The position numbers and the translations under genes were made by a program. DNA of 41,595 nt from Armatimonadota bacterium (GTDB lineage: Bacteria > Armatimonadota > JAAZEB01): NCBI GenBank assembly GCA_012512505.1, contig JAAZEB010000113.1, forward strand, positions 1-41,595, written 5' to 3'. The notes below the pieces were generated by a model. That model was not told where the DNA came from, did not search any database, and worked only from the letters and a program-made list of their open reading frames with translations. Of the stretch, positions 1-41,595 are shown in pieces. How positions within the stretch are numbered: the stretch's first letter is position 1; every line of letters starts with the position of its first letter.

Positions 1-112
1 CCCTAGCATTGGGGGGAAGGGGAGATGATAGCCCCCTGGCCCCCCCCGAGACCGGGGGGAACCCATTGCCTACTGAGGCGGTTCCCCCCAGAATTGGGGG
101 GGAAGGGGGGGC
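1..112. repeat. G-tract hairpin repeats
   Basis: This gene-free stretch holds two or more copies of a G-tract motif, ATTGGGGGG followed by AAGGGG. The clearest copy forms a hairpin at 82-104, where TTCCCCCC pairs with GGGGGGGAA around a six-base loop. Closely related hairpins occur at 32,699-32,719 and 32,739-32,760. It lies just downstream of the stop codon of the minus-strand gene at 142, so it could end that transcript, but there is no clear T-tract. Confidence 0.6.
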
Positions 113-141
113 CGATCCTGCCCCCCAAACGCTGCCGGCGG

Positions 142-2943
142 CTACTTTACCAGGAGGTCGGATAGCTGGTGGCGGAGCTGCACCAGGCGGGCCTCCTGGT
201 CGTCGCTGAAGGCGCCGCGCACCTGCCCGTAGGTGTCCATCCAGGAGATCAGCCGCTCCCAGTCCTCCGCGTTAAGCTGCACGTCGTAATGCCCCGCCTC
301 TAGAAGTGCCAGCAACGGGCTCGTCCGCGCCGGGCCGTCGCTCACCGGGCTATGCCCCTCGCGGTAGCGCGTCAGGACGTGGTCGCGCAGGCTGGGGCTG
401 CCGTAGCCGATCAGGCTGGCGTAGGCGTTGGCTGGTTCCAGATTGAAGCGGGCGGCGGCGGGCTCCCCACCGGCGTAGTGGCAGCCGACGCAGTGCCGGT
501 CGAGCACCGGTTGCACCAGGCGGTCGAAACGCAGCGGCCAGGAGCCTTCCGGGCCGAGGGTGATCTTCGCCGGCGGGCGCGTGGCGGCGGCCGGCAGCGC
601 GTTGGCCGGGGTGGTGTTGCGGGGCTCGTGGCAGCCGATGCACGACAGCGTTTGGTTCGGCTGCACGTAGGTGAGGGAGCGCATGGTGCGGAGGGCGCGG
701 TCCCGCTCGTCCAGCGCCTGGAAGAAGACGCCAACGCCGGAGGGCACGCGGAAGTGCGCGGAGCCATCCGCCTCCACCGGCACCGTGCCGAGGATGAACT
801 TGCCCGGGTCGTCCTGCGTGACGCCCATCACCGGGGTGTTCATGTTCGGCTGCGTTTTGGCCGGCACGCCGATGATGCGCAGGCGCTTCACCGTGCCGGG
901 GGCGATCCCTTTCATGCCGTGGGCGACGTTCAGGAGCAGGAAGCGACCCTCCTGCCGCCCCTCCCAGGCGACGCTGCTCGCGATCACCGGCGGCTTGCGG
1001 CGCGGGCGCAGCGGGATCGGATACAGGCTGCTGATCTCCGGATCGCGGTAGAGGAGCTCGAGGTTGCCGAAGGCATCGTAGAGGTAGAGGCCGAGGGCAT
1101 TGGGCGGGTTAGTGCCCCCCTCTGAGTTCAGGCCCACCGGGCTCCAGGCCGTCAGGTAGTAGCGCTCGGAGAGGGGGTAGGGGCTGGCGTAGTAGCTGGC
1201 GGGCCACCCCTCGATCTCGGGGAAGCAGACCTCCGGCGTCAGGCGGGTGAGCGGCTCCGGACCATCGCTGCCGCGATCCGGGTCGAGGAGCACGAGGCTG
1301 CCGCCGGTGATGCTGTGGTGCGCCGAGGCGGTGAAGAGGATTTTGCGCGAGCCGGGTACCGAGCGCGCCTCGAAGGTGCAGTGCGGGCGGTGGGTGAAGT
1401 TGCCGTAGATGATCTGCGGGTTGGTGCCGTCCGGATTGGTGGCCCAGAGGCTCATATAGGGCATGTTGTCGCGGTCCACGTAATCCCAGCGGGCGTAGAG
1501 GATGCGCCCGTCGTTCGCCACCGCGGGCGTCCACTCGAAGTTCTCGAAGGGCGAGAGGGGGCGGAGGCGCTCGCCGTTGGCATCCATCGTGTGGAGGGTG
1601 TAGACCGCGACCGGCCGCCAGGGGTCGCCGCCACAGCGCACGTAGCAGTCGGGCAGGGTGGCCTTCATCGTCGCGGCGGCATCGGTCTGGGTGTACTGCA
1701 CGAACTGCCCGCGCCGCGTTGAGAGGAAGAGGATCTCGCCGTTGGGCAGGTAGCGTGGGTCGAAGTCGTCGTAGCGGCCATGGGTGAGCTGGCGCAGGCC
1801 GGTGCCGTCCACGTTCACCTCGTAGACGTGGTAGAACGCGTCTTCGGGCAGCTTCTCCTTGTCCACCTTATTCGGCAGGCCGGCGACGTGCGGGTAGTAG
1901 CGGCAGTAGGCGAAAAGGATCTTGCGGCCGTCGTAGGAAAGGTCAGGGCTGCTGCAGCTCCCCTCGGGCAGGGCGGTGGTGAGGCAGCGCACGGTAGGTT
2001 GATCACTTTTGAGGCCTTCCAGGATGAAGAGACCGCCGCCGGGGCGTGACCACCAGCCGTAGTGCTGGTCGGACATGTGGCTGTAGCTGCCAGACACGCG
2101 CTTGACGAAGAGGAGGCGGTCGAAATCTAGCAGGGGGTTCTGAAAGGCGAGCTGGCAGACGGTGTGGCGCGCCTTCAGGTAGAGGGCGTGGCGCGCGGCC
2201 GGGGTGCGCGCGGTGGCGGCCGCCGCGGCGATCTGCTCCAGCGCCGCCACGTAAGGCCGCACCTCGACGCCGGCCGCCCGCAGGTCGACGGCCAGGCGCC
2301 GGCCGCGCCCCACCACTTCCTCCACCGGCAGCTTTAGGGCCGCCTCGACGCCGGGACGTAGGTGGCGCACCGACCACTGGCTGACGCTGCTCTGGTCGGC
2401 GCGCTGCCACAGGGCCAGGTTCACGTCCGGCTGCGCGGTGCTGTAGACCTCCACCTCATCCAGGTGAAGGTAGCCGACCCCCGGGAGCTGCAGGCGCACG
2501 TAGCGTGCCCGGGCGCCGCCGAGAGAGAAGACAAAGGGCTTGCCATCGGACGCGCCAAAGAAGGTGGGCCCGGAGTGCCGGCCGGCCTCGCGCCAGGCGC
2601 GGCCATCGGGGGAGAGAAGCAGCAGGAGGCCGTCGGCGCGGGCGGCGGCGTCACAGCGGTTGTAGACCAGCACGCGGTCGAGCGGATGGCTGCGGCCGAG
2701 GTCAACTTGCCACCAGGGATTTTCCTCGTTGTTGGTGTGGAAGCCCCACTTGCCGTCCTTCACGCCATCACAGGCGCCCAGGGCATCCTCGGCCGGGGTG
2801 ATGTTGCTCGACGAGATGCCCCTCACTCGCTCCTGCAGCAGCCAATCGGCCTCGAGCTGCGCCTGCCGATCCGCCGTCCTGGCCGGACCGGCTGAAAGGA
2901 TGGCGCCGATGAGCGCCACGTAGGTAAGAGAGCGGTATCGCAT
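142..2943 (-). CDS. F5/8C-PD40 cytochrome protein, HZS-alpha related
   Basis: This is an exported protein of about 933 residues. The ATG at 2943 is chosen over the upstream one at 3000 because it has a GGAGGAGGG ribosome site and begins a clear signal peptide (MRYRSLTYVALIGAILSAG). An F5/8 type C (discoidin) domain covers roughly residues 30-170. PD40/TolB-like propeller blades follow, with motifs such as NVDGTGLRQL and NPDGTNPQ. Two haem-binding motifs, CIGCH and CVGCH, lie in the last 170 residues. This layout is that of HzsA-related proteins, which resemble hydrazine synthase alpha but are widespread in bacteria that do not perform anammox. No hydrazine synthase beta or gamma subunit is nearby, so hydrazine synthesis is not implied. 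A periplasmic redox or carbohydrate-related role is inferred from the domains. A second member of the family lies at 8421-11585. Confidence 0.85.
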   Translation of the reverse strand: MRYRSLTYVALIGAILSAGPARTADRQAQLEADWLLQERVRGISSSNITPAEDALGACDGVKDGKWGFHTNNEENPWWQVDLGRSHPLDRVLVYNRCDAAARADGLLLLLSPDGRAWREAGRHSGPTFFGASDGKPFVFSLGGARARYVRLQLPGVGYLHLDEVEVYSTAQPDVNLALWQRADQSSVSQWSVRHLRPGVEAALKLPVEEVVGRGRRLAVDLRAAGVEVRPYVAALEQIAAAAATARTPAARHALYLKARHTVCQLAFQNPLLDFDRLLFVKRVSGSYSHMSDQHYGWWSRPGGGLFILEGLKSDQPTVRCLTTALPEGSCSSPDLSYDGRKILFAYCRYYPHVAGLPNKVDKEKLPEDAFYHVYEVNVDGTGLRQLTHGRYDDFDPRYLPNGEILFLSTRRGQFVQYTQTDAAATMKATLPDCYVRCGGDPWRPVAVYTLHTMDANGERLRPLSPFENFEWTPAVANDGRILYARWDYVDRDNMPYMSLWATNPDGTNPQIIYGNFTHRPHCTFEARSVPGSRKILFTASAHHSITGGSLVLLDPDRGSDGPEPLTRLTPEVCFPEIEGWPASYYASPYPLSERYYLTAWSPVGLNSEGGTNPPNALGLYLYDAFGNLELLYRDPEISSLYPIPLRPRRKPPVIASSVAWEGRQEGRFLLLNVAHGMKGIAPGTVKRLRIIGVPAKTQPNMNTPVMGVTQDDPGKFILGTVPVEADGSAHFRVPSGVGVFFQALDERDRALRTMRSLTYVQPNQTLSCIGCHEPRNTTPANALPAAATRPPAKITLGPEGSWPLRFDRLVQPVLDRHCVGCHYAGGEPAAARFNLEPANAYASLIGYGSPSLRDHVLTRYREGHSPVSDGPARTSPLLALLEAGHYDVQLNAEDWERLISWMDTYGQVRGAFSDDQEARLVQLRHQLSDLLVK

Positions 2944-3090
2944 TTCGGATGCCCTCCTCCGCGGTCGGCACTGCCAGGCCAGGCTGGATCGCCGCCCCAC
3001 GAGCGGCGATCCAGCCCCTCAGCGTCAGCGGTGGTCGGCCGCCTCGGCGATGGCTATGTCGGTGACACGTGACCTACCGGCGCCACGCGG

Positions 3091-5046
3091 CTACAGTGAG
3101 AGCAGGTAGGCCACCAGGTCGTCCACCTGCTGCTTTGTCAGGTGCGAGGTAACGCCGTGCTTGTCGCCCTTGTTGTTGCGGATCACCGCTTGCAGCGTCG
3201 TGGCAGAGCCATCGTGCAGGTAAGGGGCCGTGCGCCACAGCTCCACCAACGTCGGGGTATCGAACTTGCCGTCGTGGTCCAGCGGGCCGCGGGTACCCAC
3301 GTCATACAGCTTCTGGTCGGTGTAGAGCGGGCCGCTATGGCAGGAGGCGCAGCGTGTCTTGGCGCTCTCGAAGATCGCCTTGCCGCGCTTGGCCTGGGGA
3401 GTCAGCTCGCCCTTGGCGGTGCGGTAGGGGCTGGGAAGGGGGCGCATGGCGCGCACGAAGGCGCGGGTGGTGGCCAGTTCCTCCTCGGTGGGCTCGTGGA
3501 ACTGAATGTAGCGGAAGCCGGCGGCAATCGCCACGTCGGCATTGGCGCGCACCCCATGCCACATCGCCGGGGGCGTTCGGTGCGACAGCAGCAGCGACTT
3601 GGTGTTCTTCGGGTTGCCCAGGCCATCGTTGAGCAGATCCCAGTTCAGGCCGTCGGCACGGCCCTGGGGATGGCAGCTCGCGCAGCTCAGCCAGTGCTGG
3701 AAGCAGAGGGTGGCATCATGGAAGTTGATCTCCCCCTGCCGCACCGGGTCCGGCTTGCGCGCCGGCGCCAGGGCCACGCTGCCGCTCTGCTTGCCGGTGG
3801 TGGGGTTCAGCAGCACGGCTTTCTCGGCGTAGTAGGCGGCGACCGCCAGGCGCGAGCCATCCGGCGACAGGTCGATCCCGCGCGGGCCTTTGCCGGGCAC
3901 CGGGAACTTCTCGATCAGCTCCGCCGCGTGCAGCGCCGCCAGGTCGTTCACCAGCAACTCGCGCTGCTTGGGATCCTTCTGAATCTCCAGCCAAACGCTC
4001 TGGGTGCTGAGGCTATACTCAGGCGAGGGGGCAACGGCAGCGGCGGGGGTGCCGGCGGGCGGCTTTTCGCCGGCCAGCATCGGGAGCAGGCGCGCCAGAT
4101 GGATTTTTGCTACTTGATGCACGCCAGAGAGCGAGACCCACAGCGTCTTGCCGTCCTTGGTGATCGCCACGCCCCAGGGATCCGCCGCCCCTTCGGAGGG
4201 GTGATCGAGCAGCACGGTGGCGTAAACCTGCCGGGCCTTCAAGTCGATGATGCTGAGGGCGTTGGTGTTGATCCAGCCGCGCTCCAGTTGGGTGGTGGGC
4301 ACGTTGAAGCGGCCCAGGGCATGGGCCACGTAGGCCCAGCGGCCGTCTGGCGAAACCACCACCTCGCGGACGTTCATCGCGCCCGCCGGCAGCTTCAGGC
4401 GCCGGACGATCTTGAGCGTCTGCAGGTCCAGCAAGGTGATGCAGGCCGCGTTCGAGGGATCGGAGGCATTGCCGCCGGGCAGGTAAGTGGTCAGCACCGC
4501 TAGCGATTCGTCGGGAGTGACGGCGGCGTAGGCGGGCATTCCCGGCAAGCGCACGGTGGCGCGCGCCTTGCCCGTCTTCAGGTCCACCACGGTAACGCGG
4601 TCGGTGGCCCAGCCCATGGCGACGAGCAGGCCGCGTTTGGGGGCCACGGCCACGCCGAGGGGGCGCGGCGAAACCTTCAGACGGCGCAGCACCTTGCCGG
4701 CGGTGGTGTCGATCTCGGCGACGCTGCGGCCGCCGCTTTCGGCGGCGTAGAGGCGGTTCCCGGACCAGGCGAGCCCTGCCGGGGCGGCCAGCACTACCTG
4801 GCGCAGCACCTTGCGCGTGGCCGCATCGACCAGCGCCAGGGAGTTGCCCGTTTGGTCGGAGACGGCGAGCGTCTTGCCGTTGGGCGAGAATGCCACGTCG
4901 AAGGGAGACCGGTAGGGCGCCTTCTCGGTCGACACGGGGCGGGCATTGGCCAGCAGAGCCGCCGTGGCCACGGCGAGAACCGCCGTGATGACCAGCGGTA
5001 CCCGGGCCGCCCGGGCGGTCGACGTCATCCAGAGGTATCTGCGCAT
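3091..5046 (-). CDS. YVTN beta-propeller / di-haem cytochrome c peroxidase-like protein
   Basis: This exported protein of about 651 residues starts at the ATG at 5046, where a positively charged segment and a hydrophobic stretch (VPLVITAVLAVATAALL) form a signal peptide or anchor. The first two thirds are YVTN/NHL-type propeller repeats, with phrases such as DVAFSPNGKTLAVSD and DLSPDGSRLAVAAYY. The C-terminal 230 residues carry two CASCH haem motifs, CASCHPQGRADG and CASCHSGPLYTD, in a MauG/cytochrome c peroxidase-like setting with the typical TPTLVELWRTAPYLHDG segment. Such fusions are periplasmic oxidoreductases of unknown substrate. The gene lies between an HZS-alpha-related gene and a fucosidase on the same strand, with gaps of about 150-215 bp, so co-transcription is possible but not shown. 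The ribosome site (GGAGATGAGAG) is weak. Confidence 0.85.
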   Translation of the reverse strand: MRRYLWMTSTARAARVPLVITAVLAVATAALLANARPVSTEKAPYRSPFDVAFSPNGKTLAVSDQTGNSLALVDAATRKVLRQVVLAAPAGLAWSGNRLYAAESGGRSVAEIDTTAGKVLRRLKVSPRPLGVAVAPKRGLLVAMGWATDRVTVVDLKTGKARATVRLPGMPAYAAVTPDESLAVLTTYLPGGNASDPSNAACITLLDLQTLKIVRRLKLPAGAMNVREVVVSPDGRWAYVAHALGRFNVPTTQLERGWINTNALSIIDLKARQVYATVLLDHPSEGAADPWGVAITKDGKTLWVSLSGVHQVAKIHLARLLPMLAGEKPPAGTPAAAVAPSPEYSLSTQSVWLEIQKDPKQRELLVNDLAALHAAELIEKFPVPGKGPRGIDLSPDGSRLAVAAYYAEKAVLLNPTTGKQSGSVALAPARKPDPVRQGEINFHDATLCFQHWLSCASCHPQGRADGLNWDLLNDGLGNPKNTKSLLLSHRTPPAMWHGVRANADVAIAAGFRYIQFHEPTEEELATTRAFVRAMRPLPSPYRTAKGELTPQAKRGKAIFESAKTRCASCHSGPLYTDQKLYDVGTRGPLDHDGKFDTPTLVELWRTAPYLHDGSATTLQAVIRNNKGDKHGVTSHLTKQQVDDLVAYLLSL

Positions 5047-5259
5047 AGCTCTCTCATCTCCGTGAGGACTGGCGTGCCCCAGAAGTAAGGCCACTAGACC
5101 GCAAATGGACCGCCCGACGGCAGTCACGGGGGCTCGCTGCTCTGATGCTTCGGAAAGTAGTTCCGCGCGCCTCCCCCGGTCCCCTTCCGGCCCCGATCAG
5201 CAGGCGCCAGCCGGCTCACCCTGAGTCCCCGTCCGGGGCAGCCGACGGCGGGATTCCAC

Positions 5260-7581
5260 CTACCGCGCCCGGATCATCACCTCGCCCGCCGCGTGCCCTT
5301 TCCCCGTGGCCCGCACCTGCACGCGCAGCACGGTGGAACGGGGCTTGCCGGTGGGGATCTGGGTACGGTTGATGTTCCAGGCGGCCTTCCGCGGGAGGCG
5401 GGTGAGGAACGCGGGCGCCTCCAAGCCCTCGAAGAGAAGCATGGGGGCGCGCACCTCGAAGCCGGCGGGCGCCGCGATGGGGCGCAGCTCCACCTCGTAC
5501 TGCCGCGCCGCCGGGATGAAGGGCGACAGGTCGAATTCCAGCGTTGTCCAGCGGCGGCCGAGGGCGTCCTCGGCCCAGGCGCCGGCCTTTGTCCAGGGCG
5601 CCCCCGCCCCGGGCGCAGGGAGGGCATCGGGACGCGCCAACTCTTCTGGGGTGAGGGCGCGCGTCCAGAAGCCCACCGACTCGATGAGGCCGTCGAAGCC
5701 GAAGTCCGCGCCATCGCTGCCGGGGGCGTAGCGCGCGCCCACGCGCCACTCCAGGCGGTTGCGGTGGTGGATCACCGCCGCCGACTCCGTGCGTGCCACC
5801 AACCGTCCGTTCAGGTAGAGGGCAAGCTCTCGGCCGCGGCGCGTGACCGCCACGTGTGACCACTCGCCGGCCGCTACCGTCTCCTTCGACTCGAAGGGCC
5901 ACACACCGGTGGTATCGTCAGACAGGCGGAGGCCGAGATGGTTCTCGGGCGAGAGGTAGAACGCCAACTGCATGGGGTTCACGCCGTTCCGCTCCTTGGA
6001 GAGGACGTGACGCTCGCGCCCCTCGCTGCCAGGGCGGGGGTTTACCCAGGCGGCGAGCGTGAAGTCGCTGTCGTAGAGGTCGGCGGTGGTGAGGGCCACG
6101 TATTCGGCGCCGCTGAAGCGCAGCGCCCGGCCGCCGTTGCGCCCCTCAGCCCAGGTGGCGCCGTGGATCGTGCCATGCTGCTTGCCGGACGTGTCGGACA
6201 CGCGACCGCCCTGCCCGGCGTCGAAGCGCCAGAGCGCCGGGGTGACGCGCTCGGGCATCATCCCCGGCACGTGGTAGACGGCCATCTCCCGGATGATCGG
6301 CTCGGCGGCGGCCTTCGTCACGCGCAGGCGGACGCGAGTCACGGTCGCCGTGGGGAAAACGTCGATCTTCTTCCGGCCCACGGCGGTGCCCTGGGAGAGC
6401 GGCTGCCAGCGCCGGCCGGCATAACCCTCCACCACGTACTCGCGAATGCGCTCGCCCTCGCGGTAGTCCTCCATGACGATCACGTGGTTGATCGGGGTGG
6501 CACGTCCCAGGCGCAGCTCCAGCGTCGTGCCGCGGCCCTTCGTCGCGGCCAGGGGGCGCCCGAAACGCCGCTGGAGTTCGCGCCCAAACGCCTCGTAGAG
6601 GCGCATGTCATCCTCGGGGATGAGTCCGTCCGTGTTCGGGGTGGAGTTCAGGAGGAGCACGGCGCCGTGCCCCACGGAGTGGTAGTAGATGTCGAGGAGC
6701 TGGTCCAGGCTCTTGCGGTGTTTCATCCCCTCCGGCGACCAGAACCAGAAGTGGTTGTAGAGGGGGGTGTCCACCTCGACCGGGAGCCAGGTGTCGCCGT
6801 CCGGGTCGCCGTGCGCGCTGGTGGCGCCACCGGAGACGGCGTCGGCCTTCTTCACGGTGTTCCAGGCAGGATAGGGAGCGTAGCCGGCCTCGTTCCCCAC
6901 CCAGCGGATGGTGGCGTGCGGGCCCCCGAAAATCACGGCGTTCGGCGCGTACTTCTCCAGGATGTCTCCCACCGGGATCACCACGCCCCCATCGAACCAC
7001 ACCTCGCTGATCTCGCCGTAGCGCGTGAGCACCTCGGTGAGCTGCTGCCGGTAGACCTGGTTGTAGGCCTCCTGCTTCGCCGGGTCCTGCGTCCGGCCGC
7101 CGCTCCCGATCGGCGCGCCCCAGGTGTCATCGCCGGCGTAGACGTAGATCCCGAGTTTGAGGCCGAAACGCCGGCAAGACTGCGACAGCTCCTTGACGAG
7201 ATCGCCCTTGCCGCCCCGCCAGGGCGTCTCCTTCACGCCGTAGCGCGAGGTTTCGGTCTGCCACCAGCAGAACCCGCCCGTGTGCTTGGCGACGAAGAGG
7301 ATCTGCTTCGCGCCCCAGGCGAGCGCCGCGCGGCACCACTGGTCGGTATCAAGCTTCTCCGGGTTGATGCGCGACAGGGGGAAGGAGTGGTCATCGTACT
7401 CCCGTCCCTGCCACGTACAGGGATCGAGGCACACGAACTGGATCCGTTCCCGCTCCTGCCAGGCATACTGCTGCGGACTCGGCTTCGGAAGGGCCGTTTT
7501 CCCGGGCTCTTCCGCGGCCGGCGGCGGCACCCCTGTCAGCGCTAGGGCTGCCGCCGCTGCCGCCGCACACCATCGAGACAT
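5260..7581 (-). CDS. Alpha-L-fucosidase (GH29) with LamG domain
   Basis: This secreted glycosidase of 773 residues would remove alpha-linked L-fucose from glycans. A signal peptide with an alanine-rich core covers residues 1-23. The GH29 barrel follows: AKHTGGFCWWQTETSRY (residues 98-114) and the LKLGIYVYAGD strand (141-151) match the family. D197 in ISEVWFDGG is the expected catalytic nucleophile. Residues of about 340-440 resemble the C-terminal sandwich of fucosidases. A LamG/concanavalin-like domain of about 180 residues follows (WRFDAGQGGRVSDTSGKQHG to about residue 640), then a beta-rich tail. The LamG domain suggests attachment to a polymer such as sulfated fucan or plant or algal glycan. 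No sulfatase or other CAZyme gene is nearby, so the substrate is open. Confidence 0.92.
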   Translation of the reverse strand: MSRWCAAAAAAALALTGVPPPAAEEPGKTALPKPSPQQYAWQERERIQFVCLDPCTWQGREYDDHSFPLSRINPEKLDTDQWCRAALAWGAKQILFVAKHTGGFCWWQTETSRYGVKETPWRGGKGDLVKELSQSCRRFGLKLGIYVYAGDDTWGAPIGSGGRTQDPAKQEAYNQVYRQQLTEVLTRYGEISEVWFDGGVVIPVGDILEKYAPNAVIFGGPHATIRWVGNEAGYAPYPAWNTVKKADAVSGGATSAHGDPDGDTWLPVEVDTPLYNHFWFWSPEGMKHRKSLDQLLDIYYHSVGHGAVLLLNSTPNTDGLIPEDDMRLYEAFGRELQRRFGRPLAATKGRGTTLELRLGRATPINHVIVMEDYREGERIREYVVEGYAGRRWQPLSQGTAVGRKKIDVFPTATVTRVRLRVTKAAAEPIIREMAVYHVPGMMPERVTPALWRFDAGQGGRVSDTSGKQHGTIHGATWAEGRNGGRALRFSGAEYVALTTADLYDSDFTLAAWVNPRPGSEGRERHVLSKERNGVNPMQLAFYLSPENHLGLRLSDDTTGVWPFESKETVAAGEWSHVAVTRRGRELALYLNGRLVARTESAAVIHHRNRLEWRVGARYAPGSDGADFGFDGLIESVGFWTRALTPEELARPDALPAPGAGAPWTKAGAWAEDALGRRWTTLEFDLSPFIPAARQYEVELRPIAAPAGFEVRAPMLLFEGLEAPAFLTRLPRKAAWNINRTQIPTGKPRSTVLRVQVRATGKGHAAGEVMIRAR

Positions 7582-7674
7582 CCGGACCTCCTCAACTTCG
7601 GGCTGCTGCGCATGCCGGGGCCGAGAGTGCGGGGGATGAGCCGGAGAGTGCGCGGTGCAATCACCGCCTTCTGT

Positions 7675-8184
7675 CTACCAACGCTCGCGGTGGATGCGGG
7701 CGGGGTCGTAGCGGTCGGCGGGTTCCTTGGTCTCGGCGGGCCAGCCGATCGGGATCCAGGCCATCGGCACGATCTCCTCGGGGATGCCGAACTTCTCCCG
7801 GAACTGGGCCACCCGCTCTTCCACGGGGTAGATCCCGGTCCAAACGGCGCCCAGGCCCAGGGCGTTTGCCGCCACCAGCAGGTTCTCGATGGCGGCGGCG
7901 CAGTCTTGCGGCCAATAGCCCCGGTAGACTTCGCGGTTCAGGTCGCCGCAGACCAGGATGCCGAGGGCGGCCATCGGGCTCATCGCGGCGTGGGGATGGA
8001 TCGTCGGGATCGCCTCGAGGATTGCTCGGTCGGTGACCACCACGAACTGCCAGGGCTGCTGGTTGCCGGCAGAAGGAGCGCTCATCGCCGCCCGCAAGAG
8101 CTGCTCGACCAGGTCGTCAGAGACGGGTTGGTTGGTGAACTGCCGGATGCTCCGGCGTGAAAGAATGGCTTGCATGGCTTCCAT
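7675..8184 (-). CDS. Nitroreductase family protein
   Basis: This is an FMN-dependent NAD(P)H oxidoreductase of the nitroreductase superfamily, 169 residues. The ATG at 8184 is chosen because AAAGGAG lies about eleven bases upstream; the in-frame ATG at 8241 lacks such a site and would add residues unlike the family. The family's N-terminal FMN-binding segment is present (ILSRRSIRQFTNQPV, then APSAGNQQPWQFVVV). The second half has DCAAAIENLLVAANALGLG and a WTGIYP segment, both typical. The sequence does not define the substrate; members reduce nitroaromatics, quinones or enones, or act in cofactor metabolism. It is shorter than the usual 180-220 residues and appears cytoplasmic, unlike its exported neighbours. 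Confidence 0.9.
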   Translation of the reverse strand: MEAMQAILSRRSIRQFTNQPVSDDLVEQLLRAAMSAPSAGNQQPWQFVVVTDRAILEAIPTIHPHAAMSPMAALGILVCGDLNREVYRGYWPQDCAAAIENLLVAANALGLGAVWTGIYPVEERVAQFREKFGIPEEIVPMAWIPIGWPAETKEPADRYDPARIHRERW

Positions 8185-8280
8185 GAAGGAGACTCCTTTC
8201 GCGATCAGGGGCCGGTCGCACCCCGACGGGGCGTGGTTCACACGGGGGATCAGTTCCCCATCTTACCGGTCAGGACCTTT

Positions 8281-8367
8281 CCGGAGGCCGGCGAGAAGCG
8301 AGGCCGCGGTGGCCCGCGTGGCCCGCACGGCCCGCCACGCCCCGGCCCGGCTCCCCCCGGCCTCCGG
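8281..8367 (-). other. GC-rich inverted repeat, possible terminator
   Basis: CCGGAGGCCGG at 8281-8291 is matched perfectly by CCGGCCTCCGG at 8357-8367. The 65-base interior is very GC-rich and contains three near-copies of GTGGCCCGC. It lies just past the stop codon of the minus-strand gene that ends at 8421, so it could act as a terminator or stabilise the 3' end. No T-run follows. The remaining bases of this gap (8185-8420) hold no gene. Confidence 0.3.
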
Positions 8368-8420
8368 CTGCCACTGGCGGCCCCACGCTGCCAGATACCC
8401 GCCTGCCGATCCTCAGCCGG

Positions 8421-11400
8421 TTAGTGGTGGCTTTCCGCCAGCGCCTTCCTGGCTTGGACCTCGGCGGCAGTGTAGGCCGCGTGCTTGTGCTGGCGTTCTA
8501 GGTCCTGGCCGATGAGGCGGGCGCCGGGCATGTCGGCGCGGGGGGTGTGCGCCAGGAACGCCTGCCCGGCACGGATGATTGCCAGTGCCTCGGCGTAGGC
8601 GGCCGCGTTGCGCTCCTTCAGGCCGGCCAGGCAGGGGCTCAGCTCCGGGCGGGTGAAGCTCACCGGTGAACCTTGCATCTCGGTGGCCTGCTCGCCCACC
8701 TTCACGCCGGTGAGCTCCGCCAGACGGGCCAACTGCGCCCCGTTCAGGGGCGAGCGCCCGAAGGCGTGGTCGGGCGTGGCGGTGGCGTAGGAGCCGTAGT
8801 AGGGCGCGTTCAGGTCGATCCAGGTGACGATGCGGTCGATGCTCTCGCGGTCTAGCCGCACGCCGTAGTGCTCGCTGCGGATTATGTCCACCAGGCGGCT
8901 GCGGTGCGACCCCCAGGAGTAGGCGGGCAGCACCTCGGGCGGGCCGTCGTCCACCGCCTTCACCAGCAGCTTTGGCGCGCCGGGCTCGTCTGGGAACCAG
9001 CGCACGGCGGATTTGCGACGCAGCTCCAGGTAGGAGGTGTTGAACGCCAAGCCTAGGTCGCCGGCCAGGTTCAGCACCTCGCCGGCCGGCTTGCCGTAGT
9101 CGTGGCAGGAGACGCAGTGGCGGTCGAAGACCGGCTGCACCTCGGTGAGGTAGTTGAACTCGCGGGGCGGTCCGTACCAGGGCTGGATGCGGCTGGGGGC
9201 GCGGCGGAAGGCGGTGCCGAGCCGGTGGTTGGGCACCGTGGTGCGGCGCTCCTCGTGGCAGCCGATGCAGCCGGTCGTTTCCCCCGGCTGGATGGTGGTG
9301 CCGCTGCGCATGCTCTGCACCATCATCCGGTTGGCGTCGAGGAGTTGGAAGTAGACGAACTTGCCGGCGGGCACGGCGAAGTAGGCGGAGCCATCGGCCT
9401 CCACCGGCACGTCGCCGAGGATGCGCTTGTTATTGGTGCTGTTCCAGTTCATCGCCGGCGCCTGGGTGGCGTCGATGTTCCAGTTGCCGTTGGACCAGAA
9501 CAGCTTCACCGGCGCCTCAACGATGCGCAGCGTCTTGATGGTGCCGCGCGGCACCCGCTCCATTCCCTGACCCTGGTAGACATCGGCGACGTAGAAGAAG
9601 CCCTCGTCGCTGGTCGGCTTCACGCGTGGAGGGATGACGGGCGGGCGGGGGCGCGGCGCGATCGGCATTGGGTCGTAGCAGCCGGGACCTTCGATGTGCA
9701 GCAGCAGTTCGTTGCCGAAGGTATCGAGGAGGAAGAGGCCCATCCGCTCGCCTTCCACCTGGCGAGAGCAAAGGAAGTAGCGGTCGGAGAGGGGATAGGG
9801 GTCCTCGTACTTCGGCGAGACCTCCATGAAGGTATCGATGTTGCCCTTCAGGAAGCGGCGGATGTCCGGCGGCCAGCTTCGCACCACGGGATGGATGCCA
9901 TCCAGGCCGAGGGCGGGATCCACCAGGGCCAGGGCGCCCCAGGGCCGGTCGTGGCAGGAGCCGAAGGTGGCGATGAAGCGGCGGGTGCCCGGCACGATCC
10001 GCCCGTCGAGGATGGCGCCGGGCGACCAGGCGTTGTTCCCATAGAAGACGGCGTGATTGGTGCCGTCCGGGTTCATCGTCCACAGGCCAAAGGCCGGCCC
10101 GAAGTGCTTGTCCACGTACTCCCAGCGGTCGTAGAGGATGCGGCCGTCGGGCATCAGGGCGGGGTGGCCCTCGAAGAGGGTGTTGCGGCCAAGTTGACGC
10201 AGATGCCGGCCGGCGGCATCCATCCGGAAGAGGTTGGCCTGGACGTGCCGGTTGCACTGACACACTTTCGGCTCGCGGGTGGAGCTGAAGAGGATGTCGC
10301 CATCCGGCAGGTAGATCGGGTCGATGTCGGAGATGCCGGCGCCGGTGGTAAGCTGGCGCAGGCCGGTGCCGTCCACGTTCACCTCGTAGAGGTGGGCGTC
10401 GTCGTTGCGGTCGCGGCGCAGCGAGAAAAGGACCCGCTTGCCGTCAAAGTGAACGTCTGGGTCGCGGACGATCCCCTCGGGCGCGGAAACGAGCGTCTTC
10501 GTCTCGCCGCCGCGGCCGAAGTGGATGCTCTTCAAGGCGCTGCCGCCCCGAAAGCTGGCGGTGTTGATCTCGCCGGTTTGGAACAGCGTCTCGGTGCTGT
10601 GGTGGTCCGGGGCGTACTGCGGGCGCACCACGTAGAGGATCGGCTGTCCGCTCACCAGTGGGTTGGCGATCAGCGCCTCGCGCTTCAGGGCATCGAAGGC
10701 CGACCGGTATTCATCCAGAGTGCGAGCGGGCTGGTTCGCCCCGGTGAGTGTCGCCGCGCCCACGCGCTGCTCCAGGGCATCTAGCCGGCGGAGGAACTCG
10801 TGCCCCCGGGGATACCGCTTGCCGAAGGTGCGGGTAAGGTCCCGAATCGCCTCGCGGAGGGGAGTGATCTCAGCCCGCAAAGCGTGCGCTTGGGCTGCTC
10901 GCACCTCACGCTCGCGCCTGGCGTCGCGGGCGCGCGTCGCCGCGGCGTCCAGCGCACCGGCGGCGGTGAAGTCGTCGAAGGTAACGTGGCCCCAGCCGCC
11001 CTGGTGTTGGTCTACCAGGCGCAGGAAGCAGCGGCGCCCGGCGAACGGTGTGGCATCCCAGGTGATCGTCTGCATCACCTCGGTGTTGGCGCCGCTGGCG
11101 CGGAGCAACTCCTCGCCCTGCGCGTCACAAAGGGCGACGTAGGTGTTGGGGTGCGCCCCACCGCCCACCCGGAAGGCGATCGGTCCTGCTTCCAGCACGA
11201 AGACCGGCGATTCGATGCGGCCGGTGAAGGCATCACTGGGCGTGTTGTCAGCCCGCTCAAGGGTGCTGAGGAAGTATCTCCCTTGCTTGTTGTAGGGGCG
11301 CTGCGGCTCGTTGTGGAAGAAAGCGCGGTCGCACACCAGGCGGTCGAAGCGGCCCTCGACCACCTGCCAGCCCTGCAGGTCGCCCGTCTCGAAGTCGAAC

Positions 11401-11585
11401 CGGACCTGGGCAGTAGCCGGAGTGGCGAAGAGGCAGGCGGCGAGGAGGAGACCCAGCCCCCAGCCCCCTCTGGTCCCCAGGGAAGGGGAGCCGGGTCGGC
11501 GCGCGCCGGGAGCGCGCGGATCTTGCGGGGCTGCTCCGTCCGGCGCGGTTGCCGCCCGTCTATCACCTACCTGATACCTGCCCAC
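8421..11585 (-). CDS. PD40 cytochrome protein, HZS-alpha related (second copy)
   Basis: This second large HzsA-related protein has about 1,054 residues from the GTG at 11585. That start is chosen because AAAGGAGG sits seven bases upstream. The frame stays open to 11975 but has no ribosome site there and becomes low-complexity. The N-terminal region is unusually long and Arg/Pro-rich before the hydrophobic core GLGLLLAACLFATPATAQ. A jelly-roll-like domain follows (RFDFETGDLQGWQVVEGRF), then a charged helical stretch, PD40 propeller blades (NVDGTGLRQL, LPDGDILFSSTRE), and two haem motifs, CIGCH and CVSCH, near the C-terminus. It resembles the protein at 142-2943 in the propeller and haem parts but has a different N-terminal domain. 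The substrate is unknown; a periplasmic redox role is inferred. Confidence 0.82.
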   Translation of the reverse strand: MGRYQVGDRRAATAPDGAAPQDPRAPGARRPGSPSLGTRGGWGLGLLLAACLFATPATAQVRFDFETGDLQGWQVVEGRFDRLVCDRAFFHNEPQRPYNKQGRYFLSTLERADNTPSDAFTGRIESPVFVLEAGPIAFRVGGGAHPNTYVALCDAQGEELLRASGANTEVMQTITWDATPFAGRRCFLRLVDQHQGGWGHVTFDDFTAAGALDAAATRARDARREREVRAAQAHALRAEITPLREAIRDLTRTFGKRYPRGHEFLRRLDALEQRVGAATLTGANQPARTLDEYRSAFDALKREALIANPLVSGQPILYVVRPQYAPDHHSTETLFQTGEINTASFRGGSALKSIHFGRGGETKTLVSAPEGIVRDPDVHFDGKRVLFSLRRDRNDDAHLYEVNVDGTGLRQLTTGAGISDIDPIYLPDGDILFSSTREPKVCQCNRHVQANLFRMDAAGRHLRQLGRNTLFEGHPALMPDGRILYDRWEYVDKHFGPAFGLWTMNPDGTNHAVFYGNNAWSPGAILDGRIVPGTRRFIATFGSCHDRPWGALALVDPALGLDGIHPVVRSWPPDIRRFLKGNIDTFMEVSPKYEDPYPLSDRYFLCSRQVEGERMGLFLLDTFGNELLLHIEGPGCYDPMPIAPRPRPPVIPPRVKPTSDEGFFYVADVYQGQGMERVPRGTIKTLRIVEAPVKLFWSNGNWNIDATQAPAMNWNSTNNKRILGDVPVEADGSAYFAVPAGKFVYFQLLDANRMMVQSMRSGTTIQPGETTGCIGCHEERRTTVPNHRLGTAFRRAPSRIQPWYGPPREFNYLTEVQPVFDRHCVSCHDYGKPAGEVLNLAGDLGLAFNTSYLELRRKSAVRWFPDEPGAPKLLVKAVDDGPPEVLPAYSWGSHRSRLVDIIRSEHYGVRLDRESIDRIVTWIDLNAPYYGSYATATPDHAFGRSPLNGAQLARLAELTGVKVGEQATEMQGSPVSFTRPELSPCLAGLKERNAAAYAEALAIIRAGQAFLAHTPRADMPGARLIGQDLERQHKHAAYTAAEVQARKALAESHH

Positions 11586-11665
11586 CGATGCTCCTCCTTT
11601 GCGCGTGGTGCTCAAGGGGAGATACCGCGCCCGAGGGGTGGGTTCCTGTTCGCCGGTGGCGGGCG

Positions 11666-11863
11666 TCAGTTGGGGCCAGGCGCGGGGGGGGCAAGGGGGT
11701 GCCAGGAGCGTCGACGGGGAGGCCGGCGGCGAGGCGTTGGCGGCATGCCCGGCGCCAGCGGCCCGAGCAGCAGCCAGATAACCAGCACGAGGGTGATCCA
11801 GAACCGCCGCCTCCAGGAGGAGCGGCGGCAACCCCAGGCGAGAGGCGCGGTTGCGGCAGACAC
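11666..11863 (-). CDS. Possible small membrane protein
   Basis: This frame would encode 65 residues from a GTG at 11863 that follows a purine-rich stretch (GGAGAGGGGGAAGG) able to act as a ribosome site. The product has one hydrophobic segment (FWITLVLVIWLLLGPLAPG) flanked by arginines, then a proline/arginine-rich tail. It lies upstream of, and on the same strand as, the HZS-alpha-related gene. It resembles no family I know, and the proline/arginine bias is common in chance frames of GC-rich DNA, so it may not be real. Confidence 0.25.
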   Translation of the reverse strand: MSAATAPLAWGCRRSSWRRRFWITLVLVIWLLLGPLAPGMPPTPRRRPPRRRSWHPLAPPAPGPN

Positions 11864-12005
11864 CCTTCCCCCTCTCCGCTTTGGTGCCGTCGGTACGACC
11901 ATGACCGTTCTGGCCGACCGGCGGGCATGGTGGCCCCCTACGAGGAACGCCCCCCGCCGTAGGAGGTGTCCCCAACGCCGATAGGTTGGCGATATCGGGG
12001 TCGGT

Positions 12006-12165
12006 CTCCTCCCTCGGGCCGAGCGCCCCTCCGCGGGCCGTTCATGGGTCTCCGGGTGTGGTAGGGGGCGAAGCATTGGCGGGTCGGACCGATTGCGGTG
12101 CAGTACGCTTGGCCCGCCAATGCTTCGCCCCTACGGTTCACGCACGGTTCGCGGTACCCCAAACC
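12006..12165 (+). repeat. Interspersed repeat, copy A (with 70-bp extra segment)
   Basis: Bases 12006-12070 and 12141-12165 match, in the same order, the reverse complement of 32246-32336, with about ten mismatches overall. Copy A carries 70 additional bases (12071-12140) that copy B lacks. The extra segment holds most of a long inverted repeat (separate entry). No protein is encoded. It lies in the 638-base gap between the HZS-related gene and the symporter gene; apart from a doubtful small frame at 11666-11863, the rest of the gap shows nothing recognisable. Confidence 0.75.
12061..12134. repeat. Long inverted repeat / hairpin
   Basis: A 23-base arm at 12061-12083 (GTAGGGGGCGAAGCATTGG then CGGG) is matched by a 22-base arm at 12113-12134; the only difference is one G in the G-run. 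The loop is 29 bases. It resembles a mobile REP- or MITE-like palindrome. It lies downstream of the symporter gene's neighbour only by distance and has no T-tract, so a terminator role is not supported. Confidence 0.75.
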
Positions 12166-12223
12166 GCTGCCGGCCGCAAAAGGCGATTTTCAGGGGAGGG
12201 CATCGCCAGCCCAGGGCGTCGCG

Positions 12224-13711
12224 TTAGCCCTCGCTGCCGAACGCCTTCTCGATCAGCTTCGGATCCGGCGCCGGAGTCAGCAGGCTGACCACCGGCACGA
12301 CGACCACCGGCACGACCATCGCCAGTGCGCCGGCCACTGGAATGCCTGCCTTGCCCCACACGGTGGCGGCGATGATCATCGTCAGCAGGCCGGAGAGCAT
12401 GCCGGCGACTGCCCCCGCGCGCGTGGCCCGCTTCCAGAAGAGGCCATAGCAGTAAGGCGCCAGGAAGGAGCCGGCCAAGGCCCCCCAGGAGAGGACCATC
12501 AGGTTGACGATGAAGTCGATCTTGCTGAGGGCGATGTAGAGCGAGATGGCGATGAACACACCGCACAGCAGGCGCATCAACGCCATCACCGTGCGCTTGT
12601 TCGCGTTCGGTTTCAGGCCAGCGTACAGGTCAACGGCGATCGCGGAGCTGGAGACGAGCACCAGTGACGAGAGGCTGGACATCGAGGCGGAGAAGACCAG
12701 CAGCAGGATGACCATCGAGACCCACCCAGGCACGTAATGGGTGAGGAAGTGGGGCATCAGGTCGTCCAGGTTGGCGGGGAGGGGGCTCATCCCGGCCGGC
12801 ACGGCGCCCGCGGCGTCCGGCGGGGCGTAGAAGAGGTGCGAGAGCGCGCCGGTGAAGTAGGCGCCAAAGGCGATGCAGAAGGAGAAAAGCGACGCCACGA
12901 TCATCGCGCGCCGGATGTCGGCCTCGCTCTTGATCGAGTAGAACTTCTGCACCATTTGGGGGAGGCCCCACGGCCCGAAGCTAGTCACCACCACCAGCGA
13001 GGCGAGGATCAGCCAGCCGGGGAAGGCGCCGCCGCTGCTCTCCAGTGCCGGTGCCGTGCCGGACTGCGAGAGGGAAGACATCACCGAACCGAAGCCACCC
13101 TTCAGCGAGACCAGGAACAAGACCATGACCACCACGCCGACCAACTCCACCAGGCCGCGGACGAAGTCGCTCAGCGCCAGCGCCAGGTAGCCGCCCATCA
13201 TCAGGTAGACGCCGGTGAGCACCGCCATGAAGGCGACGGCGGCCCCGTAGCTGATGCCCAGGTTCGTCTCGAAGAGGAGCGACAGGCCCTGGTAGACAGA
13301 GGCCGAGTAGGGCACCAGGAAGATGAAGATGATCAGCGCCCCGGCCGTCTTCAGGAAGCGGGAGCCGAAGCGGGCCGCCAGGAACTCCGGCATGGTGAGG
13401 GCGTCGAGGCGCGCGGTCATCCGGCGCGTGGGGGCGGCGAACAGCCGCCAGGCCAGGTAGGAGCCGAAGAGAACGTTGCCGGCCGCTATCCAGAGGACGT
13501 ACTTGCCGAACCCCCAGCCGAGACGGCCGGCGTAGCCGACGAAGATCACCGCCGAGAAGTAGGTGGTGCCGTAGGCAAAGGCGGACATCCAGGGGCCCAG
13601 GTTGCGGCCGGCCAGGAAGAAGTCGCTGACGGTGCGCGTCTTGCGCATGCACAGGTAGCCGATGATGAGCATCGCGGCGACGTAGACGACAACGATGCCA
13701 AGTTTGACCAA
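12224..13711 (-). CDS. Sodium:solute symporter family permease
   Basis: This inner-membrane sodium/substrate cotransporter has 495 residues and about 13 hydrophobic helices. It has SSS family signatures: FFLAGRNLGPWMSAFAYGTTYFSA near the N-terminus and GAYFTGAL and SASMSSLSSLVLVSSSAIAVDL further on. The start is the TTG at 13711, which follows AGGAAGGCGG by eight bases; no ATG is suitable. It lies 65 bp after the porin-like gene and ends the aryl-acid gene series. Some SSS members (PaaL/ActP-like) carry phenylacetate or short acids, so uptake of an arylacetate is a reasonable inference from context. The sequence alone does not settle substrate. Confidence 0.9.
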   Translation of the reverse strand: MVKLGIVVVYVAAMLIIGYLCMRKTRTVSDFFLAGRNLGPWMSAFAYGTTYFSAVIFVGYAGRLGWGFGKYVLWIAAGNVLFGSYLAWRLFAAPTRRMTARLDALTMPEFLAARFGSRFLKTAGALIIFIFLVPYSASVYQGLSLLFETNLGISYGAAVAFMAVLTGVYLMMGGYLALALSDFVRGLVELVGVVVMVLFLVSLKGGFGSVMSSLSQSGTAPALESSGGAFPGWLILASLVVVTSFGPWGLPQMVQKFYSIKSEADIRRAMIVASLFSFCIAFGAYFTGALSHLFYAPPDAAGAVPAGMSPLPANLDDLMPHFLTHYVPGWVSMVILLLVFSASMSSLSSLVLVSSSAIAVDLYAGLKPNANKRTVMALMRLLCGVFIAISLYIALSKIDFIVNLMVLSWGALAGSFLAPYCYGLFWKRATRAGAVAGMLSGLLTMIIAATVWGKAGIPVAGALAMVVPVVVVPVVSLLTPAPDPKLIEKAFGSEG

Positions 13712-13776
13712 TGCGGGTACCGCCTTCCTAACAGGGCGAGCGGTGAAGCCTCGAGGTCACCACCCGCCACTCCCCC

Positions 13777-14913
13777 TCAAAACCCGGTGAATAGCTCGGC
13801 GAAGAACAGGTCGTTGTTCACCTTGGGGCCGTGGGTACGTTCGCTATTCCGCTCGTACTCATACTGAAGCCACAGCCCCTGCCGCAGCGGCTGCACCACG
13901 GAGAGACTGAACTGCCGGGTGTCCCACGACAGCGGGTTGGCCGTGCGGGCGGTATGCATCTCCTGGAGCCCGTAGCGGGCGTAGAACCGCCAGCCGCTGG
14001 GGGCTTCGTAGCCGCCCAGCAGGTAGCCGCCGGCAAACCCCAGCGCGCTCACCTCGGCGAAGAAGAGCTCGCCTTGCGCCAGGAGCCCGGAGGGATGCCG
14101 GTAGGTGAAGTCGGGGCCCAATTGCCATTGGCCGGCGCGGGTGGTGCTGGCGGGCAGCAGGGCCGGAGTGCCACCCGGGGTCAGTGGGTTGGTGGGCGCG
14201 CTGGTGCGCAGGTTGGCCAGGTCGCGGCCATCGAGGCCGCCCCAGGAGCCAGAGAAGCCGGCGCGCAGGCCGTTCGGGCCGTCGCCCCAGCGGCCGCCCA
14301 GGCGAGCCGAGACCTGCGGCTTGCTGCTGAGCTCGCCGGGGAGGTCGCGCAGGCTCAGGTGGGGCACGGCATGGGCGGCATTGTACGCGGCGTCGCCGGG
14401 GATTTCGCCCAGCGCGCGCGTGCCCAGGCGGAAGGCGGTTTGCACGCTGAGACCGGCATCGAGCGCGCCCCGCTGCAGCAGGTACTGCACGCCCTGGATC
14501 CGGTCCTGGGTGAACGCCTCGGCGACGACCCCGTAGTTGCTGGTGCGGCGGTTGCCGTACGAGGGGGTGATGCCGAAGGTGAGGCGTCGGCCCTTGCCAA
14601 CGCGCAGGCGTCCGGGGCCCAGGGGCGTGTCGTAGTAGGCGCTTTCCAGGTAGAGGCCACTGGCGGTGGCCCAGGGGTGGTAGTAGAGCTCGATGTAGCC
14701 GCTGCTGTCGTGCGGCAAGGCAGCCTGGGTGCTGACGGAGATGCGCTCCGCGCGAAACGTCGGGTTGGCGCCCGCGGCCAGGTAGCCACGGTTCTGCATG
14801 TAGGCGTGTACTTCGACCGTCGGCTTGTCCGCGGCGGCCGATGCGGCTGGGGTTCCGAGCCCAAGCAGTGCCGCGCCCAGGATCAGCGCCGCGGCGGACG
14901 TGTGCGTACTCAC
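13777..14913 (-). CDS. Porin-like outer membrane beta-barrel protein
   Basis: This exported protein of 378 residues starts at the GTG at 14913, five bases after AGGAGG. The signal peptide (SAAALILGAALLGLG then TPAASAAA) is clear. The mature part alternates polar and hydrophobic residues in strand-sized segments (YIELYYHPWATASGLYLESAYY, GLWLQYEYERNSE) and ends in phenylalanine (FFAELFTGF), as outer-membrane barrels do. I cannot name the family. It lies between a PaaK gene (110 bp) and the symporter (65 bp) on one strand, so it may be the outer-membrane route for the same substrate. It is the best evidence in this window for an outer membrane. Confidence 0.75.
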   Translation of the reverse strand: MSTHTSAAALILGAALLGLGTPAASAAADKPTVEVHAYMQNRGYLAAGANPTFRAERISVSTQAALPHDSSGYIELYYHPWATASGLYLESAYYDTPLGPGRLRVGKGRRLTFGITPSYGNRRTSNYGVVAEAFTQDRIQGVQYLLQRGALDAGLSVQTAFRLGTRALGEIPGDAAYNAAHAVPHLSLRDLPGELSSKPQVSARLGGRWGDGPNGLRAGFSGSWGGLDGRDLANLRTSAPTNPLTPGGTPALLPASTTRAGQWQLGPDFTYRHPSGLLAQGELFFAEVSALGFAGGYLLGGYEAPSGWRFYARYGLQEMHTARTANPLSWDTRQFSLSVVQPLRQGLWLQYEYERNSERTHGPKVNNDLFFAELFTGF

Positions 14914-15023
14914 AGGTACCTCCTCGGGGGCGGAACGGCAACACCACCCGCGGCGGCCCACCGCCTCGCCGCGCGGTGGGGAGGCTGACGGTCGGCGCCG
15001 CGGCAGCCGGGAGTGGTGCCCCG

Positions 15024-16325
15024 TCACAGCGTTCGGTTGTCGATCACCCGCTTGGCCTTGCCCTGGCTGCGCTCCAGGGTGCGCGGCTCCACCATCTTCA
15101 GCTTGGGAGTGAGGCCCAGCGCCGCGTGCATCCGGCTCTTGATCTGCTTTTCCAGGTCCACCAGCCGGCTCATGCGGTCGGTGAACAGGTCCGAGGAGAC
15201 CTCCACCAGGATCGTCATCTCATCAAGGGCGGCCTTGCGTTCGAGGATGATCTGGTAGTGTGGCTCAACGCCTTCCACATCCAGGAGGACGGCCTCAATC
15301 TGCGAGGGGTAGACGTTGACGCCTCGGACGATGAGCATGTCGTCGGTGCGGCTGAGCACCTTCTGCATGCGGGCGTTGGTGCGGCCGCAGCGGCAGGGCG
15401 TGGGGTCGAGGGTGGTCAGGTCGCGGGTGCGATAGCGCAGGAGGGGGATTCCCTCCTTGGTCAGGGTGGTCAGGACTAGCTCCCCTTGCTGGCCGTAGGG
15501 CACCGGCTCCAGCGTTTGGGGATCGATCAGCTCCACCAGGAAGTGGTCCTCGTTGATGTGCAGGCCGCACTGGTACTCGCACTCGCCGGAGACGCCGGGG
15601 CCCATCACCTCGCTCAAGCCGTAGTTGTCGGTGGCCAGGATGTTGAGGCGCTCTTCCACCTGTCGGCGCATGCGCTCGGAGTGGGGCTCACCGCCGAACA
15701 GCCCCACCCGCAGGGCCAGCTCTTTCGGATCCACGCCCATCTCGCGCATCACCTCGGCGATGTGCAGCGCGTAGCTCGGGGTGCCGACCAGCGCGGTGGA
15801 GCGGAAATCTTGCATCACCTGGATCTGCCGCTCGGTGTTGCCGGCGGAGACGGGGATGACCGAGGCACCGACACGCTCAGCACCGTAGTGGAGGCCGAAA
15901 CCACCGGTGAACAGCCCATAGCCGAAGGTGACCTGTACCACGTCTTGCTGGGTGACGCCAGCGGCGCTGATGACGCGCGCCACCAGCTCCGTCCAGGTGC
16001 GCAGGTCGTTGCGGGTGTAGCCCACTACGGTGGCTCGCCCGGTGGTGCCGGAGGAGGAGTGGATGCGCACGATCTCGCGGAGGGGCACACTGAACATCTC
16101 GTAGGGGTAGGCCGCGCGCAGGTCATCCTTGGTGGTAAACGGCAGCCGGCGCACATCTGCCAACGAGCGGATATCTTCCGGCTCAATGCCGAGTTCCTGG
16201 AAGCGCCGATTGTAGAAGCGCACATTGCGGTAAGCGCGGTTGACCGTGGCCTGCAATCGCTCCAACTGGAGCTGCTCCAGATCACCGCGCGCCATCGTTT
16301 CACAACGTCTATTCCAAATAGGCAC
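15024..16325 (-). CDS. paaK: Phenylacetate-CoA ligase family protein (downstream copy)
   Basis: This cytoplasmic adenylate-forming enzyme of 433 residues is expected to make phenylacetyl-CoA or a related aryl-CoA from acid, ATP and CoA. The start is a GTG at 16325 with AAAGGA about ten bases upstream. The ATP-binding P-loop [14 protein letters not shown] lies near residue 90; [28 protein letters not shown] and YRTRDLT are all family signatures, as is the C-terminal RVIDNRTL. It is closely related to the PaaK at 17276-18583 and separated from the ACT gene by a 522-bp gap, so it may have its own promoter. Two copies suggest different aryl substrates. Length is typical. Confidence 0.93.
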
Positions 16326-16847
16326 CGCTTGCCCGTCCTTTCTCAGTCACCAGCGGGTTGTTGGCCAGGAGCGTGGCCCAGGGCCGCGCCAAACACGCGA
16401 CCGGGCGCTCCACCGTCCGCGGGGCACGACGAGGGAGCGAGGCCCAGCCGGCCGCCGATGGCCGCCAGTATCATCGATGACCCACCCGCAACGTGTCGGT
16501 CGGCGTCGCGGAGACGCACCCGCCGCCTCTCCTCTCCGGGGCGTGTCCGCCGTTGGCGCCGGCCGCGCGCGGTGAGCCCTGGGAGACTGCGTGGCCTGGG
16601 TCAGGTAGGTGGACTGCGGCGGATGGGAACCGGGGGTGAAAGAACTCAAGACGCAGGAGTACCCGGCAGCGGCGCGGGCCGTTTCGGCCCGCGGCACACG
16701 GGGTCGGGCCGCGGGCGCGTGGTGTCGGCAACACAGCGGCTGGGTGGCGGGCAGCCTGGCGCGGGGGGCTGCCCGTCCCTTGCGGCCCGCCCCGGCGGTG
16801 ACCCGAGCGAGCGCCTTTCCGGGAAGTGCCCTGAGGACTACTCCGGG
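16326..16847. other. Gene-free gap with one strong hairpin
   Basis: No convincing gene is seen here: the open frames on both strands are arginine/proline-rich and lack ribosome sites. The one distinct element is a perfect 9-bp hairpin at 16673-16693 (CGCGGGCCG, TTT loop, CGGCCCGCG). It lies 155 bases past the ACT gene stop on the minus strand and could slow or end that transcript before the second paaK. Confidence 0.4.
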
Positions 16848-17279
16848 TTAGAGCGCGTGCAGTTGTTCACCCGTGAGGATCTGTGCGCCTCCTTGCTGCA
16901 AAGCGGCGATCGCGTCTTCTACCGGTTCGATCCGGAAGATGACGATCGCGTGGTCGCCCGAGCGACCGACAAACGCGTACATATATTCAATGTTCAGGTC
17001 CTTGGCCGAGAGGATATCGATGATCCCGGCCAGGCCGCCCGGCCGATCCGGCACGGCGATCGCGAGCACTTCCGTTTGGGCGACGGTGAAGCCGTAGTCA
17101 GAGAGCACCTTCGCCGCGTGCTGGGGGTGGTCGACGATGAGGCGAAGCAGGCCGTAGTCGACGGTGTCGGCGATGGAGAGCGCGCGGATGTTGATCCCGT
17201 TTTGCGCGAGGGTGCGGGTGACATCGGCCAGCCGGCCCGATTTGTTCTCCAGGAATACCGAGATCTGGTTCACCTTCAT
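16848..17279 (-). CDS. Tandem ACT-domain protein
   Basis: This small cytoplasmic protein of 143 residues is made of two ACT domains, at about 3-65 and 70-140. It begins [20 protein letters not shown], a classic ACT opening, and the second repeat has [19 protein letters not shown] domains bind amino acids or other small ligands. Stand-alone double-ACT proteins are often found next to indolepyruvate oxidoreductase and PaaK genes, where they are thought to sense aromatic amino acids. Its ATG overlaps the stop of the upstream paaK (ATGA, 17276-17279), so the two are translationally coupled. No DNA-binding domain is present; regulation would be by contact with an enzyme. Confidence 0.92.
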
Positions 17280-18583
17280 GATCCCAACTCCCTCCTATCG
17301 ATGACTCGCTTGGCCTTGCCTTCGCTGCGGGTGATCGTCTTCGGTTCCACCAGGCGTACTTTCACCCCCAGGCCGAGGGCGCTGTTCAGTTCGGCGGCAA
17401 CCTGCTTCTCGAACGCTTCGAGGCGGCGCACCTTATCGGAGACGACTCCGGGCGAGACCTCGACCCACACCTCGAGTTCGTCGAGCCGGCCCTTGTCGCG
17501 GTCGACGACGATGAGGTAGTGCGGCTCGGTACCCTCGATGGCCATCAGGGCGCTTTCGATCTGCGAGGGGAAGACGTTGACGCCGCGGATGATCAGCATG
17601 TCGTCGGTGCGGCCCGTCACCCGCGACATGCGGCAGTGAGTGCGCCCGCAGGGGCAGGGATCGTGGTGCAGCCGGGTAATGTCGCGGGTGCGGTAGCGCA
17701 GGATCGGGAACGCCTCCTTGGTGAGCGAGGTGAAGACCAGCTCGCCCTGGCTGCCCGGCGGCAGCACCTCCAGGGTGGCGGGATCGATGATCTCCGGGAT
17801 GAAGTGGTCGTCGAAGATGTGGAGGCCGTTCTGCGCCTCACAGCCGCTGGCGACCCCGGGGCCGCTCACCTCGCTGAGACCGTAGATGTCCGTGGCGCGG
17901 ATCCCCATGCGGCTTTCGATCTCTTTGCGCATGCTGTCGGTCCACGGCTCAGCGCCGAAGATGCCGTATTTGAGCGGCAGCTCGCGCAGGTCGATGCCCA
18001 TCTCGGCGGCGGTATCGGCGATCACCAGGGCGTAGGAGGGGGTGCAGGCGAGCATGGTGCAGCCGAAATCCTGCATGATCATCACCTGCCGCTTGGTGTT
18101 GCCGCCGGAGATCGGCACGACGGTCGCGCCCAGTTTCTCGGCGCCGTAGTGGATCCCGAGCCCGCCGGTGAACAGGCCATAGCCGTAGGCGTTCTGAATG
18201 ATGTCGTGCTTCCAGCCGCCGCCGCACGCGATGGTGCGCGCCATCAGCTCCGCCCAGGTATCGATGTCGCGGCGGGTATAGCCGACCACCTTCGGCTTGC
18301 CGGTGGTGCCGGAGGAAGAGTGAACGCGGACGATGTCTTCCAGGCGGGCGGCAAACATGCCGAAGGGGTAGTTCTCGCGCAGGTCCTCGGCGGTGGTGAA
18401 GGGGAGGTGCTTCAGGTCGTCCACGCCGCGGATGTCGGCGGGGCGGATGCCCGCGTCGTCCAGTTTCTTACGGTAGGCTGGCACCTGCTCGTAGCAGCGG
18501 CGCACCGTTTGCTGGAGACGCTCGTTCTGAAGCTGGCGCCTCTCCTCCTGGGGCATACACTCGGCCGGCTCATTCCAGAACAT
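17276..18583 (-). CDS. paaK: Phenylacetate-CoA ligase family protein (operon copy)
   Basis: This 435-residue aryl-CoA ligase lies inside the ior operon. It has P-loop [14 protein letters not shown] near residue 90, [28 protein letters not shown], and the C-terminal [14 protein letters not shown]. It starts two bases after iorB stops and overlaps the ACT gene at its own stop, so iorB-paaK-ACT is a tight unit. With IorAB making aryl-acyl-CoA from arylpyruvates, the ligase could either reactivate free aryl acid or work in reverse to conserve energy; the usual AMP-forming direction is assumed. Zinc-type cysteines seen in some members are present around [11 protein letters not shown]. Confidence 0.94.
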
Positions 18584-18585
18584 GC

Positions 18586-19185
18586 TTAGCGACCCCCTTC
18601 TGCTTGGGCGGCAGCGCGTCCCAGGGCAAACGCCCGAAGGTTGGCCTCCAGGCCCTTGTTGCGGAAACGGTCAGTCAGAACGGTGCGCCAGGTCTCCTCG
18701 GGCACCGGCAGAAAGCAGGAGAGCGCCCCAAGCAAACAGATGTTGACGCTGCGGATGGCGCCCGCCTCGACGGCCAGCGCCAGGGCATCGAGGGAGACCA
18801 CCCGGGCGGCGTGCTGGGCCAGCCGTGCCACCACATCGGAGGGATACTCCGCCTTGCCGGAGGCCACGGCGACGGGCAGGATGCGCTGCCGGTTCACGAG
18901 GGTGGTTCCGCCCTCCTTCAAGGAGGGCAGGTAGCGGAGCGCCTCCATCTCCTCGAAGGCGACCAGCAAATCCACCGCTCCCTGGGGGTTCAAGGGAGAG
19001 TGAACCTTCGGCCCGAAGCGAATGTCGCTGTTGACGGCGCCACCGCGTTGGGCCATGCCGTGGGTTTCGCTCTTCTTCACGTCATGCCCGCTGGCGAGGA
19101 GGGCGTCGCAAAGAACCTCGCTGGCGACCAGGATTCCCTGTCCGCCAACACCTGCCAAGCGTATATTCGTTACTTGATCGTGCAT
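18586..19185 (-). CDS. iorB: Indolepyruvate:ferredoxin oxidoreductase, beta subunit
   Basis: This 199-residue gamma-type subunit of the 2-oxoacid:ferredoxin oxidoreductase family pairs with IorA to convert aryl pyruvates and CoA to aryl-acetyl-CoA, CO2 and reduced ferredoxin. It opens [19 protein letters not shown], the family signature, and continues with [20 protein letters not shown]. The ATG at 19185 directly follows CAGGAG, an unusually short gap for a ribosome site. It lies 92 bp after iorA and two bases before paaK. Length is normal. Confidence 0.94.
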
Positions 19186-19277
19186 CTCCTGTTGCGCTCA
19201 ACTCTCGAAGCGGGCCACCCGACAGCGGTGCCCGACTGGCCGTGGATCCCGCCCTCGCCCCGGCGCTGCCGCCGCGG

Positions 19278-21032
19278 CTACTTCCGCTGGATCGCCCCGG
19301 ATCGGCACACCTGCAGGCAGACGCCGCAGCCAAAACAGGCCTCCGGGTTGATGGTGGCTCGCAGCTTGCCATCCTCGCCGCGCACCGAGCCCAGCGCCGG
19401 GCAACCGATGCGGAAGCAGAGCTGACAGCCGGTGCACTCCTCCAGGACGACGGTGGGCGGCTCAGGCCGGACACTGCGCCGCGCCACCAGCGCGCACGGG
19501 CGGTTAGTGATCACCACCGATGGCTTCTCCGTCTGCAGCGCGTAGCGCAGCGCCGTCTCCACCGCCTGAAGGTCGTAGGCATCCACCGTGAGCACGTCCT
19601 CGACGCCGACGGCGCGCACCAGCCCCACCAGGTCGAGGCGCGGCGCGGGGGTGCCGGCCAGCGTCTTGCCGGAGGCCGGATGGTCCTGCCCGCCGGTCAT
19701 CGCCGTGGTGCTGTTGTCGAGGATGCAGAGGGTGATCGGCGTGCTGTTGTAGACGGCGTCCACCAGGCCGGTGATCCCGGAGTGGATGAAGGTGGAATCG
19801 CCGATGACGGCAACCACCGGGCGCTTGTCATCCGGGGCCATGGCACGCCGGATGCCGATGGCGTTGCCGACCGAGGCGCCCATGCAAACGCAGGTATCCA
19901 TCGTCTCCAGCGGGGGCAGCACGCCGAGGGTGTAGCAGCCGATGTCGCCGGCGACGATCGCCTTCAGCTTGCGCAGCACGGTGTAGAAGCCGCGGTGGGG
20001 GCAGCCAGCGCAAAGGACCGGGGGCCGCGCGGGCACGTCTGGCGCGGGGGGCGCCTCCGGCTGCGGTTCGGCCAGCCCCAGGCCGGTGGCAACCGCTTGC
20101 GGGTTCAACTCGCCCAGCAGCGAGAAGCGCTCCTTGCCAACGACTGGGATGCCGAGGGCACGGATCTGCGTCTCCAGGAACGGGTCGAGCTCCTCCACGA
20201 CGTAGAGCGTTTCCACCGAGGCGGCAAACCGGCGCAGGAGTGCCTCCGGGAGGGGATAGGTGAGGCCCAGCTTCAGCACGGAGGCGTGCGGCGCTGCTTC
20301 CTTCACGTACTGATAGCTGATCCCGGAGGTGATCACACCGAGGCGGCGGTCGCCCGGCTCAATGACGTTCACCTCGGCGGTTTCAGCCCAGGCGGCCAGG
20401 CGGCGCAGGCGCTCTTCGACGAGGGTGTGGCGGACGCGCGCGTAGGCCGGGATCATCACGTACTTCTGCGGGTTGCGCTCGAAGCGGTGAGCCGGCGGCG
20501 GCTGTACCTCGCCCAAGCGCACCACCGACTTGCCGTGGTTGACGCGGGTGGTGGTGCGCAGCAGCACCGGGGTATCGAACTCCTCGCTGAGGGCGTAGGC
20601 CCGCACCAGAAAGTCCTTCGCCTCCTGGCTGTCGCTCGGCTCCAGCATCGGAATCTTGGCGAAGCGCGCGTAGTGGCGGTTGTCTTGCTCGTTCTGCGAG
20701 CTGTGCAGGCCCGGGTCATCGGCGCTGACCAGTACCAGGCCGGCGTTGACGCCGGTGTAGGCGGCGGTGAGCAGCGGGTCGGCCGCGACGTTGACGCCGA
20801 CATGCTTCATGGTGGCCAGGGCGCGCGCGCCGCCGTAGGCCGCCCCGAGTGCAACCTCGAGGGCGACCTTCTCGTTTGGCGCCCACTCGGCGTAGACGTC
20901 GGGATATTGAACGAGCGTCTGGAGGATCTCGGTGCTGGGCGTGCCAGGGTAGCCGGCGGCCACGCGAACGCCGGCCTCGTGCGCCCCCCGAGCGATCGCC
21001 TCGTTGCCCGAGAGCAGTACGGCCTTACTCAA
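19278..21032 (-). CDS. iorA: Indolepyruvate:ferredoxin oxidoreductase, alpha subunit
   Basis: This 584-residue thiamine-diphosphate enzyme subunit is the first gene of the operon. The start is the TTG at 21032, which follows GGAGG by eight to nine bases; the upstream ATG at 21122 adds residues that do not fit the family. The N-terminal domain begins KAVLLSGNEAIARGA and has AAGYPGTPSTE. The ThDP-binding site is GDSTFIHSGITGLVDAVYN. The C-terminal 60 residues form a two-[4Fe-4S] ferredoxin domain with CTGCQLC and CFGCGVCLQVC. CAGCPHRGFY is also typical. The enzyme is oxygen-sensitive in known cases and links aromatic amino-acid breakdown to ferredoxin. A good promoter lies upstream at 21138-21166. 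Confidence 0.95.
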   Translation of the reverse strand: MSKAVLLSGNEAIARGAHEAGVRVAAGYPGTPSTEILQTLVQYPDVYAEWAPNEKVALEVALGAAYGGARALATMKHVGVNVAADPLLTAAYTGVNAGLVLVSADDPGLHSSQNEQDNRHYARFAKIPMLEPSDSQEAKDFLVRAYALSEEFDTPVLLRTTTRVNHGKSVVRLGEVQPPPAHRFERNPQKYVMIPAYARVRHTLVEERLRRLAAWAETAEVNVIEPGDRRLGVITSGISYQYVKEAAPHASVLKLGLTYPLPEALLRRFAASVETLYVVEELDPFLETQIRALGIPVVGKERFSLLGELNPQAVATGLGLAEPQPEAPPAPDVPARPPVLCAGCPHRGFYTVLRKLKAIVAGDIGCYTLGVLPPLETMDTCVCMGASVGNAIGIRRAMAPDDKRPVVAVIGDSTFIHSGITGLVDAVYNSTPITLCILDNSTTAMTGGQDHPASGKTLAGTPAPRLDLVGLVRAVGVEDVLTVDAYDLQAVETALRYALQTEKPSVVITNRPCALVARRSVRPEPPTVVLEECTGCQLCFRIGCPALGSVRGEDGKLRATINPEACFGCGVCLQVCRSGAIQRK

Positions 21033-21137
21033 TGGTGGGTGGTCCTCCGCGAATTCGGTAGATAGAGCTTGGGGCAATCCAAAACAGAGCCGCAAGAGGC
21101 TGGGGGAGAGCGCCCAAAGCACTCATCATCTCACCCC

Positions 21138-21166
21138 AGTATACTCGGGATCGCCGCATTCGTCAA
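21138..21166 (-). promoter_or_regulatory. Sigma70-type promoter of the ior operon
   Basis: Read on the minus strand, TTGACG (21161-21166) is followed after exactly 17 bases by TATACT (21138-21143). This is close to the housekeeping sigma consensus. The start site would be near 21131, giving a leader of about 100 bases before the iorA TTG. The leader has a possible GGGGTGAG/CTCTCCCC stem. The same gap carries the upstream region of the divergent terminase gene, for which I see no equally good promoter. Confidence 0.7.
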
Positions 21167-21282
21167 TCGCCGGTTTGCCGCTTTGCCGCCGCGCCCGGGG
21201 GGTGAAAAAGCGCCGGGTGGCCACCCTGTGAGAATGAGCGCGCGCTCCCGAGGGGGCGCTGGCGGAAGGGAGGTGAGCGCCG

Positions 21283-22881
21283 ATGGTGGGCGTGGCGCGG
21301 TATCTGGCGGATTTCGAGGCGTTCTGCCGGGTGGGGCTGAGGCGCACGCTGCGGCCCTACCAGGTGCTGCCGGCGCAGGCGATCATCCGCTCGGTGCTTG
21401 GGCGGGAGGGCCAGACGATCACCGTCTTGATGGCGCGCCAGGCGGGCAAGAACGAGCTGCTGGCGTGCGTGGCCCTCTGGCTGCTGCTGCGCCTGCCGGG
21501 AATCAAGATCGGCGTTTACGCCCCGACGCTGCCGCAGGCGGTGGACATCAGCATGCGGCGCATCAAGCGGCACTTCCGCCGGCTCTACGGCCGCCTGGCA
21601 CGCGAGGCGGGCGAAGGCGCGCCGCGGCGACGGGGCGATACCGCGCGCCGCTCCACCGCCCCGCGGGTGCTGGCGCTTCCCACGGAGCCGCTGCTGGTGC
21701 CCTGGCCGGTGGTGGACCGACAGGAGTTCCTCGAGCTGCCCGTCCTGGAACAGCAAGGCGGCCCCTTTGCCGCGCGCGAAGAGGGATCGCTGCTGGGCGC
21801 CTACTCCGCGGAGAAAGGCGCCGAGAAGGAAGGCTTCACCTGGGATCTGATCCTCTACGACGAGGCGCAGGAGATCGACCGCGACGTGATCGACGAGGAG
21901 ATTGCTCCCACCGGCGCGGCGACCAGCGCCACGGAGGTCTTCATCGGCACCCCCTACCGGATCGACTGCAAGTTCTACGATGTGATTCAGGCGGTGAAGG
22001 AGCGGCGCTTGCCGGGCGCCTGTTTCGAGTACTCCTACGAGGCAGTGGTGCCGCACGTGCCCGAATACGGCCGCTTCGTGGCGAAGAAGGCGGCGGAGTT
22101 GGGGCGCGACTCGGTGGCGTTCCGCACCCAGTACGCCCTGGAGTGGGTGCATGGTCTGGGGATGTTCTTCGATTACGAGGTGTTTACCACCCTGGCCCGG
22201 GAGGAAGAGGAGTTCCTCTCTTGCCGGCCGGCGGGGCCACGCGGCGCCAGGGGGATCGACGAGGCGCCAGAGCCGCCGCCCGCCTTCGCCGTGGGCATTG
22301 ACCTGGCGGGAGACGATCCCGGCCGCACCGGCCGCACCGACTACACCGCGATCGCCGTGCTGCGCTGCGACGGTGACCTGAAAACGCTGGTGGACCTCCA
22401 CGCCTGGCAGGGGAAAGACTGGGAGCGCCAGCACGAGGAGATTGTGCGCCTGCTGCGGCGGCTCCCCGGGCGGGCGCGGGTCGCGATTGATGCCACCGGC
22501 ATGGGCGACCCGTTCAGCGACCGCCTCCAGAAGGCGCTGGCTGGCCGGCCGGTGGCCATCGAGCGGCTGCGGCTTACCGCGTCGATCAAGTCGGAAGTGG
22601 GCCTCTACGCCGAGCAGGAGGTGGCCGGCGAGCGGGTCTTCTATGCCGCTGGGCCGGCAACGCGCGCGGCGGGGCAGTTGGAGGAGTTCCTGCACCAGGT
22701 GCGTTGGCTGGTGCGCGAGCACCTGGCGGAGAAGGCGGTGCGCTGGTACGTCAGCCCGGACAAGGGCCACGACGACCTGGTGTGCGCCTTTTTCCTGGCG
22801 CTGTGGGCGGCCCGGCGCTCACCCGTGCCGCGGCTGGCGCTGGGGGATCTGGCCAGCATGGGCAGCGCCTCCTTCGGCTAA
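21283..22881 (+). CDS. Phage terminase large subunit
   Basis: This 532-residue DNA-packaging motor protein would bind the portal and cut and pump DNA into the head. The ATG follows GGGAGGTGAG. The ATPase domain has a Walker A-like MARQAGKNE (residues 50-58) and Walker B LILYDEAQE (189-197, acidic pair D193/E194), with IGTPYRID as the coupling region. The RNase H-like nuclease has VGIDLAGDD (D340), VAIDATGMGDP (D403) and GHDDLVCAF (D497/D498). An unusual stretch at about 108-172, between the Walker motifs, is longer than in most terminases. The nuclease acidic residues are all present, so the protein looks intact. Confidence 0.93.
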   Translation: MVGVARYLADFEAFCRVGLRRTLRPYQVLPAQAIIRSVLGREGQTITVLMARQAGKNELLACVALWLLLRLPGIKIGVYAPTLPQAVDISMRRIKRHFRRLYGRLAREAGEGAPRRRGDTARRSTAPRVLALPTEPLLVPWPVVDRQEFLELPVLEQQGGPFAAREEGSLLGAYSAEKGAEKEGFTWDLILYDEAQEIDRDVIDEEIAPTGAATSATEVFIGTPYRIDCKFYDVIQAVKERRLPGACFEYSYEAVVPHVPEYGRFVAKKAAELGRDSVAFRTQYALEWVHGLGMFFDYEVFTTLAREEEEFLSCRPAGPRGARGIDEAPEPPPAFAVGIDLAGDDPGRTGRTDYTAIAVLRCDGDLKTLVDLHAWQGKDWERQHEEIVRLLRRLPGRARVAIDATGMGDPFSDRLQKALAGRPVAIERLRLTASIKSEVGLYAEQEVAGERVFYAAGPATRAAGQLEEFLHQVRWLVREHLAEKAVRWYVSPDKGHDDLVCAFFLALWAARRSPVPRLALGDLASMGSASFG

Positions 22882-22890
22882 CCGGCAAGG

Positions 22891-25800
22891 ATGCCAGCGA
22901 ATGCTCGCGCGCTGCGTAACTTGCGGCGAATGGGGGAACCAGAGTCTGTAGACATGCCCAGCATTGAGGAGCATCCAGAGCAGGCGGCGCCAGCGGGGGC
23001 GACCACGCTCGGGAGCGCCGCGAAGGCCTCCCGACGTGACGAGGTGCGCTATCGGCGCCTGGTCGAGTCGAATATCATCGCCGTGATCACCGCCAACATG
23101 CGGGGCGAGGTGCTGGATGGGAACGACGCCTTCCTCCAGATGGTCGGTTACACCCGTGAGGAGCTGCAGGCGGGGGCGATCCGCTGGGATCGAATGATCC
23201 CTCCCGAGCAGCTCCCGCGGGCCGCCCAGGCGGTGGAGCAGTTGCGGGCAACCGGGGTGGCTTCCCCTTGGGAGACCGACTGGATCCGCAAAGACGGCAC
23301 CCGAGTCCCGGTGCTGATCGGCGTGGCGCTGCTTCCCGACGAAGCGGAGGAGACGACGATCGCCTTCGTGGTGGACCTGACGGAGCGCCGCCGGGCACAA
23401 GAGGCGCAGGCGCGGCAGCTCCACCAACTGCAGCACATCTACCACCTCACCGAGGCCGTCGGCCGGGCAACCGAGGTCCAGGAGATCTACGCGGAGGCGC
23501 TGGATGTCCTGCACGACATCGCGGGTGCCGACCGGGCGGCGGTGATCCTCTGCGATCCGGACGGCGTTCCCCGCTTCAAGGCATGGCGCGGGCTGTCGGA
23601 TGAGTACCGCCAGCGGGTGGCCGGCCGCTATCCCTGGTTCACCGACTCGCAAGATCCTCGGCCGGGGCAGGTGCCGGACGCACAGGGGGATCCCGCCCTG
23701 AGCCCGCTGCACGAGGCGTTTGCCGCGGAGGGGATTGGCGCCCTGGCGTTCATCCCGCTACTCTACGGAGGGCGCCTGCTCGGCAAGCTGATGCTCTATA
23801 GCAATCGGCCGCGCCACTTTGGCGATGAGGAGATGCAGTTGGCGCAGACGGTGGCCGGGCACGTGGCATTCGCCATCGGCCGGCACCGCTTCGAGCGCGC
23901 GCTGCGTGCCAGCGAGGAACGCTTCCGCACCCTCAGCCTCTCTGCCCCAATCGGGATCTTCGAGTTGGACGCACAGGGGCGCTGCACCTACGTGAACCCG
24001 CGCTGGAGCGAGATCACCGGGGTGCCCCCGGAGCGCGGCCTGGGCCTGGAGTGGCTGGAGACGATCCACCCGGAGGACCGGGCGATGATCGAGCGGGCCC
24101 GGGAGCAGACGGTGCGGGATGGCAGCGAGTGGTCGCACGAGATTCGCCTGCAGACGCCGAGTGGGGTGCGGTGGGTGCGGGTGCGGGGGGCACCGGTACA
24201 CGACAGCGAGGGCCACATCACCGGCTATGTCGGCAGCATCGAGGATGTCACCGAGTCGCGGCGCACGCGCGAAAATCAGCAGTTCATTGCCCACGCGGGC
24301 GAGGAGCTGGCCGCCTCGCTGGAGCACGCGGGGGTGCTGCAGCGGATCGCCGAGCTGGCGGTGCCCTACCTGGCAGATATCTGCGTGGCCGAGGAGGTGC
24401 GCGATGGCCGGCTGCACAACGCTGCCACCGCCAGCGCCGACCCGGCCAAACTGGCGGTGCTGCGGGAGATCGAGCGGCGCTACCGGTTTGTCCCCCGCAG
24501 CACCCAGGGGCTGGTGCGGGTGTTGCGCGCTGGGAAGCCGCGGCTCTATCGCTCCGTGCCGGCGGGGGCCTGGCGCGCGGTGGCGCTGGACAGCCGCCAC
24601 CTGCGGCTGCTGCGACGGCTGGGGGTGCGCTCGGGGATCATCGCGCCGCTCATCGCGCGGGGGCGCACCCTCGGGGCGATCCTGTTTGGGACGGCGGAGT
24701 CCGGGCGGGTATACGGGGCCGCCGACGTGGCGCTGGCGGAGGAGCTCACCCGCCGGGCGGCACTGGCGCTGGACAACGCCCGGCTCTACCAGGAGGCCCA
24801 GGAGGCCAACCAGGCCAAGGACCAGTTTCTGGCGGTGCTGTCGCACGAGCTGCGCAACCCGCTGGCGCCGATCCTGGCCGGCATGGAGATCCTGCGCCGG
24901 GCTGCCCCGGACGAGCCGCGAGTGCAGCGCACCGTGACGGTCGTCGAGCGCAGCGTGAAGCTACAGGCGCGCCTGGTGAACGATTTACTGGATCTGTCGC
25001 GCATCCGGCGGGGCAAGATCCAGCTCCAGCGTGCCCCGGTGGTGCTCGACGCCGTCGTGGAATCGGCGGTGCAGGCGATGCAGGCGGACGCGGACGAGGC
25101 GGGCCTGACGCTGCAGGTGCATGTGGAGCCGGACCTGTGGGTGTACGGCGACTTCGACCGCCTGCAGCAGGTGGTGATGAACCTCCTCTCCAACGCGATC
25201 AAGTTCACTCCGGCGGGGGGCCAGATTCAGGTGGAAGCCTGGGAGTGTCGCCATGGCGCTGGGGGGCTGACGGCGCCCCGGCGGCAGGCCGAGCGTCCCG
25301 CCCAGCCGGCGAGCCCGGTGTTTGGGACAGCGCCAGCGGCGCGCGCGGGCTGCCTGACGGTGGAGGATACTGGCATTGGGATCAGCCGCGAGCTGCTGCC
25401 CCGCTTGTTTGACATGTTCCGGCAGGGGGAGGTGGCGGGAAAGCGCACTTCCGGTTTAGGAATCGGCCTGGCGCTGGTGCGGTCGATCACCGAGTTGCAC
25501 GAAGGGCGGGTGTGGGCGGAAAGCGAGGGGCCCGGCAAGGGGAGCCGCTTCAGCGTGGAGCTGCCGCTGATTCCGAAGCCGGAGGCGACCGCCCCGCAGG
25601 CGCCGCCCGCGAGGGCGGAGGGGGTGCGCCTGCTCCTGGTGGAGGACAACCCCGACACCCGCGCGCTGATCGCCGAAGGCCTGGCGCACCTGGGCTACCG
25701 GGTGGAGACAACGGCCAGCGGGGAGGAGGCGCTGGATCTGATCCGGCGCCGGCCGCCGCAGGTGATCCTCTCCGACATCGCCCTGCCGGGGATGGATGGC

Positions 25801-25995
25801 TATGCCCTGCTGCGGCAGGCGCGCCAGCTCCCGGAGCTGGCCGGCGTACCAGCGTTCGCCGTGACCGGCTACGGGCGCGAGGAGGACGTGCGCCAGGCGC
25901 AGGAGGCCGGCTTCACCGGCCACTTCGCCAAACCGGTCGATGTGGCGGTGATCGACCAGCGGATCCGCGAGCAGCTTGGCGCCCGGCGCGGATAG
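22891..25995 (+). CDS. Hybrid sensor histidine kinase (PAS-GAF-PAS-GAF-HisKA-HATPase-REC)
   Basis: This 1,034-residue cytoplasmic sensor kinase has no transmembrane segment. Domains in order: PAS (about 50-165, NDAFLQMVGYTREEL), GAF (185-335), PAS plus PAC (343-458, YVNPRWSEITGVP), GAF (470-632), HisKA with phospho-acceptor H652 in SHELRNPLAPIL, HATPase with N-box MNLLSNAIKF (763-772), DTGIGI (826-831) and GLGIGLALV (855-863), then a receiver domain with D962 in SDIALPGMDGY and K1014. A 40-residue low-complexity insert lies between the N and G1 boxes. The start is uncertain: the ATG at 22891 has only a very close AAGG, but lies nine bases after the terminase stop. It sits between terminase and portal, where a kinase is not expected. 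All catalytic residues are present. The receiver's output partner is not in the window. Confidence 0.93.
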   Translation: MPANARALRNLRRMGEPESVDMPSIEEHPEQAAPAGATTLGSAAKASRRDEVRYRRLVESNIIAVITANMRGEVLDGNDAFLQMVGYTREELQAGAIRWDRMIPPEQLPRAAQAVEQLRATGVASPWETDWIRKDGTRVPVLIGVALLPDEAEETTIAFVVDLTERRRAQEAQARQLHQLQHIYHLTEAVGRATEVQEIYAEALDVLHDIAGADRAAVILCDPDGVPRFKAWRGLSDEYRQRVAGRYPWFTDSQDPRPGQVPDAQGDPALSPLHEAFAAEGIGALAFIPLLYGGRLLGKLMLYSNRPRHFGDEEMQLAQTVAGHVAFAIGRHRFERALRASEERFRTLSLSAPIGIFELDAQGRCTYVNPRWSEITGVPPERGLGLEWLETIHPEDRAMIERAREQTVRDGSEWSHEIRLQTPSGVRWVRVRGAPVHDSEGHITGYVGSIEDVTESRRTRENQQFIAHAGEELAASLEHAGVLQRIAELAVPYLADICVAEEVRDGRLHNAATASADPAKLAVLREIERRYRFVPRSTQGLVRVLRAGKPRLYRSVPAGAWRAVALDSRHLRLLRRLGVRSGIIAPLIARGRTLGAILFGTAESGRVYGAADVALAEELTRRAALALDNARLYQEAQEANQAKDQFLAVLSHELRNPLAPILAGMEILRRAAPDEPRVQRTVTVVERSVKLQARLVNDLLDLSRIRRGKIQLQRAPVVLDAVVESAVQAMQADADEAGLTLQVHVEPDLWVYGDFDRLQQVVMNLLSNAIKFTPAGGQIQVEAWECRHGAGGLTAPRRQAERPAQPASPVFGTAPAARAGCLTVEDTGIGISRELLPRLFDMFRQGEVAGKRTSGLGIGLALVRSITELHEGRVWAESEGPGKGSRFSVELPLIPKPEATAPQAPPARAEGVRLLLVEDNPDTRALIAEGLAHLGYRVETTASGEEALDLIRRRPPQVILSDIALPGMDGYALLRQARQLPELAGVPAFAVTGYGREEDVRQAQEAGFTGHFAKPVDVAVIDQRIREQLGARRG

Positions 25996-26000
25996 CGCGG

Positions 26001-26118
26001 GTGGCCGTAAACGACCCCCCTGACCAAGGGACAGGCCGCGATACCGTCGCGGACGCAATGCACCGGCCCAGCGCCCCGCCGGGTGCTTGTCCCCCGGATT
26101 AGGAGCGTCGTTCACGGC
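26001..26118. repeat. Imperfect inverted-repeat element
   Basis: Arms of about 36 bases face each other at 26001-26036 and 26082-26118. They share GCCGT-AACGAC at the outer end and GGGACA-GC at the inner end, with scattered mismatches. The middle holds two further small hairpins, CGCGA/TCGCG and CCGGC/GCCGG. It looks like a small non-coding mobile or REP-type element. It lies right after the kinase stop and before the portal, so it marks the downstream edge of the kinase gene. Confidence 0.5.
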
Positions 26119-26165
26119 ACCTGACACCTAACACCTATCACCTGTCACCTATCACCTACTCACCT
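26116..26165. repeat. Heptanucleotide tandem array (NNCACCT)
   Basis: Seven copies of a 7-base unit follow one another: GG, GA, AA, AT, GT, AT and ACT each before CACCT. Only the first two bases vary. A degenerate version of the same motif on the opposite strand overlaps the start codon of the gene at 8421-11585 (11557-11585). Heptameric arrays of this kind are known in cyanobacteria and some other genomes; their function is not established. The array ends about 23 bases before the portal start codon. Confidence 0.7.
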
Positions 26166-26188
26166 GGCGCCCACGAGAGGAGATCCCG

Positions 26189-27448
26189 ATGAGCAGCATT
26201 CTGCGGCGCGTGTCCCGTCTGCTGCGTGGCGCAACGCCGCCGCGTCCCACCACCGCGGTCGGCCTGGAGAACGCGGACACCGTTCTCCTTGGGCTGTTCG
26301 CTGACACCGGCGGCGGCCGGCTCCAGCTCTACGACGATGTGGAGCGCATGGACGACGAGTGTGCCGAAGCGGCGGCGGCGCTCGACACCATCGCCTCCCT
26401 GGCGAGTGCCTCGCCCGAGGGAGAGGAGACCCCCTTCCGCATCGAGTGGGGGGCGGGCACCCCGACCGGGGCGCAGGAGACGGTAGAGGCGGCGATCCGG
26501 CGGGCGCGTCTGGGCCCCAAGACGTTCTCGTTCTGCCGCGACGCGGCGAAGTACGGCGATGCGTTCCTGGAGGTGGTGCTGGATGACGCGCTGGCGGTGG
26601 TGCGCCTGAAGCACCTGCCCGCCCGGCAGCTCTTTCGCGAGGAAGGGCCGCACGGCCAGTTGCTCGACCCGGCGTTCACCCAGCGCCAGTATCCGGGGGG
26701 CGCGCCACTGGTGGCGTTCCATCCCTGGCAGGTGGTCCACCTGCGCTGGAGTCATCAGGGGGAGCGGCGTTACGGGCGCTCGCACCTGGCGGTGGCGCGC
26801 GCCATCTGGAAGCGGCTGCGTCCCTTGGAAGACTCGATGCGGGTGGCACGCCTGGAGCGCGGCTACGACAAGCTGGTCCACTACGTCGAGATTCCGCCGG
26901 AGGCCAGCTTGGCGGAGGCGCAGAAGCGGCTGGAGGACTATCGGCGGCGCACCGGCGCGCGCCTGGTGCACAACCCGGAAACCGGCGCGTATGACCTGCT
27001 GCGGCAGGCGCCTACGGTGCGCACCGACTTCTACGTGCCGGTGAGCCGCACCGACGCCGGGGCGGTTGCCGGAGGCGACATCAAGCTGCTGGCGGCCGAC
27101 AACGCGCAGTTGGCGCATGTGGAAGACGTGGAATACCTGCACCGCCAGCTCATCTGCGCCCTGCGGGTGCCGGCGGCGTTCCTTGGCTTCGAGCGTGAGG
27201 TGAACGCGCGGGCCACCCTGGCCCAGCAGTTCGCCGAGTTCGCGCGCACGATCCGCCGTGCCCAGGGCGTGCTCGCCGCGGGCTACCGGCAGGTGCTGGA
27301 CCTGCAGCTACTCCTGCACGGCTGGGATCCGGCCCGCCTCGACTACCGGATCGTCTGGCCAGAGGTGCGGGTGGAGGACGAGCGCGTCCGTGCCGAAGCG
27401 GAGCGCTATCGGATGGCCACGGCCTCCATCTCGCCGGCCAGCCGCTGA
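26189..27448 (+). CDS. Phage portal protein (T4 gp20-like)
   Basis: This 419-residue protein would form the dodecameric portal vertex through which terminase loads DNA. The ATG follows GAGAGGAG by six bases. Family-like features are the YVEIPPEASLAEAQKRLEDYRRR region, the TDFYVPVSR segment, then KLLAADNAQLAHVEDVEYL and CALRVPAAFLG, which resemble the gp20 pattern of a VEYF segment before an ALNVP motif. It is shorter than T4 gp20 (524 residues), mainly at the C-terminus. Its last 43 bases overlap the end of a minus-strand gene. The assignment rests on these motifs plus the neighbours. Confidence 0.85.
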   Translation: MSSILRRVSRLLRGATPPRPTTAVGLENADTVLLGLFADTGGGRLQLYDDVERMDDECAEAAAALDTIASLASASPEGEETPFRIEWGAGTPTGAQETVEAAIRRARLGPKTFSFCRDAAKYGDAFLEVVLDDALAVVRLKHLPARQLFREEGPHGQLLDPAFTQRQYPGGAPLVAFHPWQVVHLRWSHQGERRYGRSHLAVARAIWKRLRPLEDSMRVARLERGYDKLVHYVEIPPEASLAEAQKRLEDYRRRTGARLVHNPETGAYDLLRQAPTVRTDFYVPVSRTDAGAVAGGDIKLLAADNAQLAHVEDVEYLHRQLICALRVPAAFLGFEREVNARATLAQQFAEFARTIRRAQGVLAAGYRQVLDLQLLLHGWDPARLDYRIVWPEVRVEDERVRAEAERYRMATASISPASR

Positions 27449-27684
27449 AGCAGCACCAGCACCTCGCCGATTGCCTCCGCCATCTCCCGGCCGACGGACG
27501 GCGCCTCCTGCCAGCCGGATTCGGGATCGGCCCGCCCGACCAGCACCTCGCGCGCGGCACTCAGCCACGCGGTGTAGAGGTCGCTCGTTTCCGCCCCGAC
27601 CGCGTCCTCCGCGAAGGCGGTGGCGGTCCACTGCAGCTCTTGCCCTTCCTGGATCAGCTCCTCGATGTGGAGGTAAGTGTGCAT
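27406..27684 (-). CDS. Small hypothetical protein, antisense to portal 3' end
   Basis: This frame encodes 92 residues from an ATG at 27684 with GAGGAG six bases upstream, a better ribosome site than chance frames show. The protein is acidic, rich in Glu, Ala and Leu, and looks helical throughout (HIEELIQEGQELQW, EMAEAIGEVLVLLQRLAGEMEAV). No signal peptide, membrane segment or known motif is visible. It runs against the phage head genes and overlaps the portal gene by 43 bases, so the two transcripts converge. It could be a small regulator or antitoxin-like protein, but nothing shows this. Chance occurrence is possible. Confidence 0.5.
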   Translation of the reverse strand: MHTYLHIEELIQEGQELQWTATAFAEDAVGAETSDLYTAWLSAAREVLVGRADPESGWQEAPSVGREMAEAIGEVLVLLQRLAGEMEAVAIR

Positions 27685-27728
27685 CCGTAACTCCTCAGAG
27701 CAGCCGTTCGCCCGATGTAGAAGGGGTC

Positions 27729-27762
27729 CTACGATGGCCGGCGGGACGCCGGCGATCCGACC
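27729..27762. repeat. Short palindromic repeat, copy 1
   Basis: A 34-base element built on GCCGGCGGGACGCCGGC, flanked by CCTACG and ATCCGACC. A closely similar copy occurs at 32617-32651. It lies in the 209-base gap before the protease gene, which shows no other feature. Confidence 0.6.
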
Positions 27763-27893
27763 TTTCGGCGTTGGAGACGCCTCGACGGCAACGGGTGTCG
27801 GGCGAGGCGCACCCGTGCCATGCCACTTGTCTCGCCTATACCACGCCGGCGGGCCGGCCTCCTGCCGCCCCGGCCGGCAGAGGAGGTGCTCCC

Positions 27894-28913
27894 TTGAACG
27901 TTCTCACCGAGCAGATTCCCTCGCGCCTGGAGGTGCTGCGCGATCCATCGGGCCGCGGCGAGCTGTTCCGCTTCCGGGGCACGGCCCTAGTGCAGGGCGG
28001 CCTCTCGCGCAACGGGCGCTACTATCCGCCGGAGGTGGTGGCCGCCGCCATGGCTCAGGCGCGCACCGCCCCCCTCACCATCTACGCCCGCCACCGCGAA
28101 GCCGTGGAGGGCTCCGGACTGCCCGTCGGGCGCGTGGATCGCCTTTACCTCGACGGGCCGGCGCTGAAGTACGAGGCGCGGCTGGCGCCTACCCGCCTGG
28201 GCCACGACCTGCGCGCCCTGATCGAGGGAGGGTTCCTCGCGGGGGCCAGCATCCGGGCCTGCCCCTACGCCAGCCACCCGGTGCGCCTGGGCGACCGCGA
28301 CGTGGAATGGGTCGACTCGCTCACCCTGCGCGGCATCGACTTTACCGACGAGCCGGGCGTGCCCGAGGCGGCCGGCTTTGAGATCCTGGAGGAGGCGCTG
28401 GTGGCCGGCCATCGCTGCCGCGGCGGCAGCCCGGGCTCGGCCCACCAGACGCTGGAGGAGAAAAGGATGGACCTGCAATCGTTGGACCTGGCGGCGCTGC
28501 GCGCGCAGCGCCCGGATCTGCTGGCGGCGGTGCGCGCCGAGGCCGCCGCGGCGCTGGAGGAAGTGCGCCGGCTGCTCGGCGTGGCCGATGCCGACGCGGT
28601 TTGCCAGGTGGTGCGCGAGCTGGTGCGCCTGCGCGCGCGCCAGGAGATTGCTGACCTGGTGGATGCCGAGTTGGCGAGCGATCCGTCGCGGGCGGCGATC
28701 CGCGCCCGCCTGGTCGAGGAGTGTGGCAGCCTGGCAGAGGCCCGCCAGCGCCTGGAGCGCGAGCGCGCCTACGCGGCCGAGCTGCGGCGCGGCCTCCTGG
28801 CCGCCGGCAACCTCCACCCGCCCGACGCGCGTGGCCAGGGGCTGGTGGAGAACGCCGAGGACGCGGTGCTGGACCCCGAGCGGGCCCACATCCGCCGCCT
28901 GGCCGGGCTGTGA
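27894..28913 (+). CDS. Prohead protease (T4 gp21-like) fused to scaffold-like C-terminal region
   Basis: This 339-residue protein starts at the TTG at 27894, seven bases after AGGAGG; the frame upstream has no ribosome site. Residues 1-165 look like a prohead maturation protease: GTALVQGGLSRNGRYYP (29-45) is the gp21-type opening, H67 in ARHREA and S119 in AGASIRA are the expected catalytic pair, and DFTDEPGVPEA closes the domain. Residues 190-339 are almost all helix, with many Ala, Glu and Arg (EVRRLLGVADADAV, RQRLERERAYAAELR), as in scaffolding proteins. The scaffold part also has its own likely start (next entry). The protease would cleave scaffold and capsid tails as the head matures. 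It lies directly before the major capsid gene. Confidence 0.82.
   Translation: MNVLTEQIPSRLEVLRDPSGRGELFRFRGTALVQGGLSRNGRYYPPEVVAAAMAQARTAPLTIYARHREAVEGSGLPVGRVDRLYLDGPALKYEARLAPTRLGHDLRALIEGGFLAGASIRACPYASHPVRLGDRDVEWVDSLTLRGIDFTDEPGVPEAAGFEILEEALVAGHRCRGGSPGSAHQTLEEKRMDLQSLDLAALRAQRPDLLAAVRAEAAAALEEVRRLLGVADADAVCQVVRELVRLRARQEIADLVDAELASDPSRAAIRARLVEECGSLAEARQRLERERAYAAELRRGLLAAGNLHPPDARGQGLVENAEDAVLDPERAHIRRLAGL
28467..28913 (+). CDS. Nested in-frame scaffold protein start
   Basis: An ATG at 28467, in the same frame as the protease gene (residue 192), is preceded by GGAGGAGAAAAGG, a ribosome site at least as good as the gene's own. Translation from it would give a 148-residue, helix-rich scaffold protein identical to the C-terminal region of the fusion. 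The arrangement copies phage lambda C/Nu3, where scaffold is made from an internal start of the protease gene. This is inferred from the ribosome site and the change of sequence character at this point. Confidence 0.55.
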   Translation: MDLQSLDLAALRAQRPDLLAAVRAEAAAALEEVRRLLGVADADAVCQVVRELVRLRARQEIADLVDAELASDPSRAAIRARLVEECGSLAEARQRLERERAYAAELRRGLLAAGNLHPPDARGQGLVENAEDAVLDPERAHIRRLAGL

Positions 28914-29039
28914 GCACGGCCCTTGACTGTCGGCACTGACCCGGCGCGTGGCCTTCGGCCGGCCGTTCCCTGGCCGCCAGAGCCGGTTCTGAGCAACGCG
29001 AGGGAACGCCCGCGCGGCCGTGGAGGAAGGAAGCGAGTG

Positions 29040-30254
29040 ATGCACCCCTTGAGAGAAGAGCAGCAGCGCATGGAGGCGCTGGTACGCAAGCATGCCTGGA
29101 TCCTGGAGGGGATCGAGGGCGAGCGCCCGCGGCGCGTTCTCGCCCAGTTGGTGGAGAACCAGCAGGCCTACACCCGCGGCCTGCTGGAAGACACGACGAC
29201 CGCCGACCTGGCGATGCCCCAGGTCTACGCCACGGCGCTGATCCGCAAGGTGTACCCGGCGCTGGTGGCGCAGCAACTCGCCAGCGTGCAGCCGCTGCGC
29301 GGCCCGAACGGCAAGGTGTTCTACCTCGACCATGTGAAGGAGGCGGTGGTCACCTTCCTGACAGCCAGTGCCGCCGGCAGCCAGCCGCTGATCGAGGTAG
29401 ACAGCGCCTACGGCCTGACGGTGGGAGACGTGGTGACGATCGGCAGCGGCGGTGAGGCGGAGACCAAGGTGATCGCCGCGATCACCCACAAAAGCGTCAC
29501 CCTGACGGAGAACCTGGCCGCCGCCCACGCCAAGAACGAACCGGTGCAGCGGGCCTACACGACCTCGCGTACCACCGAGGGGGGCGCCGTGGCCCGGGCG
29601 CGCCTGTCGCTGACCAGCGTGGACGTGGTGGCCCAGAAGCACGCTCTGGCTGTTGCCTGGACCTCGGAGGCCGCCGAGGATCTGCGCGCCACACACAGCC
29701 TCGACGCCGAAGCGGAGCTGATCGACGCCGTGGCCGGCGAGATCGTGCGCGAGATCGACCGGGGAATCCTGAGCGACATGCTGGTCAACGCCGGCGCTGG
29801 CACCATCCCCTGGAGTGCTACCCGGGAGGAAGGCTTCACCGAGCCGGAGTGGCGCCGCACGATCTACGACGCCATCGCCGATGCCAGCAACGCCATCTTC
29901 AAGCGGCGCTACCGCCCCGCCGACTTCCTGGTGGCCGATGCCGACACCGTCGGGCGCCTGGAGAAGCTGGAAGAGTTCCGATTGGATAGCGGCGACCGGC
30001 CGGCGGTCGGCGTGCAGCGCGTCGGGCGGCTGAATGGGCGCTGGGACGTCTTCAAGGCGCCCGAGTTTCCCCCCGACCGCATCCTGGTGGGCATTCGCGG
30101 GGATGGCTACGTCTACGCGCCCTATGTGCCGCTCACGCTGACCCCGGCCCACTACGACGCCAACACCGACACCTGGATCCGCAGCCTCCGCACCCGCGCC
30201 GCGCAGCGGCTGACGGTGCCCGACGCCTACGCCGTGGTCGCGATCACGCCTTGA
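29040..30254 (+). CDS. Major capsid protein (T4 gp23-like, HK97 fold)
   Basis: This 404-residue protein would form the head shell. The ATG at 29040 follows GGAGGAAGGAAG; the upstream frame to 28923 lacks family-like sequence. The stretch IRKVYPALVAQQLASVQPL with GPNGKVFYLD (residues 68-97) is the characteristic gp23-type motif before the capsid core. Residues of about 102-172 (EVDSAYGLTVGDVVTIGSG onward) look like an inserted beta domain. After it come DVVAQKHALAVAWTSEAAEDLRA and DFLVADADTVGRLEKL, typical of the capsid core. The N-terminal 40 residues are helical and charged and could be the part removed by the protease. It is shorter than T4 gp23 (521). Confidence 0.85.
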   Translation: MHPLREEQQRMEALVRKHAWILEGIEGERPRRVLAQLVENQQAYTRGLLEDTTTADLAMPQVYATALIRKVYPALVAQQLASVQPLRGPNGKVFYLDHVKEAVVTFLTASAAGSQPLIEVDSAYGLTVGDVVTIGSGGEAETKVIAAITHKSVTLTENLAAAHAKNEPVQRAYTTSRTTEGGAVARARLSLTSVDVVAQKHALAVAWTSEAAEDLRATHSLDAEAELIDAVAGEIVREIDRGILSDMLVNAGAGTIPWSATREEGFTEPEWRRTIYDAIADASNAIFKRRYRPADFLVADADTVGRLEKLEEFRLDSGDRPAVGVQRVGRLNGRWDVFKAPEFPPDRILVGIRGDGYVYAPYVPLTLTPAHYDANTDTWIRSLRTRAAQRLTVPDAYAVVAITP

Positions 30255-30291
30255 TGGTCGGCGGTGGTGGTGGGGCGGTTGGGTGTCGCCA

Positions 30292-30310
30292 GGGGGCCGA
30301 TCTGGCCCCC
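30292..30310 (+). terminator. Hairpin after the capsid gene
   Basis: GGGGGCC and GGCCCCC form a 7-bp stem around GATCT, with further pairing outside (GGCGGTGG with CCACCGCC). It lies 38 bases after the capsid stop codon and has no T-run. It could trim downstream expression relative to capsid or protect the 3' end of the capsid message. Confidence 0.4.
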
Positions 30311-30353
30311 CACCGCCTCACCACCGGAAGATTGGAAGAAAGGAGGGAGCAAG

Positions 30354-30737
30354 ATGATCGCGGATCGCTTTCAGCGGGCTTGCTTCAAGCCGGGGGTGGC
30401 GGTAGTCCACCGGCTGGCGGTCGCCGCGCCGGATACCGCCGACCCGGCAGGCCCGGGGGCGGCGGTGAGCAGCCTCGGCTATCAGCGGGTGCGCTTCGAC
30501 GTGGACACGAGCCTGTCGGAGGGGCTGACCGGGCTCACCCTGCAGCCGCTGCTGTGGAACGCGACGGCGGGACGCTTCTTTGCCGGCCCAAAGGTGGCGC
30601 TGACGAGCAGCGATCTGGACGGCTGCCCGGCGATCTATCTCGACGTGGAGACGCGCGGGGCGGAGGCGGTCTTCCTCAAGGTGGCCGCCGCGACGGCCAC
30701 CGCGCTGGCGGTGGACATCTACGCCACGCCGTGGTAG
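30354..30737 (+). CDS. Hypothetical phage head protein
   Basis: This frame encodes 127 residues from an ATG with AAAGGAGG about seven bases upstream. It lies just after the major capsid gene. It has no membrane segment and is rich in Ala, Val, Leu and Thr with strand-like alternation (YQRVRFDVDTSLSEGLTGL, AEAVFLKVAAATATALAV), so it is probably an all-beta protein. By position it could be a head decoration or fibre protein. I recognise no family. Confidence 0.7.
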   Translation: MIADRFQRACFKPGVAVVHRLAVAAPDTADPAGPGAAVSSLGYQRVRFDVDTSLSEGLTGLTLQPLLWNATAGRFFAGPKVALTSSDLDGCPAIYLDVETRGAEAVFLKVAAATATALAVDIYATPW

Positions 30738-30800
30738 GTCAGCCGGCAGTGGGCCGCCACCCCGAAAGGCGCACGAGCGTGCTGCGAAAGGAGGGCGAGG

Positions 30801-31379
30801 ATGACGCTTGCCGAGTGGGTTGACGCGCTGAACGGGCGCATCAAAGACGGCGAGAACGTCCTGTTCACGGTGGCGGAGAAGGAGGCGCACCTGGCGGCGG
30901 CGGTGGAGGAGTATAGCCGCCGCCGCCCGCGGGTGTTCGACGTGGAGCTGCACACCGCTGCCGGCCAGCAGTGCTACCCGCTGCCCGCCGGGTGCCTGTG
31001 GGTGGTGCAGGTGGCGCTACCAACGCCTGCCAGCGCCGAAGGACCGGCTGCGGCGGCGGAGTGTCTCGCCGGGCAGCGCGGCTGGCTGGAGCAGGATGGA
31101 ACGTTGTGGCTCTTCCCGGCGCCGTCGGCGGCCGGCCTGACGTTCCGCCTCACCTGCGCCGGCGTCTGGAGCGCGGAGACGGTGCCGGCGGCAGACCAGG
31201 ACCTGGTGCTGACGCTGGCGCACGCCAACTGCTGCCAGGTGCTGGCCACCGACGCGGCGCGGGCGTTCACCTTCTGGGTGGGTGACGAGAAGTTCGACAA
31301 GAGCGCGGTGAGCGCCCACTACCTGGCCCTGGCGGAGGCGCTGCGCACCCAGGCTCGCCGCGCCCTCACGCGCCGCTGA
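30801..31379 (+). CDS. Putative head-tail connector / head completion protein
   Basis: This 192-residue protein has an AAAGGAGGGCGAGG ribosome site. It opens with helices (LAEWVDALNGRIKDGENV, HLAAAVEEYSRRRP), has a beta-rich middle, and ends in helices (LTLAHANCCQVLATDAARA, KSAVSAHYLALAEALRTQARRAL). The helical opening with AVEEYSRRRPRVFDVEL resembles gp6-like connector proteins that follow capsid genes. Position (third after capsid, before a small adaptor) supports this. The call is based on layout and general pattern rather than a diagnostic motif. Confidence 0.55.
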   Translation: MTLAEWVDALNGRIKDGENVLFTVAEKEAHLAAAVEEYSRRRPRVFDVELHTAAGQQCYPLPAGCLWVVQVALPTPASAEGPAAAAECLAGQRGWLEQDGTLWLFPAPSAAGLTFRLTCAGVWSAETVPAADQDLVLTLAHANCCQVLATDAARAFTFWVGDEKFDKSAVSAHYLALAEALRTQARRALTRR

Positions 31380-31397
31380 GGGGACAGGCCGGAGGTG

Positions 31398-31435
31398 AGG
31401 TGGCACGGTGGTTGGCGACAGCCACCGCGCCACCT
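31398..31435. other. Intergenic stem-loop
   Basis: AGGTGGCACGGTGG (31398-31411) pairs with CCACCGCGCCACCT (31422-31435) with one mismatch, around a 10-base loop. It fills most of the 72-base gap between two head genes and lies 17 bases before the next start codon. It could act on mRNA stability or on translation of the next gene. No T-run follows. Confidence 0.55.
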
Positions 31436-31451
31436 GACTGGGGGAGGGGAG

Positions 31452-31799
31452 ATGCTGACCAACTGGGATCTGGACGCGGCGGTGGCCGGTGTGGCGGCCC
31501 TGCGCGAGGCAGTGGGCGAGCCGGTCACCTGGCGCGATTATCAGGGCACCGGCGGTAACCCGCCCGGCCCCACCTACCAGGAGAGCGTCATCCGGGCACT
31601 CTTCCGCCCGGTGCCGCCCGGGCTGATCTCTTCCGGGCTCTATATGAAGAATGATCTGCAGATGGTCACTGGGGTGGCGGTGGTGCCGGGCGATGAGATC
31701 GTGCGCTTTGGCGACACCTACACGGTGCTCGACCAGCCGTTCGTGCGCCGTCTGAGCGACCGTGTTGTTGCCTACGAGACGAAAGTGCGCAAGGTGTAG
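31452..31799 (+). CDS. Putative head-tail adaptor
   Basis: This 115-residue protein starts at the ATG at 31452, next to a GGGGAGGGGAG run. It has a charged helical opening (NWDLDAAVAGVAALREAV) and then a beta-rich part (ESVIRALFRPVPPG, GVAVVPGDEIVRFGDTYTVL). A GDEIVRFGDTYTV-type ending, where a small barrel reads a measured value back, is common in stopper or adaptor proteins between head and tail. The call is inferred from size, fold pattern and position; there is no diagnostic motif. No tail gene follows it. Confidence 0.5.
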   Translation: MLTNWDLDAAVAGVAALREAVGEPVTWRDYQGTGGNPPGPTYQESVIRALFRPVPPGLISSGLYMKNDLQMVTGVAVVPGDEIVRFGDTYTVLDQPFVRRLSDRVVAYETKVRKV

Positions 31800-31890
31800 C
31801 CCCACGCGCCGTGAGAGTCGCGGCACGGAAGGGGAGCGGCGCCGTTGGCACCGGGGGCGGCACCGCCCACCGGCGCGAAAGGAGAGCGTG

Positions 31891-32181
31891 ATGGACTGGC
31901 AAGTGATGGCCGGCTGGCTGGCAGCGGCCGGGGTAGCGATCTGGGCGTTTGCCCGCCGAAACCGGCAGGCGATCCTGCTGCACGCTGCCGAGGCGGTGGC
32001 GTTCGCCGAGAAGTACTACGGGGGCGCCAGCGACGAGACGTTGGAGCGCGAGGCGCTGCGCTACGTGGCGCAGTATTGGCCCGCGGTGCCGGTGCCACTG
32101 GTGCGCCTGGCGGTGCGTGAGGTTTGCCGCCGCCGCAAAGAGCGCGCCCGCGGCCTGGCCACCCTCAAGCCGACGGGCTAG
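31891..32181 (+). CDS. Small membrane protein, possible phage holin (LL-H type)
   Basis: This 96-residue protein has an AAAGGAGAG ribosome site. One hydrophobic segment near the N-terminus (MAGWLAAAGVAIWAFA) is followed by a charged helical part (LLHAAEAVAFAEKYYGG, TLEREALRYVAQYWPAVPV) and a basic tail. Holins of the LL-H family have this plan: one N-terminal helix, an A-x-x-A-E repeat and a basic end. No endolysin gene follows, so this may instead be a simple membrane anchor. It is the last gene of the head cassette. Confidence 0.45.
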   Translation: MDWQVMAGWLAAAGVAIWAFARRNRQAILLHAAEAVAFAEKYYGGASDETLEREALRYVAQYWPAVPVPLVRLAVREVCRRRKERARGLATLKPTG

Positions 32182-32205
32182 GCTGGATAGCACCCCTCGG
32201 TTCAA

Positions 32206-32346
32206 GGCAGGAGGGGTCTCCAACCCCGAGGACCCCACCGGTGGTGGTTTGGGGTGCCACGAACTGTGCGCGCCCCTACCACCGCCCGGAGACCCGCGAA
32301 CGGCCTGCGGAGGGGTGATCGGCCCGAGGTAGGAGGGGCCTCCGAC
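32206..32346 (-). repeat. Interspersed repeat, copy B, flanked by 19-bp direct repeats
   Basis: The core, 32246-32336, is the reverse complement of 12006-12070 plus 12141-12165, and lacks the 70 bases found between these in copy A. It is bracketed by two near-identical 19-base direct repeats, GG(C/T)AGGAGGGG(T/C)CTCC(A/G)AC, at 32206-32224 and 32328-32346. It lies just after the last head gene. No protein is encoded. Confidence 0.65.
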
Positions 32347-32366
32347 GCTGGGGGAATGTTACCCCT

Positions 32367-32533
32367 CCAGGAGATGGCCGGAGTGCTCGAGCCATCGGGC
32401 TTCGGCGGTCTGGGAAGCCGCATCGCTGCGGCGCTCCGCTACTCTCCCAGGCAACTGGCCGGAGTGCCCGAGCCATCGGGCCTCTGCCGGGCGGCCGCGG
32501 CGCTACGGCGCTCTGCTATTCCCCCAGGAGATG
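32367..32533. repeat. Tandem repeat, about 80-bp unit, 2.1 copies
   Basis: Units begin with CCAGG at 32367, 32447 and 32524. The first two share ACTGGCCGGAGTG- and GAGCCATCGGGC-type segments and a GCGGCGCT core; the third is a short remnant. There are about a dozen differences between the first two units. No protein is encoded on either strand. Confidence 0.6.
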
Positions 32534-32616
32534 GTCTCTTGCCACCCGCCTAACTCTTGGACTAGCGACGGAGCCCCATTTCCATCCGCTTGGGTGCCTG
32601 CCGGGCATGGGGGACT

Positions 32617-32651
32617 CTTACGGCGGCCGGCGGGACACCGGTGCTCCGACC
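32617..32651. repeat. Short palindromic repeat, copy 2
   Basis: A 35-base element, with GCCGGCGGGACACCGG at its core, between CTTACGGCG and TGCTCCGACC. It matches the element at 27729-27762 with a few changes. Stem bases partly differ, so the palindrome is weaker here. Confidence 0.55.
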
Positions 32652-32693
32652 GCGTACCCGCCGCAGGCGGGGAGGGGCAGACATACCCCTGAA

Positions 32694-32772
32694 CGTGGTT
32701 CCCCCCGGATTCGGGGGGGTAGGGAGGCCAACTCAAAACCGGATTCGGGGGGGTAGAGGGGCCAACTCAAAA
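32694..32772. repeat. G-tract hairpin plus 34-bp tandem duplication
   Basis: TTCCCCCC and GGGGGGG form a hairpin at 32699-32719, like the one at 82-104. From 32705, a 34-base unit starting CCGGATTCGGGGGGGTAG and ending CAACTCAAAA occurs twice head to tail (32705-32738 and 32739-32772) with two or three differences. It ends 21 bases before the CRP/FNR-type site. Confidence 0.8.
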
Positions 32773-32792
32773 TGTGACCGGTTTTCTCCTTT

Positions 32793-32835
32793 TGTGAGAA
32801 TCCTCACAGATTGCTGTGGGTGGGCCTGGTAGAAT
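32793..32835 (+). promoter_or_regulatory. CRP/FNR-family operator and promoter of the NO reductase gene
   Basis: TGTGAGAATCCTCACA at 32793-32808 is a perfect TGTGA-N6-TCACA palindrome, the E. coli CRP consensus. A TAGAAT -10 element lies at 32830-32835. A start near 32842 would put the palindrome centre at -41.5, the class II activator position, and there is no good -35 at the right distance, as expected when an activator replaces it. The leader to the ATG at 32961 would be about 120 bases. Confidence 0.7.
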
Positions 32836-32960
32836 GCTCGCGTAGGCTCGCCGGGCCGTGCCGCGAACGGCCGGCGGCGAGCGCCCTTTTGAGTTAAGGC
32901 ATCGCCAGAGTGCAGGCACCGGGGAGACCCGGCGGCGCTGCAGGGGAGGGAGAGGCCACC

Positions 32961-35330
32961 ATGAGCATTCGCCAGGTTGCCAACAAACAGAGCGCAGTGG
33001 CGGACTCTGGAAAGGTATGGAAGCACGGGCTGCTGCTGGCCCTGCTCCTTGGGTTCTCGGGGTTGCTGCTGGGAGGTGTCGCCGTCTACCGCAACGCCGC
33101 GCCGATCCCGCGGCAGATTGTTGGCCCGGATGGCCAGGTGTTGGCCACGGCCGCCGACATCCAGAAGGGGAAAGAAACCTATCAGCGCCTCGGGTTGATG
33201 GACTATGGCTCGGTGTTGGGCCACGGCGCCTACCTAGGGCAAGACTTCACCGCCGAGTCGCTGCACCTCACCGTGGGCGCCATGCGCGACTACCACGCGC
33301 AGCAGCGGTACGGCCGGCCCTACGCGGCGTTGAGCACCGATGAGCAGGCCTCCATCGCTGCCCAGGTGAAGCGCGAAATCCGCACGAACCGCTACGACCC
33401 GCAGAGCGGCACGCTGACGCTCACCGCCGCCCAGGTGGCTAGCCTGCGGGCCGTCGAGCAGCACTACCGCGCCCTGTTCGACCGAGGGTTTCCGGAGCGC
33501 GCCCTGCCGGCCGGAATGCTGGCGGCCGACTCGCCCGAGGCCGGGCAGATCGCCCAGTTCTTCGCCTGGACCTCCTGGCTCTCCGCCGTGCAGCGGCCCG
33601 GCCAGAACCACTCCTTCACCAACAACTGGCCCTACGATGAGGATGCCGGCAACACCGCCACCTTCGGCGCGCTGATCTGGAGCGCCGCCAGCGTGGCGCT
33701 GCTGCTGGTCTTCCTGGGGTTGATCCTCTTCGTGCATCACCGCTACCGCCTGGCGATGCAGCAGGCCTACCGCGACGGCGACTTCCCCCGCATTGAGCCG
33801 GGCAAGCTGCCGCTGACGCCGAGCCAGCGCGCCACGGCGAAGTACTTCGCGGTGGTGGTGGCGCTCTTCCTGGCGCAGTCGCTGCTGGGCGGCTTGATGG
33901 CGCACTACTACGTCAACGGCAGCACCTTCTACGGCATCGACCTGAGCCGGATCCTGCCGTTCCACATCGCCCGCACCTGGCACCTGCAGCTCGCCGTCTT
34001 CTGGATCGCCACCGCGTGGCTGGGCCTCGGCATCTTCGTGGCGCCAATCGTCAGCGGGCGGGAGCCGAAACGCCAGAAGCTGCTGGTGAACGTCCTCTTT
34101 GGGGCGTTGGTGCTGGTAGTGGTCGGCAGCCTGGCCGGCGAGTGGCTGGGCGCCACCGGCCGCCTCGGCAATCTCTGGTTCCTGCTGGGGCACCAGGGCT
34201 GGGAGTACCTGGAGCTAGGCCGCATCTGGCAGGTGCTGCTGGCGGCTGGTCTGGGCATCTGGCTGTTTATCGTCTACCGCGCCCTGCGCGGCGCCCTGAA
34301 GGCTGAGAGTGACCGCGGTGGCCTGACCCACCTGCTGCTCTACAGCGCCATCTCGATCCCGTTCTTCTACGGCTTCGCCTTCCTGGTGAACCCGAGCACG
34401 CACCTCACCATGTCCGACTACTGGCGCTGGTGGGTGATCCACCTCTGGGTGGAGGGGATGTTCGAGGTCTTCGCCGTGGTGGTGATCGGCTTCCTGATGG
34501 TAAACATGGGGCTGGTGACGCGCCGCTCCGCCGTGCGCGCGCTCTACTTCCAGCTCCTGATCCTGCTGGCCAGCGGCGTCATCGGCACCGGCCACCACTA
34601 CTACTGGATCGGCGCCCCCGAGATGTGGATTGCCCTGGGCGCGGTCTTCTCCGCCCTGGAGGTGATCCCGCTCTCGCTGCTGGCGATGGAGGCCTACGAC
34701 CAGTACAAGGTGGTGCAGGCCGGCGGGGTCGATTTCGGCTACAAGGTGACGTTCTGGTTCCTGCTGGCAACGGCGTTCTGGAACCTGTTCGGGGCCGGGG
34801 TGCTCGGCTTCTTCATCAACCTGCCGTTCGTGAGCTACTTCCAGCACGGCTCCTTCCTGACGGCGGCGCACGGCCACGGCGCGCTGATGGGCGTCTACGG
34901 CATGCTCGCCATCGCCCTGATGACGTTCGCCCTGCGCAACACCGTGCGGGAGAACGCCTGGAACGAGCGGCTGCTGAAGGTGGCCTTCTGGGGCCTCAAC
35001 CTCGGCTTGATGGGGATGATCTGGACCACGCTGGTGCCGGTGGGCTGGCTGCAGCTCCTCGCCAGCTACGAGCAAGGCTTCTGGCACGCGCGCTCCTTCG
35101 AGTTCTACCAGACGCCGCTGGTGCAGACGCTGCTGTGGGTGCGCATCTTGCCCGACAGCGTCTTCATCGCCTTCGGCTGTGTGCCGCTGCTGATCGCCGT
35201 GGTGCGCGCCTGGCTCAACCAGCGAGAAGCGACCGTCGGCGAGGAGGCCTTCCCGCCGATTCGCAACCTGGAGGAGGTGTCTATGGAGTGGATTGAGCCG
35301 GTGCGCGAGCCAGCCGCCGCCGGCGACTGA
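32961..35330 (+). CDS. norB: Nitric oxide reductase, quinol-dependent (qNor)
   Basis: This 789-residue inner-membrane enzyme reduces two NO to N2O with electrons from quinol. The ATG at 32961 follows a GGGGAGGGAGAGG run; the earlier in-frame ATG at 32910 lacks one. The N-terminal hydrophobic helix is followed by a periplasmic domain of about 200 residues without CxxCH, as in qNor rather than cNor. The catalytic core has the expected ligands: FHIARTWHLQL, HLWVEGMFEV with the conserved Glu, GTGHHYYWIG, and HGHGALMGVYGM. About 14 helices are seen. No NorC or Nor accessory gene is nearby. A CRP/FNR-type site lies upstream. It could detoxify NO or serve in partial denitrification. Confidence 0.95.
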   Translation: MSIRQVANKQSAVADSGKVWKHGLLLALLLGFSGLLLGGVAVYRNAAPIPRQIVGPDGQVLATAADIQKGKETYQRLGLMDYGSVLGHGAYLGQDFTAESLHLTVGAMRDYHAQQRYGRPYAALSTDEQASIAAQVKREIRTNRYDPQSGTLTLTAAQVASLRAVEQHYRALFDRGFPERALPAGMLAADSPEAGQIAQFFAWTSWLSAVQRPGQNHSFTNNWPYDEDAGNTATFGALIWSAASVALLLVFLGLILFVHHRYRLAMQQAYRDGDFPRIEPGKLPLTPSQRATAKYFAVVVALFLAQSLLGGLMAHYYVNGSTFYGIDLSRILPFHIARTWHLQLAVFWIATAWLGLGIFVAPIVSGREPKRQKLLVNVLFGALVLVVVGSLAGEWLGATGRLGNLWFLLGHQGWEYLELGRIWQVLLAAGLGIWLFIVYRALRGALKAESDRGGLTHLLLYSAISIPFFYGFAFLVNPSTHLTMSDYWRWWVIHLWVEGMFEVFAVVVIGFLMVNMGLVTRRSAVRALYFQLLILLASGVIGTGHHYYWIGAPEMWIALGAVFSALEVIPLSLLAMEAYDQYKVVQAGGVDFGYKVTFWFLLATAFWNLFGAGVLGFFINLPFVSYFQHGSFLTAAHGHGALMGVYGMLAIALMTFALRNTVRENAWNERLLKVAFWGLNLGLMGMIWTTLVPVGWLQLLASYEQGFWHARSFEFYQTPLVQTLLWVRILPDSVFIAFGCVPLLIAVVRAWLNQREATVGEEAFPPIRNLEEVSMEWIEPVREPAAAGD

Positions 35331-35353
35331 CGTCCGCCCAGGAAACAGGCATC

Positions 35354-35386
35354 GGCCAGGCGGGTCCTCCCCGGGCCCGCCTGGCC
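35354..35386. terminator. Bidirectional terminator between converging genes
   Basis: GGCCAGGCGGG (35354-35364) pairs perfectly with CCCGCCTGGCC (35376-35386), with a loop that can pair further (TCC with GGG). It lies between the stop of norB (plus) and the stop at 35402 (minus). CTGTTCTGT follows on the plus side, a weak T-rich stretch. Confidence 0.75.
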
Positions 35387-35401
35387 CTGTTCTGTCGCCG
35401 C

Positions 35402-35647
35402 TCAAGGTGCCGGGGCTTGCCGTGGTTGGCGCGACAGGCTGAGCAGCAGGCCGCCAATGAACAGCAGGTAGCCACCCAGCACGCGCAAGTTCCAGCAGGG
35501 GATCCCCAGCCACGGCCGCACCAGGTCCCGCAGCCACGCGGGCATCCTCTCCCCGGCAAACAGGCTCAACCACCGGTGCGGCGCGGCCAGCAGCACCGAG
35601 CCACGCGCCACCAGCAGCCATGCCACGACCTGCCCAAGCGTCCTCAT
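35402..35647 (-). CDS. Small two-helix membrane protein (paralogue 1)
   Basis: This 81-residue protein has AAGGAGGGGGA directly before its ATG. Two hydrophobic segments, VVAWLLVARGSVLLAA and LGGYLLFIGGLLLSL, bracket a loop with ERMPAWLRDLVRPWLG. It aligns along its length with the next gene (35687-35920): M-TLG, A-----G--L, L-L-A-E-MP---R, LR-LG and F---L-LS are shared. The pair looks like a local duplication. I know no family. It lies next to norB and the moa operon, but on the other strand. Confidence 0.75.
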   Translation of the reverse strand: MRTLGQVVAWLLVARGSVLLAAPHRWLSLFAGERMPAWLRDLVRPWLGIPCWNLRVLGGYLLFIGGLLLSLSRQPRQAPAP

Positions 35648-35686
35648 TCCCCCTCCTTATCACGCCGCGATGGCGCCGCCGCCGGG

Positions 35687-35920
35687 CTACGCCTCGGCGC
35701 GGGCCGACAGCGCGGCGATGAACACCCCCAGGGCCACCTCCCCGATCCCCAGCCAGCGCAGCGCCTCGTCGTTGAGCTGGAGGTACGGCTCCGCGAACTT
35801 GCGGATGCAGTCGGGCATGCCCTCGTCCGCCCAGAGGCGCAGGTATTCTTGGCCGCGGGTGGCGAAGAGCGTGCCGTCCAGCAGCATCATCCCCGCCAGG
35901 ATCTTGCCCAGAGTTGCCAT
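35687..35920 (-). CDS. Small two-helix membrane protein (paralogue 2)
   Basis: This 77-residue protein has AGGAGGGAGG upstream of the ATG at 35920. The frame continues upstream to 36517 but without a ribosome site and across the moaA gene, so the short start is preferred. The hydrophobic segments ILAGMMLLDGTLF and LGIGEVALGVFIAALS flank a charged loop (EYLRLWADEGMPDCIRKFAEP). It is a diverged sister of the protein at 35402-35647. Its promoter would be shared with or face that of moaA, 129 bases away. Function unknown. Confidence 0.75.
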   Translation of the reverse strand: MATLGKILAGMMLLDGTLFATRGQEYLRLWADEGMPDCIRKFAEPYLQLNDEALRWLGIGEVALGVFIAALSARAEA

Positions 35921-35944
35921 GCTCCGCCTCCCTCCTCGAGGGCA

Positions 35945-35975
35945 GTCGTTCCCCGTTTCCGTCGGGCGTAACGAC
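35945..35975 (+). promoter_or_regulatory. Structured leader upstream of moaA
   Basis: GTCGTT (35945-35950) pairs with AACGAC (35970-35975), enclosing CCCG/CGGG around a 7-base loop. Another possible stem (GGCGCCCG with CGGGGCGCT) lies between it and the moaA ribosome site. A molybdenum-cofactor riboswitch is known upstream of such genes in other bacteria; I cannot match its consensus here, so this is only a candidate structured leader in the divergent gap. Confidence 0.3.
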
Positions 35976-36049
35976 GGCCCGGCGCCCGCGCTGGATCCGC
36001 TGCGAGTCAAAGGAGGAGACCGGGGCGCTGTCGGAATAGGAGGATCACG

Positions 36050-37090
36050 GTGAGCGAGGCCCCGACGCGGAGGAGGTGGCAGGTGGCGACGGCGGTTCCT
36101 GAGGGGAGGCAGCCGATGCTGGTGGATCGCTTCGGCCGCGCGCACACGTACCTGCGGATCGCGGTGACGGATCGCTGCAACCTGCGGTGCGTCTACTGCA
36201 CCCCGGCGACGGGGGTGGCCCGGTGCGCGCCGGAGGCGCTCCTTACCGTCGCGGAGATCGTGCGGGTGGCCCGGCTCCTGGTGTCGCTGGGGATCCGCAA
36301 GATCCGCCTCACCGGCGGCGAGCCCACCCTGCGCCCGGGGATCGACCGCCTGGTGGCGCAACTGGCCGCGCTCCCCGGCCTGGAGACGCTGGCGATGACC
36401 ACCAACGGCGTGCTGCTGCCCGGGCAAGCGGCGGCGCTGCGCGCCAGCGGCCTGATGGCGCTCAACGTCAGCCTCGACACGCTGCGAGAGGAACGGTACG
36501 CGCGGATTGCCGGGCATCCTGGCCTACCCCGCGTGCTGGCGGGAATCCAGGAGGCGCTGGCGGCCGGCTTCGTCCCCCTGAAGCTGAACGTGGTGGTGAT
36601 GGGCGGCATCAACGCCGACGAGCTGCTCGATTTCGTTGCCTTCACTGCCGACCAGCCGGTGAACGTGCGCTTCATCGAGTACATGCCGTTCCCGGGCAAC
36701 CAGTGGCAGGCGGCACGCTTCGTCTCTTACCCGACGATGAAGCAGGCGATCACTAGCCGCTATCCGCTGGTGCCGCTGGACGATGCCGCCGGCGTGGCGA
36801 AGAGGTTCCAGGTGCCCGGCTTTCAGGGCACGGTGAGCTTCATCACCCCGCTGTCCGCCGCGTTCTGCGCGCATTGCAACCGCCTGCGCCTGACGGCCGA
36901 CGGCTTGCTCAAGACGTGCCTCTTTCACCCCGCCGAGGCCGACCTGCGCCCGGCGCTGCGCGATGGTACCCCCGACGCCGCTCTGGCCGACCAGATTCGC
37001 CGCGCGGTGGGGCGCAAGCTGCCGGGCCACCGGCCGGTTGCCGATCTGGTGGCCGGCGGCGACCGGAGTATGCTCCAGATAGGAGGGTGA
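36050..37090 (+). CDS. moaA: GTP 3',8-cyclase (molybdenum cofactor synthesis)
   Basis: This 346-residue radical SAM enzyme carries out the first step of molybdopterin synthesis, turning GTP to 3',8-cyclo-GTP. It starts at GTG with AGGAGG about six bases upstream. The N-terminal Fe-S site is DRCNLRCVYC, with TGGEPTLRPG following. The C-terminal second cluster is CAHCNRLRLTADGLLKTC. It ends in the double glycine needed for activity (LQIGG). Five bases later the moaC-moaB gene starts, so they form one operon. Length is typical. Confidence 0.96.
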   Translation: MSEAPTRRRWQVATAVPEGRQPMLVDRFGRAHTYLRIAVTDRCNLRCVYCTPATGVARCAPEALLTVAEIVRVARLLVSLGIRKIRLTGGEPTLRPGIDRLVAQLAALPGLETLAMTTNGVLLPGQAAALRASGLMALNVSLDTLREERYARIAGHPGLPRVLAGIQEALAAGFVPLKLNVVVMGGINADELLDFVAFTADQPVNVRFIEYMPFPGNQWQAARFVSYPTMKQAITSRYPLVPLDDAAGVAKRFQVPGFQGTVSFITPLSAAFCAHCNRLRLTADGLLKTCLFHPAEADLRPALRDGTPDAALADQIRRAVGRKLPGHRPVADLVAGGDRSMLQIGG

Positions 37091-37094
37091 GGCG

Positions 37095-38036
37095 TTGCTC
37101 GATATCTCCCGGAAGTTCACCACCCTGCGCACGGCCGTGGCGCAGGCCACCGTGACCGTCGCTCCGGAGACCCTGGCGCGCGTGCGCCGGGGCGACCTCC
37201 CCAAGGGCGACCCGCTGACGGTGGCGAGGGTGGCGGCGATCCAGGCGGCCAAGAACACCAGCCAGATCATCCCCTACTGCCACCCGCTGCCGCTGGATTA
37301 CGTCGGCGTGGAGTTTACCCTGGGCGACGAGACGATTGTGGTGACCACCACCGTGAAGGCGATCCACAAGACCGGCGTGGAGATGGAGGCGCTCACCGCG
37401 GCTTCGGTGGCGGCACTCACCCTCTACGACATGCTGAAGGCGCTGGACGCGCGGCTGGAGATCCACGGCGTGCGGCTGCTGGCCAAGCGGGGCGGCAAGT
37501 CCGACTTCGTCACCTCGTTTGCCACGCCACCGCGCGCCGTCGTGCTGGTGCTGTCCGACAGCGTTGCCGCCGGCGAGAAGGAGGATCGCTCCGGGCGGCT
37601 GATCTGCGAGCGGCTAGAAAGCCACGGCCTGGAGGTCATCGATTATCGGGTGATCGCCGATGACCCGGAGGCGATCCGGCATGCCCTGATCGCCTCTGCC
37701 GACGAGCGGCAGGCGGATCTGGTGCTGACGACCGGGGGCACCGGGGTTGGCCCGCGCGATCACACCCCGGAGGCGATGGCCGGGGTGATCGAGCGCGAGA
37801 TCCCCGGGATTGCCGAGGCAGTGCGCGCTTTCGGGCAGGCGCGCACCCCTTACGCGATGCTTGCGCGCGGCAAAGCCGGCGTCCGCGGTCGGACCATCCT
37901 CGTGAACCTCCCCGGCTCCCGGCGCGGGGTGGCCGAGTCGCTGGATGCCCTTTTCCCGGCGATCTTGCACGCGCTCAAGGTGGTGCGGGGCGCTCCCGGG
38001 CACACCCCGGAAGCGGAAGAGCAGGGGGCGGCATGA
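37095..38036 (+). CDS. MoaC-MoaB fusion: cyclic pyranopterin monophosphate synthase / molybdopterin adenylyltransferase
   Basis: This 313-residue fusion joins two steps of molybdenum cofactor synthesis. Residues 1-145 are MoaC: LPKGDPLTVARVAAIQAAKN, IPYCHPLPLDYV and KTGVEMEALTAASVAALTLYDM are all signature segments. Residues 150-313 are MoaB/MogA: VLVLSDSVAAGEKEDRSG, TTGGTGVGPRDHTPEA, and VNLPGSRRGVAESLDALFP. MoaC makes cPMP and MoaB/MogA adenylylates molybdopterin; the middle step (MPT synthase, MoaD/MoaE) is not here. The start is TTG at 37095 with AGGAGGG upstream. It overlaps moeA by ATGA at 38033-38036. Confidence 0.93.
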   Translation: MLDISRKFTTLRTAVAQATVTVAPETLARVRRGDLPKGDPLTVARVAAIQAAKNTSQIIPYCHPLPLDYVGVEFTLGDETIVVTTTVKAIHKTGVEMEALTAASVAALTLYDMLKALDARLEIHGVRLLAKRGGKSDFVTSFATPPRAVVLVLSDSVAAGEKEDRSGRLICERLESHGLEVIDYRVIADDPEAIRHALIASADERQADLVLTTGGTGVGPRDHTPEAMAGVIEREIPGIAEAVRAFGQARTPYAMLARGKAGVRGRTILVNLPGSRRGVAESLDALFPAILHALKVVRGAPGHTPEAEEQGAA

Positions 38037-39256
38037 TCCCGTTTGCCGAGGCGTTGGAAACCGTGCTGGCGCACGCTGAGCCGCTTGGGGTAGAGCGCGT
38101 GCGGCTGCGGCGTCTGTTGGGCCGCGTGCTGGCCGAGCCGGTCGTCGCTCGCGCCGATCTGCCGCGGTTCGACAACTCGGCGGTAGACGGTTTTGGCGTG
38201 CGCGTGGCGGACGTGGCCCACGCCTCCCCGGCCGCGCCGGCCCGCCTGCGCCTGCAGGCCACCACCCCCGCCGGAGCGCCGGCCGCGCCGGCGTTGGCCC
38301 GCGGCGCCGCGCTGAAGATCCTCACCGGCGCGCCGATCAGCCCGGGCGTGGAGGCGGTGGTGATGCGCGAGCATTGCGAGGAGCGCCCCGGCTGGGTGTT
38401 GGTTCGCCGGCCGGCCCACCCGGGCGAGAATATCCGCCGGCGGGGCGAGGAGTTCCGGCGCGGCGACCCGGTGCTGCCGGCCGGTCTGCGCCTCAACCCG
38501 GCGGCCATCGGCGTGCTGGCGACCTTCGGCTGCGCCTCGGCCAACGTCTACCGGCAGCCTCGCCTGGCATTCCTCGTCACCGGCGACGAGTTGGCGCGCC
38601 CGGGGCAGCGGCTGCGCCCCGGCCAGATCTACGATGCCAACACCCACACCCTCGCCGCCGCCGCGGCCGCGCTGGGCCTGACTCCCTGCCTCCAGGAGCG
38701 CGTTTCGGACGACCGGGACGCCACGACCGAAGCCCTGGCGCGGGCACTGGAGGCGGCCGAGGTGGTGATCGTCGTGGGCGGGGTGTCGATGGGTGATCAC
38801 GACTACGTGAAAGAGGCGTGCGCGGCGTTGGGCGTCGAGGCCCGCTTCTGGCAGGTGGCGATGAAGCCGGGAAAGCCGAACTACTTCGGCACCTTCACCC
38901 CTCCGGGCGCGGCGCGGCGGCTGGTGTTTGGCCTGCCCGGCAACCCGGTGGCGGCGCTGCTCTCCTTCAACCGGCTGGTGCGACCGGCGCTGCTGAAGCT
39001 GATGGGCGCGCACGACCTGGCGCTGCCGCCGGTGACGGCGGTGCTGGGGGAAGACCTCCACAAAGAGGCAGGCCGCCTGGAGTTCGTGCGCGCGGTGGCC
39101 GCCGTGGAGCACGGCACGCTGGTGGTCCGGCCCACCACCGGCCAGGGCTCGCACATGCTGGGCGGCATGGCGGTCGCCAACTGCGTGATCCCGTTCGCGG
39201 CCCCCCTGGAAACGCTGCGTCGGGGCGAGCCGGTGGCCATCGAGTTTCTGGAGTGA
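38033..39256 (+). CDS. moeA: Molybdopterin molybdenumtransferase
   Basis: This 407-residue enzyme inserts molybdate into adenylylated molybdopterin. It has the family signatures: DLPRFDNSAVDGFGVR near residue 45, ILTGAPISPGVEAVVMRE, RRRGEEFRRGDPVLPAG, VVIVVGGVSMGDHDYVKE, QVAMKPGKPNYFG and GLPGNPVAALLSF. It is coupled to the fusion gene by overlap. It is followed by a 57-base gap and the MOSC gene. All four MoeA domains seem present. Confidence 0.96.
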   Translation: MIPFAEALETVLAHAEPLGVERVRLRRLLGRVLAEPVVARADLPRFDNSAVDGFGVRVADVAHASPAAPARLRLQATTPAGAPAAPALARGAALKILTGAPISPGVEAVVMREHCEERPGWVLVRRPAHPGENIRRRGEEFRRGDPVLPAGLRLNPAAIGVLATFGCASANVYRQPRLAFLVTGDELARPGQRLRPGQIYDANTHTLAAAAAALGLTPCLQERVSDDRDATTEALARALEAAEVVIVVGGVSMGDHDYVKEACAALGVEARFWQVAMKPGKPNYFGTFTPPGAARRLVFGLPGNPVAALLSFNRLVRPALLKLMGAHDLALPPVTAVLGEDLHKEAGRLEFVRAVAAVEHGTLVVRPTTGQGSHMLGGMAVANCVIPFAAPLETLRRGEPVAIEFLE

Positions 39257-39313
39257 GCCGCTGGTCGGCGGCAGTCGGACCGCTCGCCATGCGGCTGAGG
39301 GAAAGGGGGCACG

Positions 39314-39847
39314 ATGGAGGCAGGGCCGGTGGGACGGGTGGTCGCGATCTCCACGAGCGAGAAGAAAGGCACGCCGAAGACGAACGTGCCCAGCGCGCGC
39401 CTGGTGGCGGAATGGGGCATCGAGGGTGATGCTCACGCCGGCCGGTGGCACCGGCAGGTGAGCCTCCTGGCGCTGGAGAGCATCGAGAAGATGCGCCAGC
39501 GAGGCGTTGCCGTGCGCCCCGGCGCGTTTGCCGAGAACATCACCACCGAGGGGATCGACTTGCTTGAGCGGCAGGTGGGCGATCACCTCGCCATCGGCGG
39601 CGCGGTGTTGGAGATCACCCAGATCGGCAAGGAGTGCCACGCCCGCTGCGCGATCTTCTACCGCGCCGGCGACTGCGTCATGCCGCGGGAGGGCATCTTC
39701 GCCCGGGTGATCCGCGGCGGGGAGATCCGGGTGGGCGACGCCGTGACGCTGCTGCCGGCGTTGGGTGGGCAGGAAAGCGTGCCTGCCGGCGCGAAACAGG
39801 GGCAGCAAGGCCGCACGGCCGCGGCCCAGCGCCAATGCAAGGAGTGA
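39314..39847 (+). CDS. MOSC domain protein
   Basis: This 177-residue protein contains one MOSC domain, as in the C-terminal part of molybdenum cofactor sulfurases and in YiiM/YuaD-like enzymes. Signature parts are EWGIEGDAHAG, RPGAFAENITTEGIDL, QVGDHLAIG and ITQIGKECHARC, the last with the conserved cysteine. In this operon it probably handles the cofactor after insertion or acts in a molybdenum enzyme. The C-terminal 25 residues are low-complexity. The start follows AAAGGGGG. Confidence 0.92.
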   Translation: MEAGPVGRVVAISTSEKKGTPKTNVPSARLVAEWGIEGDAHAGRWHRQVSLLALESIEKMRQRGVAVRPGAFAENITTEGIDLLERQVGDHLAIGGAVLEITQIGKECHARCAIFYRAGDCVMPREGIFARVIRGGEIRVGDAVTLLPALGGQESVPAGAKQGQQGRTAAAQRQCKE

Positions 39848-39855
39848 GCTCGACC

Positions 39856-40920
39856 ATGTCTGCTAGCCTTTGGGAGCCCAACTTCGACCGCATCCTGACG
39901 ATCCTCCGCCGCGAGGGCGAGCCAGACCGCCTCCCATTTATGGAGCTGTTCCACGACCTCCCGATCCTGGAGGCTGTCATGGGCCGGCCCGCTCCGCAAG
40001 ACCCGGACGCGGAGCGCCGCTTCCGCATCGAGTTCATGACCAAGCTGGGCTATGACTACGTGGTGGGCCGCCAGACGCTCTGGTTTCCCGGGCCCGAGGC
40101 GCTCCTGGCCCCGGATACCGCCGTGCAGACCCAAGGCCAGCGCGGTTGGCAAGAGGAACATCGGGGCGTCATCGAGAGCTGGGAAGACTTCGAGAAGTAC
40201 CCCTGGCCCGAGACCACCGATACCACCTTCGAGGACATCGAGAAGCTGGGGCCGCTGCTGCCCGCTGGCATGAAGGTGACCGCCTTGCTCCCCGGCGGCA
40301 TGCTGGAGAACCTGATCCGCCTCTTTGGCTACGAGCCGCTCTGCTACGCCCTCATCGAGAACCGCGAGCTGGTGCAGGCTGTCGCCGACCGCCTCGGCGA
40401 GTGCGAGTTGAAGGTGTATCGGGGGTTGTGCGACATCGAGCACGTCGGCGCGCTGTGGCTCAACGATGACCTTGGCTTCAAAACGCAGACGATGATCTCG
40501 CCGGCCGACCTGCGCGCTTTCGTCTTCCCCTGGCACAAGCGCCTGGTCGAGTACGCCCACGCGCACGGCAAGCCGGTGATCCTCCACGCCTGCGGCAACC
40601 TCAAAGAGGTGATGGACGACCTGATCGACGACGTGGGCATCGATGCCAAGCACTCCTTCGAGGACATCATCCAGCCGGTAACCGAGGCCAAGCGGCAGTA
40701 TGGCGCGCGGGTAGCTCTCATCGGCGGCATCGACGTAGACGTGCTGGCCCGCTGCACCGAGGAGGAAGTGCGCCGCTACACCCGCCGCGTGATCGAGGAG
40801 TGCGCTCCCGGCGGCGGCTGGGCCCTTGGCTCGGGCAACAGCGTCGCCAACTATATCCCGGTGCGCAACTTCCTGGCCATGCTCGACGAGGGTCGCCAGG
40901 CGGGCGTCTACCACGCCTGA
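39856..40920 (+). CDS. Uroporphyrinogen decarboxylase (URO-D) family protein
   Basis: This 354-residue protein belongs to the URO-D/MtaA superfamily. The ATG at 39856 is preceded by AAGGAG, eight bases after the MOSC gene stops. The barrel motifs are LPFMELFHDLPILEAVMG, LWLNDDLGFKTQTMISP, HACGNLKEVMDDLIDDVGID, LIGGIDVDVLA and LGSGNSVANYIPV. True HemE has an N-terminal RQAGR motif that is missing here, so this is more likely a methyltransferase-type or uncharacterised member than HemE. No corrinoid protein gene is adjacent. It may be read from the same message as the MOSC gene. Confidence 0.9.
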   Translation: MSASLWEPNFDRILTILRREGEPDRLPFMELFHDLPILEAVMGRPAPQDPDAERRFRIEFMTKLGYDYVVGRQTLWFPGPEALLAPDTAVQTQGQRGWQEEHRGVIESWEDFEKYPWPETTDTTFEDIEKLGPLLPAGMKVTALLPGGMLENLIRLFGYEPLCYALIENRELVQAVADRLGECELKVYRGLCDIEHVGALWLNDDLGFKTQTMISPADLRAFVFPWHKRLVEYAHAHGKPVILHACGNLKEVMDDLIDDVGIDAKHSFEDIIQPVTEAKRQYGARVALIGGIDVDVLARCTEEEVRRYTRRVIEECAPGGGWALGSGNSVANYIPVRNFLAMLDEGRQAGVYHA

Positions 40921-40939
40921 CGGCCCCAAGACGCGGCCG
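40921..40939. terminator. Short hairpin between converging genes
   Basis: CGGCC (40921-40925) pairs with GGCCG (40935-40939) in the 20-base gap between two converging stop codons. The stem is only five pairs, so its strength as a terminator is doubtful. Confidence 0.3.
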
Positions 40940-40940
40940 G

Positions 40941-41595
40941 CTACGGCTCGGCCAGCACGCGGTAGAGCATCCGGTGTAGGCCCTGCTCGTTGACCGTATC
41001 GCGCAGCGCGATGAACTCCAGCGTGCCGTTCTTCTGGAAGAATGGCACGCTGCCGCTCACGTCGGTGTAGGTTGGGCCCTCCACCCCGTCCAGCACCAGG
41101 AAGCGGTCGGGGCCTTGCGCGGCCAGGTAGGCCAGGCGCTTGCCGTCCGGGCTGAAGACGGGCGGGCTCGTCCAGGCGTACGGCTTCCCCTCCTGGCCGG
41201 CTGCCACCACCACGCCAGTGCCATCGTCCCGGCTCGCTGCGTAGGCCAGCCGGCCGTCTTTGCTGAAGACCAGGGTGTCGCCAAACACCCGGGGATACTC
41301 CGGGCCTTCCACCCCATCCAGCACCACGCGCCACCGCTCGCCTTTCTGGGCGGCGAACGCCACGTGCTTGCCGTCTGGGCTGAAGAGCGGGTGGCTGTAG
41401 CCGATCTCCTCGTAAGGCCCGCTCTCCTTGCCGGCGATCACCACGTAGTGCTGCTCCCCCCGCTGGGCGCGGTAGGCCAGCCGCCCGTCCGGGCTGTAGA
41501 GGATCGGCGCCGTCAGCGTGCCGTAGGGGGCGCCGACGCGGGCGTAGCGTGGGCCGGGGTTGCCATCGACCACGACGCACTGCTTTTCACCCACG
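40941..41595 (-). CDS. PD40/WD40-like repeat protein (cut by window edge)
   Basis: This minus-strand gene ends at 40941 and runs out of the window at 41595, so its start is not seen. The 217 visible residues consist of propeller blades of 45-50 residues, each with a pattern like PVFSPDGKRLAYLA or PLFSPDGKHVAFAA and a spacer such as VVLDGVEGPEYPRV. Such YD/PD40 proteins are often secreted; the signal peptide, if any, lies outside. It is unrelated to the adjacent moa operon and on the opposite strand. No haem motif is visible. Confidence 0.85.
   Translation of the reverse strand, partial: VGEKQCVVVDGNPGPRYARVGAPYGTLTAPILYSPDGRLAYRAQRGEQHYVVIAGKESGPYEEIGYSHPLFSPDGKHVAFAAQKGERWRVVLDGVEGPEYPRVFGDTLVFSKDGRLAYAASRDDGTGVVVAAGQEGKPYAWTSPPVFSPDGKRLAYLAAQGPDRFLVLDGVEGPTYTDVSGSVPFFQKNGTLEFIALRDTVNEQGLHRMLYRVLAEP

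Follow-up and report, generated by a model that had tools for sequence, protein, structure and literature searches.

A T4-type phage head gene cassette without recognisable tail genes in one family of Armatimonadota

Gene content of the cassette

The window, i.e., the whole stretch of 41,595 nt that was analyzed, is part of an Armatimonadota MAG (G000) and contains a cassette of phage-type head genes at positions 21283–32181 (Table 1). It was compared with the two known family relatives of this genome (G001 and G002); the three genomes represent three genera and are all MAGs. The initial annotation had recognized, from motifs, a terminase, a gp20-like portal, a gp21-like protease with scaffold, a gp23-like capsid and connector proteins, and all of these are real genes, as they are matched by family models, the protease more weakly. 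In agreement with that annotation, family searches revealed no gene for a tail, an integrase or replication in the window, and neither a phage-type regulator nor a terminal repeat was found when these searches were combined with a comparison of the two ends, which share no stretch of ≥11 bases. No integrase or replication module was found between the flanking host genes in the window or in G001, and no tRNA was found in the window. Outside the cassette, Pfam matches in the window are solely to host functions (symporter, fucosidase, PaaK, qNor, MoaA/MoaC/MoeA). The assignment of the left neighbors to IorAB is putative, and the reading of the gene following the cassette as a host qNor was confirmed.

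Table 1. Features of the cassette and its borders in the window (positions in nt; matches are given with their E-values).
Feature	Position	Strand	Match or remark
Left border, putative host iorA, then iorB-ACT-paaK	19278..21122	-	Syntenic cluster in G001
terL, large terminase	21283..22881	+	phrog_2 3e-19, Terminase_6C 2e-4
Hybrid histidine kinase, 1034 aa	22891..25995	+	PAS-GAF-PAS-GAF-HisKA-HATPase-REC; Pfam to 1e-29
Portal, T4 gp20 type	26189..27448	+	Portal_T4 1.2e-20; PDB gp20 chains 5e-8
orfX, small gene, 91 aa	27406..27684	- (antisense)	Position and strand conserved in 3/3 family genomes
Prohead protease with C-terminal helical scaffold-like region, gp21 type	27894..28913	+	phrog_207 1.3e-3
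Major capsid protein, gp23 type	29040..30254	+	Gp23 PF07068 6.5e-43
g6, small conserved protein after capsid	30354..30737	+	52–54% identity in G001
Head adaptor, SU10 type	30801..31379	+	SU10_adaptor PF24175 6e-8
Hc1 head-closure protein (stopper)	31452..31799	+	phrog_161 7e-5
g9, last cassette gene, 96 aa, hydrophobic N-terminus	31891..32181	+	67–71% identity in G001
Right border, host qNor	32910..35330	+	NorB cytochrome-c-like 1e-61, COX1 2.5e-54

The large terminase (TerL) contains a Walker A-like motif (MARQAGKNE), a Walker B motif (ILYDEAQ) and the acidic nuclease residues D340, D403 and D497-D498. These motifs are kept in G001, whose TerL is 72% identical to that of the window. No small terminase gene was found near TerL. 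The portal proteins of G001 and G002 show 71 and 70% identity to the window protein. The protease, for which a TTG start was inferred, is the weakest family call, with an hhalign match to Syn9 gp21 at an E-value of 1.5e-4 and a probability of 51%, and its AlphaFold model is confident in the helices only. Two of its residues, H71 (ARHR) and S123 (GASIRA), are invariant in all three family genomes and are, judging from the motifs, candidate catalytic residues.

For the capsid protein, the start was moved from position 28923 to the ATG at 29040. A profile built from the three genomes matched PDB entries of gp23 at 2e-12 to 7e-12, and the identity of the window protein is approximately 74–75% to G001 and 61–62% to G002. 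The adaptor is 65 and 58% identical to its relatives and Hc1 is 73% identical to its homologue in G001. Adaptor and stopper proteins seal the filled head, and normally both also serve in tail attachment.

Two features of the cassette had been overlooked in the initial annotation, namely the hybrid histidine kinase and the conserved antisense gene orfX. The kinase is a host-type gene, being one of more than 100 related matches per genome (best full-length relatives 45–61%), and sits between TerL and portal, in the slot that is occupied by an M23 peptidase gene in G001 and G002. No M23 peptidase was found at the cassette in G000, and a search for a leftover M23 sequence in the window yielded nothing significant. 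The gene orfX lies between portal and protease, with 56 and 48% identity in the relatives and variation that is greatest at codon position 3; its model is mostly helical, with medium confidence (pLDDT 65). Neither g6 nor g9 gave a match in family searches. The latter closes the cassette in G001 too and is a candidate holin or other small membrane protein. Since g9 is holin-like in position and both relatives carry an M23 peptidase, a lysis function may not be wholly absent.

Gene order, chromosomal site and divergence in the family

The order common to the window and G001 is TerL-slot-portal-orfX-protease-capsid-g6-slot-adaptor-Hc1-g9. The first slot, from TerL to portal, contains the kinase in the window and the M23 peptidase in both relatives, and the second, from capsid to adaptor, contains nothing, a fibre or small proteins. 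The complete order in G001 is TerL, M23 peptidase, portal, antisense orfX, protease, capsid, g6, fibre-like protein, adaptor, Hc1 and g9, and a host thioesterase gene follows the cassette. No counterpart of the fibre-like protein was found in G000 or G002. In G002, a single contig carries the middle part of this order (M23, portal, orfX, protease, capsid, adaptor), and its opposite strand encodes a DUF2142 membrane protein; host-type genes lie around or within this set. The TerL gene of G002 is intact and the sole TerL homologue of that genome, and is located amid host genes on a separate contig of 5.4 kb, where the adjoining gene appears to be ccmF-like.

It had been proposed to look in related genomes for the same gene order between iorA and norB. 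The internal order is kept, but the site is not. In G001 the iorA-iorB-paaK cluster is located on contig C32 without the cassette (74–81% identity to the window), and the pyruvate:ferredoxin oxidoreductase genes that lie beside the cassette in G001 are found elsewhere in G000, likewise without it. The host flanks are thus not common to the genomes, and because the chromosomal site differs between them, repeated acquisition or movement of the cassette is possible.

Cassette proteins display 52–75% identity between the genomes (71–75% for TerL, portal and capsid of the window versus G001), which overlaps the range of approximately 53–81% found for syntenic host genes in a fetched sample. Likewise, differences at fourfold sites are 0.36–0.62 for the cassette and 0.47–0.61 for host genes. 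The dN/dS values are 0.19–0.61 for the cassette genes (0.19–0.50 without orfX) and 0.10–0.19 for the host genes iorA, iorB and paaK; since synonymous sites are near saturation, these values are rough, showing purifying selection without giving a precise age. All compared cassette genes are under purifying selection, and for head genes the reading frames that were compared are uninterrupted in up to three genera. The dN/dS near one with stop codons, named by the initial annotation as evidence against its reading, did not occur. The presence of the cassette in all three family genomes with a divergence overlapping that of host genes might reflect vertical inheritance, as judged from three genomes with non-syntenic sites.

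Distribution and search for tail genes

The phylum-wide analysis covered 291 Armatimonadota genomes, i.e., the 3 family genomes and 288 others. Exactly one copy of the capsid homologue is present in each of the three, and none of the 288 others passed the Gp23 cut-off; a protein search gave a 70-residue capsid match at 6e-6 in one further Armatimonadota genome. Among 50,697 phage records, the best capsid match has at most 37% identity. When IMG/VR was scanned for relatives of the capsid, portal, protease and Hc1 proteins by means of short peptide patterns, which distant relatives may escape, none was found, and a scan of viral contigs with TerL returned only relatives of 24–31% identity. Free-virus relatives were rejected on the basis of these scans. 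Carriage by plasmids was also rejected, the portal matching just three Brevibacillus/Aneurinibacillus plasmid records at 26–28%. An f1-like orphan TerL of genome G247 was considered as an extra family member and rejected, because it clusters with environmental phages in the TerL tree. In two environmental phage contigs (L008 and L012) an adaptor-related protein follows the capsid genes. The environmental contigs with the nearest TerL and adaptor relatives contain more large genes beyond the adaptor region, which are not called tail genes since they gave no family match.

Tail and helper genes were searched for in G000, G001 and G002 with profiles for sheath, PhageMin_Tail and Phage_portal, a set that a divergent tail would escape. 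PhageMin_Tail (tape measure) and Phage_portal (HK97-type portal) are absent from all three genomes in these searches. The sheath profile had no match in G001 or G002, and a sheath domain is found in one orphan open frame in G000 only, beside groEL and a permease gene.

Possible nature of the cassette

Of the four options raised in the initial annotation (domesticated particle, satellite, gene transfer agent [GTA] split over two loci, prophage remnant), the occurrence as a single copy in all three genomes, purifying selection and the detached TerL of G002 favor domestication and a split, GTA-like system. Probably, one Armatimonadota family has domesticated and kept a phage head module, most likely as the head locus of a multi-locus GTA-like system. 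GTAs have been described as built from Caudoviricete-derived structural proteins, endogenised, often at several loci, and mostly vertically inherited while co-diversifying with the host; their particles package mostly random host DNA, cannot hold the whole GTA genome and deliver DNA to other cells (PMC9662315). The cassette encodes Caudoviricete-derived structural proteins and is endogenised, with host genes flanking it in the window and G001 and a separate place for TerL in G002. It resembles the GTAs RcGTA (Rhodogtaviriformidae), BaGTA and BhGTA in its phage-derived, single-copy and perhaps vertically inherited head genes, in the multi-locus arrangement seen in one genome (G002) and in the lack of integrase or replication genes, but differs from them in the T4/gp23-type head and in that no tail was found and its particles and DNA transfer are putative. 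As far as sequence tells, it would work like a GTA head locus, whose tail may lie elsewhere, be unrecognisable or be absent. A point to the contrary is the fibre-like protein of G001, which would fit a virus as well.

In the proposed mechanism, the protease/scaffold protein and the T4-type portal would nucleate a gp23-type shell, which would then be matured by the protease. TerL would fill this shell with DNA that is not necessarily its own genes, presumably host DNA, and the portal would be closed by adaptor and Hc1. Release may occur by lysis, for which the relatives encode an M23 peptidase and a small membrane protein; the window lineage would have lost the peptidase and gained a sensor kinase in its place. 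Delivery could proceed via an unrecognised tail locus or by tail-less uptake. The experimentally proven GTAs that are known stem from a few lineages. If GTA-like, the T4/gp23-type cassette would have arisen independently in Armatimonadota, and its lack of a tail poses the testable question of whether a domesticated phage head can move DNA without a tail of its own.

An alternative is a satellite that forms capsids as cf-PICIs do, assembling heads itself, filling them with its own DNA and relying on a helper phage for tails. The gene content is alike, as cf-PICIs likewise carry genes for capsid, protease, portal, connectors and terminase but none for a tail (PMC10690885), as do capsid-encoding satellites such as MulchRoom, and the insertion site of the cassette varies between genomes. 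However, the cassette has no integrase, replication gene, phage-type regulator, terminal repeat, HNH or identified small terminase, and the contiguous, excisable form of a cf-PICI with att sites, integrase and replication module was not seen. Moreover, TerL of G002 lies on another contig amid host genes, which would preclude packaging of the whole set together in that genome. An HK97-type helper portal is found in none of the three genomes, and the divergence is vertical-like. The detached TerL and the lack of an integrase, of common end repeats and of a helper portal make a satellite, to which we give little credence, as well as an active prophage, less plausible. T4-type phages such as cyanophage Syn9 and RM378 have gp20, gp21 and gp23 homologues in the same order, at no more than 37% identity; the cassette differs from them by a TerL and an adaptor that are nearer to smaller environmental phage modules, by host genes at both ends and by the absence of a contractile tail (sheath, tube), neck and replication genes.

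The losses and replacements in the family, i.e., the missing M23 peptidase in the window genome, the detached TerL in G002 and the inserted host-type genes, would agree with a decaying prophage remnant that has lost its tail, integrase and replication genes. This reading is very unlikely, because the same tail-less set, from TerL to g9, is intact across genera: its extent is identical in the window and G001, an outcome that independent decay would not yield, and the genes are open at the above identities with dN/dS well below one. The heads might also be tail-less by design, storing or exporting host DNA with tail-free delivery, e.g., to competent relatives after lysis. The tested tail families are absent save for the orphan sheath-domain gene, the adaptor and stopper that seal a filled head are retained, and the fibre-like protein of G001 could sit on the head. 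Against this, the genome-wide searches covered three phage families, adaptor and Hc1 normally have their second role at the tail, and no precedent was found in the literature searched; we regard such a design as improbable. It is rather doubtful, too, that the T4-type head module was domesticated as a DNA-packaging particle without any tail, be it a GTA or a DNA export device.

The TerL profile also detected a relative in 93 further Armatimonadota genomes, mostly one per genome. Among those examined, almost all belong to a single type, frequently with a Mu-type portal gene following it and otherwise standing alone among host genes. This Mu-type TerL is conserved within two families, with neighbors common to several genomes, and the set forms its own clade in the TerL tree, apart from the window family. 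If the tail-less T4-type particle were real, it would, together with this dispersed Mu-type set, mean that Armatimonadota recruited phage heads at least twice. As the Mu-type TerL is conserved across many families of Armatimonadota, such systems could be widespread in the phylum, of which little has been cultured. Capsid and protease genes are located near TerL in G120 and G174, and in G217 a compact Mu-type head module, with no recognised tail gene, stops at a host carbohydrate-binding gene.

Accessory genes of the head cassettes

A small antisense gene in the interval between portal and protease was conserved in all three genomes (the window's genome and its two relatives of the same family) and belonged to no known family. 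The fibre-like protein, which carries repeated GGFTDGRYGYLVP motifs, was found only in the cassette of G001.

Features located in the genomes
Feature	Locus	Strand	Remark
Small antisense gene	window 27406-27684	-	
Small antisense gene	L006:12155-12412	-	G001 cassette
Small antisense gene	L007:4809-5129	-	G002 head contig
Fibre-like protein	L006:15296-17020		574 aa
Orphan TerL, G002	L164:2717-4459	-	
Orphan sheath-domain protein, window's genome	L034:984-2498		adjoins groEL
TerL, G247	L165:3253-4878	-	
Single-TerL examples	L175:9417-11834; L167:8789-11205; L171:9654-16140		
Two proteins with hydrazine synthase alpha middle domain (PF18582)	window 145-3000 and 8424-11975	-	
MoaC fused to molybdopterin-binding (MogA/MoaB-like) domain	window 37095-38036		

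Phage-type genes outside the cassettes

The orphan large terminase (TerL) of G002 was intact and flanked on either side by host genes on a contig of its own. The orphan sheath-domain protein displayed an apparent signal sequence. The TerL of G247, from outside the family, has environmental phages as its kin and acetyltransferase genes as its neighbours.

Across many Armatimonadota families one TerL per genome was kept (loci L166-L199), mostly solitary among host genes and often accompanied by a Mu-type portal. In G217 the head genes of Mu type form a compact module, in which no tail was recognised. Taken together, these genes look like a second, dispersed and phylum-wide set resembling a gene transfer agent.

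Host genes of the window

C-type cytochrome domains were observed in the same region as the two PF18582 proteins, and the fused MoaC gene is part of a molybdenum cofactor cluster.
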